Shown in pieces: positions 1 through 64,000 of a stretch of DNA of 64,000 bases. Within the stretch, counting starts at the first letter, position 1. Every line of letters starts with the position of its first letter. The stretch covers positions 1 to 64,000 of the forward strand of contig JAGFZX010000012.1 in the NCBI GenBank assembly GCA_017889585.1, in the 5' to 3' direction. The notes beneath the pieces are model-generated. The model was not told where the DNA came from, did no database searches, and saw only the letters and a list, made by a program, of their open reading frames with translations. Origin of the DNA: Bacillota bacterium (GTDB lineage Bacteria; Bacillota; Negativicutes; DSM-13327). A program made the position numbers and the translations under genes.

Positions 1-150
1 ATTTAATTTAATTTAACTCATACAACAATAATGAGATGGGTTCATCAACATTCTCCAATAATTAGCGAGAAGTTCAGAAAAAAATAGTAAACCAACGAAT
101 AATTGGTGATGGATGGATGAAACCTATCTGAAAATCAAGGGTAAAAAACA
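1..150 (+). pseudogene. IS6-family transposase relic
   Basis: Translating the plus strand gives two pieces of an IS6-type transposase in different frames. The first reads TTIMRWVHQHSP, matching the helix before the DDE domain. The second, near position 112, reads WMDETYLKIKGK, the segment carrying the first catalytic Asp. A stop and a frameshift separate them and no full ORF remains, so this is a decayed copy cut by the window edge. A related relic lies near 57.5 kb. Confidence 0.7.
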
Positions 151-183
151 CTGCTAATATTATCACGTAGTAATATTAGCAGT
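150..183 (-). terminator. Rho-independent terminator of the respiratory operon
   Basis: A perfect 13-bp stem (150-162 with 171-183) and 8-nt loop is followed on the minus strand by a T-run (TTTTTT). It is the first such signal downstream of the cytochrome b gene and probably ends the long leftward operon, although about 370 bases separate them. Confidence 0.6.
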
Positions 184-556
184 CCCCTTTGTCTTGCTTT
201 ATTTTGCTGTCTTGTGCTGTCATAGTACACTCTACTTATGCTTAAGGAAAAAGAAATATGCAAAAAGACCTAATATTGTACGTAGCATTACATAACCCCC
301 TTATCCCTTTTGACTCTTGTATCGAATTTAACTTTCTTTATACATGGCAACCACTCGTAACTGCTGTTACCTCTTTGGCCTACCATACTCCCTAGCTTCT
401 ACCTCCGCTAATGCTTATGTTATATCATAAATGTCATTATCGTACTACTGGTAATTATTCGCTCTGATTCGATGTACTTATATAGATTAGCATAACACTC
501 TTACATACTTGAATATCTAAAATTTTAAAATAGCTACTTCAATCCGCTCCTTATTG
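184..556. other. Intergenic stretch, nothing recognised
   Basis: This AT-rich 3' region between the operon's last gene and the terminator holds no ORF with a plausible ribosome binding site and no recognisable relic. Confidence 0.4.
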
Positions 557-1258
557 TTAAGCTACATGATGCTGCCCTGTAACAGGCACAGACTCATCTG
601 TTTTTACTAGTATAATTTCATTTTCAACCCATACAGGATTGTGGTGCTTAGCCTCACTTAGCAATTGAGTTCCGTCACCAAACATACATAAAAATTCGCC
701 CCAATTATAGATTGCCATGAAGATATGTCCAAATACGCTTACTCCAAGGATGAGACCAACCGCTAAATGTATCATATCAAACCAATACATGACTAACTTG
801 GGGGCTACCGGCAGGAATGCATATAATGCCCAACCAGTAACAATCAGGAATATGCCGCCAAATAGCATCATAATCCCCATTTGCTTTTGACCTGGGTTCA
901 TTTTGCCTGTTGGCGGCACAGGAATAGTTTTACCTAGCAGCATCTTCTGCGGATAGCCTCCACCAATCTTCATCCAGGCTATATCCTGGGAATCCCAGGT
1001 AAGTATCCGGCGGATAAAGATGACAATTCTGTCCAAAGCAAAGATGGTATAACAAATACAGGATAACGTAAGAATGCACGCACCAACAATATGGATTTGC
1101 ATAATCACATTTTGCAGATCTTCACCAAAGGGTTTAAGCCAAATAAAAAATCCAGTAATAGCTGCTGGTAAAAAACCTAAAATTAACCCCCAGTGAAATA
1201 GCCGGGAAATAAGAGGGTGCTTGAGCACCCGCGGACTATGTTCTTCTTGATGCCTCAT
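557..1258 (-). CDS. Cytochrome b subunit of membrane-bound hydrogenase (FdnI/HydC-like)
   Basis: A protein of about 233 residues with four predicted membrane helices and histidines placed as in the di-haem cytochrome b gamma subunits of formate dehydrogenase-N and membrane hydrogenases (LFHW near the first helix, QIHIVGA, MIHLAVG, FGHIFMA). Its likely role is to pass electrons from the extracytoplasmic hydrogenase to menaquinone. It is the last gene of the operon, 12 bases after the hydrogenase small subunit. The ATG at 1258 is preferred because GGAGGG lies 7 bases upstream; a TTG directly before it would extend the protein by one residue. The partner assignment comes from gene order. Confidence 0.85.
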   Translation of the reverse strand: MRHQEEHSPRVLKHPLISRLFHWGLILGFLPAAITGFFIWLKPFGEDLQNVIMQIHIVGACILTLSCICYTIFALDRIVIFIRRILTWDSQDIAWMKIGGGYPQKMLLGKTIPVPPTGKMNPGQKQMGIMMLFGGIFLIVTGWALYAFLPVAPKLVMYWFDMIHLAVGLILGVSVFGHIFMAIYNWGEFLCMFGDGTQLLSEAKHHNPVWVENEIILVKTDESVPVTGQHHVA

Positions 1259-1270
1259 CAATTATCCCTC

Positions 1271-1582
1271 CTACACTAATTTTGTTCGGTCTACATACTT
1301 TGTATGAAACAGTTCTTCAGCCAAAGGACTGAGTGGGTTCCGGGCAAACTTTTTGTATACATCAGTAACTGCCTGATTATTATGACTCTGACGGATTTTT
1401 GATTTTACATCATCCTTATAGATGCCTTGCGCCCGCATCTTGATGTATTTTGTGCGGTCTTGTATTAAATCTGTAGCAAGATAGGCACCGGTCCACAAGA
1501 TTGCGCCGGCTACACCCACGATTCCTATAAATTCACGTCGCGAGACCTGCACGGCCTTTTCTACATAATCATACTGCGCCAT
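1271..1582 (-). CDS. hydB: [FeFe] hydrogenase small subunit with Tat signal
   Basis: A 103-residue protein. Residues 14-19 are SRREFI, a twin-arginine motif, followed by a hydrophobic stretch (IGIVGVAGAILWTGAYL) that is signal or anchor. The remainder (YIKMRAQGIYKDD to HTKYVD) matches the iron-hydrogenase small-subunit domain, which wraps the catalytic subunit in periplasmic HydAB enzymes. The start has a clear AGGGGGG upstream. It lies between the catalytic subunit and the cytochrome b gene. Because the large subunit has no signal of its own, the complex is probably exported folded, with this subunit carrying the Tat signal. Confidence 0.9.
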   Translation of the reverse strand: MAQYDYVEKAVQVSRREFIGIVGVAGAILWTGAYLATDLIQDRTKYIKMRAQGIYKDDVKSKIRQSHNNQAVTDVYKKFARNPLSPLAEELFHTKYVDRTKLV

Positions 1583-1594
1583 TGTGTTCCCCCC

Positions 1595-2854
1595 TTATGA
1601 CCAAGGCAGTACAGCCTTGACTTTATCCAGCCAGGAAGTACCCATTGGATTGATTGGCTGACCGCCGCCGTTAACACAGCCGCCCGGACAATTCATGATT
1701 TCGATAAAGTGATACGGCGATTCACCGGCTTTGACCTCTTCCAATAGTGGTTTTACGTTTTCTTTAATGCCATGAGCTACAGCTACTTTCAGCGTGACTT
1801 CTTTACCTGTTTTAGCATCTCTCATGGTAACACTGGCTTCCTTTACGCCTTTAAGGCCGCGAACAGGCTTGAATTCAAGCACATCCAGTTCTTTGCCGGT
1901 GATTACGAAATAGGCTGTCCGTAAGGCAGCTTCCATTACGCCGCCGGTATTGGCGAAAATAGTACCAGCACCACTGTATTGAACTAAGGGATTATCCTTG
2001 TCATCAAACTCGGCAACAGCCTTAACGTCAATATTTAGTTTCTTAAATAAACAGGCTAAATCCCGAGTAGTGAGTACTACATCCACATCAGAATAGTTCC
2101 CTGAACCGCCCTGTGTTCTCCAGTAATGGGCAGCACTAGAAAATTCAGGACGCGAAGCCTCGAATTTCTTGGCAGTACAAGGCATAACACCTACCATGAA
2201 TATATCTTCCGGTTTAACCTTCCAGACTTCTTTAGCGCCATAGGTTTTTCCCAATGCGCCAGCCATCATCATCGGTGACTTGGCTGAGGACATATTGGGT
2301 AAAAGTTCAGGATAGTACAGTTCTGCATACCGAACCCAGGCCGGACAACAGGAAGTAAACTGTGGCAAAGGTCCTAAATGATGTTCTGACGGCTCACCTA
2401 ACGCGAAGTGACGGATCCTGCCAATAAGCTCCATGCCTTCCTCCATAATGGTCTGGTCAGCAGTAAAGACTGTATCAAGTACCTTAAAACCGGCCTGTTT
2501 CATGGCTCCATAGAGTTTTTCTGTTACAAGACTGCCTGGTTCCATTCCAAACTCCTCGCCGATAGCAACCCGGACGGCTGGAGCAATGGTACCGACAACC
2601 GTGAGCTGTTTGTTTTTCAATTGTGCGATCACTTTGTCGACAACGTCAACCTTATCTTTTGGTGCTCCAAAGGGACAATTTATGATACATTGTCCACAAG
2701 AGATACATCTTTCGCTGTTGACCCTATGCACGGCCCCGTATTTGCCGTCGATAGCATCTGCCGGACAAAACGACTTGCAGGAATCGCAGCCTTTACAAGC
2801 TTTTCGATCAATTTCAATAACGCTGGTTAACTCCTGTCCTTGAAATCCTTTCAA
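1595..2854 (-). CDS. hydA: [FeFe] hydrogenase catalytic subunit
   Basis: About 419 residues. The N-terminus has two [4Fe-4S] ferredoxin motifs (CKGCDSCKSFCP and CISCGQCIINCP). The H-cluster domain follows with all three signatures: TSCCPAW, MPCTAKK and a C-terminal CPGGCVNGGGQP. This is the short, two-cluster layout of periplasmic HydA enzymes, with no N-terminal signal. The TTG at 2854 is chosen because GGAGG sits 7 bases upstream. The upstream ATG at 2908 has no such site and would overlap the end of moeA. Together with HydB and the cytochrome b it should form an outward-facing, quinone-linked hydrogenase; the uptake direction is inferred from context. Confidence 0.93.
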   Translation of the reverse strand: MKGFQGQELTSVIEIDRKACKGCDSCKSFCPADAIDGKYGAVHRVNSERCISCGQCIINCPFGAPKDKVDVVDKVIAQLKNKQLTVVGTIAPAVRVAIGEEFGMEPGSLVTEKLYGAMKQAGFKVLDTVFTADQTIMEEGMELIGRIRHFALGEPSEHHLGPLPQFTSCCPAWVRYAELYYPELLPNMSSAKSPMMMAGALGKTYGAKEVWKVKPEDIFMVGVMPCTAKKFEASRPEFSSAAHYWRTQGGSGNYSDVDVVLTTRDLACLFKKLNIDVKAVAEFDDKDNPLVQYSGAGTIFANTGGVMEAALRTAYFVITGKELDVLEFKPVRGLKGVKEASVTMRDAKTGKEVTLKVAVAHGIKENVKPLLEEVKAGESPYHFIEIMNCPGGCVNGGGQPINPMGTSWLDKVKAVLPWS

Positions 2855-2891
2855 ATTTAGACCTCCTCTACAAGATTTAATATTAGCACCC

Positions 2892-4130
2892 TCATATAAA
2901 GAGTTCACTACCGCTTCCTACCATAACTGCTGATACTTCTTGTCCGGCTAGTAATGGACCGCTCCCTGCAGGTACATCAATTAGAGCATTGCAGGCAACC
3001 ATGGATTTTAGGACTCCATTACTTTGGTCTCCTGTCAGCTCTACATAATTTATTCTGTTATTTTTTTGTAACTTCGCTCTTAAAAATCTTCGTTGTTCAC
3101 TGGGTTTATTAAAATTTTCTGCCAAAATTGCTGAAAATTTTACCGGTAATTCTTTGTCAATACCCATCATTCTTTTGATTAAAGGAACTACTATCAAATC
3201 AAAAGTTATAAATGCGGCGGCTGGATTTCCTGAAAGGCCAATAATTAATTTATTCTTGTATTTTGCAGTTATTATCGGCGATCCTGGTTTCATATCAATT
3301 TTCCAAAAAATGATATCTGCGCCGATTTTCTTAAGAGCGGTTGGTACAATATCGTAATCACCTACCGAAACACCCCCAGTAGTAATCACTAAATCTGCCA
3401 ACTCTATCCCTTGATTGATACGCTCAACGATTGCCGCCTCTTCATCAGGAACAATTCCCAGCGATACAGGCTCTGCACCTAATTGTGAGCAATAGGCACC
3501 TAGACAATGCAGATTGGAATTATATATCTTTCCTGACCTTAATTCTTCTGATGGATCGATCAATTCATCACCAGTGCTGAGGATAGCTATTTTGATTTTA
3601 CTAAACACCGACACTGCATCTACTCCAATCGCAGCTAACAGCCCTACAAGCGGTGGATTCAGCACCGCACCTTTTTTAGCAATTACCTCTCCCTGGCGTA
3701 CGTCTTCGCCGACCCGAATGATATTACTTCCTGTTCTGAGAGGATAATAGAGTTCGACCTTATTCTCCTCTCTTTTTACATCCTCAAATTTGATAATTAC
3801 ATCTGCGCCATTGGGTATAGGAGCCCCAGTCATAACCTTGATCGCTGTTCCAGAAGTTACTTGTTTTTTAGGCATATAGCCAGCCGGTACTTCTTCGATA
3901 ACTTCCAGTATTACAGGATTTGATGAATTAGCATCTTCAGTATCTTTCGCCTTTAGCGCATAGCCGTCCAAAGGTGATTTATCAAACAACGGTAGATTTA
4001 TATTTGTTCGTATATCTTGACTTACAATTCTGCCAACAGCGCTAGTCAACGGCACCTGGCATTCTTTAACCGATTGCACTAATTCCAGCAATAATGTCTG
4101 CGCTTCTTCTAGTGAAATATCTGTCTTCAT
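2892..4130 (-). CDS. moeA: Molybdopterin molybdenumtransferase MoeA
   Basis: About 412 residues spanning a full MoeA. Recognisable segments are DKSPLDGYA, the MTGAPIPNGAD motif, the MoaB/Mog-like domain with STGDEL and TTGGVSVGDYD, and the GLSGNPAAA segment, followed by the C-terminal domain. It inserts molybdate (or tungstate) into adenylated molybdopterin. Placement inside the operon means cofactor maturation is co-expressed with the molybdoenzyme at 10.3-13.0 kb. The ATG at 4130 is preferred because AGGAG lies about 7 bases upstream; ATGs at 4154 and 4148 are alternatives with weaker sites. Confidence 0.92.
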   Translation of the reverse strand: MKTDISLEEAQTLLLELVQSVKECQVPLTSAVGRIVSQDIRTNINLPLFDKSPLDGYALKAKDTEDANSSNPVILEVIEEVPAGYMPKKQVTSGTAIKVMTGAPIPNGADVIIKFEDVKREENKVELYYPLRTGSNIIRVGEDVRQGEVIAKKGAVLNPPLVGLLAAIGVDAVSVFSKIKIAILSTGDELIDPSEELRSGKIYNSNLHCLGAYCSQLGAEPVSLGIVPDEEAAIVERINQGIELADLVITTGGVSVGDYDIVPTALKKIGADIIFWKIDMKPGSPIITAKYKNKLIIGLSGNPAAAFITFDLIVVPLIKRMMGIDKELPVKFSAILAENFNKPSEQRRFLRAKLQKNNRINYVELTGDQSNGVLKSMVACNALIDVPAGSGPLLAGQEVSAVMVGSGSELFI

Positions 4131-4218
4131 TTTCATCTCCTGCTTCATTTTCACGCACCCGTACTAAAGAAATAGGCTGGGTACCGACAAAACTAATAGA
4201 TACAAAAAATATATAGGC

Positions 4219-4947
4219 TTATTTATGAAGGATATGTTTCACAATAACTATACTCATTTCATAGAGAACAAGTAATGGTATTGCTATCATCGCTTGGGAA
4301 AAAACATCCGGACTCGGGGCTACAATCGCGCCAATGACAAACGACAAAACAATCACTATTTTACGCTTAGATACCAAAAATCCAGAATCAATCATCCCCA
4401 ATTGTGTCGCCACAATAATAAACAAGGGTAGTTCAAAGATAAAACCAAATGGCAATAAAAAAGAAATTACTAAAGATATGTACTGACCGATAGAAATCAT
4501 AGGCTGAAGGCCTTCGGTAGCAAATCCCATAAAAAACTTAATACCAGCCGGCAATACCAGAAAGTAAGAAAAAACTAAGCCCGCAAAAAACATGACAAGG
4601 GACATTATTACTAACAAAAATGAGGCTGTGCGCCTGGTTTTGGCTAGGGCCGGCATAACAAATGCCCAGATATGATAAAATATAAGCGGCAAAGCCAGTA
4701 GACTACCGGCAAGTAACGATACCTTTAAATAAGCAAAAAATGCTTCTGCCGGGTTCATATAATACAATTTCCCTGCCGAGGCCGTAATGATACGCACTAG
4801 CTCTTCAGCAAACATATAACAGCCGGTACTTGTGCCAAGCACCGCCGCTATACAAATGATCAACCGCCGCCTCAACTCCTGCAAGTGGTCGAATAGAGAC
4901 ATATTGCCCTCTTTTGCGCCATCGAATTCCAAATATTGGTTATCCAT
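4219..4947 (-). CDS. tatC: Sec-independent translocase TatC
   Basis: A 242-residue protein with six predicted membrane helices. It carries the TatC N-terminal signature (SLFDHLQELRRRL), a conserved Pro-rich turn around FYHIWAFVMPAL, and FELPLFI in the fourth helix region. It is the Tat receptor subunit. It follows tatA by 9 bases. The start at 4947 has a poor ribosome binding site; an internal ATG at 4902 directly before SLFDHLQE has GAGGG upstream and may be the real start. Encoding TatC beside three substrates (the Mo enzyme, the NapG-like protein and HydB) suggests a dedicated export pair. Confidence 0.92.
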   Translation of the reverse strand: MDNQYLEFDGAKEGNMSLFDHLQELRRRLIICIAAVLGTSTGCYMFAEELVRIITASAGKLYYMNPAEAFFAYLKVSLLAGSLLALPLIFYHIWAFVMPALAKTRRTASFLLVIMSLVMFFAGLVFSYFLVLPAGIKFFMGFATEGLQPMISIGQYISLVISFLLPFGFIFELPLFIIVATQLGMIDSGFLVSKRKIVIVLSFVIGAIVAPSPDVFSQAMIAIPLLVLYEMSIVIVKHILHK

Positions 4948-4956
4948 GTTTTCTCA

Positions 4957-5163
4957 CTATTTTGTTTCTCCCGGCTTGTTTTCCGCTGGCTTACCCTCAA
5001 TCTTTATAACGTCTTGATTCGACGACTCACCCGATACGGACCGCCTGAACTCACCAATCCCTTTGCCTAATGCCTTACCTACCTCAGGCAACTTACCAGG
5101 CCCGAATACAATGAGGGCAATGACTAGTATTATACCTAATTCTGGCATACTGAAATTGAGCAT
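4957..5163 (-). CDS. tatA: Twin-arginine translocase pore subunit TatA
   Basis: A 68-residue protein with one N-terminal membrane helix (PELGIILVIALIVFG), the hinge FGPGKLPEVGKALG and an amphipathic helix ending in a charged tail, which is standard TatA/TatE. AAAGGGG lies upstream of the ATG. It precedes tatC, and no separate tatB is seen, as in many Firmicutes. Confidence 0.93.
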   Translation of the reverse strand: MLNFSMPELGIILVIALIVFGPGKLPEVGKALGKGIGEFRRSVSGESSNQDVIKIEGKPAENKPGETK

Positions 5164-5263
5164 AGTTTCACATCCCCTTTCTTATTTTGACAAAATCTTT
5201 GCGTATACTTTAATATACATATTACTTCTAGCCAGCTCACCTGAAATCCGAATACCGCCATAC

Positions 5264-6430
5264 TCAGTTCTTAACCGCGCAACCCAATAAGCGGGCCATA
5301 CGCCGTTCTACGGGGTCCAACAAGTTAGCAACTTCTTCTTGTCTTTTTATGAAGAGTACTCGCGAATTCTGGGTAAGCAATGCATCAAGAGCGACAGTTG
5401 AGGTAATTTCGATACTTTCACAGTAACATATGTCTTTGCATAAACCACACTGCGTGCAACGCGACACATCCAAAGAGATGCTCCAAACACCATCCTGCTG
5501 GTGAATAACAATAGCCGAAGTCGGACAGGCCTCAGCACAGGCTCCACAGCCATTACAGCTGTCGGCAATTCTAATCTCCCCCCAGAGACTGCTTTGAAAG
5601 CCCATAGGAGTCGCCGGGTTCTGGAGTTGCTTTAGGGAGTTAACCAACGAGCACCACTTCTCCGGCAAGTACTTGGGCTCCGCCATTGGATTCTGCTTTT
5701 CGTTACTATTTTCTACCTGCTTGTCAGCAGTACTGAAGATGATTTCCGGAAGCACTTGTGTAACGAGGCTCTGACTTTTTCTCTTAAAAGCGGTGAGAAA
5801 AGATCGGCGAGACATACCAATCGCTTTGCCTTCCGTAATAGGCAAAGGTTTGATTTTCTCCGGAATCTTTTGGGTAAGCGTAATCACGGCAGGATACTTC
5901 CAGCATTCTAATAACCGGTTTGCAGTGTCAACCATTGTCTCGACCTGACCACAAAGCTTATTCTGCAGGCAGCCTGCACAGCAGGTATTGAGGATGGACA
6001 CGTTGGCTGCGCCTCGAAGAACCGACTCAACAAGAATGGATTCATCGCACCGAGCGGTACACTGCACAGCGATGACACGATGACGCTCAGTAGGATGAGC
6101 TTTGAGATAGGCTTCACAAGCAAAGGCAACTGCTCCCGAATGTTCCACATGGAGTGCAGCAAGAGAGCGTAGCTCTTTGTTAGAAGGCAGCTTGGCTGAG
6201 AGCGCACCGCTGGGGCAGACCGAAGTGCAGGCACCGCATCCGGTGCACTTTTCAGCCATTAAGACAAGATCCTCCGAGCAAGTGATAGCACCACTGGGAC
6301 ACACCGAAGAACAGAGCAAGCAGGAACTATGAAGATGTCGCTTGCGTAGACACCGCTTCTCGTGCATGACGATACCCCGCTTATCAAGCTTGGCACAGGC
6401 TTCCATAAATAGTTCAAGTTTAGACAACAT
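5264..6430 (-). CDS. Multi-cluster ferredoxin protein of the respiratory operon
   Basis: A 388-residue protein with four ferredoxin-type Cys motifs, two near the N-terminus (CLLCSSVCPSGA, CTGCGACTSVCP) and two near the C-terminus (CNGCGACAEACP, CTQCGLCKDICYC). Between them is a Cys-rich stretch (CTARCDES, NTCCAGCLQNKLCG) that could bind more metal. An internal SRRSFLTAFKRK near residue 205 resembles a twin-arginine motif but is not N-terminal. It probably relays electrons between the Nap-like membrane proteins and another partner. A GGAGGTGA site lies just before the ATG, inside the end of the napH-like gene. I do not recognise a named family for the full-length architecture. Confidence 0.75.
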   Translation of the reverse strand: MLSKLELFMEACAKLDKRGIVMHEKRCLRKRHLHSSCLLCSSVCPSGAITCSEDLVLMAEKCTGCGACTSVCPSGALSAKLPSNKELRSLAALHVEHSGAVAFACEAYLKAHPTERHRVIAVQCTARCDESILVESVLRGAANVSILNTCCAGCLQNKLCGQVETMVDTANRLLECWKYPAVITLTQKIPEKIKPLPITEGKAIGMSRRSFLTAFKRKSQSLVTQVLPEIIFSTADKQVENSNEKQNPMAEPKYLPEKWCSLVNSLKQLQNPATPMGFQSSLWGEIRIADSCNGCGACAEACPTSAIVIHQQDGVWSISLDVSRCTQCGLCKDICYCESIEITSTVALDALLTQNSRVLFIKRQEEVANLLDPVERRMARLLGCAVKN

Positions 6431-6439
6431 TTAAGTCAT

Positions 6440-7288
6440 TCACCTCCAGGGGAACCGAATCGCATGGACTGGACAGTTATCCGCACATTCTCTACACTTG
6501 GTGCAGGAACTGATGTCACCTGTTCCACTGCTATTTTTAAGATCCACACCAAAACTGCAGGCACTGCGGCATTGCTGGCACTTGGTATCACAGTTTTCTT
6601 CCAGACAGAGAGAACGGTCTACAGTAGGCACAAGACTACGGTTGAACCTGCTAAAGATACTGAGAAGAGCTCCGACGGGGCATAATTTGCTACACCACTT
6701 TTTAAAGAATATAAGTTCAACAATGATCACAACGGGAAAAACAATAAGATCAAGCGTCGGCTCATTAAAATTTAGAAGGCGGATCAGTGCAAACAAAGTC
6801 GCGAGGACTAGTCCAATCGGACAAATGAGACAGAATACGGGAAATCCACAAACAGCAGAGGATCCTAGGGTTACGCCGAGAATAAGCAGTCCTGAAGAGG
6901 AACTCTTTGCGGTTTCTCCATCCTCCAGAACCGGCACCGCCGCCCCCTCATTGGGGGCACTATTTGTAAAAGCCTTCTGGCCTTCATCGACTTCGTTGAT
7001 TAATAATTTTCGCACTAGAGGTATGGGACAGATCCAGCCGCAGAAGACCCGCCCCAACAGCACGGTCAGTCCAGCAATTACGAGAAAAGAAAGTAGCATA
7101 TACGGCATGATATCCCGACTGGCAAGCGCCGTTTCCAGGTAGCCCAAGGGACAAATCGCAGAGATATTCTCTACGCCGAAGGCAGAAAGAGACCCTATTC
7201 CAACATTCCTGAGCGCACCAATAATGACACCGCTGGCTACGACCGCCATCGTTGTCAATCGCAGCGCCCTTGTTCTATTCCTGTTCAT
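6440..7288 (-). CDS. NapH-like membrane polyferredoxin
   Basis: A 282-residue protein with about four membrane helices. It has the paired CxxxCP motifs of NapH/CcoG proteins (FCGWICPIPLV and KLCPVGALLSIFSR) and two C-terminal [4Fe-4S] ferredoxin motifs (CDTKCQQCRSACSFGV, CTKCRECADNCP). NapH proteins take electrons from menaquinol and pass them to NapG. Its ATG overlaps the stop of the napG-like gene by four bases, indicating translational coupling. An insertion of roughly 25 residues with several Glu and Ser (near residue 105) lies between helices and is not typical of NapH. No Nap nitrate reductase is present, so the acceptor is likely the Mo enzyme of this operon. Confidence 0.82.
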   Translation of the reverse strand: MNRNRTRALRLTTMAVVASGVIIGALRNVGIGSLSAFGVENISAICPLGYLETALASRDIMPYMLLSFLVIAGLTVLLGRVFCGWICPIPLVRKLLINEVDEGQKAFTNSAPNEGAAVPVLEDGETAKSSSSGLLILGVTLGSSAVCGFPVFCLICPIGLVLATLFALIRLLNFNEPTLDLIVFPVVIIVELIFFKKWCSKLCPVGALLSIFSRFNRSLVPTVDRSLCLEENCDTKCQQCRSACSFGVDLKNSSGTGDISSCTKCRECADNCPVHAIRFPWR

Positions 7289-7929
7289 ACACTTCCTTCA
7301 CCTCTCCTGGAAATAGGTGTGACTACGATACCGCGGATGTTGCCGCCAGCGTATGACCTCATCACCAGCGAAGGACAGACTTTCTCGCAAATGCCGCATC
7401 CGTTGCACTTATGGGAATCCACCACGGGACGACTCTGTCCGTCAAGCGTGATCGCGTGATAGGGGCACGCGGTCATGCACACCATACACCCCCCTGAGTC
7501 CCACGCAATGCAGGTTTCCTTCTTCACTGTCGCAAGTCCAATTTTCACAGTCTTGATGTCAAAAGGTTTCAAGGCCTGGGTGGGGCAAACCTCAACACAT
7601 TTATTACAAAAATTGCAGTACCCGAGATGAAACTTCATCACCGGCGTACGTGCATCCAAGATACTATCCGACAAGTGCGCCAGACCGATCACGGAAGTGG
7701 GGCAGACACTTCTGCAGCGGTCACATCTAAGACATCGTGAGATGAAGGATGTATCGTCCTGTCCTCCAGGGGGACGAAGGAGAGCCTCGCGTGGGAGGAT
7801 CTTTCCAACGCCTCCGAGCCCCATAAGAAGGCCAAAAGCTCCTCCGGTGATTTTCAGAAAAGTGCGCCGCGAGGGACTTGCCAGACTGATTACTTTGCTC
7901 TGTACTTTCTCAGGTTTATGTTGGCTCAT
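7285..7929 (-). CDS. NapG-like Tat-exported ferredoxin
   Basis: About 214 residues. The N-terminus has SPSRRTFLKITGG, a twin-arginine signal, followed by a hydrophobic segment. Four [4Fe-4S] cluster motifs follow (CLRCDRCRSVCP, CNFCNKCVEVCP, a CMVCMTACP group and CNGCGICEKVCP), the NapG/MauM layout. It should act outside the membrane as partner of the NapH-like protein. The ATG at 7929 is favoured because GAGAGG lies about 10 bases upstream; the open frame extends to 7989 without a better site. Confidence 0.83.
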   Translation of the reverse strand: MSQHKPEKVQSKVISLASPSRRTFLKITGGAFGLLMGLGGVGKILPREALLRPPGGQDDTSFISRCLRCDRCRSVCPTSVIGLAHLSDSILDARTPVMKFHLGYCNFCNKCVEVCPTQALKPFDIKTVKIGLATVKKETCIAWDSGGCMVCMTACPYHAITLDGQSRPVVDSHKCNGCGICEKVCPSLVMRSYAGGNIRGIVVTPISRRGEGSV

Positions 7930-8013
7930 TCCTTGCATTCCTCTCTTGTTGCGAAATTGACAACTTACGAGTCGCATACAGATCAGCAAAAGCCAATGCC
8001 TTGGTTACGAAGG

Positions 8014-8706
8014 TCAGCATTTACACGCGACCTCCACGCCAGTTTCGGCACTCATATCTTCGAGAATGCTGCGCTCCAAGCGCAAGTAGCCATTAGTGAC
8101 TTTCGCAACAGCTTTGTAGAATTCTGTCCCAGCGAACTTCTCGATGTCGGCACAAAACGCAGGAACCCAATTAAGCAGATGTTGCTCAAGAAATTCCATC
8201 TGCTCCTTAAGACAGACCGAGACCGCTGGCCAGTCCTGCGTAACAAAAGCCTGTTGCGTCTCGTGGCACAGGTGTGCCATGAATTCAAGTTCGAGGGCTA
8301 TATGATCTTCTGGAAGCTCTAGAGTTTCCGCCTTGTTCAGGCCTTTTGCGCGGTATGCAGCCACTACTTGATCTCGAGCATCTTGCATGATCAGCCGCTT
8401 CGAACTCGTGTAAACTGACTCATACGGATAGGCAGCATCGTCTCCAACAATCCCCGCACCAAGGAATACCCTCGCATAGTCCACAGCCAAATCGGTCAAT
8501 GGATCGCTCCCAAGATTTCGAAGATACTCTTCAAGCATCCGGTATCCTTCGGCAAGTTCGTCGTCTCCGCACTCTGTGGGAAAACACATGCCTTCCATAT
8601 GGTCCAGCAGTGTTTGATCTATTTCAACTTTGTAGAAGCGCCCCAGAAACTGGTACAGATTCTCCCGGTTTGAGATAAGCGCTAAGTACTCTGATATTTT
8701 CTCCAC
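8014..8706 (-). CDS. TorD/DmsD-family molybdoenzyme chaperone
   Basis: A 230-residue, largely helical protein with the TorD-family core: DYARVFLGAG near residue 79, then AAYPYESVYTSSKRL, and a later PEDHIALELEFMAHL. Such proteins bind the Tat signal and apoprotein of a specific molybdoenzyme and hold back export until cofactor is loaded. Its position between the anchor gene and the napG-like gene fits a dedicated chaperone for the Mo enzyme at 10.3-13.0 kb. Confidence 0.85.
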   Translation of the reverse strand: MEKISEYLALISNRENLYQFLGRFYKVEIDQTLLDHMEGMCFPTECGDDELAEGYRMLEEYLRNLGSDPLTDLAVDYARVFLGAGIVGDDAAYPYESVYTSSKRLIMQDARDQVVAAYRAKGLNKAETLELPEDHIALELEFMAHLCHETQQAFVTQDWPAVSVCLKEQMEFLEQHLLNWVPAFCADIEKFAGTEFYKAVAKVTNGYLRLERSILEDMSAETGVEVACKC

Positions 8707-8775
8707 TTTCTTCCTCCCTTTTTGTTATGGAAGTCGGGGAAGAAATAACACGTCTCTTCCCCCAACTTTCATAAT

Positions 8776-9684
8776 TTAAAAAAATTGCTTAATACTACTT
8801 CCGATCAAGAACATCAATGCTCGAAATGCAACGCCTGCTACCAGGACGGATGCCAAACTGAGTTTAACCGACGTAAGTGGCGAGATACTCTCAGTATTTT
8901 TCGTATAGAACTTTGTCATCAATACTGTGGGGACCAGGAAACCAAGCAGCACCACTCCGCCCCAGAAAAGCAGCGCCAGATTGCCAGTCAAGACCCGCAT
9001 GACTGATCGAGTTATATCTGGATAAGGAGCAACGGCTACGTGGATCAGGTACGCAATGAGCAGCACTGCTTGGAATGCGAGTGCAATCAGCGTCGCACGC
9101 TTTATCGTTGTCGTTGCAGTTGTCGTCGAAGTTTCCGCTGTCGCTGCCGTTTCCGTTACGGCTATTGTTGCAATTGTGTCGGCGTATTTAGTGCGTGCAA
9201 GCAATACGCTGAGGCTGAAACAGCCCATAACACCTGCCGAAGCCACATAAAGTAGCGGCAGAATTAGTGTGTTCCAGGCAGGCCGGGCAGCGATCACATA
9301 AGCGTGCCCGTTCACAAAGGCAAGCACGACCGCCAGTACCGCACCTATCGTTGCTATAACCTTGCAAGTGCGGTCGGAAGCGTTTCTCCGCAGTGCAAGC
9401 AGATAAACGATAATGGCTAGACCGAACAGGCCTATCATCGTGGACTCCATGAAGATTCCGGAGGTTGGATGCCCCAACGCACCAAACATGCGCTCTGGAT
9501 GCCCTAAGTGCATAGTGCTTGAGACGCCACCGACGCCTAAGGCCACAATTGCGATACTCGAACTTATTGTTCTAATCTGCTTTGCCTTACCACACCATTC
9601 GGTCAGAACAACAGAGCCGACAAATATTCCGCACCCCAGTCCAACAAATAGTGTAAAGAAAACCAATGGCCATTGAATACTCAT
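8776..9684 (-). CDS. DmsC/NrfD-like membrane anchor subunit
   Basis: About 302 residues with eight predicted membrane helices, resembling the DmsC anchor of DMSO reductase-type enzymes (MSIQWPLVFFTLFVGLGCG at the N-terminus, MHLGHPERM and LGHPTSGIF between helices). It would exchange electrons between menaquinone and the Fe-S subunit. The ATG at 9684 has GGAGTAA upstream and starts 4 bases after the Fe-S gene; an extension to 9786 would overlap that gene. A low-complexity Thr/Ala-rich loop (residues around 170-185, built of repeated Thr and Ala codons) sits between two helices and is unusual. Confidence 0.83.
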   Translation of the reverse strand: MSIQWPLVFFTLFVGLGCGIFVGSVVLTEWCGKAKQIRTISSSIAIVALGVGGVSSTMHLGHPERMFGALGHPTSGIFMESTMIGLFGLAIIVYLLALRRNASDRTCKVIATIGAVLAVVLAFVNGHAYVIAARPAWNTLILPLLYVASAGVMGCFSLSVLLARTKYADTIATIAVTETAATAETSTTTATTTIKRATLIALAFQAVLLIAYLIHVAVAPYPDITRSVMRVLTGNLALLFWGGVVLLGFLVPTVLMTKFYTKNTESISPLTSVKLSLASVLVAGVAFRALMFLIGSSIKQFF

Positions 9685-9688
9685 ATTA

Positions 9689-10264
9689 TTACTCCTTCCA
9701 TGTAGCAATCTTACTGTGCAGGATGTACCGAGCGGAAGGTTGATTTCCCACATCAGGTAGAACATGGACGCTGTCACTGCCAGCATTTTTGATGACTCTT
9801 GCTACTTCACTGTTTGGATCATCGATATCGCCGACAAACCGACATCCGGCCGGACATTTCTCGACACAAGCTGGCTGCTTGCCAGCGGCCTGCAAGTGAG
9901 CACATAGTGTGCACTTTTCCACTACCTTCGTCTCTTCGTTAAAGGTACGAACTCCATAAGGGCAGGCGAACATGCAATACTGACAGCCGATACACTTTTC
10001 CTTATCGACGAGGACAACTCCATCCTTACTCTTATAGGACGCTCCTGTCGGACAGGCCTTGACACATGGCGCGTCCTTACATTCCTGGCACATCGTCGGC
10101 AGATAATACATTTCTAATTTCGGATACGTGCCTGTCGGTCCTACCGTCAGCACTTTATTCCACGTACATCCGAGAGCCACTCCATTCTCATGTTTACACG
10201 CTACTTCACATGATTTACAGCCAATGCAGCGATCTAAATCTACTACCATAGTTCTTTGTGACAT
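9689..10264 (-). CDS. DmsB-like four-cluster Fe-S subunit
   Basis: A 191-residue protein with four [4Fe-4S] motifs in the DmsB/PsrB/NrfC order: CIGCKSCEVACKHEN, CQECKDAPCVKACP, CIGCQYCMFACPYG and CTLCAH with a distal CVEKCPAGC. It passes electrons between the membrane anchor and the catalytic subunit. It has no signal sequence and would be exported bound to the Tat-tagged catalytic subunit. It starts 2 bases after the catalytic gene. Confidence 0.9.
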   Translation of the reverse strand: MSQRTMVVDLDRCIGCKSCEVACKHENGVALGCTWNKVLTVGPTGTYPKLEMYYLPTMCQECKDAPCVKACPTGASYKSKDGVVLVDKEKCIGCQYCMFACPYGVRTFNEETKVVEKCTLCAHLQAAGKQPACVEKCPAGCRFVGDIDDPNSEVARVIKNAGSDSVHVLPDVGNQPSARYILHSKIATWKE

Positions 10265-10266
10265 AA

Positions 10267-12960
10267 TTACACCTCCTTATCTTTCAAAGGAGTAGGATCG
10301 GACGGCTCAGGAAGCCATGCCTTGAACTCCTCAGGTTTCTGCCAAACCCCTTTAGGCGGGCCATCGGCTTTCGATATCTTGACGAGATAGCCCCTCAGCG
10401 TGTAGGTACCTATAACATCATTGAATGGAGCATCATTCTTGGAAAGTACGTTAACGTTCACTTCTTTCCAGCCATGAGTATCGGTGTTCAATGTTTCCGG
10501 TGTCCAAAACCGTTCCATGTAAACGACTCCTGGATTGATTCCTTCCATCACCCAGGCCTTTGCCTTAATTTTGCCTCGCAGCGACTCGATATTCACCCAG
10601 TCTCCCTGGGACACGCCATATTTAGCTGCAGCCTTCGGGTGAATCCAGATTTCAGGTACAGGGTAAATTTCCCTCAGCCAAGGAATGTTTCGCAATGTCC
10701 CGTGGTGGTAGTACGGAAGCCTGCCGTTGGTCATGACCAGCGGAAACTCCTTGGCAAGTTCACTGCCTTCTAGCGGACTTTCGTGAGGTTCTACGAAATA
10801 AGGCAGCGGATCATAGTCTTTTGATGCCGGCGGTAATGGATGAGGAGTATAAGGAGCCCCGGTCCGTGCCAGCGTGATGAATGCTTCACCATAAATCTCG
10901 ACTTTTTTGCTTGGCCGGCCAAAACCTTTAGGCTTCCCGGTCTTCGGATCGATCTCCTTGTATGTGTAATACTTACGCCATTTGTCGATAGGCATGGCTT
11001 CGTAAGGCACTTTTTTCGCCAGTTCCTTAAAAGTCATTCCAAGCTTCAGCTTGCAATTATAGTCAAGAAATTCCTCCATTGAGTTCCAATAAGGCTGCTC
11101 TGGCGCCGTCTTTACTGGGTCAAATGAGTCTTTGCAGGCCTGATGCCCTAGTTCTCCGCACCGTTTGGCAATTTTAGCCCAGATTACCGTTTCATTCATG
11201 GTCTCATAGGTATGCGTAACAGCTTGCCGCACAAAAAGCATGTTAAGCGGCGGAACAACATAATCCGACTCCAGCCATTCCGTAGTCGGCAGCAATACGT
11301 CGGCATATGCCGAGAACGATGTAGGATACATATACATGTGAACGATGAATTCCAGTTTTTCTAAGGCTTCAATCCATGACGATGCGTTACCAAGCATAGC
11401 AAGCTTATTACCGGAGCGTTCAAGCCACGCACGAATCGGATAAGGTTTCCCTGTCTTGATAGCCTCAAGAACAGTTGGATTATGGCAAGATCCCCATGAA
11501 TTTGCTCCTTTGTACTCGGCACCGCCCAGACGTTTTTTAAATTGTTCAGGCGATATTAATTTGTACAGCGGCGAAACCGCAGAGTCAGCAAATTTGACAT
11601 CACCAAAGTTTTGAAGGAGTGCTCCTGGTTTTTGCACATACCCCATCATTAAGTCGAGGGCACAGGCTGCCATAGCTGCCTGGGCCGATTGAGGATGCTG
11701 GTCTGTTGCAACACCGAGACAGAGACCACCAGGGCCTTGGGCATAGATTTTTATTGCTTTTTCGATCATGTCCGCGTCGAGCCAGCAGATTTCTGCTGCT
11801 TTCGCGAGAGTAAAAGGCTCACACCGCTCCTTATAAAGCTGAAACCCTGTCTTACATTCGACACCGTTTACCGTAAAATTCCCAAACAGTTCGGGATCAA
11901 GATTGTCATCCCATGGATAGGCAAGCGGCTTAGCTGATTGCGTCTTCTTGTCCCACACCACATAGGTTTGGGAATCACCACCAGGTATGATATCGCTTTC
12001 TCGGAGACACATTTTTGTCTGCGTGTTTACGAGGAATGGGAGATTTGACCACTTCATTACAAATTCTTCGTCATAGAGCTTATGTTCTATAATGTATCGA
12101 ATCCAGCAGAGCTCAAGGGCCACATCTGTGCCCGGTCTAATCGGCAGCCAAACATCTGCCTTCGCAGCATCTGCGGTAAAACGAGGATCGACCACAACAG
12201 TCTGCACGCCTCGCGCCCTGAGCTCCACGACGGCCCGTCCGCCCTGAGATGGACTGTTATACGCGGGAGCCGTCCCCCACAACACCAACGTCTTCATTGG
12301 TGTGTCTTCGTAGAAGTAAATTTCCTGGCCTTCGCTGTCAGCAATACTGGTGGTCTGATATTTCATATCTGTATTCCCATAAATCATGTTATAGCAGACT
12401 GTCCTTGGCATATAGCATTGCTGAGCACCTGGTTCGAACCAGTTTGGCGTACCGAACACACTGGCGAACCTTCTAATACTGCCAAATTCTGGATTCCCGC
12501 CACCGCCGGTAGTACAGAGAACCTGCTCTGCTCCATGCTTTTCGCGAATTTCCATAAGTTTCTTTGCGATTGTATCAATCGCCTCTTCCCATGAGACACG
12601 TTTCCATTTGTTCTCACCACGCGCACCAACACGAACCATAGGGTACTTGTTACGGTTAGGATTATAAAGAGCCTGTATGGCGGCAATCCCTTTAGCACAC
12701 ACCTTGCCTCTGGTCATTGGCTGATCGGGATCGCCTTCCAGCTTAATCAATCGGCCGTCTTTCACATGCGCCAAAATGCCACACTTGCCGATACAACCTC
12801 TGCAACACGTCCTGATGATTTTTGTCTCTGCTATTTTTGCGGTCTCCTCTGCAGCTTCACCTCGCGTGAGACCTTTCAACGAACCGCTGAACGCTGCCGC
12901 AATCCCGGTTACAGCAGTCGCTTTGAGAAACTGTCTTCTGTTTAGTACTGGTTGTTTCAT
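10267..12960 (-). CDS. Tat-exported molybdopterin oxidoreductase (DMSO reductase family), substrate unknown
   Basis: An 897-residue catalytic subunit. Residues 7-13 are NRRQFLK followed by a hydrophobic stretch, a Tat signal. One [4Fe-4S] cluster is bound by C53-x2-C56-x3-C60-x27-C88. The molybdopterin domains follow, with a candidate metal ligand Cys at 182 in GAQQCYMPR, and a C-terminal dinucleotide-binding domain (MTNGRLPYYHHGTLRN near residue 745). It is long like PsrA, PhsA and related sulfur or arsenic reductases, but the active-site sequence does not let me choose a substrate. It is the first gene of the operon, about 200 bases behind a sigma-54 promoter, with GAGGAGAG before the ATG. 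Confidence 0.88.
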   Translation of the reverse strand: MKQPVLNRRQFLKATAVTGIAAAFSGSLKGLTRGEAAEETAKIAETKIIRTCCRGCIGKCGILAHVKDGRLIKLEGDPDQPMTRGKVCAKGIAAIQALYNPNRNKYPMVRVGARGENKWKRVSWEEAIDTIAKKLMEIREKHGAEQVLCTTGGGGNPEFGSIRRFASVFGTPNWFEPGAQQCYMPRTVCYNMIYGNTDMKYQTTSIADSEGQEIYFYEDTPMKTLVLWGTAPAYNSPSQGGRAVVELRARGVQTVVVDPRFTADAAKADVWLPIRPGTDVALELCWIRYIIEHKLYDEEFVMKWSNLPFLVNTQTKMCLRESDIIPGGDSQTYVVWDKKTQSAKPLAYPWDDNLDPELFGNFTVNGVECKTGFQLYKERCEPFTLAKAAEICWLDADMIEKAIKIYAQGPGGLCLGVATDQHPQSAQAAMAACALDLMMGYVQKPGALLQNFGDVKFADSAVSPLYKLISPEQFKKRLGGAEYKGANSWGSCHNPTVLEAIKTGKPYPIRAWLERSGNKLAMLGNASSWIEALEKLEFIVHMYMYPTSFSAYADVLLPTTEWLESDYVVPPLNMLFVRQAVTHTYETMNETVIWAKIAKRCGELGHQACKDSFDPVKTAPEQPYWNSMEEFLDYNCKLKLGMTFKELAKKVPYEAMPIDKWRKYYTYKEIDPKTGKPKGFGRPSKKVEIYGEAFITLARTGAPYTPHPLPPASKDYDPLPYFVEPHESPLEGSELAKEFPLVMTNGRLPYYHHGTLRNIPWLREIYPVPEIWIHPKAAAKYGVSQGDWVNIESLRGKIKAKAWVMEGINPGVVYMERFWTPETLNTDTHGWKEVNVNVLSKNDAPFNDVIGTYTLRGYLVKISKADGPPKGVWQKPEEFKAWLPEPSDPTPLKDKEV

Positions 12961-13167
12961 CTGTTCTCTCCTCTACCACTAAATAATCAGAAATGAAATC
13001 TTTCGCATATAAACTGAATTGTTCACCCCCCTTCAGCAAATCTCCCCAGCCTGTATTGTTGTCTCCCATTTATCATCCCCTTCGAGGCTTCCTCGAGCGC
13101 CCTAATGAAGTTTTGGGATAGAATAGCTGAAGATATGAAAGTATAAAAAACATCTAATACTGATACA

Positions 13168-13186
13168 ATGCAAAAAGTATGCCAAA
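13168..13186 (-). promoter_or_regulatory. Sigma-54 (-24/-12) promoter of the respiratory operon
   Basis: Read on the minus strand the sequence is TTGGCATACTTTTTGCAT, which keeps the invariant GG and GC with the required TGGCA-N6-TTGC spacing. It lies about 210 bases upstream of the Mo enzyme gene, so a leader of roughly 200 nt is predicted. An inverted repeat AAAGATTA/TAATCTTT (13190-13197 with 13211-13218) lies just upstream. The divergent gene at 13875 encodes a sigma-54 activator, the expected partner. Confidence 0.75.
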
Positions 13187-13515
13187 AGCAAAGATTATTT
13201 TATCAACAACTAATCTTTTTAACTTTTAAACACAATAAATAATTGCTTTGCATGGTACAAAATTGAGCTAGAAATCACTTTTTGCTTGCATTTATCAGGA
13301 GCCAAAGTTCATCAATAATTTTATGGACAATTCTTTAATCTCACTATATTTTCTTTAAAAAGCATAAAAACAGGACAATTTATAACTATGTTCCAAGCAA
13401 ATAATGGCAGCTAACCTTGTACTACATTTTCCTATTTCCAAGAATCTTCCCAATTATGGGATTCCTCCGATAGATTCTTTAAGTTATCGCTAACCTATTT
13501 TCAACAAATTTCAAT

Positions 13516-13590
13516 GGTTCTGATGGTAAAATTTAAGCCATGATAGAATCCTGCTAAGAACTTGAACATCGAGGTGCAGAAGATGTCATT
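13516..13590 (+). mobile_element. IS6-family left-end relic
   Basis: GGTTCTGATGGTAAAATTT followed by the same spacing and leader words (aacttgaacatcgaggtg, then an ATGTCA start) as the ends at 47537 and 57422. Only the terminal repeat and first codons survive. Confidence 0.45.
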
Positions 13591-13634
13591 TGAGACCACT
13601 GAAAAGTCTGTATTCAAAAAATATACTTAAACAG

Positions 13635-13677
13635 AAAGACCGTCAAAACATATAAATGCGTTCTAACGGTCTTTTTT
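13635..13677 (+). terminator. Intrinsic terminator between operon and regulator
   Basis: A 9-bp stem AAAGACCGT/ACGGTCTTT (13635-13643 with 13666-13674), a 22-nt loop and six Ts on the plus strand. No plus-strand gene lies before it. It may shield the regulator promoter or end a small RNA. Confidence 0.6.
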
Positions 13678-13690
13678 CATGCGGTTATAC

Positions 13691-13762
13691 ATTTTAGGAA
13701 TTTTCCCATCAATGGAATTTAGAATAGTTTCATTTTAGGAAACTTTCCCTTATGTGAATTTA
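13691..13762. repeat. Pair of 31-bp imperfect direct repeats upstream of the sigma-54 regulator
   Basis: Two copies (13691-13721 and 13732-13762) of a word starting ATTTTAGGAA, continuing through TTTCCC and ending GAATTTA, spaced 41 bp apart, about four helical turns. Each contains a small GGAA/TTCC dyad. Position and spacing fit binding sites for an oligomeric regulator, perhaps the protein encoded next door. Confidence 0.5.
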
Positions 13763-13874
13763 TGCTACAGGAATTTTATAACTAAATGTCGAAAATATAA
13801 CATATTGTATTTTTTGTTAACCCAAATAGCAAATACTGTAGCTTAATATATCGATATGTTGGAGGCTCCGGATT

Positions 13875-15962
13875 ATGTACTCTCATCTCTCGAGACATTC
13901 CGAATTAAATACTCAATCATTTTGCAACGACAGCGCTATTATTGCCATGGAAAAATGGGAACATATCCAGGAATGTAAAAAGCGATTCCTAGAGTATGGC
14001 GAAAATCCGCTAACCTCGCCTTACATGCGTCGTGATGTAGCCGAATCATGGCTTCGTTCCCATAAATACGGCGTTAATCCCTATTCCGCTAAACTAGGAA
14101 ACAATGTGAGTGCTTCCCAGTTACAGACTATTCTCCGCGAAAACCAATTATTGATTGAAACTACCACGCCCCTGTTTAAAGCCTTTATCGATCTGGCTGT
14201 ACACTCCGGCTACACACTGACACTTAGGGATCATCAGGGCATTTTGATGTTGCAAGAAGGTAATTCAGAGCAAATAACTACCTTTAATAAAATCAATTCG
14301 GTAATTGGAGCAAACTGGCCTGAAGAAATCGCTGGAACCAATGCACATATCCTATGTATGCGCCTCAAACGACCCATTCAGTTGTTGGGACCAGAAAATT
14401 ATGCTCTGGTACTGCAAGACAATCTCCTCTCTGCTGCTCCCATTTTTAATGCCAATAATCAACTTATTGGCACGTTGATACTAGCCCATGATTTGGTAGA
14501 GTATTCTAATAAATCCAATCTAAATAAGCTCCAGGCCCATTCACTGGGCTGGGTAACCTCAATGGCATTAGCCATTGAGCAGCAAATGAGCTTGAAACAA
14601 GCCAATCATCGCCTGACCGTTGCCAAGAATACATTAGAGGCTACCATTAGTTTTATCGACGAAGGCATCATCATGGTTGATTCGATGGGGAAGATCATCC
14701 AGAGCAACCATGAAGGGTTGCACATGCTGCAAATTAGCTTGGAGGAAACCGAAAATTATAGTATATTTGAGCGTCTAAACCCTGATTCTATGATTATTCA
14801 AGCCGTGAAAAGCGGGACTACTCTTAACTATATGGAAGAAACCATGGTAATTAATCAAAACGAACAAACTTACATCATAAGTACACGTCCGGTATTTTTA
14901 CATACTGATACCGAAGTGGCCGGTGCGGTCCTACGCCTGAGCCATGTAGATAAAATTAATGCCTTGGTAGCTCGCCGTACAGGTAATAGTGCAACCTTTT
15001 GTTTTGCTGATATCATCGGTAATGATGAGGCCACTCGCAAGACCAAATTGATGTGTCAGCGATTTTCCACCTCGCCGGAAAATATTTTATTAATGGGCGA
15101 AAGCGGTACTGGTAAAGAGCTTTTTGCTCAGTCTATTCATAACTTTTCCCGTCCCAATGGCCCCTTTATTGCCATAAACTGTGCCGCCATGCCCCGCAAT
15201 CTGATTGAAAGCGAGCTTTTTGGTTATGAAGGAGGTAGTTTTACCGGTTCTGAGCGCGGCGGACGGCCTGGCAAGATTGAATTAGCCAGTGGCGGCACTC
15301 TTTTTCTGGATGAAATAGGCGATATGCCTTTTGAAATACAAGCCGTGCTGCTAAGGGTTCTGGAAGATAAGAAAGTTATGCGCGTAGGTGGCAAACGCTA
15401 TCAGCCGGTTGATTTCCGACTAGTAGCTGCCACCAATAAAGATCTCTATAAAATGGTAGAGGAAAAAACTTTCCGCGAAGACTTGTATTTTCGATTGTCA
15501 GTTTTGAAATTGCAAATCCCGCCACTTCGCGAACGTAGTAATGATATCTTAGTGTTGGCCAGGCACTTTATTCAAAACTACTGTCGACGTGTCAAACTGC
15601 CCATCCCGCAAATTTCCGATTTAGTGTTTAAAATTGTCAGTAAATATAGTTGGCCAGGTAATGTACGTCAACTGGAAAATGCCATGATCTATGCCGTGAA
15701 TATGGCCCAAGGTAACTATATCTATCCTGAACACTTACCGGAAGAAATACTGCGCAACAAAATTACAACCCCCACACAGGTAAGCTTTCCCCCTGCCGAT
15801 ATCAGCATTAAGAACATGATGTCTTTACGAGATGCGGAGATACTGTTTATTCGCTCGGCCCTGTCCCGTGTTAATAACAACGTAGTGCAAGCCGCTGATT
15901 TTCTCAATATAAGCAAGTCCACCCTGTACCGTAAGATAAAAGAATATGGAATTGAGACATAA
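13875..15962 (+). CDS. Sigma-54-dependent enhancer-binding regulator (GAF-PAS-AAA+-Fis)
   Basis: 695 residues. An AcoR/DhaR-like N-terminus with a GAF-type sensor (about 50-235) is followed by a PAS segment (about 250-360), the AAA+ domain with Walker A GESGTGKE (408-415) and Walker B GGTLFLDEIGD (473-483), and a Fis-type helix-turn-helix at the end (VVQAADFLNISKSTLYRKI). The sigma-54 contact loop reads GSFTGS at 454-459 instead of the common GAFTGA. GGAGG lies 9 bases before the ATG. It is divergent from the respiratory operon, whose promoter is of the sigma-54 type, so it is the probable activator. The signal sensed is unknown. Confidence 0.92.
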   Translation: MYSHLSRHSELNTQSFCNDSAIIAMEKWEHIQECKKRFLEYGENPLTSPYMRRDVAESWLRSHKYGVNPYSAKLGNNVSASQLQTILRENQLLIETTTPLFKAFIDLAVHSGYTLTLRDHQGILMLQEGNSEQITTFNKINSVIGANWPEEIAGTNAHILCMRLKRPIQLLGPENYALVLQDNLLSAAPIFNANNQLIGTLILAHDLVEYSNKSNLNKLQAHSLGWVTSMALAIEQQMSLKQANHRLTVAKNTLEATISFIDEGIIMVDSMGKIIQSNHEGLHMLQISLEETENYSIFERLNPDSMIIQAVKSGTTLNYMEETMVINQNEQTYIISTRPVFLHTDTEVAGAVLRLSHVDKINALVARRTGNSATFCFADIIGNDEATRKTKLMCQRFSTSPENILLMGESGTGKELFAQSIHNFSRPNGPFIAINCAAMPRNLIESELFGYEGGSFTGSERGGRPGKIELASGGTLFLDEIGDMPFEIQAVLLRVLEDKKVMRVGGKRYQPVDFRLVAATNKDLYKMVEEKTFREDLYFRLSVLKLQIPPLRERSNDILVLARHFIQNYCRRVKLPIPQISDLVFKIVSKYSWPGNVRQLENAMIYAVNMAQGNYIYPEHLPEEILRNKITTPTQVSFPPADISIKNMMSLRDAEILFIRSALSRVNNNVVQAADFLNISKSTLYRKIKEYGIET

Positions 15963-15963
15963 T

Positions 15964-16008
15964 AACAATAAATAAAGAGGGGCATTCTGCTCCTCTTTAT
16001 TTATTGTT
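15964..16008 (+). terminator. Long hairpin after the sigma-54 regulator
   Basis: A perfect 17-bp inverted repeat (15964-15980 with 15992-16008) starts right after the stop codon. The right arm is T-rich, so it can terminate transcription of the regulator. Confidence 0.75.
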
Positions 16009-16039
16009 TAGTATGAAAGTCGTCGACCACCACGCTTTG

Positions 16040-16240
16040 TAGCTGCTCTAACAGTCAAGTCAGACGTTAGCTGGAAGAAGCAATCTCTTTCATTAATGCC
16101 GACTGTTCCTCAGTGGCTGCTGATATAGTTTGCGGCTGATCGGAAATCCCACGGCTAAATGTTTCAGTTTACTGCATCGCCTCAAGAACAGACTAACTGC
16201 TACCTGCCAGTCTGTTCTTGTTCTCAGCAACTTTCTGAGT
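16040..16240 (-). pseudogene. Methyl-accepting chemotaxis protein relic
   Basis: The minus strand encodes ISDQPQTISAATEEQSALMK and then EIASSS before a stop, the conserved C-terminal signalling-domain pattern of MCPs. An upstream piece AENKNRLAGSS is followed by a stop and continues SVLEAM. No start or complete domain remains, so this is a decayed C-terminal fragment. Confidence 0.6.
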
Positions 16241-16349
16241 AATTACTTAATGGAGAGTGCTCATACTAATGCTAATTTAGTGGTATATATTTGTGAATCA
16301 GAGACATAACAATCATACATTTATCAAATAATGATTGGAGGTTCAACAA

Positions 16350-16970
16350 TTGTCCATGAACATAGCAATAATTTCCGATACCCATCTCAAAAAGAACTCC
16401 GGGCAATTAGATAATTTAATTACTGAATTTCGTAATGTAGATCTTGTTATCCATGCAGGGGCTTATGGTGGAGCGTGGGTTATAGAATATTTACAAAACC
16501 ATTTCAATTTTATTGGAGTCTGTGGAAATATAGATGACAATACAATTAAAGCCCACTTACAGGAAAAACTAATTTTAAAGGTTGGGCCATATCAGATCGG
16601 AGTCTGTCATGGACATGGCAAAATGAAAACTACTATTGAGAGAGCTTATACTAATTTTCAAAATAATCTTGTAGATATTATTATATTCGGACATAGTCAT
16701 CAACCAATGATAAAAACCATGAATAAAGTTCTAATGTTAAATCCCGGTTCTCTTACTCATAAGCGACAAGAACGGTGGTTTTCTTACATTTTGCTAACCG
16801 TTGATTTTTCAGGCATAAAGGCTAAGCTCATCTTTAACGAATTATCACCCAAGATACCAAAACCTCCACCGCATGAAATCATGCCAACTAGCCAACCAGA
16901 CACCAATCCACTTAACAAAGTCCAAAGCGCTTTTTATCACCTTCTAATACTAGTACTGCTATTAATATAA
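16350..16970 (+). CDS. YfcE/MJ0936-type metallophosphoesterase with altered active site
   Basis: About 206 residues. The calcineurin-like fold motifs are SDTH near the N-terminus, VIHAGAYGG, VCGNID, CHGHG and FGHSHQP. In the family the third residue after HA is normally Asp (HAGD), the metal-bridging ligand, and here it is Ala; GNCD is GNID. The protein may therefore bind metal differently or be inactive. The C-terminus is unusual: a Pro-rich linker leads to a short hydrophobic tail (FYHLLILVLLLI). TTG at 16350 is chosen because GGAGG sits 8 bases upstream; ATG at 16356 is the alternative. Confidence 0.82.
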   Translation: MSMNIAIISDTHLKKNSGQLDNLITEFRNVDLVIHAGAYGGAWVIEYLQNHFNFIGVCGNIDDNTIKAHLQEKLILKVGPYQIGVCHGHGKMKTTIERAYTNFQNNLVDIIIFGHSHQPMIKTMNKVLMLNPGSLTHKRQERWFSYILLTVDFSGIKAKLIFNELSPKIPKPPPHEIMPTSQPDTNPLNKVQSAFYHLLILVLLLI

Positions 16971-17051
16971 TTTAAATTTGACATATAATTAAAAACATCA
17001 CTCCCCCAATGACGTCTGTCATTTATTCAATGAAGTCGTTAATTTTTCAAT

Positions 17052-17076
17052 ATAAAAAGGTGGCAGATGCCACCTT
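17052..17076 (-). terminator. Terminator of the 39-residue small ORF
   Basis: AAGGTGGCA/TGCCACCTT (17057-17065 with 17068-17076) followed on the minus strand by TTTTTATA, just after the stop of the small gene at 17084. Confidence 0.7.
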
Positions 17077-17083
17077 AGTTATT

Positions 17084-17203
17084 TTAGCATTGTTTCTCTT
17101 TATTTTGTTTCTCGTTTTTCTTATTTTCATTATTGAAAATTTCTCTTGCAAATTCAACATTCTTATTTTGTTTACATCCTTGTTTACATTCTTGTTCTTT
17201 CAT
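17084..17203 (-). CDS. Small Cys- and Lys-rich protein, 39 residues
   Basis: The minus strand encodes MKEQECKQGCKQNKNVEFAR followed by EIFNNENKKNEKQ and a C-terminal NKEKQC. The ATG is preceded by a near-perfect GGAGGTGAT and the stop is followed at once by an intrinsic terminator, so it has the full signals of a real monocistronic gene. Three Cys, two of them in a CxxxC arrangement, and high charge are visible. I do not recognise the family. The overlapping 98-codon plus-strand frame is a shadow. Confidence 0.65.
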   Translation of the reverse strand: MKEQECKQGCKQNKNVEFAREIFNNENKKNEKQNKEKQC

Positions 17204-17397
17204 ATTTATCACCTCCGATATTATTATTTCCATATCTACAATAAAAATCAGAGGAAAAATCCTCCGAATGGTATTTTAAAACAGCTTCCACTAAGGTCTG
17301 AGTAGTATTAATATTATTATTCAAAATTACTCTACGCTCGATAACGATTATTCATAAATTCTTCATAACAAATCAATTAATTACTTCATTGGGTGAA

Positions 17398-17420
17398 ATA
17401 AAAGCGCCCTGGAGGACGCT
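17398..17420 (-). terminator. Terminator after the frameshifted small ORF
   Basis: AGCGTCC/GGGCGCT stem (with one G-T pair; 17403-17409 with 17414-17420) and TTTTATTT on the minus strand, 16 bases after the stop at 17436. Confidence 0.6.
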
Positions 17421-17435
17421 GAGACTATAAAAGAA

Positions 17436-17661
17436 CTATTTAGTTTGCAGATACTGTATTATTCTAATTCCTTTTTGATTCAGCTTCATTTCTTTTGTAA
17501 AAATACCAAGATGCTTATATTGCTCGACTATTGAATTAGTAAATACTCCATGTTCAAACCCAGAACTAAAAGTTTTTGCAATTAATAAAAAAAAAAGACT
17601 GCTCGCTATCATCCCAACTAGATACTTCCTTTTCTAATAAAGTATTTAAAGCTCTATACAA
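17436..17661 (-). pseudogene. Small ORF split by a homopolymer frameshift
   Basis: A TTG start at 17661 with AGGGGGAGG 9 bases upstream opens a frame LYRALNTLLEKEVSSWDDSE that runs into a run of ten T (minus strand; 17587-17596) and then stops. With nine or twelve T the frame continues for about 50 residues (FSSGFEHGVFTN, then KHLGIFTKEMKLNQKGIR) to a stop at 17436 and an intrinsic terminator. Start signal and terminator suggest one gene of about 75 residues. The run may be a real mutation, a slippage-controlled site or a sequencing error. Function unknown. Confidence 0.55.
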
Positions 17662-17768
17662 AATATACCCCCTCCCCCTGTATCATTCTATAAAATATTC
17701 AGCAAAGAGGTAAATAATTCTTATAAATTCAATTTAGGTTTACAGTTATTGTAATTTTATTGAATAGT

Positions 17769-17920
17769 CACACCACAAGTTTTTTACTCACCGCCACCAT
17801 AATCACACCACCACCACATATATCTTTATTCGCTATCATTAATAAAAATTATACCATCTTTTTACAAAGAAGGTGGTATGTGGTGGTTATGTCCTAATAA
17901 AGCATCAAGATACCCTATGA
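17769..17920. repeat. Interspersed repeat family 1, copy 1
   Basis: About 150 bp closely matching 22081-22234. Shared words include TTTTTTACTCACC, CACCATAATCACACCACCAC, TATTAATAAAAA-like sequence and GTGGTTATG. The CATAAnCACACCACCACnACAT word and the later TATGTGGTGGTTATG are near reverse complements, so each copy can fold back on itself. No ORF is seen. Confidence 0.7.
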
Positions 17921-17998
17921 TTAAGTTCAATGCATATATTAAAGAAAAGAAGAGCATTGATAGTAAAAGATAATTTTAGCAGTCAATTTACTCTCCTT

Positions 17999-19060
17999 TT
18001 AAATTAATATTTCTTGTAAAACATGATCTTCAGTTAGCAAATTCTTAGCGTATTCACGATGTTCTTTACTATGAATATACGTATATCTATACGGTTTTAT
18101 TGTAGGTGCAAAATCAATAGCTCGCGCGAAATTTTTCTTGGTCATTCTGAGTTCTTTTACATGAGCAAAGAAACCGGTTTCTTGCAAAAAATCATGTACT
18201 CGTTGTTGTCTATGACCTTGTACCTTACTCATAATATAGGTGGCTACACCTACTTGAATTCCATGCAATTCTGGTATATCCACAAACTTATCTAATGCAT
18301 GGGAGATAAGATGCTCGCTGCCACTAGCTGGTGCACTGTTTCCTGCTATTTCCATTGATATGCCGCTCATTGTCAAGGAATCAATCAATTCTTTCAAGAA
18401 AAAATCTTCTTTAATATTTGCAAATGTTGTATGTACAATACTGTTGACCGATTTTTTAGCAATCATAACAGCGAAATCATCAATTGTGATATTGAGGTTT
18501 TTCTCTTCAAAAAACCAATCCTGGATTGCTGTAATTTTTGAAACTAAATCGCCAATACCTGAATAGATGAATTTCTCTGGTGAACTTTTAATCACATCAA
18601 TATCGACAATAATGCCAAATGGCATTTTGGCGGCTACCGAAGTCCTGCGTCCCTCCACAAGCAAAGAGCAACCTGAGCTGGCAAATCCATCATGAGATGT
18701 AGAAGTAGGAACACTAATAAAGGGCAAATTGCTTAAGAAAGATACATACTTAGCAATATCTAATATCTTTCCTCCTCCAATCCCAATGACACCTTCTGTC
18801 TCACTAGACAGAGTAAACGCTAAGCGTGTAATACTGCATACTTCATTATTGTCTTCTTCGTAACTTTTTAGCACCACAATACCATGAAATGCCAAGGAAT
18901 CCATAATTTTTTTGCCAAATAACTCATAGATTCCTCCACCGAAAAATACGACTATTTTTTTTAAAGATTTTTTGGCTAGCAATTCCCCTATGTTTCCCAA
19001 ATTACCCTTGCCAACTTCTAAAATTGTAGGTATCGATATCCTATGAGCATTGAATCTCAT
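17999..19060 (-). CDS. Glycerol-1-phosphate dehydrogenase-like protein (EgsA/AraM type)
   Basis: 353 residues of the iron/zinc alcohol-dehydrogenase superfamily. GIGGGKILDIAKY is the NAD(P)-binding signature and PTSTSHDGFAS matches the sn-glycerol-1-phosphate dehydrogenase subgroup. Candidate metal ligands are Asp in SGIGDLVSK and His in SGSEHLISHALD and ELHGIQVG. The family makes sn-glycerol 1-phosphate from dihydroxyacetone phosphate, in archaea for lipids and in some Firmicutes for other glycerophosphates. GGGAGTGAT lies upstream of the ATG. No pathway neighbour is encoded nearby. Confidence 0.85.
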   Translation of the reverse strand: MRFNAHRISIPTILEVGKGNLGNIGELLAKKSLKKIVVFFGGGIYELFGKKIMDSLAFHGIVVLKSYEEDNNEVCSITRLAFTLSSETEGVIGIGGGKILDIAKYVSFLSNLPFISVPTSTSHDGFASSGCSLLVEGRRTSVAAKMPFGIIVDIDVIKSSPEKFIYSGIGDLVSKITAIQDWFFEEKNLNITIDDFAVMIAKKSVNSIVHTTFANIKEDFFLKELIDSLTMSGISMEIAGNSAPASGSEHLISHALDKFVDIPELHGIQVGVATYIMSKVQGHRQQRVHDFLQETGFFAHVKELRMTKKNFARAIDFAPTIKPYRYTYIHSKEHREYAKNLLTEDHVLQEILI

Positions 19061-19268
19061 CCTTCAATCACTCCCTTTTTCTTTAAAAATTCTTCTACAA
19101 TTAAATAAGGAGTATATTACCTCTGATGTGATATTAAAAACGGGAAATAATAATATCGAGCGATGATAATAATAAATAACAAAGTAGCAAGAATAAAACC
19201 GTAAAGAAAACTGTTAAAATAAAACAAAGGTGACGAAAGTTGCCTCTGAAAATTACTGGAGGTTAATT

Positions 19269-19463
19269 ATGAACAAGCCAGTGGAAGTGCCAATTGAGAT
19301 TTACAAAAATATCCAAAATGTGAGAAAAAATGGCATACAACATTATAAAGATGTTCTTAACGCTCTTGAAAGCCAAGGAGATCAAACGACAGCTAATTGG
19401 TTGCATAACAATATGAAAATATATATTCAAAGTGAAATTTATGGAATGGTTCCTGAGGAATAA
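19269..19463 (+). CDS. Small hypothetical protein, 64 residues
   Basis: MNKPVEVPIEIYKNIQNVRK opens a compact helical protein ending QSEIYGMVPEE, with ALESQGDQTTANWLHNN in the middle. GGAGG lies 7 bases before the ATG at 19269; the frame stays open upstream to 19230 without a better site. The pattern recalls short phage or sporulation-associated proteins that start M-N-K-x-V-E-V-P, but I cannot name a family. Confidence 0.6.
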   Translation: MNKPVEVPIEIYKNIQNVRKNGIQHYKDVLNALESQGDQTTANWLHNNMKIYIQSEIYGMVPEE

Positions 19464-19590
19464 ATAAGCAGCAACTCAAGTAGGTTAAGGAAAGAACTTC
19501 ATATACAATTCCACTTCTAGGAGTAGCCTTCCCGAAGGATTTGAATCTATGCAATAAGATAATTATGAAAGAAAATTCGGGAGTGATATT

Positions 19591-19737
19591 GTGAATAGAA
19601 TTATATTAGAAGGAATGTTAAATATGGATGCAGATAAAGCACAATTATTGTTAAATGATCGCGATCTGTGGAATATTTTAAGTGAGTATTACTTGGATGG
19701 TAACTATATAAAAATAACGATTGAGGAAGTTGAATAA
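19591..19737 (+). CDS. Small hypothetical protein, 48 residues
   Basis: A GTG start with GGGAGTGAT just upstream opens MNRIILEGMLNMDADKAQ, then LLLNDRDLWNILSEYYL and an acidic end IEEVE. It sits 127 bases after the 64-residue gene and before a bidirectional hairpin. No family recognised. Confidence 0.5.
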   Translation: MNRIILEGMLNMDADKAQLLLNDRDLWNILSEYYLDGNYIKITIEEVE

Positions 19738-19780
19738 AGGTAAAATACCAAATTTAAAGAAGCGGTACAAGTTACAAAAA

Positions 19781-19812
19781 TGAGCAGACTTCAATTTAAT
19801 GAAATCTGCTCA
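19781..19812. terminator. Bidirectional hairpin after small ORFs
   Basis: TGAGCAGA/TCTGCTCA stem (19781-19788 with 19805-19812), extended by partly pairing bases inside. A short T-run follows on either strand; the minus side (TTTTTG) is better. Confidence 0.5.
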
Positions 19813-19944
19813 TTAATAGTTTCTCTATAATAATATTTCATTCGATTTAATCTGAACAGCGAAGTCACCCTTTGATTTAATACATCTCATAAGACCAAAA
19901 TGGTCTATATCATGTGCCACAAGAACCGTCAATACATATAACCT

Positions 19945-20075
19945 AAATGAGACCAATCACCGTATCTCTGATGGCTCTTGGTACTGTTACATAAGGATTT
20001 GCAGCTTCGGTGGCTGCCAATCCAATAATTTAAAATCCAGCGTACATTAACATTACAATCAGCATGCTCAAATTC
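19945..20075 (-). pseudogene. Amino-acid permease relic
   Basis: The minus strand reads MLIVMLMYAGF, a stop, then IIGLAATEAANPYVTVPRAI followed by RDTVIGLI. This is the conserved segment after a membrane helix in APC-family amino-acid permeases. The rest of the gene is gone. Confidence 0.6.
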
Positions 20076-20238
20076 TCCAATTATTAAAGCAAAGGTCAGA
20101 AAACAAATTAAAGCTTTTCATAACAATTATGCATTAGATCTTTAGATGTTAAATGTATTATTACAAGAAATCCCGCACTAGAATACTTTCAAACTTCTAA
20201 TCGTATAATCTATTAGATTCTTAGATAAGGAGTTCACT

Positions 20239-20937
20239 ATGAAATTTTTCCAAGGTATATTGGGATTCTTCTTTTTTCTAGCTATAGGGGTTGGCATGAA
20301 ATTGGAAAACCAATTGATAGATCTTACACCTGCTATTAGGAACGTACCTACTTCTCAAAAAGTAATCGCACTAACATTCGATGATGGCCCTCTTAACAAA
20401 ACTACACCTGAAATTTTGGCTATTTTGAAAGAAAAAAACGTAAAAGCTACTTTCTTTGTAGTAGGAGAGAGAGTTGAACAATTTCCAATGCTTGTTCGGC
20501 AAGAAATTGAGGATGGTCATGAAGTCGGTACCCACACTTATAGCCATCCAAATTTAACTAAAATACGTAAAAGTCAACTAGAAGAAGAACTAGATAAAAC
20601 CGAAAAAGCTATTTTAACAGTGGCACCTAAACCCACTCTTTTTCGCCCTCCAGGGGGATCTTATAATGATATAATCATAAAGCTGACTAGAGATAGTGGC
20701 TATCTTACAATTCTTTGGTCAATAGATACCCGAGATTGGCGTTCCCCTCCAGTAGGCGATATCGTAAATTCTGTATTAAAAAACATTAAACCCGGAAGTA
20801 TTATTCTCTTACATGATGGAAAATATCCATCACCTACACCTGAGGCTGTTGCATTTATTATTGACACTCTTCGATCTCTCGATTATGAATTCGTAACAGT
20901 AAGCGAATTACTTCAATATTACGAAACAAAACAATAA
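20239..20937 (+). CDS. Polysaccharide deacetylase (NodB/PgdA family)
   Basis: 232 residues with an N-terminal hydrophobic signal or anchor. The five NodB motifs are present: TFDDGP (catalytic base and metal Asp), HTYSHPN (metal His pair), RPPGG, DTRDW and LLHDG. It probably removes acetyl groups from peptidoglycan or another cell-wall polysaccharide outside the membrane. AAGGAG lies upstream of the ATG. A second NodB protein is encoded at 46.7 kb. Confidence 0.9.
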   Translation: MKFFQGILGFFFFLAIGVGMKLENQLIDLTPAIRNVPTSQKVIALTFDDGPLNKTTPEILAILKEKNVKATFFVVGERVEQFPMLVRQEIEDGHEVGTHTYSHPNLTKIRKSQLEEELDKTEKAILTVAPKPTLFRPPGGSYNDIIIKLTRDSGYLTILWSIDTRDWRSPPVGDIVNSVLKNIKPGSIILLHDGKYPSPTPEAVAFIIDTLRSLDYEFVTVSELLQYYETKQ

Positions 20938-21156
20938 CTCGGAGAATATGAGTCTTATTTGAGTTCTGGAGTTCTTTATTGCAAGTCTAAAACCAGAAAT
21001 AACAGTTACGAGCAAATGAAACGAATCTCCCAAACGCCCCCAAACCATCATAATCTCTATTTTAAAAGCGTATCCAGATATCTCAATCTGGCTACTAACT
21101 TTTGTTTTATAATAACCAGCAATTATTATAAAATTCCCCTATATGTTTTTCGCAAA

Positions 21157-21193
21157 TAGAAGAAGCTACACTATTAAAGTACAGCTTCTTCTA
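21157..21193. terminator. Convergent-gene hairpin
   Basis: A perfect 11-bp stem TAGAAGAAGCT/AGCTTCTTCTA (21157-21167 with 21183-21193) sits between the convergent deacetylase and hsp20 genes, without a strong T-run on either side. Confidence 0.5.
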
Positions 21194-21197
21194 TAAT

Positions 21198-21656
21198 CTA
21201 GTGAATAGGGATATTGCCCTGCTTTTCCTTAGATTTATTCAATTTTAGTAAGGTAACACTAAGAACGCCATCATTAAATTTGGCATCAATTTTATCGTTG
21301 TGAATATTATCTACGTAAAAACTCCGTTGGCACTGTCTGAAACTTCTTTCTCGACGAACATAACTCTTTTCATCTTTTACTTTTTGCATCGCATTTCTTT
21401 TGGCGCTAATTGTTAAATAATTGTTTTCATAACGAAGGCTTATATCCTCTTTGTTAATACCAGGTAGATCAGCTTCTAATACATATTTATCATCAGTTTC
21501 CCACATATCTACCCGAAAAGAACGAGAGCAATTATTCCTATTTTCAAATAGCGCCTGAAAATCATCTCCCAAAAAGTTTCGCGCAAACTGACTCAATGCA
21601 TCTCTTTGATGACCATGCAAATGCTTTTGCTTATAAGGCGTTAATCCAAAAAACAT
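21198..21656 (-). CDS. Hsp20 small heat-shock protein
   Basis: 152 residues. The alpha-crystallin domain runs from FRVDMWETDDKYVLEADLPG to the FNDGVLSVTLLK strand, and the C-terminal tail has the I-x-I motif (IPI) used for oligomer assembly. The N-terminal arm is Arg/Phe-containing. A plain ATP-independent holdase. GGAG lies upstream of the ATG; no CIRCE-like repeat is evident. Confidence 0.93.
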   Translation of the reverse strand: MFFGLTPYKQKHLHGHQRDALSQFARNFLGDDFQALFENRNNCSRSFRVDMWETDDKYVLEADLPGINKEDISLRYENNYLTISAKRNAMQKVKDEKSYVRRERSFRQCQRSFYVDNIHNDKIDAKFNDGVLSVTLLKLNKSKEKQGNIPIH

Positions 21657-21802
21657 ATCTATTTTCTCCTTTCTTTGTGCTCATATCATTTTTTAGTATG
21701 TCTAATATATCTTTTTTTATTAGCTATATGAAACTTAAAAAACTCACTATCACACTGTATTCAATCAGTCCCACAGTATCATATATTATGAGATATAAAA
21801 CA

Positions 21803-21839
21803 AAAAAATCCTGTCGACTTTATTGAAAAATTTGACAGG
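21803..21839 (-). terminator. Terminator of the 71-codon ORF
   Basis: CCTGTC/GACAGG stem (21810-21815 with 21834-21839) followed on the minus strand by seven Ts; only seven bases separate it from the stop of the ORF at 21847. Confidence 0.7.
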
Positions 21840-21846
21840 TTTTCCA

Positions 21847-22062
21847 TCAGACAGTACTGCTCCTATTGAGTGCATTGGCAATTGTGCCATCTACATTGTC
21901 TCCCTGTTGAATATTGGCAGGAATTATTATCTCTTTGGGCACGATAGTAGCATTACTTTTATCATCTATACATCCATATTTTATTAATATTCGAAATTTA
22001 AAGGACTTCATTTCTTTTAGATTATTTTCATTTAGTATCGTCTCTCTCCTCTTAACTCTCAA
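21847..22062 (-). CDS. Small hypothetical protein
   Basis: Up to 71 residues. The conserved-looking part begins MKSFKFRILIKYGCIDD and continues through IVPKEIIIPANIQQGDN. The terminator right behind the stop supports a real gene. The start is uncertain: the open frame begins at a TTG at 22062, while an ATG at 22011 begins the folded-looking part; neither has a strong ribosome binding site. Not recognised. Confidence 0.45.
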   Translation of the reverse strand: MRVKRRETILNENNLKEMKSFKFRILIKYGCIDDKSNATIVPKEIIIPANIQQGDNVDGTIANALNRSSTV

Positions 22063-22080
22063 CTTTTACAATACTAATAA

Positions 22081-22234
22081 TACACCACCTTATTTTTTAC
22101 TCACCACCACCATAATCACACCACCACAACATATCTCTTTATTCGTTATTATTAATAAAAATCTCCCTAAATATTTCTAAAATAGATGAAGTTTGGTGGT
22201 TATGGACCTAATAAGGTATCAAGATATCCTATGA
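22081..22234. repeat. Interspersed repeat family 1, copy 2
   Basis: Matches 17769-17920 over its length with a few substitutions and small gaps. It ends exactly where an IS6-like terminal repeat begins. Confidence 0.7.
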
Positions 22235-22258
22235 GGCTCTGATGCAAAATTTTCACAA
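22235..22258 (+). mobile_element. IS6-like terminal inverted repeat, solo
   Basis: GGCTCTGATGCAAAATTTT agrees with the GGyTCTrnTGCAAA ends of IS6-family elements and with the other ends in this window. No transposase follows. Confidence 0.5.
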
Positions 22259-22326
22259 AGTCTACCCCATATCCCACCAGAATATCAAGCTGCGATACCC
22301 ATAATCTTGTTTATAAATTCAATCTC

Positions 22327-22355
22327 AAAAAGGACAGATTGAATTCAATCTGCCC
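22327..22355 (-). terminator. Terminator downstream of the zinc-ribbon ORF
   Basis: GGACAGATTG/CAATCTGCCC stem (22332-22341 with 22346-22355, one mismatch) and TTTTT on the minus strand. Confidence 0.6.
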
Positions 22356-22446
22356 CTCTCTAAACATGTGTATGGCTTCAATTCCGCAGATTGTTTTCTA
22401 GGCAGTTTCAAAGCTATCAAATCCAATCATTGGCTTGACTTTTCGT

Positions 22447-22683
22447 TTAATAAATCAATGATATATCTTGGGTCTCATATGGATTTTTAGAATCGACTTT
22501 ATTACATTCATATTTGATTACAAGAAGCGCATCTGAACCGTGACATTGGTCACAAACAAAATGTCCACTTGCACACTTTGCATTACTTAGAAACTTTTTG
22601 TGACAATTTATACATTCCATTTCTATGGCTTCGTTAGTATATATAATCGCTTCACCACAAATAAGACATAGGTGTTGGTGCAT
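22447..22683 (-). pseudogene. DUF5714-like zinc-ribbon protein, truncated
   Basis: 78 residues with paired Cys motifs CLICG, CINCH, CASGHFVCDQCH. This matches the N-terminal zinc-ribbon part of DUF5714 proteins as I recall them, which continue for well over 100 more residues. Here the frame ends soon after NPYETQD. No ribosome binding site is evident. Most likely a truncated remnant; a short functional protein is the alternative. Confidence 0.5.
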
Positions 22684-22749
22684 GGCTAATTTTCACAGTA
22701 ACAAATTCTGTGCAGATTTAGTAAATTCGCTATACCTGCCGCTGTTACA

Positions 22750-22830
22750 CCCTAATATATGATTGGCTTGCATTGTTCGATATCGCTATATGTATTGTTT
22801 GTCGGCATACTACCTGTTGCTATTACGACA
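22750..22830 (-). pseudogene. Flavin-dependent oxidoreductase relic
   Basis: The minus strand reads VVIATGSMPTNNTYSDIEQC then a stop. The VxxATGSxP pattern is the conserved strand of two-dinucleotide-binding flavoproteins. Too short for a firmer call. Confidence 0.3.
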
Positions 22831-22834
22831 TTAT

Positions 22835-23716
22835 TTATAAGCAAATAGCCTTAGGTATTATATTTCCCCCTATCTTATGAGCTATAGCTTTGCGTTCTTT
22901 AAATACCAACACTTCATTGTAACCATATTCTTTAGCATATTCCTCGGCAATATCAATATATCTTCCACAATCCTCCGGCCGATGTGCATCAGAGGAAAAA
23001 ATGATTGGTATATTATAATCTCTTGCGGTTTTCATAAAAGCAGGGTAAGGTGAAATTTCATTAATAGGATATCGATATAATGTACCAGTATTAATATCCA
23101 TTCCCATACCGGCTTTACTTAAGGCTATGGCAACTCTATTTAAAAAAGGCTGTACATCAAAATTGGGGATATGTTTAAACAGTCTAAGATTAAAAGGATG
23201 TCCAAGAATATCATATACTCCAGCACGACATATGCCCTCTATTTCAGTAGTATACCAATCATAAATATCCGTTAAACTATGTTCATCCCAAACAAACTTC
23301 AAATCCGAAAAATCAAAGCCCCAGGAATTTATAAAATGCACTGAACCGATGATATAGTCAAAATTATATTTTTCTAAAATATTAGCTACCCGCTGCTGAT
23401 TTTTAAAGTTACAAACCTCTATACCCGTTTTCACTGGATAACCCTTTTTCTTGAGACTATTCATAAAATCTAAATATTCTTTGATACTATATCGAAACTT
23501 ATTTTTAATCAACCATTGCTGTTGATAGCTTCCTACTGGTGAATCATTCAAAATCAGTTCCTCATAGTACAAGTCCTTAAACTCTACAAATCCATGACTG
23601 TGTTCTGCTATTCCTATCTCATCAATATTCCGCTGACGTGCATGGCGAAAAAATCCTTTTACCCATTCAAGATTATAACTGCCATTTTCAAAATGCATAT
23701 GATAATCAATTCTCAT
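22835..23716 (-). CDS. PHP-domain phosphatase (histidinol-phosphatase-like)
   Basis: About 293 residues. Metal-binding motifs of the PHP fold are visible: DYHMH near the N-terminus, IAEHSHG, IGSVHF, LGHPFNL and SSDAHRPEDCG. The family includes HisK histidinol-phosphate phosphatases, but no his gene is near, so the substrate is open. The ATG at 23716, directly before RIDYHMH, has AAGGAA upstream; a 17-residue extension to 23767 is possible but lacks a site. Confidence 0.8.
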   Translation of the reverse strand: MRIDYHMHFENGSYNLEWVKGFFRHARQRNIDEIGIAEHSHGFVEFKDLYYEELILNDSPVGSYQQQWLIKNKFRYSIKEYLDFMNSLKKKGYPVKTGIEVCNFKNQQRVANILEKYNFDYIIGSVHFINSWGFDFSDLKFVWDEHSLTDIYDWYTTEIEGICRAGVYDILGHPFNLRLFKHIPNFDVQPFLNRVAIALSKAGMGMDINTGTLYRYPINEISPYPAFMKTARDYNIPIIFSSDAHRPEDCGRYIDIAEEYAKEYGYNEVLVFKERKAIAHKIGGNIIPKAICL

Positions 23717-24039
23717 TTTATCTAATTCCTTTATTAAAAATATAATAACAAATACTCTGAAATTCATACACTTAGATACTTTATTCGTTCTAGTGGAAAA
23801 GTTAAAGACATGTTTATAATTTTACCACAAACTTTAAAAATGAAGTAAAAATATCGCATAATTTATTTTAACAGAAATATATCAAATCTGGGATTATAGC
23901 ATTCTATATTGGCTCTAGCATTTGCTCCCAGCTTAATTTACTAGGGGTGTCCCCCCTTTCCTTCATCTAACAATACTCCTACACGAAATTCTCCCCCTAT
24001 TCTGCGTAAGATACATTTTCGTATATTTGCCCCCAACAA

Positions 24040-24068
24040 AAAAATCCGCCTAAATCGAAGTCTAGGCG
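24040..24068 (-). terminator. Terminator of the aromatic-acid exporter gene
   Basis: CGCCTA-type stem (24047-24068) with seven Ts on the minus strand, about 90 bases after the stop at 24160. The stem sequence resembles the hairpins that end the three family-2 repeats. Confidence 0.7.
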
Positions 24069-24159
24069 AACTTGCGTTAAATACGTCAATTGAACGAACA
24101 AATCAATTCTGATCCCATTGTTTCTCAACTCAGCAAAGTCGTCCCCGTGAAATGATTTA

Positions 24160-25233
24160 TTACTTATTTTCTACAATTTCATACAGCAATATCTTGGCTT
24201 GCCGCGTGGCCCACTTAATTTCACTTGCAATTACAGCCACTTCAAGTAACCCATGTAAATAATAGCTGCCTGTAAGTCTTGGCTGCCATCGCTCAATTGC
24301 CTTAGTAAGGCCTTCCCAATAATCTTCGCTGATTTCTTCTGGTATTGCTGTACCGCCATCGACAATGACAGAACTAATTTTTCCGTTCACTCGAATAACT
24401 ATTGTACATCCACTTTCTAATATTTCCAAAACATATTTGAATTCTTCACTAATAGGTGGAGAACCTGACTTCATTCTTCGCTCCAATCTTATAGGCAAAA
24501 GATCAAAAATACGGTCACCTTTTTTTGTGATAGACTCGTTGTAATCAATTAGCTTTTCTGCCTGAGAAAGCCACTCTCTTGGCTCAGATGATTCTGTAGC
24601 CACTTGCCTTTCTCTGCTTAGCAAATCCAACAACATTCTTGCTTCCTTATTTAGTTTGTAAACTCTCTTTCTTTGTTCCAAATCTACACTAAATTCTCTG
24701 CTATCAAGACCAACATAATTCTGCACTGCACGACAGAAGTAAAGAATCGATGCCTCGTTGCTCTGCCTCAATTTTTCTTTAAGTAGTTTATTATATTTAG
24801 GTGGCCATAACAATACGTTGACAAGCATGGCCGAGCCAAGACCGATGAATATAACTCCAGTTCTAACAAGAGCATGTATCAAGAATTCATCAGTATTAGA
24901 ACTTAGAACAAAGAGAGCGGCAACGATTCCCATTGTTATACCACTATGCAGTTTTAATTTTATGTATATTGGTATAAGTAATATAACTATAAAACCCGCT
25001 GAGAACGGATTAACACCAAGAAAATAGCCAAAAAAGAAGCCTGCGGCAATACCTAGGATATGAACCAAAATCTGATCACGTGCTGCCCTTAGTGTTAAAA
25101 AAATTGATGGTTGCATATTAATCACAGCAGAAACAGCACCAAACAAAGCGGGTTCAAGATCAAAATATTTACAAAAAAACATTGTTATTGCGACGGCTAT
25201 ACCTGTTTTGATCACTCGTGCGCCAATCTTCAT
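24160..25233 (-). CDS. Aromatic acid exporter family (ArAE_1/FUSC-like) membrane protein
   Basis: About 357 residues. The N-terminal 150 hold several membrane helices beginning KIGARVIKTGIAVAITMFF, typical of ArAE_1 (DUF939) proteins; the C-terminal half is a soluble, Arg/Glu-rich helical domain ending in YYLHGLLEVAVIASEI. The family is linked to efflux of aromatic acids or similar anions. The ATG at 25233 follows GAGGAGATGG, better than the in-frame ATG at 25248. Confidence 0.75.
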   Translation of the reverse strand: MKIGARVIKTGIAVAITMFFCKYFDLEPALFGAVSAVINMQPSIFLTLRAARDQILVHILGIAAGFFFGYFLGVNPFSAGFIVILLIPIYIKLKLHSGITMGIVAALFVLSSNTDEFLIHALVRTGVIFIGLGSAMLVNVLLWPPKYNKLLKEKLRQSNEASILYFCRAVQNYVGLDSREFSVDLEQRKRVYKLNKEARMLLDLLSRERQVATESSEPREWLSQAEKLIDYNESITKKGDRIFDLLPIRLERRMKSGSPPISEEFKYVLEILESGCTIVIRVNGKISSVIVDGGTAIPEEISEDYWEGLTKAIERWQPRLTGSYYLHGLLEVAVIASEIKWATRQAKILLYEIVENK

Positions 25234-25564
25234 TTTCCATCTCCTCATCTACAATTCTAATGGCTCCATCGTATTGTTTGCAATATTACCCACAATATGA
25301 CCGAGGACATCGATTAAAATAACCATAACTTACATTAGGTAATACTACAGCTATTTCTCTTCATTTAGTGCTAATTCCTCCTACTCCTTTACATTTGAAA
25401 TCTCAGAATTTGCCGTTTAAGCCGATACGGCTAATTATCATACTTTCCCCCCGACACATCTGTGCCACCAATTGCAAAGATAATTTTCCTGCTACTTTGA
25501 GAACGATATCCCTCTTCTTAACCCGCCCTTAGCTTATAAATTTTGTAGAAAATACCCCGCTACA

Positions 25565-25770
25565 TAAAAATATCGCCTAAACATAAGTCTAGGCGAATAT
25601 AAACATACTTATTATGTTTTTCATAAAACCCACTATTCCTTTAGAATCAGCCTACCTCCGCTGTATCAACGCAACTGACTCAACATATGTTTTGATAGAC
25701 AGGCGATACTAATACGTGAAATAGTAGTTCGTATAAAAGTTTGGCACCCTAAACTAAGGAGGTCGCTTCC
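25565..25770 (-). ncRNA. Interspersed repeat family 2, copy A: candidate structured RNA
   Basis: About 200 bp shared with 47814-48022 and, more weakly, 52881-53082. On the minus strand it begins near GGGTGCCAAACTTTTA, passes a conserved ATTTCACGTATTAGTATCG-like word, and ends in a CGCCTAGAC/GTTTAGGCG hairpin (25574-25595) followed by a T-rich stretch. No conserved ORF. All three copies lie downstream of minus-strand genes. Could be a noncoding RNA, a 3' UTR element or a miniature transposable element. Confidence 0.5.
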
Positions 25771-25911
25771 TATTGTGAGATTATACTTCCACACGAAACA
25801 CATTACATTCTCCAAAGGGGCTTTCAATGTTTCCTTTCAAAGATTAATTTCTTTAATAAAATGATGGATATCTCAACTTAATATTCTTATGAACATAGGA
25901 TCTCCTTGACT

Positions 25912-25935
25912 TTTTGAAATTTTCGCACCAGAGCC
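25912..25935 (-). mobile_element. IS6-like terminal inverted repeat, solo
   Basis: On the minus strand GGCTCTGGTGCGAAAATTTC, an IS6-type end. No transposase is attached. Confidence 0.5.
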
Positions 25936-26202
25936 TAATTAAATACTCCCGACATGAATACAAATGGCTGAACAGTCGTCGCGCTTACTCTTTCATAGAA
26001 CCAACTGATTCAGCGCCTGCGGGGTATCATCAAAATTCCTAGCACTCCCAATCATCGTTCTTGGAATAATGTCATAATTTTCAAGGGTCAGGCCATACTT
26101 AGCCGTTAGAGAAGATACGGCTCTCCTTATTTTCTTTAACGGCTAAATTCTCAATAGTAATACGAATCCAAGAAGCTTCATCTAACTCGTATATCCACAT
26201 AC
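25936..26202 (-). other. Possible unidentified gene relic
   Basis: The minus strand contains two overlapping open stretches, IYELDEASWIRITIENLAVK and, one frame away, KYGLTLENYDIIPRTMIGSA followed by RNFDDTPQALNQLVL. They look like one protein broken by a frameshift. I do not recognise it and there is no start signal. Confidence 0.25.
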
Positions 26203-26931
26203 TTATTCTATCTTTACGATAACCTTATCAATAATCTGTCGAGCAGTGGTCACAATAGAGATATTAGAGTACAATTCACCATCACTACCGTCTGGACTAC
26301 TATGACCAACAAGACTCATTTGATATTCCCTGGATCCCTGAGATACATCAACCACCGCTGAATACACTAGTGCAGGTTGACCTCCGTCTTTTGTCCCTAC
26401 AGTACCATTTTTCCCATCCTTGGTATAGTATTCGTTATAGTCAAATGAGTTATTAATCTCCATTTTTACCACAAATTTTTTTGGACAGTGATTTATTGTA
26501 TTTCTAATGGTTAAATCGTGTTTTGGCGTTGCCGCAGTCACTGTGTCATTCAATAGCAAGCCTCTTTGTTTGTGCCACCAATAAGGTAACGCCTCTATTC
26601 TTTCTGGCGTGTTATCCCCCGAATTCCGTGTCCATTGATAAAACTTTTCAGTCACATAATAAGTGCTAATGTATTTTCCATCTAAGTCTTCAATCCATAT
26701 GGCATAAGTGGGTGTGGCAGTTATAATCATAGCTATTTGGTGAAACCAATAAGGACCATATGTAATCCTAACTCCCATATTTCCACCCACAATTTCCCTA
26801 TCATTTCTGATGATTAACGTGTTTGACGCAGTAAATCGGGAATTTGTTGCTCCCCAAAATAATACTACCAAAATAAATGGTATCCATATACACTTCTTAC
26901 TTACTGCACCACTTAGCAATCTCCTACTCAT
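26203..26931 (-). CDS. Exported or anchored protein, DUF2271-like
   Basis: 242 residues with one N-terminal membrane segment (WIPFILVVLFWGATN). The body has TYAIWIEDLDGKYISTYYVT and a following Trp-rich part (ALPYWWHKQRG), resembling DUF2271 proteins as I recall them, which occur with flavin-based extracytoplasmic electron transfer. It follows the exported protein at 26962 by 30 bases with GGAGGG upstream, so the two form an operon. The family call is tentative. Confidence 0.55.
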   Translation of the reverse strand: MSRRLLSGAVSKKCIWIPFILVVLFWGATNSRFTASNTLIIRNDREIVGGNMGVRITYGPYWFHQIAMIITATPTYAIWIEDLDGKYISTYYVTEKFYQWTRNSGDNTPERIEALPYWWHKQRGLLLNDTVTAATPKHDLTIRNTINHCPKKFVVKMEINNSFDYNEYYTKDGKNGTVGTKDGGQPALVYSAVVDVSQGSREYQMSLVGHSSPDGSDGELYSNISIVTTARQIIDKVIVKIE

Positions 26932-26961
26932 ATCTACCCTCCCTACTTACAGGGTCCAACT

Positions 26962-27534
26962 CTATTGAGTTATTACGCCATTGACCTTTTGGGCAACAAT
27001 GTCTACCGCTTTACGAACAGCTTTCACCACAGTTACTTTTTTTCCTACAAAGGTATATGGAATATATGTTTCATTGATACTCGTACTTCCTATCTCTTCT
27101 GCCAATACATATTGGTTCTTAATTGCATCATATAGACGAACTTTTAAGGTAGCTTCAGACTTAATCGCCTGATAACAAATGATTTGAGTAATATCAGACT
27201 TCGTAGGCAGTATCTCTACTACAAGTACTAAATTGGCACCAGTCTTGGCGGCCAAACAAGAAAGTTCTGGTTTCTCAGCCTTCCCCATTTCTTCAAAGCC
27301 ATTGTTTTTTATTATATCTTGCAGTTCATTCTCCTTAGTAACGACAACCTTTAACTCTTTCTCTAAGTGTTTATACACTTCATTCTTTAGCTCAATACCA
27401 TAATTTTCCTTGGATTTGTCTACAACAACCACAACAGTAACATCCTTGTAATCATTAGCCCAACACACTAATGTTGACCCGAAACAAACCATCGTCATTA
27501 TAATTGCACACAGACTTCTTTTTACTATGCTCAC
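26962..27534 (-). CDS. Exported protein of unknown function
   Basis: 190 residues with a signal peptide (RSLCAIIMTMVCFGSTLVCWA). The mature part alternates short strands and helices (DVTVVVVVDKSKENYGIELK; AAKTGANLVLVVEILP) and could be a small periplasmic binding or assembly protein. The GTG start has GGAGG upstream. It begins a two-gene unit with 26203-26931, and a MarR-type operator copy lies in its promoter region. Confidence 0.65.
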   Translation of the reverse strand: MSIVKRSLCAIIMTMVCFGSTLVCWANDYKDVTVVVVVDKSKENYGIELKNEVYKHLEKELKVVVTKENELQDIIKNNGFEEMGKAEKPELSCLAAKTGANLVLVVEILPTKSDITQIICYQAIKSEATLKVRLYDAIKNQYVLAEEIGSTSINETYIPYTFVGKKVTVVKAVRKAVDIVAQKVNGVITQ

Positions 27535-27570
27535 GATTAGACCTCCTTATTTCTCTTTTATATACGAAAA

Positions 27571-27597
27571 CAAATTAGTTTCATAAAGCTAACTATC
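27571..27597. promoter_or_regulatory. Second copy of the MarR-type operator
   Basis: TTAGTTTCATAAAGCTAA at 27575-27592 matches the core of the perfect palindrome at 28082-28113 with two changes. It lies about 40 bases upstream of the exported-protein gene. Confidence 0.6.
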
Positions 27598-27609
27598 TGT
27601 CTATTTAAA

Positions 27610-27630
27610 ACCCGCGTACTAGTCGCGGGT
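27610..27630 (-). terminator. Terminator overlapping the marR stop codon
   Basis: ACCCGCG/CGCGGGT stem (27610-27616 with 27624-27630); the TAG stop of the regulator lies in the loop, and TTTTAAAT follows on the minus strand. Confidence 0.7.
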
Positions 27631-28065
27631 AGTATTGTTTATGACTTTCCCTAAAAGACAGGTAAACGTTTCTCTTTCGCCTTCATTTAATGCCCCAATA
27701 ATTTGATTGGCAAAATGATAGTACCCCATATCTTCAATTTGAATTAATTTCTTTCCTTTCATTGATAAACTCACATGGATTACACGCAGATCAGTTTCTG
27801 AGGGAATTTTCTCAATATATTCCCGTTGCAATAGTTTATTTAAAGCAACAGTTACGGTTGATTTTTGCACACCAATCTTTTCTGCAAGCTCGGTTATCGT
27901 AGGATTGCCCATTTCTTTTATAGCATGTAGATAATGCAATTGGGTTATCGTCAAATTAAATAATTCTTTACCATCAGGAGCCTCCTCCTTATATTTTCTC
28001 ATACATTCACGCATGGAATCAGATATACTATTAATTGCCTTGACAATTACATCTTCAATCGGCAT
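27619..28065 (-). CDS. MarR-family transcriptional regulator
   Basis: 148 residues with a winged helix (NPTITELAEKIGVQKSTVTV, wing with ETDLRVIHVSLS) flanked by dimerisation helices. GGGAGA lies upstream of the ATG. A 32-bp perfect palindrome sits 17 bases before its start and copies of the core precede the exported-protein operon and azlC, so it probably represses itself and both neighbours. Ligand unknown. Confidence 0.88.
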   Translation of the reverse strand: MPIEDVIVKAINSISDSMRECMRKYKEEAPDGKELFNLTITQLHYLHAIKEMGNPTITELAEKIGVQKSTVTVALNKLLQREYIEKIPSETDLRVIHVSLSMKGKKLIQIEDMGYYHFANQIIGALNEGERETFTCLLGKVINNTTRD

Positions 28066-28081
28066 AATGATAATTCTCCCT

Positions 28082-28113
28082 CATGTAGTTAGTTTTATAA
28101 AACTAACTACATG
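28082..28113. promoter_or_regulatory. 32-bp perfect palindrome, MarR operator
   Basis: CATGTAGTTAGTTTTA and its exact reverse complement fill 28082-28113, between the divergent-looking azlD end and the marR start. Its position fits autorepression. Confidence 0.7.
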
Positions 28114-28160
28114 ATACCGCACTTATTGGGTATTGTCAAGAAAATCATAATATTTTAGCT

Positions 28161-28466
28161 TTAAAAAAGTACATTCATAATAAAAGCTCCTGTTATACCT
28201 CCTACTACCACAAAAATAAGATTCATTTCCCACCAGGCCAGCAATATTGACACGCTACATCCTATAATCGCTGATTCTAAATGACTTGCACCAGTCGAAT
28301 TAAACACTCCAGGAAAAATAAGCGCTCCCAATGCTGCATATGGGATAAATCCCATAAAACCCTTTATGTATCTTGGTAAGCTTACATTTTGCAATAAAAC
28401 TAGCGGTACCATCCGCGGTATATAAGTAACGATAGCCATTGCCAACACTAAATAAATTAAATTCAT
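28161..28466 (-). CDS. azlD: AzlD-family branched-chain amino acid export subunit
   Basis: About 101 residues, four hydrophobic helices, with YIPRMVPLVLL near the N-terminus as in AzlD. It pairs with AzlC for export of branched-chain amino acids. Its ATG overlaps the azlC stop by four bases (ATGA) and has GGAGAGGAG upstream, so it is translated with azlC. The open frame to 28541 is not the start. Confidence 0.87.
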   Translation of the reverse strand: MNLIYLVLAMAIVTYIPRMVPLVLLQNVSLPRYIKGFMGFIPYAALGALIFPGVFNSTGASHLESAIIGCSVSILLAWWEMNLIFVVVGGITGAFIMNVLF

Positions 28467-29182
28467 ACTTGCTCCTCTCCTTTTGAATAGAAAATTGCAC
28501 CTACAGCAGCACTCACTATGGTTGCGACAATGATCCCCCAACTACTTGAAAATCCTGAAAACATAGACGCCCAATAAATCAAGCAGTTTATCATCATAGA
28601 CAACAATGAAACAACCAATACAGGCTTCGACTTTTTTATATGAGGAATTAATAAACCAATAAACATAGCATATAATGCTATTCCCATACTAGCTTTAACT
28701 ACCTCAGGCAAACTAGTTGCAAAAAATAATCCAAGCCAAGTTCCAACATTCCATGAAACAAAAGCTATCGTATTAATACCTAAAATGAAATACTCAGACA
28801 ATTTTTCTGCTTTTTGCAATGCACTCACTGTAAAAGTTTCATCGGTAACACCAAAAGATAATAGTGCTCTCCAGCTTTTAGATACTTCGCTATAAAGACG
28901 TTGTGACAATGTCGCTGTCATAAGAAAGTGGCGTAAATTTAAAAGAAAAGTGGTTATTATAATTTCCCCAAAAGAAGCTCCTAAAACTAATAGATTAATC
29001 CCTATAAATTGACTAGCGCCCGCATAAATCAACAAAGACATTAAAATACTAGTATAGCTAGGGATATCAAGCGACTTTGATAATAATCCAAAAGCAACCG
29101 CAATAGGTATGTAACCGACTGCAACAGGCAGTCCTGCTTTTACTCCTTCAAGAAATTTCATTCTTTTTGAATACATACTCAT
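28463..29182 (-). CDS. azlC: AzlC-family branched-chain amino acid permease
   Basis: About 239 residues with the AzlC pattern GVKAGLPVAVGYIPIAVAFG, IYAGASQFIGINLL and FLLNLRHFLM. With AzlD it exports branched-chain amino acids or analogues. Start at 29182 is chosen because GGAGG lies five bases upstream; the frame runs open to 29239 but that region contains a partial MarR operator and is probably promoter. Confidence 0.88.
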   Translation of the reverse strand: MSMYSKRMKFLEGVKAGLPVAVGYIPIAVAFGLLSKSLDIPSYTSILMSLLIYAGASQFIGINLLVLGASFGEIIITTFLLNLRHFLMTATLSQRLYSEVSKSWRALLSFGVTDETFTVSALQKAEKLSEYFILGINTIAFVSWNVGTWLGLFFATSLPEVVKASMGIALYAMFIGLLIPHIKKSKPVLVVSLLSMMINCLIYWASMFSGFSSSWGIIVATIVSAAVGAIFYSKGEEQV

Positions 29183-29222
29183 CTTTTCCTCCATCTTACT
29201 TATATTTGCCTCACATTTAGGA

Positions 29223-29239
29223 GTTAGTTTTATAACCAC
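29223..29239. promoter_or_regulatory. Partial MarR-type operator before azlCD
   Basis: GTTAGTTTTATAACCAC repeats the left half and centre of the 28082-28113 palindrome. It sits about 40 bases before the azlC start. Confidence 0.5.
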
Positions 29240-29270
29240 TTCAAATACATTTTAATTAAAGCGGCCCTTC

Positions 29271-30080
29271 TTATTCAGACCGCTCTCCCGTAACAACATA
29301 TTGCAAATCTGGATTGTTCCGCCAAAGTTCATCTAGCTGTTCTGCGCCAAAGTGATGTGTGATAGCCTCTATCATAATATCATGTCTAATAAATTCAGTT
29401 GCTACTAATACTAAGGCAGGATCATGGGTTTTTACAGCCCAAGAACTTGAATGATCAAGAAAATTTGCAATTATAACTTCATCTTTATCTCGAACTGCTA
29501 TCGTTAAATTTCCGCCTATACGATGTTTGACAACATCAGGGGGCATATAGTCATGATGGAAAGTAACCCCTAACCGACAATCCTGATTGCCAAAGACGAT
29601 AGATAACACTTTTACATCACGTTTTTCGGCATCTTCTACCTTGCTGGCCAGCAATAATGCTTGTTGATTCCAAACGGAAAGCCATAATTCTTGCTTTGCT
29701 TCATCAATAATGCTTAGCAGTTCATCCATGACTGGCTCATAACCATCAATATGGGAAATTACATTTACGTCCCCGCCCTGCTCTAGCGAGCCTAATGATT
29801 TATCCAAGAAATCAAACGTAGCATCCATGTTTCTACGCACACGTTTGAGAAATTCTAGTACTGGCACGGGAGAATACTTAAGAGGATCAGAAGGTATAAT
29901 ATAGATAGCTCCTCGATCAGTTAATTTATTGATAACCTCATAAATCATAGAACGTGGAACCCCTGAACGTTTACTAAGTTCATAGCCAGTAATAGCAGAA
30001 TTCTGTAAGAGTGCTATATAAGCTTTTGATTCATATTGGGAAAAACCAAGTTTCTGTATTTCTGCCAGTATTTTTTCCAT
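29271..30080 (-). CDS. TrmB-family transcriptional regulator
   Basis: About 269 residues. The N-terminal winged helix (LGFSQYESKAYIALLQNS, GYELSKRSGVPRSMIYEVIN) is TrmB type, followed by a short coiled linker and the TrmB effector domain (IDEAKQELWLSVWN). It would bind a sugar-like or other small ligand. The ATG at 30080 follows AAGGGG; upstream in-frame starts (30086, 30140) are less likely. It is upstream of azlCD in the same direction and may regulate it. Confidence 0.83.
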   Translation of the reverse strand: MEKILAEIQKLGFSQYESKAYIALLQNSAITGYELSKRSGVPRSMIYEVINKLTDRGAIYIIPSDPLKYSPVPVLEFLKRVRRNMDATFDFLDKSLGSLEQGGDVNVISHIDGYEPVMDELLSIIDEAKQELWLSVWNQQALLLASKVEDAEKRDVKVLSIVFGNQDCRLGVTFHHDYMPPDVVKHRIGGNLTIAVRDKDEVIIANFLDHSSSWAVKTHDPALVLVATEFIRHDIMIEAITHHFGAEQLDELWRNNPDLQYVVTGERSE

Positions 30081-30237
30081 AGACATCCCCTTAGGTGTTA
30101 TTGTTATAACTACTATATTATACATCTTCGAAATTGTCAATCATTGGATATAAACCTATACTATTCTCAAAAATATTTAAATAACTACAATAAAAGCCCT
30201 GTAACGCATTATTTTATCTGCTTTACAAGACTTTTTC

Positions 30238-30274
30238 CATTATAAATGATACGGTTCTTCTCCATCATTAATCT
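30238..30274. repeat. Interspersed repeat family 4, copy 1
   Basis: TTATAAATGATACGGTTCTT followed by an ATCATTAA word, also found at 41726-41762. The ATGAT/ATCAT arms make a small foldback. Confidence 0.45.
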
Positions 30275-30444
30275 TAAACTTCCTTTTCGCCTGCAATTCT
30301 ATAAACAAAGTACTATTTTGTTGCAACAATATGAAAACTTTTGATTAAAAATTAACACTTAAAAAGGATTTTACATTTGAAATATATAAAATACTATACT
30401 ACATCTTTTATCAAAATTATTAAATAAATATAGTGAGGCATATT

Positions 30445-30765
30445 ATGAGACAACTAGAAAAATCATACCTACAACTATTTATATTATTCTGTTTTGCGGT
30501 CAGCCTAGCAACTATTTTCCCTTCGATTACTCTATCCCATCAACCAATAATCTCAAACCAAATCACATACCTTGACGACTGCGCAGCTGACAATTTTGCA
30601 CCACAATCTAAAACTGCTTATGTTGGTAATTCCTATATAAGGATATTTCATCATGCCAGATGCCAATATACGAGACTGATATCTGATAAGCATAGAATAT
30701 ATTTTAATACTCGGGAGGAAGCTGTTAGGTCTATGTATGGGGCTTGTAAGGTTTGTAGGCCTTAA
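30445..30765 (+). CDS. Exported protein with Ada-type metal-binding domain
   Basis: 106 residues from the ATG at 30445 (GAGG upstream). A signal peptide (LQLFILFCFAVSLATIFP) is followed by a domain with YVGNSYIRIFHHARCQY, ISDKHRIYFNTREEA and a terminal CKVCRP. This matches the small Cys-zinc domain of Ada that also occurs alone or beside secreted nucleases. It probably binds zinc outside the membrane; function unknown. Confidence 0.7.
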   Translation: MRQLEKSYLQLFILFCFAVSLATIFPSITLSHQPIISNQITYLDDCAADNFAPQSKTAYVGNSYIRIFHHARCQYTRLISDKHRIYFNTREEAVRSMYGACKVCRP

Positions 30766-30802
30766 AACATAGTCTACGTTCTACAATAAAATTATAACTT
30801 AT

Positions 30803-30892
30803 GGTGATATTGGTATCCTAACAGCTGTGTATGGACGCAATCCAGATGGTACTATTGTTGAGCTACAAAAAAACTGGCACAAAAGCCGATAA
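30803..30892 (+). pseudogene. Glyoxalase/VOC-family C-terminal relic
   Basis: GDIGILTAVYGRNPDGTIVE followed by LQKNWHKSR and a stop. The DPDGxxVEL-like signature of VOC proteins is clear, but only the last strand remains. Confidence 0.55.
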
Positions 30893-30978
30893 ATGACCGA
30901 TAAGAGTATTATAACTATCAAAAACGAACTATATAAAATCAGCGAAGCATTAAATAAAGCACAATTAGATAATGCAAT

Positions 30979-31013
30979 AAGAGAGATATCATTTTATGAA
31001 TGATATCTCTCTT
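30979..31013. terminator. Strong hairpin terminator
   Basis: A perfect 14-bp stem AAGAGAGATATCAT/ATGATATCTCTCTT (30979-30992 with 31000-31013) followed by TTATTTAG on the plus strand, behind the exported Ada-domain gene and a short relic region. Confidence 0.65.
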
Positions 31014-31041
31014 ATTTAGTTATAGCCTTGAAATGGCCTTT

Positions 31042-31093
31042 TTTTTCGCCGTTACACATGATACAGGTCTGCGTATCATTAATAAAGGCTAAG
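31042..31093. repeat. REP-like palindromic repeat, copy 1
   Basis: TTTTCGCCGTTA, then ATGATAC and GTATCAT in inverted arrangement, then AGGCTAAG. The reverse complement of 41791-41844 has the same order of words. Confidence 0.5.
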
Positions 31094-31220
31094 TTTTAAT
31101 TAGTCTTAAAAAAGCAAAACAGGTCTCGTGTTTCTAAGAAACACCTTTCCCACTATTTCCTTCTTACAATGCGCTACACATCATACCCGTCTCATTAGTT
31201 ATTTCCGCCTAGGTCATCCA

Positions 31221-32423
31221 TCAACTCTTCTTGTTTAAAATCGGGTCTATCATGATTACATTTGGGCCTGATTGACTAGGTTCCCTTACAAACATAGTGA
31301 GGATAAAGCCGAGTATCGGTAGTAAAACCAGTATATCGAAAACAAAGGTAATTCCCCAATAGTCCGCTACTCGCCCTAAACCTAGAACGCCCATCGTTCC
31401 TAATCCTACACTAAAACCAAGGGTAAAACCGGAAGCCATCCCTACATTTTTCGGCATCATTTTTTGCGTCAATACTAAACTACTGGTTGCAGTTGCCGAT
31501 AGCAAAATACCTACAAAAGCTAAAATGATAAAAATCCATATACCGCTAGCTGATAAAAAACAGTACATTAATAAAGCTATGGGCAGAATGGAATATAGCA
31601 TAACCAACTTACTTCCATATCTGTCGCTCAAAATTCCTCCGAACATAGTTCCTATTGCACCTGCCGCTAAATAGACAGTAAGAAGAGAACTGGCATATAT
31701 CCCACTTCCTCCTAAATACGAAACATAATATAAAGGTACAAAGGTACTAATCCCTGATGTAACAGTAGCTCGGGTTAGAATCATGCCCAATAACGCCAAG
31801 AGGGACCAATTGGCACATTCTTTGAGTGTTCCCAGGCTTCCCTTGCCTTTAATCTCCGGACGTGGAATTTTATTCATTTCATAAAATAAAGCAACACCAA
31901 TAACAATACTGGGAAACATATAAATAATAATTCGCAGACTTTGCCCCTCTAAAAGCAGTATCGCTAGTAGCATTGACCCTAAAGCTACACCAGCATACCC
32001 TCCCAATGAAAAAATACTGACTGCTTTCCCCTTTTCTCGTCCTCCAATAAAGTTTACTGTTTTCGCAGCTTCAGGGTGAAAAGCTGAATTTCCTAGTCCG
32101 CTAATGGCTGTACACACCATAACTAGATAATAGCTAGGAACCAATAAGGATAAAGCCATGAATATGCCTGTAATCATACAACCTACAGGCATTATCCAAG
32201 GACGGTGCTTTTGATCGCTTAGATATCCAAACAAGGGCTGACTAATCGAAGATGCTACATTTTGCGTTAATACAATAGCACTGACTTCAGCATAAGACAA
32301 AGCAAATTTGGCTTTTAAAAAAGGTAGTGCTACATAAAGGGCACCTGGTGATAAGTCGGCGACCAAATGACCAAGTGCAATAAGCCAAATTGTTTTAGGT
32401 ACATTTTTAAACAGCTTAAACAA
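31221..32423 (-). CDS. MFS transporter, fosmidomycin-resistance (Fsr) type
   Basis: 400 residues, about twelve membrane helices. The opening (LIALGHLVADLSPGALYVAL) and GNSAFHPEAAKTV are typical of the Fsr subgroup of the major facilitator superfamily. The TTG start has GGAGTGAT upstream. An intrinsic terminator lies 40 bases before the start, suggesting transcription attenuation in the leader. Confidence 0.8.
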   Translation of the reverse strand: MFKLFKNVPKTIWLIALGHLVADLSPGALYVALPFLKAKFALSYAEVSAIVLTQNVASSISQPLFGYLSDQKHRPWIMPVGCMITGIFMALSLLVPSYYLVMVCTAISGLGNSAFHPEAAKTVNFIGGREKGKAVSIFSLGGYAGVALGSMLLAILLLEGQSLRIIIYMFPSIVIGVALFYEMNKIPRPEIKGKGSLGTLKECANWSLLALLGMILTRATVTSGISTFVPLYYVSYLGGSGIYASSLLTVYLAAGAIGTMFGGILSDRYGSKLVMLYSILPIALLMYCFLSASGIWIFIILAFVGILLSATATSSLVLTQKMMPKNVGMASGFTLGFSVGLGTMGVLGLGRVADYWGITFVFDILVLLPILGFILTMFVREPSQSGPNVIMIDPILNKKS

Positions 32424-32463
32424 TCTTTATCACTCCAATAATAATTCCATCCAACTAAAAAAA

Positions 32464-32486
32464 TCTAAAAGCCAGCCGAAGCTGGC
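32464..32486 (-). terminator. Leader terminator or attenuator of the Fsr-like gene
   Basis: GCCAGC-TTCG-GCTGGC stem (32471-32486) followed on the minus strand by TTTTAGATTTTTTT, ending about 40 bases before the gene start. A small GAACG/CGTTC hairpin lies immediately upstream. No minus-strand gene is seen upstream that it could end. Confidence 0.6.
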
Positions 32487-32694
32487 AGAACGCACTACGT
32501 TCCAAGTTATTACGCTCAATAATCTAGTAAGGCTTCTTCAACTGACCTGCATTGGATTTTTTTTAGCCCATTTTTTTACTTCTCTTAAATATACAAAACT
32601 CCTGCCCCTATTTAAAAATTACCAGTTTTAGAGTCTCAAAAAACAAGGCTGTATTTTGCTAGGTTTGGAGAAACTAAAGTATGGAGGTACTATC

Positions 32695-32724
32695 ATGGCA
32701 ATTTTTTTAAAAAGCAAGGAGTAA
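32695..32724 (+). CDS. Possible nine-residue leader peptide
   Basis: MAIFLKSKE with GGAGG about eight bases upstream of its ATG. It precedes the 70-residue ORF by 28 bases. Too short to judge by content. Confidence 0.25.
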   Translation: MAIFLKSKE

Positions 32725-32752
32725 GCAATGCAATAAAAAGGAGAAAATTCTT

Positions 32753-32965
32753 ATGTCCCAAAATCACATAAATTTTGGCGGTGTAGGATTTAGCAAAAAA
32801 GCATCAACAACAAAGAATCACTTCATCAACAACCTGCCTGAAACTAAACGACAGTCATCATTTCAAGAAAAAGAAGAGCTACAATCAGCGGGAATGATCG
32901 AAACTACTAACGATTTCACTCATAATCACAATAAGGATATAGACAGTATTATTGAAGAATACTAA
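32753..32965 (+). CDS. Small hydrophilic protein, 70 residues
   Basis: MSQNHINFGGVGFSKKAS opens a Ser/Asn/His-rich protein without hydrophobic core, probably disordered, ending DIDSIIEEY. AAAAGGAGA lies upstream of the ATG. No family recognised. Confidence 0.5.
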   Translation: MSQNHINFGGVGFSKKASTTKNHFINNLPETKRQSSFQEKEELQSAGMIETTNDFTHNHNKDIDSIIEEY

Positions 32966-33303
32966 GAGCTTTCTATCCAAGACATTCCTCTGAATGTCAC
33001 CCCTTAAATAAGCCGATAAAAAAAGTATAACTTTGGGAAGGGGTAATCTCATCTTACCAAGAAAGACTGTGCCTATCCATCATATTTTTACCCCAAGACG
33101 CTCCACTCCCTAAAGATTTCACTATCAACAGCATATTCTGCGTCGTGGCTGCACAATCAGCTTCAATAACTTTTCCGTCTTCTTTCCTGAAACAAAAACT
33201 ATAGTAGAGGCCTCTTGAAAAACATTGAAATTCTCACTTTTAAACTAAGCTAAAATATACTTCCATTATCTTTAGAAATAAAAATCGAGGAGCTGAAAAT
33301 GTT

Positions 33304-33459
33304 ATGGAGAACAAACTTAGCGTTTACGATATGGATATAATGAATTCCTCCCCAACATATCAATCGGATTATGCCCCAGAACTCCCTATCTCTCATTCTA
33401 GCGTTGCTAGTAATAATGAGCATGAAAACAAACAATCAATTAAACCACTTTCATCGTAA
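33304..33459 (+). CDS. Small hydrophilic protein, 51 residues
   Basis: ATG at 33304 with GAGGAG upstream opens MENKLSVYDMDIMNSSPTYQ and continues with a Ser/Asn-rich end (VASNNEHENKQ). A long perfect palindrome that can terminate transcription follows 60 bases later. Similar in character to the 70-residue ORF before it; not recognised. Confidence 0.45.
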   Translation: MENKLSVYDMDIMNSSPTYQSDYAPELPISHSSVASNNEHENKQSIKPLSS

Positions 33460-33519
33460 TCACTTTATTGCTTAAATACTCTATACGATGTCAAAAATTG
33501 GTTTTACCAATGGGAAAGC

Positions 33520-33578
33520 CTAGTTATAAAAATAAGAAACCGATGGTTAAACCATCGGTTTCTTATTTTTATAACTAG
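33520..33578. terminator. 29-bp perfect inverted repeat, bidirectional terminator
   Basis: Arms 33520-33548 and 33550-33578 are exact reverse complements around a single base. The GC-rich apex (AAACCGATGGTT) and T-rich outer arm act as stem plus U-tract in both directions, separating the small plus-strand ORFs from the minus-strand regulator. Confidence 0.75.
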
Positions 33579-33673
33579 AGTAGGCATCCCTCCATTAGTT
33601 CTCAATTTTGCTATGCTTGATCTACATCGTTTAATTGATAAGCCTTCTTTTTTAGACTGGCGAATTTTCCAAC

Positions 33674-34348
33674 CTAGATATCAAACTTAATGTTGCTTCC
33701 GTTTGTCACATTAAATTCTCTAACATGCACGGAAAGCTCAAGTAATTGCTTTTTATCGATGAAAATAATTGAATTTTTTTCTTTTCTTATCAAACCCTTC
33801 TTTATAAACTTATTAATTACATTATACAAACCCTTTCTGCTCATGGGAAAAATGTTGCATAATTCACTCGTGTTTTTAAACTTGAAGATGTCACCTTCCG
33901 AGCTTTTCAACAGGTAAAAAGCAAACATTTCCTCTGATGTAAACAGATTCTTCATCATCAGCTTTTTGTACATATAATATATTCGATTGCTGATTTTATA
34001 TAAGAACACTTTTAGAAACTCGGGATTCTTTTGTAATTTGTTGAAAATATCTTTACTTATTTTCAAGAGTGAAACATTACTCGCGGCTTTAATATCACAA
34101 AACAGATTTTGTTCATACATATAACTAAATTTGCCTACAAATTCATTTTTAGAAAGTTCATCTACCAAAAAGTTCTTGCCATACTCAGTAATGCATTCCA
34201 CTCTAACATTCCCGTCTAAAATATAAAAGATCTCTGTAAAATTTTCATCAGAACGCGCTATGTATTGTCCTTTTTTAAAATTCACAATCGCTATCTCATT
34301 CAAATATTCTTTTATAAAGCCATATAAGTATATATCGTCCAGCTCCAT
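33674..34348 (-). CDS. Crp/Fnr-family transcriptional regulator
   Basis: 224 residues. The N-terminal cyclic-nucleotide-binding-type barrel (FKKGQYIARSDENFTEIFYI, GNVRVE) is followed by a dimer helix and a C-terminal helix-turn-helix (SELCNIFPMSRKGLYNVINK). No N-terminal Cys cluster for Fe-S binding is seen, so it is not a classical Fnr. It lies directly behind hpdA in the same direction, after a terminator, and is a candidate regulator of hpdBCA. Confidence 0.83.
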   Translation of the reverse strand: MELDDIYLYGFIKEYLNEIAIVNFKKGQYIARSDENFTEIFYILDGNVRVECITEYGKNFLVDELSKNEFVGKFSYMYEQNLFCDIKAASNVSLLKISKDIFNKLQKNPEFLKVFLYKISNRIYYMYKKLMMKNLFTSEEMFAFYLLKSSEGDIFKFKNTSELCNIFPMSRKGLYNVINKFIKKGLIRKEKNSIIFIDKKQLLELSVHVREFNVTNGSNIKFDI

Positions 34349-34391
34349 ATTTACCGATTCCTTTAGCCTTTTTTATAGGTATATTATATAT

Positions 34392-34425
34392 AAAAAAAAT
34401 AGCAATCACAATGCTGCAATTACTA
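34392..34425 (-). terminator. Terminator after hpdA
   Basis: An imperfect stem at 34400-34425 followed by eight Ts on the minus strand, between hpdA and the Crp-type regulator. Confidence 0.5.
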
Positions 34426-34445
34426 TTTTAAAACGTGATTAGCCG

Positions 34446-35384
34446 TCAGAACGGAGTATTGTCACCAATATAGCAAGCTATATTATTATTTAGATATAAC
34501 TGCTGCAGATGTTCCATTTTTTCATCATCCACATGTCCATGCTCACTGTATTCATAATCTTTTCCTAACTGATTCCATTTAGTCAACCCAAGCCTATGGA
34601 ATTTCAAAAGATTAATTTCATATAATGAATTTTTGTTCATAAACTCAATCAGATTGTATGCATTTTCATCACTATCATTATATCCGGCTATAGTAGGTTG
34701 TCTTAGAACAATTCTTCCACCCCACCCATACCTTGTAAGCGCCTCAATGTTGGAAAGTATTAAACCATTATCGACACCGGTTCCTGCTTTGTGTTTTTCC
34801 CTATCCATGTTCTTTACATCAATAAATGCAAAATCAATGTACTTCATCATTTCTAGAAACGCTTCCTGTTTTACATAGCCACTGGTTTCAATCGCCGTAT
34901 GAATCTGCAATGCATGACATTTTTTCAATACTTCTATAAGAAACTCATGTTGCAGCAATGGCTCTCCGCCTGAAAACGTTACGCCTCCCTCTGACCCCCA
35001 GTTATTGAAATCACGTCTCAGAACAGCCACAAGCTCATCGACCGTATATTCTTTAACACACTGTTTCAGTGCATTATTAGGGCAAATCCCAGTGCAGTCG
35101 AAAGTCTCACATTGTTCACAGCGGTCCCAGGTAATGCCGGGTTTACCGTTAACAGCAAAGACGATTGAGCCATGTGGGCATGCATATTTGCATGCCCGGC
35201 AGCCCTTTTCCCATTTGCATATAGCTTCGGCAAACATGACATGTTTTTTTTTCAGCCAGCTTTCTGGATTGGCGCACCATTTACACTGTAGCGGACAGCC
35301 CGCAAAAAACACATTCGTTCTGCAGCCCGGGCCGTCATGCACGGAGAAACTCTGAATATCAAACAGTAACCCTTTCTTATCCAT
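34446..35384 (-). CDS. hpdA: 4-hydroxyphenylacetate decarboxylase activating enzyme (radical SAM)
   Basis: About 312 residues. The N-terminus has the activase pattern VHDGPGCRTNVFFAGCP and the radical SAM motif CPLQCKWC (CxxxCxxC), followed by an extra ferredoxin-like insert with many Cys (CKWEKGCRACKYACP, CEQCETFDCTGICP), and GGVTFSGGEPLLQ. It installs the glycyl radical on HpdB. The ATG at 35384 begins 7 bases after hpdC; the frame open to 35579 overlaps hpdC and is not the start. Confidence 0.92.
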   Translation of the reverse strand: MDKKGLLFDIQSFSVHDGPGCRTNVFFAGCPLQCKWCANPESWLKKKHVMFAEAICKWEKGCRACKYACPHGSIVFAVNGKPGITWDRCEQCETFDCTGICPNNALKQCVKEYTVDELVAVLRRDFNNWGSEGGVTFSGGEPLLQHEFLIEVLKKCHALQIHTAIETSGYVKQEAFLEMMKYIDFAFIDVKNMDREKHKAGTGVDNGLILSNIEALTRYGWGGRIVLRQPTIAGYNDSDENAYNLIEFMNKNSLYEINLLKFHRLGLTKWNQLGKDYEYSEHGHVDDEKMEHLQQLYLNNNIACYIGDNTPF

Positions 35385-35391
35385 GCTTACC

Positions 35392-35652
35392 TTATATCGC
35401 TGCATAGCCCGAACAGGCGAAAGCGCCGCATGAAGCATATGCCCAATTTTCCTTTTCCAAGCCCTTACAAGTACCAACTCCGTATTTATCCGCATTGATG
35501 AAGTTTTTGCAGTTGCCGCATTTCTCGGCTTGTTTGAATTCAGGGCAAGCCTGGCTTCCTTCACCGTCAATAGGTACAAACCCCTTGCTTAATGCACACA
35601 TCCCCTTTTCACAATCTAGATTTATATAATTTTTACACTCATAATGTCTCAT
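35392..35652 (-). CDS. hpdC: 4-hydroxyphenylacetate decarboxylase small subunit
   Basis: 86 residues from the ATG at 35652, which follows GGAGGAGAT. Two Cys-rich halves (CKNYINLDCEKGMC with CPEF; CGNCKNFINADKYGVGTCKG with CGAFAC) fit the two [4Fe-4S] clusters of HpdC. Among glycyl-radical enzymes only 4-hydroxyphenylacetate decarboxylase is known to me to have this subunit, so its presence supports the substrate assignment of the whole operon. Confidence 0.92.
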   Translation of the reverse strand: MRHYECKNYINLDCEKGMCALSKGFVPIDGEGSQACPEFKQAEKCGNCKNFINADKYGVGTCKGLEKENWAYASCGAFACSGYAAI

Positions 35653-35680
35653 CGTGATCTCCTCCAATGATTATTTTCAA

Positions 35681-38377
35681 TTACGCCTCATCATATTCTG
35701 TTCTATAGATAACTTCATCCTGAATAGGTTTGCCGATTTCACACCAATATTGGGTAAATCCAGCTACCCGAACCATAAGATCCCGATATTTTTCCGGCGT
35801 AAGTTGCGCCTCCCTTAATGTTTCACTATCGACAACATTAAACTGAACATGAAAGCCTCCTTTCCGCATATAGGCACGGACAACATCGAGAAGCTTTCTT
35901 GTCCCGCTGATGCCTCTGACTGCCGATGGATGAAGTTTTAAATTCATCTGCGCGTTCTGGTGCATGGAATGGTCATAAACTGTTGCCGATTCAAATATTG
36001 CATAAATACCATTTTTATCGGTGCCGGCCGCTGCCGATACCGAACCGTCTGAATAAGTGGTGCCTGCAAGTCTGCCGTCAGCTGTCGCCAAGGTCACAAA
36101 ACCTTGAGGCCCGTGTGTTGATACGGAGATTTGACACAAGTATAAAGGTTTTCCATAGTAAGAACGATATCTGTGAGTCATGTCATAGATATAATAGTGA
36201 TAGGCTTTAAAAATCTCATCCACATAGTTGTCAGCGTTGCCGTATTTCGGTGCATTAACACAGGCTGCAAAAATCTTTTCATATTTAGAACTGTTTTCCG
36301 TACTTTCCCGAAAATCAGGTGAAAATACGTTTGTTTGGTAAGCAGGCTTGAAGCCAAAGTTATTGACCATTGCCTCTGTCATTTCTGCCGGCGAAAATTT
36401 CTTGTCATCGAATACATTTTTCTTAATAGACGACAAGGAATTTATGAGAGTGATCGTCCCGCAGGATTCAAAATTAATACTGGCGTTATATCTTGCGCCC
36501 ATGGTGCCAATGTGTTTGCCTTTGCTGAAGCAGTCAGGTTTCAGCAAGGAATTAACGGCAGGCATATTGTACTTGCGCCAAATATCCATCTGAATATTAT
36601 TGCATCTGTTCACAACTTCAGTGGAGAGCTCCATGTATGCTTTCCACTGATCAAGCATTGTTTCATAAGAGTCAATCTTCTTATTATGAGGCGGAAATAC
36701 CTGTTTTCCGGTCCGCTTATCCAACCCATTTGTCAAAACAAGTTCAAGAACTTTTGGCATGGCGATGAAATGAACACCTGTGCCGCAGGTAGGTGATGCC
36801 CCGCCGGGAATCATGGTTTGTTTTCCGTTATAATCAAGGGGCAAGAAGCAGCCAGGTGCCGATTCCAGACAACCGCCAAGGCACCAAGCCCTTGCATCAT
36901 GAATATCCATGCCTTCCGGGCCATAATTTTGCAGCATGAAGTTCATGCCTGTCTGGTTATTCATCCAGGCCGGATAGCCAAGTCCTAGTTTTGTACACGA
37001 AGCGGCTTTCATAAGAAAATCTTCCGGGGTCTTTTCATCATATAATACGCTCAGCGTCGGCTGCGGGGTTTGATTTCGCATACCTGCCTCAATGATTAAA
37101 TATTCCAGAGGCGTAACTGCTGTAAGTCCATCGTAATTCTGTCCGCCTAATGAAAGATTATTGAAAGTATTACCGGAAAGAACACCGCCAGATACACCAG
37201 CTGATGCAAAACATTCAATACAAGTAATTTTTATTCTGTATAATTCCATAATTTCAATTACTTCTTCTTCTGTCATGATGCCGTCTTCAATGTCTTTCGC
37301 GTAGAAGGGCTGCAAGACTTGCCCAAGTTTGCCAATTGAAAGACCGGATTGAGGATCTTCATTAACAACACCTAAATGACAGCAAAGGGTCATCTGGATT
37401 GCTTCCCAGAAGGTTGCCGGTTTCTTATGGGCAATATTCCCCATGACCTCGGCAACTTTTTCATAGTTAGCTTTTAATGCGGCATCGGTTTCAATTGAAG
37501 CCAAATATTTTGCCTGCCTTGAATAATTCTCGCACCAAGCACTTAACCCCTTAGTAATTTCCTTCATTGCGGCATAGTAATAACCACGGCTCATGCCGAA
37601 ATCACCATCATCACCGGCTTCGCCCATAACTTCAGCAATTTTTTCATCACACATTTCGATGATTCGGTCGAAGCCATACTGCAAAGGAAGATAATAGTTT
37701 ATTACTTCACGCCCTTGAGGAATGGCAAAAGAATCAAACATACAGATAACGCTGTTCATAATACGTTTAAACTGATCATAGCCCGGCGTCATCTGGGAAT
37801 ACTTGTCACTCAATTCTTCGATTGAAATGCCTTTCCAAGGCTTCGCTGTTTTAACCAGAACAGGTATTTCTTCTTTTCGCATGCCAAACTTCTTAGCAAT
37901 GGAAATAATATTGCCATAGCTTTCAGTTACGTTGCCGCCGCCAGCACCAACCATGCTGACTGAATCGGCTTCGCTTTCCGCCGGGGCATCCACCTCCTGC
38001 ATTAAAGCTTCCGCCTGGGCATTAAAGAAACTTGCACATACCCATGGAAAGGGAAAGGCCCCTCTGATATTTTTCGTCTTATTCATAACAAGCTTTTCAT
38101 AAGGTAAAATTGTCGGTGTCATATGGGATAAGGAAGCGGCTACAGCTTTCGCTCTTCTTACTTCAAGGATATCGCCGTCATTTTCCCACCAGGTTCTGTT
38201 ATACCAATACGCAGCTTCCATATCGGCAGTAACTTTTAAAGTATAATAAATGTCCATCAACTTTTTTGTGCTTTCTTTTGCTTCTGGAATATCAGATTCC
38301 AAAAGATTATCAACTCTTTCCATGTTGATGCCGCGTTTTCTTAATATATCCTGCAGCTTTATTTCATTAGAGTTCAT
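35681..38377 (-). CDS. hpdB: 4-hydroxyphenylacetate decarboxylase catalytic subunit (glycyl radical)
   Basis: 898 residues. Key residues fall at the positions known from the characterised clostridial enzyme: Cys503 and Glu505 in GGCLESAPGC, His536 in CGTGVHF, Glu637 in NFESCG and the glycyl-radical Gly873 in RVAGFTQYWC. The reaction converts 4-hydroxyphenylacetate, from tyrosine fermentation, to p-cresol and CO2. AGGGGGG precedes the ATG. It heads the hpdBCA operon in the order seen in Clostridioides difficile. A TGTA-AAG-TACA dyad lies about 60 bases upstream. Confidence 0.96.
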   Translation of the reverse strand: MNSNEIKLQDILRKRGINMERVDNLLESDIPEAKESTKKLMDIYYTLKVTADMEAAYWYNRTWWENDGDILEVRRAKAVAASLSHMTPTILPYEKLVMNKTKNIRGAFPFPWVCASFFNAQAEALMQEVDAPAESEADSVSMVGAGGGNVTESYGNIISIAKKFGMRKEEIPVLVKTAKPWKGISIEELSDKYSQMTPGYDQFKRIMNSVICMFDSFAIPQGREVINYYLPLQYGFDRIIEMCDEKIAEVMGEAGDDGDFGMSRGYYYAAMKEITKGLSAWCENYSRQAKYLASIETDAALKANYEKVAEVMGNIAHKKPATFWEAIQMTLCCHLGVVNEDPQSGLSIGKLGQVLQPFYAKDIEDGIMTEEEVIEIMELYRIKITCIECFASAGVSGGVLSGNTFNNLSLGGQNYDGLTAVTPLEYLIIEAGMRNQTPQPTLSVLYDEKTPEDFLMKAASCTKLGLGYPAWMNNQTGMNFMLQNYGPEGMDIHDARAWCLGGCLESAPGCFLPLDYNGKQTMIPGGASPTCGTGVHFIAMPKVLELVLTNGLDKRTGKQVFPPHNKKIDSYETMLDQWKAYMELSTEVVNRCNNIQMDIWRKYNMPAVNSLLKPDCFSKGKHIGTMGARYNASINFESCGTITLINSLSSIKKNVFDDKKFSPAEMTEAMVNNFGFKPAYQTNVFSPDFRESTENSSKYEKIFAACVNAPKYGNADNYVDEIFKAYHYYIYDMTHRYRSYYGKPLYLCQISVSTHGPQGFVTLATADGRLAGTTYSDGSVSAAAGTDKNGIYAIFESATVYDHSMHQNAQMNLKLHPSAVRGISGTRKLLDVVRAYMRKGGFHVQFNVVDSETLREAQLTPEKYRDLMVRVAGFTQYWCEIGKPIQDEVIYRTEYDEA

Positions 38378-38434
38378 GTAAATCCCCCCTTGTCTTTATA
38401 TATCAACTCTAGTACAAATTAACAGAAAACATCA

Positions 38435-38447
38435 GTGTAAAGTACAC
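38435..38447. promoter_or_regulatory. Candidate operator upstream of hpdB
   Basis: GTGTAAAGTACAC, a 13-bp palindrome around a three-base centre, lies about 60 bases before the hpdB start. It could be a site for the Crp/Fnr-type protein encoded downstream of hpdA, but this is inference. Confidence 0.35.
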
Positions 38448-38567
38448 ACTTTCGGCTTCTATTTTTATATTTCTTCGCCCTGCCCTAATATGGGCATAAG
38501 CTAATTATGCGACTAAAAATTACTATGATTTGCAAATTAACAGCAATGGTATCTCCCTATATAAAAA

Positions 38568-38640
38568 AGTCCCAACCACAGTGAGGGTTGAGGCCATTTT
38601 TCCCCGCTAGAGGCGATACGCCCCCCGATAACCAGTTCCA
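38568..38640. repeat. Interspersed repeat family 3, copy 1
   Basis: A CAACC/GGTTG hairpin followed by GAGGCCATTT, CTAGAGGCGATACG and CCCGATAACCAGTTCC. The same words in the same order occur at 61018-61090. Confidence 0.5.
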
Positions 38641-38874
38641 CGTATAGCAACCTTATCCTTTGGAGAATAAATGTCATTTTGCAAAATGACAACGGTTCAT
38701 CAGCTGCTTTAACTAGGTGTAGTAATAAATATTTAAAAGAAATTTAATCATTGGCAAATGTATATTTTAAATCTTTCTATTAATTCAAGTTATTATGTAT
38801 TATAATTTAATTGTATAAATATGTCACATCTTGTTTGAATATAAAAATCCGTTAAATATTAGGCGGTGGTAAGA

Positions 38875-41622
38875 ATGAATAAGAAAACCCATTCCATGAG
38901 ATTTTTTATTATTTTATCATTTATTCTGCTTATATTAAGTACTTTTAGTATCATAGGCTATTTTACTTTTACCAGTTGGAAAGCATCTGCCGAACATTTT
39001 GTAACTAAAATTCAAAACAACACCATTAATATTATTTTAAATCAAATAGAACTTTATATAAATATGCCTACTTTAATTAATGAAGGTAATTATACTTTAA
39101 TTAAAGACAAAATCATTGATATTAATGATAAGAACAAACGTGAAATATATTTTGCTAGTATGATTAAATCCTTTAGCGAAGAAGTGTATAGTTTTAGCTA
39201 TGGAACTGAAAGTGGCGAATACTACGGAGCACGTAGAAATAAACAGAACAAAATTGAAATTATTGAAAACAATGAGACAACAAATGGAAAATCTCGTTAT
39301 TATTCTACCACACAAGATTTGACTGCAGCAGAATTAAAAGAAGAAACCAGCAAATTTGATCCTCGCACTAGAGATTGGTATATCATCGCAAAAGAAAAAC
39401 AAAAACCGGTATTCTCTCCAATTTATAAACATTTTGTGATGAATGATCTAGCTATTACAGCTGCTTATCCTATTTATAATAAAGAAGGTCTCCTTAAAGG
39501 TGTATTGGGGACACATATTACTCTATCGAAAATAAATAACTATTTAAAAGAGTTAGTAGAGAATAATGCTGTAACTGTTTATATTGTAGAAAAAAATTCT
39601 GGTTATTTGGTGGCAAACTCACTAGGAAATCCTAATTTTGAAATTCTTGCAGACAACACCATTAAAAGAACAACGATTGAAGAAATTGATAATCATGAAA
39701 TCGTTGAAGCCTATCAACAATACACGATAACCTCAGATACAACTTATATAACTAATTCAAGTAATGACAAGCTAAATATACAATTAACTGCATATCAAAA
39801 AGAGGGCTTAGATTGGTTAATCATAACAGCGATTCCAGAAAAACCGTTTACTACTGGCATAGCCAAAAGTATTTGGATTTCAATTTTAGTATCAATTTTA
39901 TCGATTATTATAGCAATCATAATCTATATGAAAAGTATGGAGGTAATTCTTAAACCTATCTACAATTTGATAAGAACTACCGAAAAATATTCCGAGGGGG
40001 ATTTCTCGCAGAGAGCAAAGATTTATAGACATGACGAAATCGGAAGATTATCAATTGCCTTTAATAGAATGGCCGAACAATTGTATGAACTTATTTATAC
40101 ACTTGAGGAAAAAATTAAAGATCGTACGACCGAATTAGAAAATACAATTTTTGAACTAAAAAACAGTAAAGATAACATCAGTCTGCTGCTAGACTCCACC
40201 GCCGAAGCAATATACGGAATTGACATGAATGGAAACTGTACATTCTGCAACGCCAGCTGCTTAAAAATGCTTAAATACCAGCAGCAAAAAGATTTTCTTG
40301 GCAAAAATACACATTCACTGATCCATTATAAGCACTCAGATGGTACCCCTCTCCCCATAGAAGAATGCAAGATTCTTGATGCATTAGATAAAGTAACAGG
40401 CGTACATGTAGAAAACGAAGTATTCTGGCGATCTGATGGAACCTGTTTCCCTGTGGAGTATTTCTCCTACCCCCAGTATCGCAATGGAAAAGTTATAGGT
40501 GCTGTGATTACTTTTCTAGATATCACTGAGCGCAAAAAATCGGAAGCTGAAATCCTTTATTTGAGCTATCGAGATCAGTTAACAGGTTTATATAATAGAA
40601 GGTATTTCGAAGAGGAGTTAGCACGGCTAGATGTCCCAAGAAAATTCCCCTTGACCATCGTTATGGCCGACATGAACGGCTTAAAGCTTATCAATGATTC
40701 TTTAGGACATGCCATGGGAGATGAAATCCTTAAAAGAATAGCAGAAGTGTTGCAAAAAGGTTGTCGATCCGGTGATCTTGTAGCCAGGCTAGGAGGAGAT
40801 GAATTTGTCATTCTTCTGCCTAAAACGGACTCCCGTGAAGCAAAACAGATGATTCAACGCATTAAAGATAGCGCCTCAAAAGAAAAGGTAGGCCCTGTTG
40901 ATATCTCTATTTCCTTCGGTTATGGAACCAAAAACTGCAAGGAAGAAAAAATTCAAGATATTTTCAAAATAGCTGAAGATCACATGTATGGGCATAAACT
41001 CTTTGAAAGCCCAACTATGAGAAGGAAAGCCATCAATACCTTAATCAGTACCCTTCATGGCAGAAGTAAACAAGAAGAAAACCATGCCCATAGAGTTTCT
41101 GAGTTATGTAAAAGTATGGGTAAAACCCTTAACCTTCCTGAAACGGAAATCGTGGAACTTAAAACAGCAGGCTTACTTCATGATATTGGAAAAATAGCCA
41201 TTGAAGAAAGCATATTAAGCAAGCCTGGAGACTTAACCGACAATGAACGAGAAGAAATAAGACGTCATTCAGAAATAGGCTATAGAATACTTAGTACCGT
41301 TAATACCATGTCCCAAATGGCAGAATACGTGTTGGCTCATCATGAAAGGTGGGATGGCAAAGGCTATCCCAAGGGCTTAAAAGGAGACAATATTCCCCTT
41401 CAAGCAAGAATTATTCATATCGCTGAAGCTTATAATGACATGACCAGTGCTAGAAGCTACCAAAACACCTTATCAGCAGAAGAAGCTGTAGTGGAATTAC
41501 AAAAAAATGCCGGTCTTCAATTTGATCCCGAGTTAATTAAGGTATTTATTGAGAAAGTACTAGCTAAAGGCTCCGATCACTCGAACTTGCTCGACGAATG
41601 CCTGCAAAAGAATTACACTTAA
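38875..41622 (+). CDS. dCache-HAMP-PAS-GGDEF-HD-GYP signalling protein
   Basis: About 915 residues. Two membrane helices (about 10-30 and 330-350) enclose an extracytoplasmic dCache sensor. A HAMP segment follows, then a coiled coil, a PAS domain, a GGDEF domain (DQLTGLYNRRYFEEEL, RLGGDEFVILLP) and an HD-GYP domain (LLHDIGK, HHERWDGKGYP). Both signature motifs are intact, so it may make and degrade cyclic di-GMP in response to an external ligand. ATG at 38875 is chosen over the GTG at 38866 because the GGTGG site fits it. No partner gene is adjacent. Confidence 0.92.
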   Translation: MNKKTHSMRFFIILSFILLILSTFSIIGYFTFTSWKASAEHFVTKIQNNTINIILNQIELYINMPTLINEGNYTLIKDKIIDINDKNKREIYFASMIKSFSEEVYSFSYGTESGEYYGARRNKQNKIEIIENNETTNGKSRYYSTTQDLTAAELKEETSKFDPRTRDWYIIAKEKQKPVFSPIYKHFVMNDLAITAAYPIYNKEGLLKGVLGTHITLSKINNYLKELVENNAVTVYIVEKNSGYLVANSLGNPNFEILADNTIKRTTIEEIDNHEIVEAYQQYTITSDTTYITNSSNDKLNIQLTAYQKEGLDWLIITAIPEKPFTTGIAKSIWISILVSILSIIIAIIIYMKSMEVILKPIYNLIRTTEKYSEGDFSQRAKIYRHDEIGRLSIAFNRMAEQLYELIYTLEEKIKDRTTELENTIFELKNSKDNISLLLDSTAEAIYGIDMNGNCTFCNASCLKMLKYQQQKDFLGKNTHSLIHYKHSDGTPLPIEECKILDALDKVTGVHVENEVFWRSDGTCFPVEYFSYPQYRNGKVIGAVITFLDITERKKSEAEILYLSYRDQLTGLYNRRYFEEELARLDVPRKFPLTIVMADMNGLKLINDSLGHAMGDEILKRIAEVLQKGCRSGDLVARLGGDEFVILLPKTDSREAKQMIQRIKDSASKEKVGPVDISISFGYGTKNCKEEKIQDIFKIAEDHMYGHKLFESPTMRRKAINTLISTLHGRSKQEENHAHRVSELCKSMGKTLNLPETEIVELKTAGLLHDIGKIAIEESILSKPGDLTDNEREEIRRHSEIGYRILSTVNTMSQMAEYVLAHHERWDGKGYPKGLKGDNIPLQARIIHIAEAYNDMTSARSYQNTLSAEEAVVELQKNAGLQFDPELIKVFIEKVLAKGSDHSNLLDECLQKNYT

Positions 41623-41676
41623 TTTAGCAACGTTAGGCAGCTTTATCCTCGAAAATTTCCATGTCTATGCATATAA

Positions 41677-41720
41677 AAAACGGCCTCCCTTCCATTTTAT
41701 AAATGAATTGAGGTCGTTTT
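41677..41720 (+). terminator. Terminator of the GGDEF/HD-GYP gene
   Basis: AAAACGGCCTC/GAGGTCGTTTT arms (41677-41687 with 41710-41720, one G-T pair) ending in four Ts, 55 bases after the stop. Confidence 0.65.
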
Positions 41721-41725
41721 CCTCC

Positions 41726-41762
41726 CTTATAAATGATACGGTTCTTACGAATCATATTCTGC
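41726..41762. repeat. Interspersed repeat family 4, copy 2
   Basis: TTATAAATGATACGGTTCTT followed by GAATCAT; same as 30238-30274. Confidence 0.45.
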
Positions 41763-41790
41763 TAATTTTATACAAAATTTGGCATAAACT

Positions 41791-41844
41791 CTTTAGCTAT
41801 TACAAGTAATACGCTTCTGTGTATCATACATAACGGCGAAAATT
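41791..41844. repeat. REP-like palindromic repeat, copy 2
   Basis: Inverted relative to 31042-31093: its reverse complement has TTTTCGCCGTTA, ATGATAC, GCGTAT and AGCTAAAG in the same order. Confidence 0.5.
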
Positions 41845-42046
41845 ATTACAAAGCATGAATGCATTGAACAGAGGTTCAATTAGCTGATCCTTGGCCTTGC
41901 AATTCATATATTTGTTGAGTTTGAGAAACCGTCCCCGACTTATTACAAAAAGCAAATGATATACTTTGACTTATAAGGTTGGTAAAAAAATTATATTAGG
42001 AGGAGTTTATTTTGAATAAGGCAGTTCATATTCCTAAAGGCTTTAC

Positions 42047-43624
42047 ATGGTTGTTAGTTCTACCCCTGCCAAAAATGTCATTGTATTAATGACAGATGGA
42101 ACAGGCGCTACACATACGGCACTTACTCGTTGGTACAAGGGGACTTTACTACCACAGGATGCATTAATTGTTGGCGGAGTACGAACATATGGAGCCGATT
42201 CTATTATTACTGATTCCGCTCCAGCAGCCAGTTCATTTGCTACCGGACATAAAACAGATGATAAATTCATCAGCGTTTTGCCCGCAAGAACCATCATTCC
42301 TGGCATTCCCCCAATTAGCGATGATTTAATATATAAACCAGTGGCAAGTGTATTAGAAGGAGCAAAGCTAAAGGGTAAATCGGCAGGAATCGTGGCTACA
42401 TCAAATATCCAGCATGCTAGTCCAGCAGCGTATTCAGCTCACTGTCCTGATCGCAGTAATTATGAAGAGATCGCAAAGCAGCAAGTGCATTTAAATATTG
42501 ATGTTGTACTCGGATGTGGGAAACAGTATCTTATCCCCAAAGAGCAAGGTGGCACCCGTTTTGATAATGAGAATATGATCGATTTACTGAAAGCTAAAGG
42601 TTATGGTTTTGTGGAAAATCGTACAGATATGCTAAACTATAAAGGTCATAAAATGTGGGGAATATTTGCCAATGATGCCATGGACTATGATATGGATCGG
42701 AAGTATTTACATCCTGAGCAGCCATCATTGGCAGAAATGACTAAAAAGGCCATTGATGTATTGTCACAAAACCCTAAAGGCTTTTTCTTATTTGTGGAAG
42801 CCAGCAAAGTGGACTGGGCATCACATTCTAATGATCCGGTTGGTGTAATTAGTGATTCTTTGGCATACGCTGATGCCATTCAAGTAGCTCTTGATTTTGC
42901 TAAACACGATGGTAATACACTGATTTTATGCTTTGCCGACCATAGTAACGGCGGCATGTCCATTGGCAGCAAAAAAAGTAATAAAACCTATTCCAGCACA
43001 CCTCTCGAACAGTTATTAGATCCGCTAAAAAAAGCATCTATGACTGGCGAAGGCGTTGAAATAATGCTTGATGGAAACTTATCCGAAACTAACATTCGCT
43101 CTATTGTAAATCAATATTATGGTGTTGATGATTTAACCGCAGCAGAGATTGAAGCAATTCAAAAGGCAAAAAAAGGTACTCTAAATGCTGTGCTTGGCCC
43201 AATTATCAGTAATCGTTCCATAATCGGCTGGACAACAAATGGACATACTGGTGAAGATGTTTTCTTATATGCTTACGGTCCTAATAAACCATCAGGATTA
43301 ATTGAAAATAAAAACTTAGCATATATTTGCGCCAATACGCTAGGGTATGACCTTGATCAGGCAGACAGTAATTTGTTTAGTGAAGCTAGCAGTACCTTTA
43401 AAACCATTGGTGCTACGGTAAGTATCGATAAAACAGATCCAGCGAATATGATGCTGGTGATTGAAAAAGGCTCGAAACGTGCCGAAATGTCTTTTAGTAA
43501 AAACCTTATTAAAATCAATGGTAAAACATATGAGATGACAGGTATCACAGTATATGCTCCAAAGACTGAAAAAGTATATATTCCTAAACAGGCTGTCGAA
43601 TTGGCGAAAGCAGCTGGCCTATAG
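42047..43624 (+). CDS. phoA: Alkaline phosphatase, signal-peptide region disrupted
   Basis: 525 residues of the PhoA family. Active-site elements are LMTDGTG, the catalytic Ser in TDSAPAASS, HASPAAYSAH, EASKVDWASHSND, FADHSNGG and TNGHTGED, so the catalytic domain looks intact. The ATG at 42047 has no ribosome binding site and gives no signal peptide. The AGGAGGAG site belongs to a TTG at 42012 in another frame that starts MNKAVHIPKGFTWLLVLP and then stops. The natural gene probably began there and lost its signal-peptide core and frame, leaving the enzyme unexpressed or cytoplasmic. Confidence 0.8.
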   Translation: MVVSSTPAKNVIVLMTDGTGATHTALTRWYKGTLLPQDALIVGGVRTYGADSIITDSAPAASSFATGHKTDDKFISVLPARTIIPGIPPISDDLIYKPVASVLEGAKLKGKSAGIVATSNIQHASPAAYSAHCPDRSNYEEIAKQQVHLNIDVVLGCGKQYLIPKEQGGTRFDNENMIDLLKAKGYGFVENRTDMLNYKGHKMWGIFANDAMDYDMDRKYLHPEQPSLAEMTKKAIDVLSQNPKGFFLFVEASKVDWASHSNDPVGVISDSLAYADAIQVALDFAKHDGNTLILCFADHSNGGMSIGSKKSNKTYSSTPLEQLLDPLKKASMTGEGVEIMLDGNLSETNIRSIVNQYYGVDDLTAAEIEAIQKAKKGTLNAVLGPIISNRSIIGWTTNGHTGEDVFLYAYGPNKPSGLIENKNLAYICANTLGYDLDQADSNLFSEASSTFKTIGATVSIDKTDPANMMLVIEKGSKRAEMSFSKNLIKINGKTYEMTGITVYAPKTEKVYIPKQAVELAKAAGL

Positions 43625-43681
43625 GTAATAAAGAAAACCACTCTATTTGAAGTGACCCTTGTCACGTAGACAGTAATTAAA

Positions 43682-43803
43682 ACGCAAAAATTACGCAGCC
43701 TGAGTCCTATATTCATAGGGGCTCAGGTTGTTTAATTTTTCTTGGAACCTTTGGTGATTATAAAAGTAGATATCTCGTTTTACGACATATTTAACCTCTT
43801 CAA
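43682..43803 (-). pseudogene. IS3-family transposase C-terminal relic
   Basis: The minus strand reads VKRDIYFYNHQRFQEKLNNL followed by SPYEYRTQAA, the conserved C-terminus of IS3/IS150-group OrfB. No upstream part in this frame. Confidence 0.7.
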
Positions 43804-43814
43804 CTGTGCGAAAG

Positions 43815-43925
43815 GAATAGAGATGAAATTACTTATGTTACAGATGGTGAGGGATGGCTGTATCTTGCAGCTGTTATGGACTTATATAGTGGTAAAATAA
43901 TAGGCTGTCAGCGAAATTACGTATC
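43815..43925 (+). pseudogene. IS3-family transposase core relic
   Basis: The plus strand reads DEITYVTDGEGWLYLAAVMD followed by LYSGKIIG, the first DDE-Asp region of IS3-family OrfB. It is opposite in orientation to the fragment beside it, showing rearrangement. Confidence 0.65.
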
Positions 43926-43961
43926 TGGTTGAGTTGGTTATGTTCAAAGTAACGACTTCTT

Positions 43962-44444
43962 TTATTGCGAACTCTTAGTCCCCACCTGACGAGTAGCAGT
44001 AAAACACATGTCAGTGTCTCTTACTGCCATCAAGAGATACGGTAAAGCCTCAATTACAATCTCCTTTTTTGCCTCAGGAATCGAATGCAATACACGCTCA
44101 AAGTATTCCTCCATATTGTTATTAATTGCTTTAACCATTTCAGTCCCTTTTTCAGATAAGGTAATTTTAGTATATCGTCTGTCTTCTTTATCGGTTTGTC
44201 TTTCTACCAGTCCGGCATTAACTAAGTTTTCTACTGTCCTGCTCATGGTACTCTTATCAAGAGTAAGCAATTCTGACAATTCATTTAGCGATAAACTATG
44301 AGTTTTGCCTATTTCAACTAAAGTATGGCATTGTGCTACCGTAATACCGCAACAGGCAGCATCTGCTTTTTGTAACAATCCGACCTTTCTTACACACGTT
44401 TTTACAACTTCTCTAAAAATTCCTGCTGTGTTTAAATCTCGCAA
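43962..44444 (-). CDS. MarR-family regulator, Cys-rich
   Basis: About 160 residues with a winged helix (LNELSELLTLDKSTMSRTVE, wing KEDRRYTKITLS). Several Cys cluster before the DNA-binding part (KTCVRK, AACCGITVAQC), which could sense metal or redox state. The TTG at 44444 follows GAGGTGA and is preferred over the GTG at 44453. No target operon is adjacent. Confidence 0.83.
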   Translation of the reverse strand: MRDLNTAGIFREVVKTCVRKVGLLQKADAACCGITVAQCHTLVEIGKTHSLSLNELSELLTLDKSTMSRTVENLVNAGLVERQTDKEDRRYTKITLSEKGTEMVKAINNNMEEYFERVLHSIPEAKKEIVIEALPYLLMAVRDTDMCFTATRQVGTKSSQ

Positions 44445-44786
44445 TGAAATCACCTCGTTTTAGTCTAGTAATGATAATCTTTATTTTGATACTTTTTTTG
44501 ATAGCAGTATACTTCTATATATTCTCAACTGAATTGTAACATGAAACAATTCTAAATCGCAACTGTTTGTTTGGGCAACTCAATGTAAATCTATAGTAAT
44601 AGCAATTAAACATGGGCATTAAAAAAAGAACCTCCGGCACAAGCAATTTGCAGCATACTTGTCAGTCGTTATCACTCTTGGTTGCTGATTATGTATAACT
44701 TTTAGTGTCTTTTTGAAGATCACGCTTTAATCTTCCACCATTTCTCTGTCCTGCACCCGAAGCGCGGCATGCCCCAGTCTTGGCAA

Positions 44787-45662
44787 TCAAATGATTGCCT
44801 TCTCAACTTTTACAATTCTTTTCTTAGCATTTTTCTGTTGCAAAAAGTAACCTAAATCTTCTATATCATCCATCAGTTCAGCATAGTTTTCAGGATTTAA
44901 TGATTGTGGTCCGTCGCATTGAGCCTCAGCCGGATTAGGGTGCACCTCGATAATCAGTCCATCTGCTCCAGCAGCAACGGCCGCCATAGCCATGGGCCTT
45001 ACCATCCACCATTTGCCGGTGCCATGACTGGGATCGACAATAATAGGCAAATGGCTTAACTGTTTTACCGCAGCTATCGCACTTAAATCTAACGTATTAC
45101 GAGTATATCTTTCAAATGTACGAATACCTCGTTCACACAAGATCACATTCTTATTGCCAGCACTGATGATATATTCAGCCGCATATAGCCACTCATCAAT
45201 TGTAGCTGCCATACCACGCTTAAGCAGCACCGGCTTGGCTAACTTACCCACTTCACGTAGCAGCTGAAAGTTTTGCATGTTACGCGTACCAATCTGCAAA
45301 ACATCGGCATACTTAGCAACTAACTCTACAGAATTGACATCTATAACTTCCGTTACCACTTTTAGCCCAGTGACAGAACGTGCTTCAGCCAAATATTCGA
45401 GACCTTTCTGCTCTAGGCCCTGAAAATCATAAGGTGACGTACGGGGTTTATAGGCTCCACCCCGTAAAAATTGTGCGCCGCCCGCACGAATAATTTTTGC
45501 TGCTGAGAGTAGTTGGTCACGGCTCTCAACAGCACAGGGCCCCGCCATAATACTCCTAGATCCGCCGCCAATCTTAATGCCCTCCACATCAATCACTGTC
45601 GGTTCTGGATGAAACTCCCGGCTCACTAATTTATAGCTTGCAGTAAGATTCACATTACTCAT
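44787..45662 (-). CDS. aroF: 3-deoxy-7-phosphoheptulonate (DAHP) synthase, type I-beta
   Basis: About 291 residues. Motifs are [45 protein letters not shown] and VDPSHGTGK. It catalyses the first step of aromatic amino-acid synthesis from PEP and erythrose 4-phosphate. The N-terminal ferredoxin-like regulatory domain of allosteric members is short or missing, so feedback control probably lies in the RNA leader, which holds two T-boxes. The ATG at 45662 has AAGGAG upstream. Confidence 0.93.
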
Positions 45663-45819
45663 AATCAGCATCTCCTTATTGTTTTCTATTTTCGGTAAAG
45701 ACCATTATATTTATAAACAGTCTATCGGATACTTTCCAAAACCTTTGAACCATAGATTTTTTTGTTGAATAGCCGTAATTGAGGCTTGAATCGTTTTATC
45801 GTTTATTCTGTCTCCAAAT

Positions 45820-46105
45820 TAAAAAGAATCATTTCACTCCCACTGAAGGGGCGAAATGATTCGCGGTACCACCCTAATTTGAAAAGCACTCAACTTTTCC
45901 TCTTTTCAAGTACGAGACAAAACAGTCCGATACCCTAGCCTGCTAACGGTGGCAGCCGTTTCCTCCTACTGACAAATGCGTTCGGGGAACACTCACAGGT
46001 CCATTCAAAATATTCTTTAGTCCGGTCATCGCACCTCCGAAATCACTCGGTTACCGGCTCGCTGTTCTAAAGTTTATATTTTTACTCATCCTGATCACAG
46101 TTTTA
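45820..46105 (-). promoter_or_regulatory. T-box riboswitch 1 (gene-proximal), tryptophan specifier
   Basis: On the minus strand the antiterminator sequence GGGTGGTACCGCG is at about 45861-45873, followed by a hairpin (AATCATTTCG paired with CGAAATGATT-like arms) and TTTTT. Stem I has the usual terminal-loop words. The specifier loop reads GAATGGACCTG, consistent with UGG (Trp) followed by ACC. It lies about 160 bases before aroF. Confidence 0.9.
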
Positions 46106-46151
46106 TTGTTTCACTTGTAAGTCTTGCAAAATTTTCTACACATTGGGCAAA

Positions 46152-46432
46152 TAAAAAAATCATTTCACTCCTACTGAAGGGGCGAAATGATCCGCGGTAC
46201 CACCCTAATTTGAAAAGCACTCAGCTTTTCTACTTTTCAAGTACGGGACAAAACAGTCCGATACTCTAGCCTGTTAACAGTGGCAACCGTTCCCTCCTAC
46301 TAACAAATGCGTTCGGGGAACACTCACAGGTCCATTCAAAATGTTCTTAGGTCCGGTCATCACACCTCCGAAGTCACTCGGTCACCGGCTCGCTGTTCCA
46401 AAGTTTACAAATTTACTCGTCCTGATCACAGT
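46152..46432 (-). promoter_or_regulatory. T-box riboswitch 2 (promoter-proximal), tryptophan specifier
   Basis: Nearly the same sequence as T-box 1, with GGGTGGTACCGCG at about 46193-46205, its own terminator hairpin and T-run, and the same GAATGGACCTG specifier. The two are about 46 bases apart, so transcription must pass two terminators before aroF. Confidence 0.9.
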
Positions 46433-46458
46433 TTTATGCAACCTATATAATTATTTTC

Positions 46459-46487
46459 AGTGTATACCTTCTTTTCGTCATTGTCAA
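46459..46487 (-). promoter_or_regulatory. Promoter of the T-box/aroF transcript
   Basis: TTGACA (46482-46487 reverse strand), 17 bases, TACACT (46459-46464). It lies about 30 bases before T-box 2. Confidence 0.55.
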
Positions 46488-46528
46488 ATTATTTCTGTCA
46501 AGTTGTAAATAGCTGAATGAAAAAATAG

Positions 46529-46550
46529 GGCTCTAATGCATAATTTTCAC
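46529..46550 (+). mobile_element. IS6-like terminal inverted repeat, solo
   Basis: GGCTCTAATGCATAATTTTC, close to the end at 22235. Confidence 0.45.
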
Positions 46551-46700
46551 ATAGTCAAAAAACACTCGATCTTTCAGCAGAATTCATGCTGAGTAAACCC
46601 CACGAAGCCCTGATACTACTAACTATTTCGTTCTATTGAACAAACGCACTCAACATCTGTACCATCCAGCAGGCGAGGGAGGCAACGAAATCACCCGCAG

Positions 46701-47486
46701 TCACTCTAGTAGCTGGGATAGAGTAACCGCCTGCAGCCCCTTAGCGTGGATGGCTTCAATGATCAGTGGCAACGCCTTCACAGTCTGTCGGCGATCGCCA
46801 CCGCCATCATGAAGTAACACAATAGCACCCGGTCGGATTTCTGCAGCCACGCGCCGGGCTATAATCTCAGCAGGCGGCTGCTCCCAGTCTTTGGGTACGA
46901 TCGACCAAAGAACCACATCCATATTGTTGTCCCGGCAAGCCTGAAAGTAAGCAGCATCAAAATAACCATAGGGTGGTCGAAAGTAATGGATCTTCTTCCC
47001 ACTAATCTGCTCTAGTAATTGCGCCTCCCCTAACACCTCCTGCCTTAACCTCTGACTGTCAACTTTGGGTGCTTCGGGATGATTCATTGTGTGATTAGCC
47101 ACCTCATGACCCTGCTCTATAACCATGCGCACCACTTTGGGATACTGCTGAGCCATCTCCCCCACCATAAAAAACGTCGCCCTCACATGGTACTTGTCCA
47201 ACACGGCTAGAATTTGCGGTGTATATTCCGGATTAGGACCGTCGTCAAAAGTAAGAGCGATCTGATCCTTCCTTTCCGATCCGATCCAAAATATCCTTCC
47301 CGCCATCACTTGGGTCTCTGTTTTTGAATCAGGAACGGGGATAATAGACTGAACTTCAACTGGAACTGCCATGATTGTGACAGCTTCGTCCAGAGTAGTA
47401 AAGTTCATATTGGCCGCTGTATATACCATACCAGCCGCCAATATGTACAAGAAAATTAAATTCATAATACATCTCCGCTTAAGCAT
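46701..47486 (-). CDS. Polysaccharide deacetylase (NodB/PgdA family)
   Basis: About 261 residues with an N-terminal membrane anchor (MNLIFLYILAAGMVY). The five catalytic motifs are TFDDGP, NHTMNHPE, RPPYGYFD, VPKDW and LLHDGGGD. A spacer of about 50 residues separates anchor and enzyme domain. Likely deacetylates peptidoglycan or another envelope glycan. GGAGG lies five bases before the ATG at 47486. Confidence 0.9.
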   Translation of the reverse strand: MLKRRCIMNLIFLYILAAGMVYTAANMNFTTLDEAVTIMAVPVEVQSIIPVPDSKTETQVMAGRIFWIGSERKDQIALTFDDGPNPEYTPQILAVLDKYHVRATFFMVGEMAQQYPKVVRMVIEQGHEVANHTMNHPEAPKVDSQRLRQEVLGEAQLLEQISGKKIHYFRPPYGYFDAAYFQACRDNNMDVVLWSIVPKDWEQPPAEIIARRVAAEIRPGAIVLLHDGGGDRRQTVKALPLIIEAIHAKGLQAVTLSQLLE

Positions 47487-47536
47487 CCTTTCCTCCTTCT
47501 TGGATAGCCTAGGCAAAAATCACCCGTTCTTTCTTT

Positions 47537-47665
47537 GGTTTTGGTGCAAAAATTAAAGCCATGCTAAAATTTCACCAAACACTTGAAAATTGAGATAGAG
47601 AGAATGTCACCAAAATTACTTAAATGAAAATATTTCCAATCACAAATTATACTGTTGTATAAACC
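47537..47665 (+). mobile_element. IS6-family element relic, left end and transposase start
   Basis: Terminal repeat GGTTTTGGTGCAAAAATT, then a start MSPKLLK, a stop, and KYFQSQIILLYK, matching the N-terminus of the IS6-type transposase at 57.5 kb. The rest is lost. Confidence 0.6.
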
Positions 47666-47813
47666 TTATAAGCCACATATCTCTCCATCCAGAAGAACAT
47701 ATCATATAAATTGCAGGCATATCGTTTTAATACAATCTTCCATAGTTTTTATCAAATTCCTCCCCCAATTCTGTATATTTGTATATTTTTGCATAACAAT
47801 ACGATACCTCTCC

Positions 47814-48022
47814 CATAAAAAAATCCACCTAGACCAAAGTCTAGGCAAACATATAACACACATATGAGATTTCCATAGAACTCACGACCTTTTGAAATCA
47901 GCCTACTTCTGCTCTATAAACGCAATCAGCTCAACATGTGTTGTGATAGAAAGACAATACTACTACGTGAAATAGGAGTTTTGTGTAAAAGTTCGGTATC
48001 CTAAAATGAGGGTGCCAACTTC
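47814..48022 (-). ncRNA. Interspersed repeat family 2, copy B: candidate structured RNA
   Basis: Best match to copy A. On the minus strand it runs from TTGGCACCCTCATTTTAGGA through ATTTCACGTAGTAGTATTG to a CCTAGAC/GTCTAGG hairpin (47828-47845) and a run of seven Ts (reverse strand of 47817-47823). It begins about 130 bases downstream of emrB. No ORF. Confidence 0.5.
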
Positions 48023-48124
48023 TATTATGGGAATAAACCTTTACTCAGAATTATTATGCACTTGATGATGATTCCATCCATGGTTGTATCAAAAAAAACA
48101 TCGGCGGATTCACATGAGAATTGA

Positions 48125-48140
48125 TAATTTCGCACCAAAC
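48125..48140 (-). mobile_element. IS6-like terminal inverted repeat fragment
   Basis: Minus strand GTTTGGTGCGAAATTA, like the other solo ends but shorter. Confidence 0.35.
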
Positions 48141-48155
48141 TTTGAATATGATAAT

Positions 48156-49721
48156 TTAATGTGACACAATGGAAGCACTTTTTTTCTGCAGCCTATTGCC
48201 TGGCATAAACAAAGCAACTACGGCTAAAATCACCAATATGATGGCCATGAAGTTGTAAACATCTCTGTAGGCAAGAATACTGGCCTGATGGAGAAGTTCT
48301 TTATAAATCTGCCCCATAGCTGATGTTGCTGCTTGTGATGCGGGTATGCCCAAGTCTATCATTGCCTTTGTGTAAGTCGAAAGAGCACTATGATATCCAG
48401 CATCGCTATTTGTCAAATGCTGTACTAGATTCGCTTGCTGTATTTGCTGATTATGAGCAAGAAGACTTGTGACAAGTGCGATGCCAATACTACCACCAAG
48501 ATTTCGCATTAGAGAAATAATCGCAGAGGCATTGCTGCTCTTTTCTGGTGAGATTTTCGAGAAGGCGAGGGTACTAGCAGGCACGAATAAAAATGGTAAG
48601 CCGATCATCTGCAAGATACGTACGAAGACGAAGGTATTGTAATCAGTCTGTGGTGTCACAAGCCCGGTTGCCCATAGACCAAGAGCGGTCATCAGCATGC
48701 CGAAAGAAATTAGATATCGGGCCTGAATTTTATTTACCAATCTTCCAGCAATAGGCATTACAAAGAGAACAGCTATCCCACTTGGCGAAAGTACAAGCCC
48801 AGACAAAGTGGCGTTATATCCGAAGTTTGATTGAACCAACATGGGTAATAGCGTGGAACTTGAATATAGAGCAAAGCCGACAAAGAACATCATTATGCAC
48901 GGCATGGCGAAGCTGGGAATAGCAAAGAGTTTCAGATCGACTACCGGATTTTTTTGCCCCAATAACCAAAAGATTGCCAAAGCGAGGCCAGCGACACTGA
49001 TAAAGGTAAAAGCCATGATAAAATAACTGTCCATCCAATCTTCCTGTTGCCCTTTATCCAGAACGATTTGTAGCGCTCCGAGTCCTAGGGCGACTAAACT
49101 AAGGCCAATATAATCGATAGAGCCGATTTTTCGTTTTTGCGCACTGGGCGGATCCTGGACCAGAACCTTGACCAAAAAGGCAGCTAATAGGCCGACAGGT
49201 ACGTTCATGAAAAAAATCCAGCGCCAACTAAAATTATCAGTAATATAGCCGCCTAGAGTCGGCCCTAGTATAGGCGCTAATACCGTCGTTATACCTGTGA
49301 TAGCAAATGCCATCCCCAATTTTTCGGCAGGAAAGCTATCTTTAATGATGGCCTGCTGAGTGGGTTGCAAACCACCGCCTGCTAGTCCCTGCAATAATCG
49401 GAATACAATCAGCATAGGTAGCGAATTCGCAATACCACACATAAACGAGGTCAAGGTAAATCCTAAAATACAAACAATAAAAAAGTTCTTGCGCCCCATG
49501 AGAGCCGACAACCAGCCAGAAAGGGGAAGAACGATACCATTGGCCACCAGATAGGAGGTCAAAACCCATGTGCTTTCCTCCGAACTAGCACCGATCGACC
49601 CAGAAATTTGCGAAAGTGCAACATTGGCAATCGTTGTGTCTAACACTTCCATGAAAGCGGCAAGACTGACTACAATAGATACGAGAAATGGATTGGATGG
49701 TTTTAGTGTAGCGTCACTCAT
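48156..49721 (-). CDS. emrB: EmrB/DHA2-type multidrug MFS transporter
   Basis: 521 residues with fourteen predicted membrane helices (DHA2 topology). Signatures are AFMEVLDTTIANVALSQISG in helix 1 and LQGLAGGGLQPTQQAII with GPTLGGYI. It pumps hydrophobic drugs with EmrA. Its start overlaps the emrA end by eight bases, so the two are co-translated. Expression is probably controlled by the TetR-family protein encoded upstream. Confidence 0.92.
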   Translation of the reverse strand: MSDATLKPSNPFLVSIVVSLAAFMEVLDTTIANVALSQISGSIGASSEESTWVLTSYLVANGIVLPLSGWLSALMGRKNFFIVCILGFTLTSFMCGIANSLPMLIVFRLLQGLAGGGLQPTQQAIIKDSFPAEKLGMAFAITGITTVLAPILGPTLGGYITDNFSWRWIFFMNVPVGLLAAFLVKVLVQDPPSAQKRKIGSIDYIGLSLVALGLGALQIVLDKGQQEDWMDSYFIMAFTFISVAGLALAIFWLLGQKNPVVDLKLFAIPSFAMPCIMMFFVGFALYSSSTLLPMLVQSNFGYNATLSGLVLSPSGIAVLFVMPIAGRLVNKIQARYLISFGMLMTALGLWATGLVTPQTDYNTFVFVRILQMIGLPFLFVPASTLAFSKISPEKSSNASAIISLMRNLGGSIGIALVTSLLAHNQQIQQANLVQHLTNSDAGYHSALSTYTKAMIDLGIPASQAATSAMGQIYKELLHQASILAYRDVYNFMAIILVILAVVALFMPGNRLQKKSASIVSH

Positions 49722-50772
49722 GTTTCACGCCTGCTCCGACCGTATGCACTGTTGGAGTAACTGACATGCCAGGCCCTAGGTGAATGGATTCATCGGGCAG
49801 ACTATCAAACACAATTTTTACAGGAACACGCTGCACAATCTTGACAAAGTTACCAGTAGCATTTTCTGCCGGAAAGAGAGAAAAGTGCCCTCCTGTTCCA
49901 GCTTGCATGCTGTCTACTTTACCGCTTAGCTTTACATTAGGGAAGGCGTCAATCCTTATATCGACAGCTTGACCGGGCTGCAGATGTTCTAGCTGTGTTT
50001 CTTTGAAATTGGCAATGATCCATAATTCCGTGCCGACCAGCGAGGACAGTTGTTGGCCTGCTTGCACATAATTGCCGATTTCCACGCTACGCTTAGTAAT
50101 ACGACCATCAATAGGGGCAATGATTTTGGTATTGGCCAAATCATTTTCAGCTTGCACAAGATCGACTTCAGCCTGTTTGACCTGAGCCTGCAATTGTTCA
50201 CTTGTATCTTTTGCCGCTGCGATCACGCTAGTTGCCGTATTGGCGGAACGGAGATCAGCGCGCATCTTGTTTAGAGTAGAACGTGACGATCTTTCTGTTG
50301 CGATCGCCTGATCAAGTTGCTGCTCAGAACAGGCTCCAGCATTGAAGAGACTTTCCATGCGTTGCATATCACTTAATGATTTTTCCCAAGTAGCTTTAGC
50401 AGATGCAACCTGAGCTTGTGCTCCATCAATCGTGGATGGAGCGGAGACCGCGGTTGTTTCTAGGTTGCGATGTGAAGCATTAGCCGCCGCTTGAGCAGCT
50501 GCTAATGTAGCCTTGGCGCGATCTCGACGAATGAGATAATCGGTTGGATCAATTTCTAGCAAAACTTCGCCTGCCTTAACTAGTTGATTATCTTGCATAT
50601 GTAAGTTTTTCACATAACCTTGTACTTTCGGGCTTATAACTACAGTTCGGCCATCAATAGCAGCATTATCGGTTGATATTTCGCCGCGTTGCAAATAATA
50701 ATAAGTCCCGACTCCGCCAAGAATGAACAAAAAAACAATGAAGATTTTAATAAATTTTGCAGTAATTTTCAT
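49714..50772 (-). CDS. emrA: EmrA/HlyD-family membrane fusion protein
   Basis: 352 residues. One N-terminal membrane helix (FIKIFIVFLFILGGVGTYYY), a lipoyl/barrel-sandwich half (VSTDNAAIDGR-like start, VKAGEVLLEIDPTDY), an alpha-helical hairpin rich in Ala/Gln (about residues 80-200), and the second barrel half (IDGRITKRSVEIGNYVQAGQ). It links EmrB to an outer-membrane exit, consistent with a diderm envelope. AAAGGGTGG lies upstream of the ATG. Confidence 0.9.
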   Translation of the reverse strand: MKITAKFIKIFIVFLFILGGVGTYYYLQRGEISTDNAAIDGRTVVISPKVQGYVKNLHMQDNQLVKAGEVLLEIDPTDYLIRRDRAKATLAAAQAAANASHRNLETTAVSAPSTIDGAQAQVASAKATWEKSLSDMQRMESLFNAGACSEQQLDQAIATERSSRSTLNKMRADLRSANTATSVIAAAKDTSEQLQAQVKQAEVDLVQAENDLANTKIIAPIDGRITKRSVEIGNYVQAGQQLSSLVGTELWIIANFKETQLEHLQPGQAVDIRIDAFPNVKLSGKVDSMQAGTGGHFSLFPAENATGNFVKIVQRVPVKIVFDSLPDESIHLGPGMSVTPTVHTVGAGVKHE

Positions 50773-50828
50773 ATTACCACCCTTTCATAAGTGTTGAAGT
50801 TAGTCTTCTATATGAGCTATTTTCAACA

Positions 50829-50854
50829 TTTTCAAACAAATACTTGTTTGAAAA
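50829..50854. promoter_or_regulatory. TetR operator upstream of emrAB
   Basis: Arms TTTTCAAACAA (50829-50839) and TTGTTTGAAAA (50844-50854) are exact reverse complements. The AAACAA/TTGTTT core is shared with the palindrome at the tetR promoter. Confidence 0.65.
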
Positions 50855-50953
50855 CTGATAAAAATTAGCTTATCCTCCGGTATTACATTTTCAGGAATGT
50901 AATATCTTTTGTCTTGTAGTTTGCATCGATGAAAGCTGAAAAAAGACTTATCT

Positions 50954-51556
50954 CTATGCTTTATTTATAATACCATGTAGATAAATATGAAAGGCATGAG
51001 TCGTATATTGGGCATTAGCATCTTCCGTTAAAGGAGTAAATTTTTGAATAAGAGGTTTAGTGATAAAATAAAAATTTAGTATTCCAGCCAGAGAAATTGC
51101 TGCATAAGCGATGTTCAAGTCAGGTTGAACATCACCATTATCAATGCCTTCCTGCAAGGTACTGCGCAGAAACTGGTACACTTGAGAAAGATGCTTCTCA
51201 ATAACAGGTCCGCCGTAACCCGTAGGATTGGTCACTTCGCTACTTATGAACCTGGCTAAAAAAGGTCGCTGAGCATGGATGTACGCAATCTGATCAGCAT
51301 AGAATGTTAGTCTTTCAATAGGAGAGAGAGAATTATTGTTCTTCGCGACTTGCAATGCTTGCATTATCGGCGTGAATTGTTCTTCCAGCACCGCCTGATA
51401 AAGCCCTTCTTTGCCGTTGAAATGATAGGAAATAGCAGATACATTAGTTTGGGCGCTATCAGTTACTTCACGAACAGATACTGAGGAAAACCCTTTGGTA
51501 GCAAACAGTGGTGTTGCGATTTCAATTAGTTTTAATTGAGTATCGGTTTTCATCAT
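50954..51556 (-). CDS. TetR-family regulator of emrAB (CerR-like C-terminal domain)
   Basis: 200 residues. The N-terminal helix-turn-helix (FSSVSVREVTDSAQTNVSAI, then SYHFNGKEGLY) is TetR type; the C-terminal part (RFISSEVTNPTGYGGPVIEK) resembles the YbiH/CerR subgroup. AAGGAG lies upstream of the double ATG. Palindromes at its own promoter and before emrA indicate autorepression and control of the pump. Confidence 0.88.
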   Translation of the reverse strand: MMKTDTQLKLIEIATPLFATKGFSSVSVREVTDSAQTNVSAISYHFNGKEGLYQAVLEEQFTPIMQALQVAKNNNSLSPIERLTFYADQIAYIHAQRPFLARFISSEVTNPTGYGGPVIEKHLSQVYQFLRSTLQEGIDNGDVQPDLNIAYAAISLAGILNFYFITKPLIQKFTPLTEDANAQYTTHAFHIYLHGIINKA

Positions 51557-51593
51557 AACAAACTCCTTATTTAGATTGAATTGTCTTATTTAA

Positions 51594-51633
51594 TTAGCAT
51601 AATTAAAACAAATGTTTGTTTTAATTATGCTAA
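51594..51633. promoter_or_regulatory. 40-bp palindrome at the tetR promoter
   Basis: Arms TTAGCATAATTAAAACAAA (51594-51612) and its exact reverse complement (51615-51633) around two bases. It lies 37 bases before the regulator start. Confidence 0.7.
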
Positions 51634-51713
51634 CACGAGTAGTATATATTGTCAAGTTTTACTATCTAGATTACTTAAGCTAGTATTGAAGGTTCTAGTC
51701 TATCTTCATTCTG

Positions 51714-52475
51714 CTACCATTCAATTACTTCTCCTTGAATTGCGATTTTAAACCCGGCCCCCTTGATACGATCTGTGTATTGGTCAATATTGTCACTGTA
51801 GTGAATAACATGAATTTTACCACGTTGTTCTAGAGGATATAAATCCTTCATTTGTTCTAAGCTTGGGTGGGCAGGAGTTGGAGTGCTACCAGTATGGCAG
51901 TCATGAAATACTGCTACCGTTTCTGGGTTGGCTACCAGCCTCCCTAATTCCGACTTCTCGATAGGCCCAATATCTCCTGTGAATACCACACGTATTGCCT
52001 TATTATCTCTCCCTTTCTGTCGAATACTAATCATGTAGTTGCTGGTTACTTGGGCATGCAAGCCAATAGTTGAATAATATTCTAGCTGATATTGAGCATC
52101 TCCTGTATTATTAATTACAATTGGATTCTCAACTGTTGTTACATTTAAATAGTCTGCTGGCTTAGCGCCGTGTAAAGCAAAGAGGCTTGCAAGCAGGGGA
52201 ACTTGGTCTGGCATAGCATATATCGTAGGTCGATATTGATACATATAACGACACCGTTGAGAAAATTCCTCTAGACCGCCAACATGATCGGAATGAAAAT
52301 GAGTTAGCACAACTGCATTTATGTCTTGAGCAGTATATCCTGCCGCTAACAAACTGTAACGTATAGTAGTACCAATATCTATTAACAATCGACATTCCGG
52401 AATTTCCACTAAATAATTGGTGTGATAAAATCGATCAGTAAAAGCCCCTCCAACGCCTAACGGTATTACGCGCAT
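51714..52475 (-). CDS. MBL-fold metal-dependent hydrolase
   Basis: 253 residues. THFHSDHVGG carries the HxHxDH metal motif, FTGDIG and HDCHTG supply later ligands, and VIHYSDN the last His. The family includes ribonuclease Z-like and lactonase-like enzymes; the substrate cannot be told. AGGAGGA lies before the ATG. It stands alone between the tetR gene and a repeat. Confidence 0.82.
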   Translation of the reverse strand: MRVIPLGVGGAFTDRFYHTNYLVEIPECRLLIDIGTTIRYSLLAAGYTAQDINAVVLTHFHSDHVGGLEEFSQRCRYMYQYRPTIYAMPDQVPLLASLFALHGAKPADYLNVTTVENPIVINNTGDAQYQLEYYSTIGLHAQVTSNYMISIRQKGRDNKAIRVVFTGDIGPIEKSELGRLVANPETVAVFHDCHTGSTPTPAHPSLEQMKDLYPLEQRGKIHVIHYSDNIDQYTDRIKGAGFKIAIQGEVIEW

Positions 52476-52499
52476 AATATTGATCCTCCTTAATTACTT

Positions 52500-52880
52500 G
52501 CTCTCGAATCGTGGTATTAATGCCACCTTGATAATATCATAGCCTTTCCATACAACAATTAAACACTATTCTCACTTATTGAACGTACTGTTGCTTTCTG
52601 AATTCTAAACCAAAAAAATAAAGCCATGCAGATGATTATAAGGGACAGGTCAAAGAAAATTTAATCTGTCATGATTAATCGAGATTGGCGAAAGAATCCA
52701 CCTATATACCGCTAAATGAGTTCTATTGATTCTCATAATTTTTGTCCTTAGCGTGGTTTCTATACAAGTTGAATAATTTAACGCCAATTGATCCACTGCT
52801 ATAATAATGTGTTATCTAGAAGTCGATTTTCTAAATTCGTGCAAGCGTATATTTTCGCCTATAGCTACCGTCCCCTGAAC
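52500..52880. other. Intergenic stretch, nothing recognised
   Basis: AT-rich, without ORF, hairpin with U-tract, or recognisable relic, upstream of the MBL hydrolase gene. Confidence 0.35.
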
Positions 52881-53082
52881 AAAAATTCGCCTAGACCAGG
52901 ACGTCTAGGCGAAGATAGAACATACTTATAAAATTCTATAAATCCACAAAAGCCTTATAAATTTGAGCTATCTCTGCTCTATCAGCACCACACACTCCAC
53001 TTTTTGATAGCTAAACGATACTAATATGCGAAATAGATATTTCGCGTGGTGATTCAACATATTTGAGCTAAGGGTGTAGCCC
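52881..53082 (-). ncRNA. Interspersed repeat family 2, copy C: candidate structured RNA
   Basis: Diverged third copy. The terminal hairpin is the strongest of the three: an 11-bp perfect stem TTCGCCTAGAC/GTCTAGGCGAA (52886-52896 with 52903-52913) with TTTTT following on the minus strand. The central part keeps the CTCTGCTCTAT, GATACTAATATGCGAAATAG and AAGGGTG words. It begins 100 bases downstream of the outer-membrane protein gene. Confidence 0.45.
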
Positions 53083-53181
53083 CAATTTTAAAGTTTTACG
53101 ATTAAACCCAATTTATCTAAAGCGACATAGTTCTTATTTAGGCTTCCAGCCCTTTTATTCTAGGCCTGCCTGTCCCATTAT

Positions 53182-53775
53182 TTAGTATTTGTATGTAAAA
53201 CCAATCCCAAAGCCGCGAAAGTCTTCTTCCAACTTTTCATGACCTAGATTTCTAAACTCAAGGTGACGGTAGGTAACATTTAATTCGAGATCTTTTTGCA
53301 TTCGATACGATAACCCAAATTCCACATTTGCTGAATGATCACCACCACCCAACATTGTATATAGTGTTGTACAATGCCCTAAACTCTTCATGGCAATAAT
53401 ACCGCCTTGAACCATATTTTGTTGTGTCAACCGCTGTCCGGAAAGTGTTTCATGCCCTTTCGTAATCGAGTATCCTGCATAAAGTTGAATATTGGGGTCC
53501 ATTTTATAAATCAGGTTTAACTCTTTATTGCTTGTCTCAAGTTGAACACCTTTAAATTTAGGACTAAAATCAATTTGGCGGTAATTTATAGCCCATCGAC
53601 TGTTTAATCCCACTGTTCCGCTAATATCCCACTTATTCTGGCCGCCTCTAAAAGCATCTGGTTTCCAGTTCACATCAAGCGCTGCATGCCCAGGGGAAAA
53701 TTCCTCCAAAGGGCTAGCATAACCTACTTGACAATAAATTAGAAGTGATAGAATAAGGGGTATTTTCTTCCACAT
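53182..53775 (-). CDS. Predicted outer-membrane beta-barrel protein
   Basis: About 197 residues. Signal peptide (WKKIPLILSLLIYCQVGYA), then alternating amphipathic strands (GLNSRWAINYRQIDF, NIQLYAGYSI, VEFGLSYRMQ, LELNVTYRH) and a C-terminal aromatic strand GIGFTYKY, as in small outer-membrane barrels. It supports a double-membrane cell. ATG at 53775 is favoured because AAAGGA lies about ten bases upstream. Function unknown. Confidence 0.75.
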   Translation of the reverse strand: MWKKIPLILSLLIYCQVGYASPLEEFSPGHAALDVNWKPDAFRGGQNKWDISGTVGLNSRWAINYRQIDFSPKFKGVQLETSNKELNLIYKMDPNIQLYAGYSITKGHETLSGQRLTQQNMVQGGIIAMKSLGHCTTLYTMLGGGDHSANVEFGLSYRMQKDLELNVTYRHLEFRNLGHEKLEEDFRGFGIGFTYKY

Positions 53776-53956
53776 AATAATCATTCCTTTCATACGTACT
53801 CTAAATTTAGAATTATACCCAATTGTTTAATTATATTATCAATTTGTCCTAATTATTCATAAAGTGATGCGGTCACTTGAAAAAGCGGTTTGAGCACTTT
53901 AACTGGGCGTTTTGTTTTGCGGGGTTAAACCCTTACATGATAATCATTATATAATC

Positions 53957-54017
53957 GGTTCTAGTGTAACTATTCAACAGAATCACAAATCATAGGCTTA
54001 ACTTGTACACTAGAACT
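53957..54017. mobile_element. 60-bp element with IS6-like ends
   Basis: GTTCTAGTGTA (53958-53968) and its exact reverse complement (54006-54016) bracket 37 bases of AT-rich DNA. The ends resemble the GGTTCTAGTGCAAA end at 57422, so this could be an internally deleted derivative. Confidence 0.45.
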
Positions 54018-54168
54018 GAACTACTCGCTTATCGACTATTTTAAGTAATACTCGGATAATAAAAAAATTGCGTTCTCTCCATATTTAGAGACGCAACTTT
54101 TACAATCCAAACATCTTAGTACTCGGCTACTAAAAAATTCGATAGATTTTCTCGTACACCAGAAGTTG

Positions 54169-54583
54169 TTAGACCGTTTTCTGATAAAATACACTTGGCG
54201 GTAACGCACGGGGTAATACAATATCCGATATCGCAAACCTGCCACCAGGTTTGCGCACACGATATCCTTCCTGTAACACTCTATCTTTGTCAGCGGAAAG
54301 ATTAATGACACAATTAGAGATAATCACATCAATTGTACTATCTAATAGTGGAATAGTTTCTATGTGACCTTTTAAAAACTCAGCATTAGAAATTCCAGAA
54401 CGGGCCTGATTTTCTTTGGCCACTGCTAACATTTCGTCTGTCATATCTAATCCATAGGCTTTACCATAGATCCCCGCTCTCTTTGCCGAAAGAAGTACGT
54501 CAAATCCAGCACCGCTGCCTCAGTCCACCACTACCTCCCCTACATATAATTCCGCAAGGGCTGTTGGATTGCCACATCCGAAT
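54169..54583 (-). pseudogene. arsM: Arsenite methyltransferase relic
   Basis: The minus strand encodes KFGCGNPTALAELYVGEVVV, D, an in-frame [39 protein letters not shown] and [11 protein letters not shown], which is ArsM. The N-terminus is cut by an IS6-like end at 54583-54602, a nonsense codon replaces the Leu expected in VVDLGSGAG, and the C-terminal third is missing after [17 protein letters not shown]. Dead gene. Confidence 0.8.
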
Positions 54584-54602
54584 TTTTTTTGCACCAGACC
54601 CC
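54583..54602 (-). mobile_element. IS6-like terminal inverted repeat at arsM junction
   Basis: Minus strand GGGTCTGGTGCAAAAAAAA, adjoining the truncated arsM and the stop codon of the ABC ATPase gene. Confidence 0.55.
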
Positions 54603-55268
54603 TTATATTTTCGTTAATGCCCCATTGTTTAAGTGAAATTTTTTAGTAGCATAATTAGACCAATCGTCATTATGGGTTACAAATACAATTGCTTTCCCTT
54701 TGCTGACCCAGTCGCAAAAAAGAGAGAAAACTTTGGTTGCCCAGTGATGATCCAAATCATTAGTTGGCTCATCTGCTAGGATCAGACTAGGATTTCTAAT
54801 CCAGGTTGTGGCAATCATGGCTCTTCTTTTTTGTCCACCGCTCAATTGGTGGGGAAGAAAATTTCGTTTATCAAGTATCCCAAGCTCATTCATTACAAAT
54901 TGAATGTCTTCTTGGGATATTTCGTTATTGCCGCTGTATTTTTTTGCTAAAATGATATTTTGTTCGATCGTCAACGCTTCACATAGCTGAACGTTTTGAA
55001 ATAAAAAACCGATGTTTTTCCCTCTATGTTCGGCCAAATTGTCTTCTTTGTAGTTTGTGATGTCTTTGCCTTGATAGATAATTGATCCTGATGAAGGTTT
55101 TAACAGACCTCCGATGATCATAAGCAACGTACTTTTTCCTGTTCCCGAGTCTCCCTGAATGGATATGAAATCTCCACTGTTAATTTCAAAAGAAATATTT
55201 TTAACAGGGATGATTTGTTCGCCAACAGAATATATTTTCGTAATATTTTTCAGTTCACATATGGACAC
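54603..55268 (-). CDS. ABC transporter ATP-binding protein (MacB/LolD-like)
   Basis: 221 residues with Walker A GDSGTGKST, Q-loop FLFQNVQL, signature LSGGQKRRAM, Walker B LILADEPTND and a switch His in VTHND. The GTG start overlaps the stop of the permease gene by one base. It energises the FtsX-type permease beside it; substrates of such pairs include lipoproteins, peptides and metal-related compounds. Confidence 0.88.
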   Translation of the reverse strand: MSICELKNITKIYSVGEQIIPVKNISFEINSGDFISIQGDSGTGKSTLLMIIGGLLKPSSGSIIYQGKDITNYKEDNLAEHRGKNIGFLFQNVQLCEALTIEQNIILAKKYSGNNEISQEDIQFVMNELGILDKRNFLPHQLSGGQKRRAMIATTWIRNPSLILADEPTNDLDHHWATKVFSLFCDWVSKGKAIVFVTHNDDWSNYATKKFHLNNGALTKI

Positions 55269-56464
55269 TATAATGCCCCCTCGGTAATAGCTTCATGAGG
55301 TTTTTGTCGGGCACTTTTTATAGCTGGCGCCAGTGCTGCGACAATCGAAATCAGTAATGAAAAAAGAATTCCACAAATTATAAAAATGATTGCAGGTAGT
55401 AGTGTCCATTCTCCCTCAGGGATAATAACAATTGCCTGTAATTTACTGATGAAGGAGGGCACTAAACTGGCACCTATGACTCCTCCAAGCAATCCCCCTG
55501 TTACACCTAACAAAATTACTTCTGACATGACCATCTGAATGACATCTTTTTCTTTAAAACCAATGGAGCGCAGATAGCCTATTTCTCTTCTTCTGCTGGA
55601 GGTCAGTCCATTAAATTGTGCAACTAACGCGACTCCGCAGATAAGAACAAATGCACCTAGTATGTAGAACAAAATAGTAGAAATATGTTTGATCTTTTCT
55701 TTTATTTGCGTTCGGGTCTGGTCAATGGATACTGCACGAATAGGCAAGGTTAGATTACTAATACTGTTGATAAAGTTTTCAGCGTTGATACCGGGCTTTA
55801 GTTTAATCAGATATGAAGTGACTAAGTCATCAACATTTCTGTTTAAAAAGGTTTTGGGATCGAAACTCTTTTTTCCCATTTCTCTGGCTTTACTGATATC
55901 AATGAATATAGATTCATCCATGCCGGTTCCTGTTGAATATAGTACGCCGGAAATTTTAAAAAGATGATTTAAAAAGAAGGTTTTTGAACCGAATTCCCGG
56001 CTCATGTTCGATCCAACAATTGCTGTATCCTCTGTTATCGGATCGTTATGGTTTTGTTTCAGCCATGGCTGCAAAATGAAGTCGGTCTGGGTATCAATTC
56101 CAACAATTCTAAGTTCTTCGCCCGTTGTACAGCACCCTAATTCGGGCAAAGTTTTCAGGAAAAACTGATGGGTAATTTTCTGAATATCATTTTGCGGCAA
56201 TTTGCCGTAAATTTCAGAAGCACTAAAATATTTCATTTGTGCAATTCCCGTGAACAGTATTTCCTGATTACTGATTTCTGTGTCATTGGGAATTAAAATT
56301 ACATCTGCTCCCATTCGGTCTATACTTAATTTAATCCCCGACTGTGCGATGGATAAGATGGATATAAAAATCACAAATAAGGCTGTTACAATCGTGCTGA
56401 TAAAAATGGTAAAGATAGATTTATTTTTCCTGCGGATAATATTATAAAATGCTAATTTCCACAT
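55268..56464 (-). CDS. FtsX/MacB-type ABC transporter permease
   Basis: 398 residues. One N-terminal helix (IFTIFISTIVTALFVIFISI), a large extracytoplasmic domain (about 60-260) and three C-terminal helices with NGLTSSRRREIGYLRSIGF, the FtsX-domain loop. GGGAGG lies upstream. It works with the ATPase behind it and the DUF4418 protein before it. Confidence 0.88.
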   Translation of the reverse strand: MWKLAFYNIIRRKNKSIFTIFISTIVTALFVIFISILSIAQSGIKLSIDRMGADVILIPNDTEISNQEILFTGIAQMKYFSASEIYGKLPQNDIQKITHQFFLKTLPELGCCTTGEELRIVGIDTQTDFILQPWLKQNHNDPITEDTAIVGSNMSREFGSKTFFLNHLFKISGVLYSTGTGMDESIFIDISKAREMGKKSFDPKTFLNRNVDDLVTSYLIKLKPGINAENFINSISNLTLPIRAVSIDQTRTQIKEKIKHISTILFYILGAFVLICGVALVAQFNGLTSSRRREIGYLRSIGFKEKDVIQMVMSEVILLGVTGGLLGGVIGASLVPSFISKLQAIVIIPEGEWTLLPAIIFIICGILFSLLISIVAALAPAIKSARQKPHEAITEGAL

Positions 56465-56786
56465 TCATTAACCTCCCAATGCCTTTAACAGTTACCAAAA
56501 AGTCAAAAGATTTTCTTGGTAACTCAAATAGAGAGATAATTTCATTTCTCAGATTCGAAAATTCCTGTAGATCTCTCATTCTTGGATAGGGGATATTGTT
56601 TGGTAGGATTTTTTTGATCTTGGCTGGCCGATAAGACATCACAACAATTTTTGTTGCTAAGAATATCGCATCATCACTATCATGTGTGACCATAACCATA
56701 ATCATCCTGCGATCAGTCCAATTTTTATATATAATTCTAATCAGGTACTTGAATAATATCTTTTTTAAACAGTGTAACAATTCCAT
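56442..56786 (-). pseudogene. NitT/TauT-type ABC ATPase C-terminal fragment
   Basis: The frame contains MVMVTHDSDDAIFLATKIVV followed by MSYRPAKIKKI and FSNLRNEIISLF, which is the end of a nitrate/sulfonate/taurine-type ATPase after the Walker B region. Walker A, signature and Walker B are missing. The fragment lies between DUF4418 and the permease and overlaps both slightly, so it looks like inserted debris. Confidence 0.65.
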
Positions 56787-57141
56787 ATAATACAGAACCT
56801 ACCCCGACACCTTTTATCCATAAAGCTGTTGTTATACAGGCCATGGTTTCTTTTTTACAAACCCCGATTCCCCACGAATTATTCGGAAGAAGAAATAATA
56901 CAATTCCCATTCCAATAAAAAACAAGGAAGAGATTTTTTTACGTAATACATCTTCTATTCCTACGATAATAAACAATATAGAAAGAATGACACTGGTTTT
57001 ACCTGTATAAAAACATTTCATTGGTACTTCATTGCCGTTCATTAGTTGTAAATGTCCTTGACAAACGGGAGCCCATAAAAAAATCGCGCCAAGTAACACA
57101 AAAGCTAAAAAAAATGGATTAATTTTCAAAAATTTATACAT
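56737..57141 (-). CDS. DUF4418 family membrane protein
   Basis: 134 residues, four membrane helices, with conserved-looking Cys and Met/His residues (WAPVCQGHLQLMNG, MKCFYTG, GVCKKETMACITT). It matches DUF4418 as I recall it, a family found beside FtsX/ABC pairs. GGGAAGG lies upstream. Probably first gene of the operon running to 54603. Confidence 0.75.
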   Translation of the reverse strand: MYKFLKINPFFLAFVLLGAIFLWAPVCQGHLQLMNGNEVPMKCFYTGKTSVILSILFIIVGIEDVLRKKISSLFFIGMGIVLFLLPNNSWGIGVCKKETMACITTALWIKGVGVGSVLYGIVTLFKKDIIQVPD

Positions 57142-57421
57142 AACAACCTTCCCTTTATTTTAGTTACTTTCCTATTTATAAAAAAAAGACCCTCTTTACT
57201 ACGAATGCTTCTATGAATAAATCCACTTACAAATACTACATTTGCATTCATATAAATATTATATATAACTATACAAAAATCCTTCTATATTAAAACAAAA
57301 TTTTATATAAACCCCAAAATTTTTACTTTTCTGGACATGGTATCACAGTCATTTGAATACTGTTTATAAGTACGTGACTCAATATAGGAACAACTAATAT
57401 ACAACAAATTCTAAAATGATT

Positions 57422-57675
57422 GGTTCTAGTGCAAAAAAAATCCGTGATATAATCATTACCCTAAACTTAAAAGTTGAGGTAAAAGAGAATGTCACAACAT
57501 TTGTTTAAATGCTGTGACATTTTGAGTCTGAAATTATAATCTTGTACCTTTGCTGGTACTTAAAATACCCACTCAGCTATAGAATGCTTGTACAGATGAT
57601 GCAAGAAAGACGATTGAAGCTCACCCCTACAACAATTATGAGATGGGTTCACCAATATTCTCCCATAAATGAAGT
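57422..57675 (+). mobile_element. IS6-family element relic with transposase N-terminus
   Basis: Terminal repeat GGTTCTAGTGCAAAAAAA, then MSQHLFKCCDILSLKL, a stop, and after a frameshift CWYLKYPLSYRMLVQMMQER with TTIMRWVHQYSP. This is the helix-turn-helix part of an IS6-type transposase without its catalytic domain. The fragment at 1-150 continues the same protein. Confidence 0.7.
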
Positions 57676-57785
57676 TCAATACCTACTCGCACCGTCGCCT
57701 TCTGACCTACTTCTAGTTCTTGCACTACAGTCGCCACATTGTCTTATAGATGTAATATAATTGCATCTATGGACTTTAACACAAG

Positions 57786-57826
57786 AACCTGCTTCCTCCC
57801 AGGTTCATAGAGGAAACAGGTTTTAA
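57786..57826. terminator. Hairpin downstream of metQ
   Basis: AACCTGCTTCCTC/GAGGAAACAGGTT (57786-57798 with 57810-57822, one mismatch) with TTTT on the plus side; the minus side has little T-run, so termination of met transcripts here is uncertain. Confidence 0.5.
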
Positions 57827-57842
57827 ATTGCTATATTTTTTA

Positions 57843-58676
57843 TTAAAATGCGGGCAGTACTGCCCCTTTATAGCGTTCTTCTAAAAATTTCTTAACTTTT
57901 TCTGATTTTAAGGATGTTTCTAATCGAGCAGCAACCGCTTCACTATGTTTCTCTTTGTTTAACACAATAATAATAGCATATTTTGCGCTTTCACCAGGAT
58001 CTTCCACGGCAATGGCTGATGTCGGATCTAAATTTCCATTAACCGCTACAACAGAAATAATCGTTGAGCAATCCACATCTTTTAAAGAACTAACCAACTT
58101 TATTACATCCATCTCAACAATATTTAAATTCTTCTTGTTTTCTACAATATCTAATTTGGTGGGAGTATCTACGCCCTCTTTAAGCTTGATTAAACCATTT
58201 GCCTGCAATGCTTTTAAGGCCCTTCCTCTATTACTAGGATCGTTAGGAACGGATACGCTAGCCCCATCCTTCAAGTCATTAACATTTTTTATTTTATCAG
58301 AATAAATCCCCATGAAATATTTCACAATTCCACCATTATATTTTACTAAATCTGTTCCCTTACTTTTATTATATTGAGTCAGATAAGGTTCATGTTGATG
58401 AAAACTCATATCAACGCTTCCCTCTTGTAGCGCAATATTTGGGGTTACTAAGTCATCAAATACTTTCACTTCTAAGGTATATCCTTCTTTATTAAATTCA
58501 TCTTTTGCAGCTATTAAAATATCCTTAAAAATCGGTGAAGTTCCTACAATGATATTCTTTTTTTCAGGCTGATTGCCAGCTGTGCTAGCCCCATTTGGTG
58601 TTGTCTTACCACAACCCATCAACGATAAAATAGTTCCAATCACTAAGACTAGAGAGATTATTTTTTTAAAATGCAT
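57843..58676 (-). CDS. metQ: Methionine-binding lipoprotein MetQ (NlpA family)
   Basis: About 277 residues. A lipoprotein signal with lipobox LMGC, then the NlpA fold (VGTSPIFKDILIAAKDEF, SFHQHEPYL, SVPNDPSNRGRALKAL). Delivers methionine or a derivative to the MetNI permease. Start at 58676 has GGAGTGG upstream. Last gene of cupin-metNIQ. Confidence 0.92.
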   Translation of the reverse strand: MHFKKIISLVLVIGTILSLMGCGKTTPNGASTAGNQPEKKNIIVGTSPIFKDILIAAKDEFNKEGYTLEVKVFDDLVTPNIALQEGSVDMSFHQHEPYLTQYNKSKGTDLVKYNGGIVKYFMGIYSDKIKNVNDLKDGASVSVPNDPSNRGRALKALQANGLIKLKEGVDTPTKLDIVENKKNLNIVEMDVIKLVSSLKDVDCSTIISVVAVNGNLDPTSAIAVEDPGESAKYAIIIVLNKEKHSEAVAARLETSLKSEKVKKFLEERYKGAVLPAF

Positions 58677-58696
58677 CTTATACCACTCCATATTTA

Positions 58697-59359
58697 TTAT
58701 TTTAAAACCTTATACAAAAAATTACCTATAGATTGAATGATCTGTACTAGAATAATGAGCACACACACTGTTCCATACATAATGGTATTATCAAAATTCG
58801 CATATCCATATGTGATGGCTATAGCACCTAGGCCACCGGCACCTACTGCACCTGCCATAGCGGTGCAACCTAGAATCGAAATAATCGCTAAAGTGATGCC
58901 TGAAATAACAGAAGGTACTGCCTCAGGCAACATGACTTTAAATATAATTTGAAAATTAGTAGCACCGAAAGACTTAACGGCTTCAATCAGTTCCTTATCC
59001 ACTTCCCGTAAACTTCCTTCAATAATTCTAGCAATAAAGGGAGCGCCGGCAATCGTTAAAGGAATAATCGCTGCTTTTTCACCAATAGAACTTCCTACAA
59101 TAGCTCGCGTCACAGGGATAATCGCCACAATTAATATAATAAAGGGGAATGAACGAACAATATTAATGAATGTAGTTAATATCTCATAGATATATTTATT
59201 TGGTTTCAACCCTTCTTTATAAGTAATAATTAAGATGACGGCTAATAACATACCAATGATTGTTGATAATACCGTGGCCGAAATAACCATATATAATGTT
59301 TTTAAAAACTCCGGTACAAGGATGGTATGAAGAAGATCATAGGCATGATTATTGCTCAT
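58697..59359 (-). CDS. metI: Methionine ABC transporter permease MetI
   Basis: About 220 residues with five membrane helices and the EAA loop (EAVKSFGATNFQIIFKVMLPEA). It overlaps the end of metN, and metQ follows 20 bases later. Start at 59359 has GGGAAG upstream; the open frame to 59383 lies within metN. Confidence 0.92.
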   Translation of the reverse strand: MSNNHAYDLLHTILVPEFLKTLYMVISATVLSTIIGMLLAVILIITYKEGLKPNKYIYEILTTFINIVRSFPFIILIVAIIPVTRAIVGSSIGEKAAIIPLTIAGAPFIARIIEGSLREVDKELIEAVKSFGATNFQIIFKVMLPEAVPSVISGITLAIISILGCTAMAGAVGAGGLGAIAITYGYANFDNTIMYGTVCVLIILVQIIQSIGNFLYKVLK

Positions 59360-60323
59360 TATATAACACTTCCCATCTAGCACTCACATCGTCTAAATAT
59401 TTTCCTACAATAGGTACATTTTCCTCATCAACATTGAGAATTACCCATCCCAATACCCGATCACTATATTGCTCTGTTTTCGCCCACACCAAGGAAAAAC
59501 CAATATCTAGCTTTTGCGCCATATCAGACAATACTCTGTCATTTACATTTGCCTCACTATAAGTAATTTTTATATTTATACCATGCGATGGCAAGACTTC
59601 TTCTTCCTCTTCACCGAGAAGGTTTTTTAAAGCTTGGGGTTGATTGCTGAAAATATCACTCACAACACCTTTAGCCATAATTTCACCATTTTCCAGAATA
59701 CAAACCTTGTGACAAAACTGCCTTACGATGGACATTTGATGAGTAACAAAAACGATAGCAATCCCTAATGTTTCATTAATCTTCCTGAGTAGAAGTAAAA
59801 TAGACTGGGTCGTTTTAGGATCTAATGCTGAAGTGGCTTCATCACAAAGGAGAATTTTAGGGTTTAATGACAGCGCTCTGGCAATAGCCACTCTCTGCTT
59901 TTGCCCACCACTTAAGGAGCGTGGTTTTTCGTGAATCTTATCTTCAATATCAACTATTTTTAAGAGTTCCTTCACCCGCTTATCAATCTCAGCTTTAGGA
60001 TAATTCCAACATTCCATCGGTAATGCCACGTTTTGATACACGGTCTTTCTTTCCATTAAAGAAAAGTGTTGGAATATCATACCAATATTTTTTCTAAAAT
60101 GCCTTATTTCTTCGTCACTATGTTCCTTAATATCAAAACCATTAACCTTTAAACTGCCAAAATTATATTTTTCTAAGCCATTAATACAACGTAGCAAGGT
60201 GGATTTTCCAGCACCACTTCGACCAACAAGTCCATAAATTTCACCATCATCGATTGTTAAATCAATATTCTTTAGAATATTGATATCACCATAGGATTTT
60301 TGCAAATTATGTATTTCTATCAT
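59349..60323 (-). CDS. metN: Methionine ABC transporter ATP-binding protein MetN
   Basis: 324 residues with Walker A GRSGAGKST, signature LSGGQKQRVAIA, Walker B LLCDEATSALD and a C-terminal NIL regulatory domain (about 240-324) that binds methionine and inhibits transport. AGGGGGAG precedes the ATG. Confidence 0.94.
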   Translation of the reverse strand: MIEIHNLQKSYGDINILKNIDLTIDDGEIYGLVGRSGAGKSTLLRCINGLEKYNFGSLKVNGFDIKEHSDEEIRHFRKNIGMIFQHFSLMERKTVYQNVALPMECWNYPKAEIDKRVKELLKIVDIEDKIHEKPRSLSGGQKQRVAIARALSLNPKILLCDEATSALDPKTTQSILLLLRKINETLGIAIVFVTHQMSIVRQFCHKVCILENGEIMAKGVVSDIFSNQPQALKNLLGEEEEEVLPSHGINIKITYSEANVNDRVLSDMAQKLDIGFSLVWAKTEQYSDRVLGWVILNVDEENVPIVGKYLDDVSARWEVLYNEQ

Positions 60324-60416
60324 AAAGGACTCCCCCTTATACTTTCACTAAGAACTGCCAAACTAGATTATCTTGCAACCACAGGAAACGAAATGCCACT
60401 GTGACCGCAGAGTTTT

Positions 60417-60785
60417 TTAACCGCATTGGCAGGAAAATGAGCGAGTCCCTTTAGGCACGACACAAATAATATCAAAATTTTCTTCTAAAGAATTATTGAT
60501 CAATTGATGTGACTCATTGGGCAATAACAAGATGGCATCATTGGCTTGTACTACGATTTCACCTTGCGCAGTTTTTATCTTACCTTTACCTTTAACGACA
60601 AAAACCTCATGCTCCCAAGGATGCTCATGATAAACAGTAGAAGCAGAAACGGGAAAAGAAAGATAGCGCAATTCAAAATTAGGTGCTCCTTCAGGTTCGC
60701 CTAGCAACCAGCGAACTGCAACCGGTACCTGATCTGTTGCTAGATTTTTTGCTGGTTTTGTTTTTTGTAAATTTGTAATGTACAT
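60417..60785 (-). CDS. Cupin-domain protein upstream of metNIQ
   Basis: 122 residues with a single cupin: YHEHPWEHEVFVVKGKG supplies the metal His/Glu set and LLPNESHQLIN the last His. The C-terminus has a CQC motif. AAAGGAG precedes the ATG. It is 93 bases before metN without a terminator, so it is probably the first gene of the operon. Role unknown. Confidence 0.75.
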   Translation of the reverse strand: MYITNLQKTKPAKNLATDQVPVAVRWLLGEPEGAPNFELRYLSFPVSASTVYHEHPWEHEVFVVKGKGKIKTAQGEIVVQANDAILLLPNESHQLINNSLEENFDIICVVPKGTRSFSCQCG

Positions 60786-60892
60786 CTGATTAATCTCCTT
60801 TTTTTCTAAAATGATTCTAAAGCATTTTCTACTGCAGTAATTAGACTTAGTAAAACTCTATTTGTTGCTTAATAAATTCACTGCTTCATTGA

Positions 60893-60952
60893 GAAAATAA
60901 AAAAACTGAAGGCCAAGAAATATCAAATAGATACTTCTTAGCCTTCAGTTTT
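60893..60952 (-). terminator. Leader terminator of cupin-metNIQ
   Basis: A long hairpin: AAAACTGAAGGC (60941-60952 reverse) pairs with GCCTTCAGTTTT (60902-60913 reverse), with further pairing inside, followed by TTTTTTTATTTT on the minus strand. It begins about 25 bases after the predicted promoter and ends 110 bases before the cupin gene. Confidence 0.75.
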
Positions 60953-60978
60953 CTGATCAGCTATAGATTATTGCCATT

Positions 60979-61007
60979 ATAATAGCATTTATGTGAAATG
61001 TTGTCAA
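60979..61007 (-). promoter_or_regulatory. Promoter of the cupin-metNIQ leader
   Basis: TTGACA (61002-61007 reverse strand), 17 bases, TATTAT (60979-60984). Confidence 0.6.
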
Positions 61008-61017
61008 TGAAATTTTA

Positions 61018-61090
61018 CCAACTCCGCAAAGGTTGAGGCTATTTAATACCATTAGAGATGATACGGCACCCGATTAATCCATTCCGTTAA
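61018..61090. repeat. Interspersed repeat family 3, copy 2
   Basis: Same order of words as 38568-38640: CCAAC/GGTTG hairpin, GAGGCTATTT, TTAGAGATGATACGG, CCCGATTAATCCATTCC. Confidence 0.5.
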
Positions 61091-61102
61091 GCCTTACCAC
61101 GT

Positions 61103-61540
61103 TTACACATCAAAAACCCTGGACACCTCTTTCAACTGTTCCACAATATCAATATGCTGTGGGCAGTGCTGTTCACACTGTTTAAAGCTGATACAGTCAG
61201 ACGCCTTCCCAAAGTCCTGCGTTAAATTCATGTAATAATTCATATGAGCAGGTGCCAGTCCAAACTGCTTCTGGCTATTATACAGAGAAAAGTATTTTGG
61301 TATTGGTATCTTCTTGAGGCATCCATCCCCACAATACTGTCATGCGGTGCATGGTATTGCAATACTACTGTTAATAATCTCAGTGACCTTTGTTATAAAT
61401 TCTCTTTCTTCCTCATTCAAAGGCATAATCTCCTGCATATAACTTATGTCGTCAATAACCTGTTCATAATTACTCATATCGCTAAGTGCAGTGTACCCAA
61501 AACTATTCCTCCGGTCTTTTAAGTGCTTTCTCTGCTCCAA
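61103..61540 (-). pseudogene. Aldo/keto reductase ferredoxin-domain relic
   Basis: The minus strand encodes LSDMSNYEQVIDDISYMQEI to IPCTA, an in-frame TGA where the intact homologue at 62570 has Cys, then QYCGDGCLKKIPIPKYFSLY and CISFKQCEQHCPQHIDI. A second cluster Cys is changed to Phe (CISF instead of CIGC). The catalytic barrel is missing and the N-terminus overlaps the merR end. Dead fragment; the TGA is unlikely to be selenocysteine because another cluster residue is also lost. Confidence 0.75.
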
Positions 61541-61889
61541 CTACTGCCTGTTCATATCTTGCAATTTTATAATCCAGGCGTTCCAGCGTTTTCTTCATAT
61601 CTTCCATTCTTATCATGAGCTGCTTACGCTGCTCGATTAGGAGTTCTTTTCTTGCCTCAGCTGTTTCATCGCCCTGTTGAAACAGCGTAACATACTCAAT
61701 CAATACTTCAATCGGAAGACCTGCACTTCGCATACATTTGATAAATTCGACCCACCTACAGGCTTCTTCCGTAAAATCCCTGATTCCGCTTTTATTGCGG
61801 TTCACACGAGGAATCAATCCGATGCGTTCATAATAGCGGAGTGTATCTTGTGAAACATCAAATTTTTCACTTACTTCTGCAATTTTCAT
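61503..61889 (-). CDS. MerR-family regulator (AdhR-like)
   Basis: 128 residues: N-terminal MerR helix-turn-helix and wing (KIAEVSEKFDVSQDTLRYYE, then RIGLIPRVNRN) and a C-terminal coiled coil. No conserved metal-binding Cys set is visible, so it resembles the aldehyde-responsive group that regulates aldo/keto reductases. GGAGGTGA precedes the ATG. It lies in a decayed reductase cluster it may once have controlled. Confidence 0.88.
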   Translation of the reverse strand: MKIAEVSEKFDVSQDTLRYYERIGLIPRVNRNKSGIRDFTEEACRWVEFIKCMRSAGLPIEVLIEYVTLFQQGDETAEARKELLIEQRKQLMIRMEDMKKTLERLDYKIARYEQAVVGAEKALKRPEE

Positions 61890-62072
61890 GCGGTTTCACC
61901 TCCTATTACCCGATATTATAACACTTGGAATTAGCTCCAAGTCAAGATTTTTTAAATAGGATCTGTTACTTTTAGAGTTGATTCATGAGTGGGGAACAAT
62001 TCCTCATGATTTTTGTTTGCGGTTTCACTTATACGCATATTAAATACTTCTTTCATAAAATTATTTTTTTGT

Positions 62073-62498
62073 TTATTTTAAATTGTTATATTCTTCATCC
62101 GTTACAGGTTCAAGCCATTCTGGTGGTCCTGCATTAACATTTGTTTCGATGGAAAGATGCACAAACCAACTGTCAGGTGCCGCTCCATGCCAGTGCTTTA
62201 CATTTGGAGTGATTTTTACTACATCACCCGGATGAAGTTCCTGTGCAGGTTTTCCTTCCTCTTGATAGTAACCACGTCCACCTGTTACTAATAGAATCTG
62301 TCCACCCGGATGCTGATGCCAATTGTTCCGACAGCCTGGTTCAAATGTTACATTGCCTATTGGACAATTAAATTCACTACCACCCGGTACCAGCATACTA
62401 AGCCATGCAGTACCTGTAAAATATTTACTATATTTTACAGGTACTTTTTCTCCTTTAGGAAAGATTACACTTTCACTTAAATTCTTTGTTTTGTTCAT
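62073..62498 (-). CDS. Cupin-domain protein (carboxymuconolactone-cluster type)
   Basis: 141 residues, single cupin with NWHQHPGGQILLVTGGRGYY and ITPNVKHWHGAAPDSWFVHL. Such proteins are commonly encoded with aldo/keto reductases, flavodoxins and a MerR regulator, as here. GAGGAGA precedes the ATG. Function unknown. Confidence 0.85.
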   Translation of the reverse strand: MNKTKNLSESVIFPKGEKVPVKYSKYFTGTAWLSMLVPGGSEFNCPIGNVTFEPGCRNNWHQHPGGQILLVTGGRGYYQEEGKPAQELHPGDVVKITPNVKHWHGAAPDSWFVHLSIETNVNAGPPEWLEPVTDEEYNNLK

Positions 62499-62569
62499 AT
62501 TCTTATTCTCCTCTAAAAATTTTTTTACATCCTGATTTATGCTTCTATTCCCTATCTATGGAAAAGAAG

Positions 62570-63019
62570 TTATACTTCAAAAACATCAGCTACATCCTGT
62601 AAATATTTTGTAATGTCAATATGTTGTGGAAAATTTCTTTCACACTGTTTACATCCGATACAGTATGATGCTTTGCCATATGTTCTTGTATAGTTATCAT
62701 AATATACCCTTTGTGTAGAAAACCCGGTATTCAAGGATTGCTTTTCCGTATTGTATAACGCAAAATACTTCGGGATGGCTATGTTTTTCGGACAGTCCTC
62801 TACACAGTACTGGCAGGCTGTACATGGAATGGCAATTGCTTTATTAATAATCCCAACTGCCTTTTTAAGAACATCATATTCTTCCTGCACAAAGGGCTTA
62901 AACTCCTGCATATAACCTGTATTATCCAGTAACTGCTCCATATCAGACATTCCACCTAATACCATTATAATTCCCTCATGACTTGCCACGAAACAGATAG
63001 CCCATGATGGTATGGACAT
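62570..63019 (-). pseudogene. Aldo/keto reductase C-terminal Fe-S domain fragment
   Basis: 149 codons covering only the end of a ferredoxin-containing aldo/keto reductase: [20 protein letters not shown] and [17 protein letters not shown]. The first cluster set is complete, but the last Cys of the second set is Phe (NFP instead of HCP), and the catalytic barrel is absent apart from a short piece at the start. Truncated gene. Confidence 0.65.
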
Positions 63020-63039
63020 GTCAGGATGTTATTCGAATA

Positions 63040-63318
63040 CTAACGTTCAATATCTTTTAAAAAGACATCACATAGCCGTTCCCCTTTTATTGTAAGCTTT
63101 GAGAAAGCGTCTTCAATTTCATGCAGGTCCTCCAAAGTCAGTTTAACGTTGGCGGCGCCGAGGTTTTCTTCGAGGTGATCGAGCTGTACGAGACCCGGAA
63201 TCGGCACAATCCAAGGTTTTTGGGCAAGCAGCCAAGCCATTGCAATTTGAGCAGGGGTAGCATTCTTCTTCCCTGTTATTTCATTGAGTAAGTCAACAAC
63301 CACCTGATTAGCTTTCAA
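63040..63318 (-). pseudogene. Aldo/keto reductase C-terminal fragment
   Basis: Encodes KANQVVVDLLNEITGKKNAT and WLLAQKPWIVPIPG, the cofactor-binding end of a classical aldo/keto reductase, but nothing of the first two thirds including the catalytic Tyr. It overlaps the flavodoxin gene end in another frame, so the 5' part was lost by deletion at about 63.33 kb. Confidence 0.7.
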
Positions 63319-63850
63319 AACTTCGGGGTAAAGCGATGGAACTCAGCCAGTTTGCTACATCTCTGTCTGCTCTGGCAACACTGCCGCCTATAATTGCCAA
63401 ACCGGACAGCACCTTTGCATTCGGACAAAGTTTCTTGATATCGCGCTCACTACTTCCCATTCCACTACCTTCATGTGTACAATATGGAATAATGGTCTTT
63501 CCTGAAAAATCATAAGAATCTAAAAACGTAAATACCGCCATCGGCATCGTTCCCCACCAATTCGGATACCCGATATAAATCACATCATAAGAATCCATAT
63601 CATCTACTATTTCTGTAAGCTCGGGTCTCGCATTTGCCCTCTTTTCTTCCTGTGCTACATTTGTTGTTTCCGTATAATCTTTTGGATAAGATTTTACTGT
63701 CTCGATTTGGAACATATCACTTTCTGTTATTTCCTGTATTTTCTTTGCTATTACTTCTGTGTTTCCAATTGGCAGGTTTACAATACTACCTCCCACATAA
63801 TTGCTTCCTTTGCGTGAAAAATAAGCGATAAGTCTCTTTGAATTTGCCAT
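63308..63850 (-). CDS. Flavodoxin-family protein
   Basis: 180 residues. RLIAYFSRKGSNYVGG is the FMN phosphate-binding start, followed by YDVIYIGYPNWWGTMPMAVF and a late THEGSGMGSSERDI. It matches the flavodoxin_4 type encoded with aldo/keto reductases. AGGAGGG precedes the ATG. The last few residues lie at the junction with the reductase fragment and may not be original. Confidence 0.87.
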   Translation of the reverse strand: MANSKRLIAYFSRKGSNYVGGSIVNLPIGNTEVIAKKIQEITESDMFQIETVKSYPKDYTETTNVAQEEKRANARPELTEIVDDMDSYDVIYIGYPNWWGTMPMAVFTFLDSYDFSGKTIIPYCTHEGSGMGSSERDIKKLCPNAKVLSGLAIIGGSVARADRDVANWLSSIALPRSFES

Positions 63851-63892
63851 TTCCTTTTCCCTCCTAATTAATCATCTTTTTTATTCTACTTG

Positions 63893-64000
63893 TTAAATAT
63901 CACATTTGACGGTACTAAGCCACTTCACCATTTCCGGATCGTTATGTGAAAAGAAGCAACTTGTTTTCGTATCCAATGTTGCAATTTTCTCCATATCCTT
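63893..64000 (-). CDS. Aldo/keto reductase, C-terminal end (runs off window)
   Basis: The minus strand encodes KDMEKIATLDTKTSCFFSHN followed by DPEMVKWLS and a stop at 63893. SxFFxHxDPxMVKWL is the usual C-terminus of short aldo/keto reductases. The rest lies beyond the window; it is just upstream of the flavodoxin gene in the same direction. Confidence 0.7.
   Translation of the reverse strand, partial: KDMEKIATLDTKTSCFFSHNDPEMVKWLSTVKCDI

Follow-up and report, generated by a model that had tools for sequence, protein, structure and literature searches.

The locus analysed here encodes an 897-residue molybdoenzyme for which no named reductase could be proposed from the sequence. It raises the question of the reaction that this enzyme catalyses, of the partners with which it exchanges electrons and of the compound on which it acts. 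The gene lies in a stretch of 64,000 nucleotides from a Bacillota metagenome-assembled genome, hereafter called the window.

The catalytic subunit and its family

The open reading frame starts with ATG, preceded on its 5′ side by AGAGGAGAG. Its product contains the Molybdopterin (PF00384, 105.7 bits, cut-off 24), Molydop_binding (PF01568, 77.0 bits, cut-off 26.8) and Molybdop_Fe4S4 (PF04879, 52.7 bits, cut-off 22.7) domains and thus belongs to the DMSO reductase (MopB) superfamily. The gene is real and under constraint, its product being 92-94% identical in four other genomes. The sequence features on which the original prediction relied are confirmed (Table 1). The Tat signal exceeds its Pfam cut-off, the cluster cysteines are spaced C53-x2-C56-x3-C60-x27-C88, and the proposed ligand loop spans G178-AQQC182YMPR186. 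Cluster and ligand cysteines are near-invariant in a 13-sequence alignment, and the loop follows W[FY]EPG[CA][AQ]QC[YF][LM]PR in the family, apart from a few exceptions that concern its first two residues. In the alignments, Cys182 falls on the Cys that binds the metal in acetylene hydratase (PDB 2e7z; numbered Cys141 in the literature) and on the matching Cys of the polysulfide/thiosulfate reductase 2vpw, which makes it a sound candidate for the metal ligand. An AF2 model built from a 13-row alignment had a mean pLDDT of 45 and was unusable for a fold search or a view of the active-site funnel.

Table 1. Positions in the window of the MopB gene, its motifs, the neighbouring genes and the promoter element.
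Feature	Position	Strand	Basis
MopB catalytic subunit, 897 aa	10267..12960	-	Pfam domains, Tat signal, [4Fe-4S] motif, Cys182
Tat signal, residues 6-24, NRRQFLK	12889..12945	-	PF10518 24.4 bits, cut-off 22.7
[4Fe-4S] cluster cysteines C53, C56, C60, C88	12697..12804	-	Alignments
GAQQC182YMPR, proposed Mo ligand loop	12403..12429	-	Alignments, tree set
B subunit, multi-cluster ferredoxin-type electron-transfer protein	9689..10264	-	Fer4_11 91 bits
C subunit, NrfD/DmsC-type membrane anchor	8776..9684	-	PF03916 58 bits, PF04976 57 bits
TorD-type maturation chaperone	8014..8706	-	PF02613 125 bits
NapG-like ferredoxin	7285..7989	-	NapG model 96 bits, below cut-off 269
NapH-like membrane ferredoxin	6440..7288	-	Fer4_5 52 bits; NapH model 60 bits, below cut-off 234
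388-aa polyferredoxin, kept in operon	5264..6430	-	Operon conservation
TatA	4957..5163	-	TIGR01411 62 bits, cut-off 54
TatC	4219..4947	-	TIGR00945 197 bits, cut-off 133
MoeA, molybdenum insertion	2892..4154	-	PF03453, PF00994, PF03454
[FeFe] hydrogenase group A catalytic subunit	1595..2908	-	TIGR02512 438 bits, cut-off 406
Probable hydrogenase small subunit, Tat-like motif SRREFIG	1271..1582	-	Sequence and position only
Cytochrome b, formate-dehydrogenase gamma type	557..1261	-	TIGR01583 69 bits, below cut-off 116
Sigma-54 promoter box TGGCATACTTTTTGCA	13169..13184	-	224 bp upstream of MopB ATG
Sigma-54 activator, PAS + AAA+ + Fis-type HTH, divergent	13875..15962	+	PF00158 213.5 bits

Relatives of MopB are found in Sporomusaceae, Sutterella-type, Deferribacteraceae and Lachnospiraceae genomes from soil, rumen, termite or other gut, and biogas. 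Several copies may occur per genome, up to three in Sutterella-type genomes, and these are 57-69% identical to the window protein. A group matching at 30-35% (L097, L100 and L102; L098; L099 and L101), which at first resembled distant members, falls outside the family in the tree. Viral contigs, searched with the window protein and with the alignment, yielded no relative, and a plasmid search gave nothing beyond 28-30% matches, in five records. The original statement that the protein cannot be assigned to a named reductase stands: 27 NCBIfam models match, of which none of the best 25 reaches its cut-off, and in the tree MopB and its relatives form a clade of their own that clusters with none of the characterised enzymes compared, namely acetylene hydratase, PsrA and DmsA. 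Model scores led to the rejection of respiratory arsenate reductase ArrA (NF041714, 125 bits, cut-off 1600), tetrathionate reductase TtrA (NF011567, 103 bits, cut-off 1750), periplasmic nitrate reductase NapA (TIGR01706, 125 bits, cut-off 931) and the DMSO/selenate reductases DmsA/YnfE (TIGR02166, 248 bits, cut-off 778), the protein also standing apart from E. coli DmsA in the tree. The best explanation is that the family is an unnamed, deep-branching member of the superfamily, with Mo- or W-bisMGD.

Electron input and regulation

The gene of the B subunit follows that of MopB in 42 of the 43 relatives' loci, the remaining one being at a contig end. The reading frame of the C subunit extends to 9786; its start is placed at MSIQ, directly after B. 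In all nine Sporomusaceae copies (the window and eight others), MopB is followed by B, the NrfD/DmsC-type C subunit, TorD, NapG, NapH and the polyferredoxin. With catalytic, iron-sulfur and membrane-anchor subunits, a Tat signal and a TorD-type chaperone, the window complex has the architecture of a complex iron-sulfur molybdoenzyme. It resembles Thermus PsrABC (2vpw) in the MopB, FeS and NrfD plan and in the ligand Cys followed by x-x-P-R, but adds TorD and NapGH.

The clostridial relatives have no Tat signal, and AsrA and AsrB replace the NrfD/DmsC-NapGH module in 10 of 10 of their loci that continue for 3 kb or more downstream. The AsrA proteins score 386 and 368 bits (cut-off 323). For AsrB, one locus (L018) reaches 337 bits, above the cut-off of 289, and another (L022) 268 bits, just under it. 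The pair thus satisfies the AsrA model of the AsrAB anaerobic sulfite reductase, but here it comes after MopB and a ferredoxin gene. Since two unlike donor modules feed one catalytic subunit, electrons would go into MopB, which argues for a reductase. Both the conserved operon and the AsrA/AsrB exchange agree with the terminal reductase previously thought probable from the NapGH-like and hydrogenase context. MopB is very probably a terminal reductase that is none of the characterised enzymes tested. Catalysis would proceed in the reductive direction, and the donor would best be read as quinol or NAD(P)H.

In the window, the hydrogenase and cytochrome b genes are on the strand of MopB and the hydrogenase reading frame overlaps moeA. 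From MopB to cytochrome b, the gene order looks like that of one operon, predicted to give a single transcript. Because this operon encodes Tat export and Mo-insertion proteins of its own, together with an [FeFe] hydrogenase and a cytochrome b, a chain fed by H2 is likely. Electrons would pass from H2 through the hydrogenase and cytochrome b to the quinone, then via NrfD and/or NapH to the FeS proteins, the Mo centre and the substrate. The complex of MopB, B and NrfD, together with NapGH, would be exported, anchored to the membrane and fed by menaquinol. H2 is the putative donor in the window, the only place where hydrogenase and MopB were found linked; the nearest HydA relatives (87-90%, in genomes G100, G102 and G429) are on other contigs or far away.

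The sigma-54 box TGGCATACTTTTTGCA is the sole exact match in the 64 kb, for 0.5 expected, and the same box is found upstream of 8 of the 9 Sporomusaceae copies, window included. Relatives of the sigma-54 activator adjoin six other Sporomusaceae MopB copies. The operon is probably driven by this promoter, the activator switching its expression, presumably on sensing the substrate. A sigma-70 scan of the promoter region gave 7 matches versus 4.3 expected and was not used. LysR-type genes are present in 10 of the loci examined.

Candidate substrates

An organic, plant-derived substrate is somewhat more likely than not. Plant phenolics are the best candidates, and the favoured reaction would be the loss of a ring hydroxyl from a catechol-type compound, as catalysed by the Eggerthella catechol dehydroxylases; dehydroxylation of phenols is in itself possible but somewhat doubtful. 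Taken as a whole, the proposal of a terminal reductase, quinol-fed in the window, switched by sigma-54 and acting on plant phenolics by ring dehydroxylation falls a little short of an even chance.

Several observations point to phenolics. A copy 93% identical to the window MopB (L016) occurs in the genome CTSoil_080, and another locus (L014) comes from CTSoil_079. CTSoil_80 is described as one of three Sporomusales genomes that, with Holophaga, dominate the late metaproteome of anoxic soil fed with condensed tannins, where dehydroxylated 3-hydroxy phenolics are described as distinctly biotic in origin; the available part of that account assigns no dehydroxylase (PMC8084988). In Lachnospiraceae, PF18089 (phloretin-hydrolase type) is present in 11 of 11 MopB carriers and in 4 of 69 non-carriers (Fisher p = 1.3e-10), or in 6 of 6 carriers (p = 1.0e-6) if only those drawn evenly from the family are counted; common descent may explain part of this association. 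In L022, about 4 kb separate MopB from a PF18089 gene, and CTSoil_080 has four PF18089 matches. Eight of the 10 carrier genomes examined lack PF18089, the window genome and four genomes of the Sporomusa family among them, as do all 16 Sutterella-type carriers (it is present in 2 of 51 Sutterella-type non-carriers); a link to flavonoids therefore does not hold across the family. For the window genome, the absence of PF18089 speaks against the phenolic reading, though as weak evidence, and contig misbinning is possible, since completeness is 84% and contamination 5.4%. Across the loci examined, no transporter or phenol gene is consistently associated with MopB.

The Coriobacteriia catechol dehydroxylases (Dadh, Hcdh, Cadh) are described as having a Tat-exported alpha subunit with an FeS motif, a beta ferredoxin and a membrane anchor (PMC7028382, PMC11574389). 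They are reported to be closest to acetylene hydratase and to include many paralogues with their own regulators, some being respiratory (PMC7028382, PMC11887054, PMC11574389, PMC11585353). The window complex has the same Eggerthella-type plan, with a Tat alpha carrying an FeS motif, a beta FeS protein and a membrane gamma subunit. MopB paralogues and LysR-type genes also resemble the one-regulator-per-enzyme pattern described for the catechol dehydroxylases (PMC11887054), which was counted in favour of phenolics. Set against these descriptions, the present family differs in having NrfD/DmsC, TorD and NapGH, or AsrAB, and in occurring in other phyla. Because five catechol dehydroxylases, when used to search more than 150,000 human-associated MAGs, are reported to have retrieved 2,903 sequences, from Coriobacteriia MAGs (PMC11585353), the Sutterella-type members are presumably distant, at less than about 30% identity to those five.

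Among the alternatives, reduction of another organic acceptor (for example a nitro compound, an unsaturated acid, a hydroxylated steroid or some organic compound of N or S) by the same kind of complex has perhaps a one-in-several chance. Habitats and several copies with separate regulators would suit substrate-specialised organic reductases, the Sporomusa silvacetica paralogue is adjoined by an OYE-type reductase and an MFS transporter, and a corticoid dehydroxylase is reported from the superfamily (PMC11574389). However, no common neighbour gene indicates one such substrate, and S-/N-oxide reductases were rejected because they are described as having a Ser rather than a Cys ligand (PMC10100899). 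Somewhat less probable is a divergent Psr/Phs-like respiratory reductase of sulfur or metalloid oxyanions, of the polysulfide, thiosulfate, selenate or arsenate type. PhsA is indeed the top NCBIfam match and PsrA 2vpw ranks second in the PDB (242 bits for the family profile), the MopB, FeS and NrfD subunits match the Psr plan, PR after the Cys is shared with PsrA, and Cys-ligated enzymes are reported to serve oxyanion substrates as well (PMC10100899). Nevertheless, PhsA scores 283 bits for a cut-off of 694, the PsrA match is mostly confined to the first 300 residues, and neither the PF18089 co-occurrence in Lachnospiraceae nor several copies per genome would be expected for a single inorganic acceptor.

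A formate dehydrogenase feeding the hydrogenase or the quinone pool is very unlikely, despite the gamma-type cytochrome b and the hydrogenase in the operon. The Fdh-alpha model TIGR01591 gives 221 bits for a cut-off of 666, and four proteins of the window genome score higher against PF00384, two of them with a TGA read through. Furthermore, formate dehydrogenases carry His after the ligand Sec or Cys, as in the C-H of the aligned 9vap, whereas the MopB family has Tyr or Phe. Finally, acetylene hydratase or another non-redox hydratase can practically be dismissed: the Pelobacter acetylenicus enzyme (2e7z) shares the Cys ligand and the [4Fe-4S] motif and is the top PDB match (204.5 bits singly, 252 bits with the family profile, over most of the chain), but its Asp13, described as specific to its subfamily and required for activity (PMC12096430), corresponds to Ile57 (Ile, Thr or Val across the family), its Trp179 falls near Pro237 in the family-profile alignment, and a hydratase would not require the NrfD, NapGH or AsrAB donor of an exported multi-subunit redox complex.

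The family provides a defined target clade within the superfamily, many of whose members have no assigned substrate. The phenolic reading can be extended to a family of molybdenum phenol dehydroxylases distinct from those of Coriobacteriia. Sporomusaceae of wetlands and soils, and bacteria of the rumen and other guts, would use them, with a single-operon chain from H2 to polyphenol in the window and NAD(P)H used via AsrAB in rumen Lachnospiraceae; this wider proposal is speculative and rather unlikely. Catechin degradation has been proposed as a methane-lowering H2 sink; catechol dehydroxylase and H2-uptake hydrogenase annotations are reported among the transcripts, and no physical link between the two was seen there (PMC12203004). 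If the extended proposal were true, the window operon would give molecular form to the hydrogen sink that polyphenols are proposed to offer in competition with methanogens. With reductase and hydrogenase in one inducible operon, the H2-sink proposal could be tested on individual genes, in soil as well as in the rumen, where the AsrAB-linked relatives would serve.

Sequence and family position of the MopB subunit

The open reading frame encoding MopB is a genuine gene, whose 897-residue product carries a Tat signal and molybdopterin domains. Its [4Fe-4S] motif is C53-x2-C56-x3-C60-x27-C88, as stated in the original prediction, and the candidate ligand proposed there, Cys182 within GAQQCYMPR, aligns with the metal-ligand cysteines of both acetylene hydratase and PsrA. 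The proposed lack of a match to any named reductase was borne out by a profile search, where 27 NCBIfam models were matched and none of the 25 listed reached its cut-off. Among these listed matches, the best scores (bits/cut-off) were those of PhsA (283/694), DmsA-YnfE (248/778), type II DMSO reductase (228/985) and Fdh (221/666). In a FastTree analysis of 40 sequences, a long branch with a support of 1.000 divides the window protein and its close relatives (MopB family) from acetylene hydratase, PsrA, DmsA, further MopB proteins encoded by the window genome and a group with 30-35% identity. Clustering with a characterised subfamily, named beforehand as the contrary outcome, was not seen among acetylene hydratase, PsrA and DmsA. 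Membership in the acetylene hydratase, PhsA/PsrA, ArrA, TtrA, DmsA, NapA and Fdh families was tested case by case and rejected. The position of Asp13 in acetylene hydratase is occupied by Ile57 in the window protein and by Ile, Thr or Val across the MopB family.

Several other MopB proteins were observed. A stand-alone 724-residue protein without Tat signal in the MAG CTSoil_080 (L040), which has the motif WFEPGTAQCFFPR (WFEPGxAQCFFPR) in common with the MopB family, is the nearest outside relative by motif and falls outside the MopB family in the tree. Loci L099 and L101 carry a separate group, about 30% identical, with the gene order NapG-NapH-MopB-B-NrfD-TorD and a different ligand loop, GFGVGNVCKIAN. 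Two more PF00384 genes of the window genome (contigs C107 and C101), each read through TGA, are probably selenocysteine formate dehydrogenases.

The contig search with the window protein gave 12 loci: Sporomusa silvacetica DSM 10669, Sporomusa sp. KB1 and the MAGs CTSoil_079 and CTSoil_080 (92-94% identity), one Deferribacteraceae and one Clostridiales MAG (61%), Sutterella (58%), and four ruminant Lachnospiraceae MAGs with one uncultured Clostridia (55-58%). In the family of the rumen genome G109, 7 of the 250 genomes searched are carriers; in that of the Sutterella genome, 16 of 67 are, and here up to three copies occur. In the Sporomusa family, 5 of 12 genomes match, four with an identity of at least 67% and the fifth with 35%; in the window's phylum, the window genome is the single match out of 299. 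Among 100 relatives searched at 1e-80, five match (the window genome, one at 93% and three at 32-35%); the remaining nine genomes from the family or genus of the window give no match. This patchy spread suggests horizontal transfer. The portions of the literature searched contained no description of the MopB family or of its setting.

Operon organization and electron input

Coordinates of the features discussed
Locus	Coordinates	Strand	Feature
Window	10267-12960	-	MopB
Window	13184-13169	-	TGGCA-N6-TTGCW box
Window	13875-15962	+	sigma-54 activator, divergent from the MopB operon
Window	12960-557	-	possible single transcript
L104	7982-10156		L040, stand-alone MopB
L099	5484-11759		separate MopB group
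L101	129-6342		separate MopB group
L066 (G100:C106)	9500-14078		second S. silvacetica copy
L019	6269-8758		NapH-like protein next to or fused with flavoprotein
L018	14889-17275		2-oxoacid:ferredoxin oxidoreductase-like
L021	10021-12209		2-oxoacid:ferredoxin oxidoreductase-like
L020	2885-3412		FmdE-family protein

In the window, MopB is followed on the same strand by the ferredoxin-type subunit B, the NrfD/DmsC-type membrane anchor C, the chaperone TorD, NapG-like and NapH-like proteins, a 388-residue polyferredoxin, TatA, TatC and MoeA, then by a group A [FeFe] hydrogenase (438 bits, cut-off 406) and a cytochrome b. Encoded between these last two is a short protein bearing a Tat-like motif, presumably the small subunit of the hydrogenase. 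Because intergenic gaps are small and the hydrogenase frame overlaps moeA, the whole may form a single transcript. HydA relatives occur in G100 (S. silvacetica), G102 and G429 (87-90%), not adjoining MopB, and in CTSoil_080 (71%). The CTSoil_080 contig bearing MopB stops after TatC, which leaves the window as the one place where MopB and hydrogenase are observed to be physically linked.

The TGGCA-N6-TTGCW box has a single exact match in the 64 kb, 224 bp upstream of the MopB ATG, which alone is not significant (0.5 expected). Of the nine Sporomusaceae copies, eight have the box at a distance of 113-291 bp upstream of MopB (L013-L016, L066-L068 and, by coordinates, the window), L069 being the exception; taken together, the loci examined contain 14 exact matches in 748,070 bases. 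This makes control of the operon by sigma-54 likely in Sporomusaceae. Further boxes lie at -597 in L017 and, as a second one, at -473 in L015.

Genes B, C, TorD, NapG, NapH and polyferredoxin lie downstream of MopB in all nine Sporomusaceae copies (window, L013-L016, L066-L069). In L017, the genes present up to the contig end are those for B, TorD, a DmsC-like protein and NapG. In 15 of the 22 Sutterella-family loci, the NapH-like protein adjoins or is fused to a flavoprotein resembling the glutamate synthase small subunit, GltD (830 residues in L019), through which NAD(P)H may feed the same reductase operon; several, though not all, of the other seven are short contigs. Among the clostridial loci, ten extend for 3 kb or more beyond MopB (L018, L020-L022, L070-L075); the contigs of L023 and L024 end too early. 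All ten carry B, AsrA and AsrB, nine carry TorD, and none carries C, NapG or NapH. AsrA scores 386 in L022 and 368 in L018 (cut-off 323), and AsrB 268 and 337, respectively (cut-off 289). Those clostridial MopB proteins that were aligned lack a Tat signal, and the NAD-binding domain of AsrB suggests NAD(P)H, inside the cell, as donor. Such a choice of donors for a single catalytic subunit, quinol outside or, as suggested, NAD(P)H inside, speaks for a reductase. Near AsrAB-type operons, 2-oxoacid:ferredoxin oxidoreductase-like genes were observed (L018 by Pfam, L021 by eye), and an FmdE-family protein adjoins the LysR gene of a rumen operon (L020).

From the parts seen in the sequence, we infer the following order and reaction. 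The [FeFe] hydrogenase would oxidise H2 and pass electrons via cytochrome b to menaquinone. Menaquinol would deliver them through NrfD and/or NapH-NapG, then B, to the [4Fe-4S] cluster and a Cys-ligated Mo(IV), which would reduce the substrate; a catechol would lose one hydroxyl as water. In its plan, the complex comes closest to the catechol dehydroxylases of the Eggerthella type and to PsrABC. In a human MAG set, catechol dehydroxylase homologues come from Coriobacteriia MAGs, according to PMC11585353; given that Sutterella lives in the gut, this indirectly suggests that the MopB members from Sutterella probably fall below the 30% cut used there.

Plant phenolics as candidate substrates

Three lines of evidence point to plant phenolics, without proving them. 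Locus L016 belongs to CTSoil_080. In anoxic soil fed condensed tannin, late metaproteomes were dominated by the Sporomusales MAGs CTSoil_80-82, mostly CTSoil_81, besides Holophaga, and dehydroxylation to 3-hydroxy derivatives was reported as a biotic change in microbially active microcosms, a step for which the excerpts of PMC8084988 name no enzyme.

Several MopB copies per genome and LysR-type genes at 10 loci suggest enzymes specialised for a set of related organic compounds. Beside the second S. silvacetica copy (L066, 68%) lie an OYE-type FMN/FAD reductase, an MFS transporter and a URO-D family protein, the last of which may point to methyl transfer from methoxylated aromatics.

PF18089 is of the DAPG/phloretin-hydrolase type, and phloretin hydrolase is presumably a member. 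In Lachnospiraceae, PF18089 was found in 11/11 MopB carriers versus 4/69 non-carriers (p = 1.3e-10; p = 1.0e-6 with only the six evenly drawn carriers), the non-carriers being taken in handle order from the 243 non-matching genomes of the 250-genome search. E-values were below 1e-57 in ten carriers and 4.5e-7 in G265; one of the four non-carrier matches was below cut-off. PF18089 was not found in 8 of 10 carrier genomes (the window genome, G100, G101, G102, G104, G105, G106, G429), nor in any of 16 Sutterella-family carriers, two of 51 non-carriers having it. Its absence from the window genome and from Sutterella-family carriers counts against the phenolic reading; if phenols are the substrate, such carriers would use simple phenols produced by other organisms.

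CTSoil_080 has four PF18089 matches, and CTSoil_80 is said to encode phloretin hydrolase. In L022, alone among the 11 Lachnospiraceae carriers, a PF18089 gene lies 2.5-5 kb from MopB, together with a vinylphenol-reductase/flavocytochrome-type flavoprotein (below cut-offs). Phloretin hydrolase products are 3,4-dihydroxyphenyl acids, as given in PMC12203004, and these would suit a dehydroxylase as substrates.
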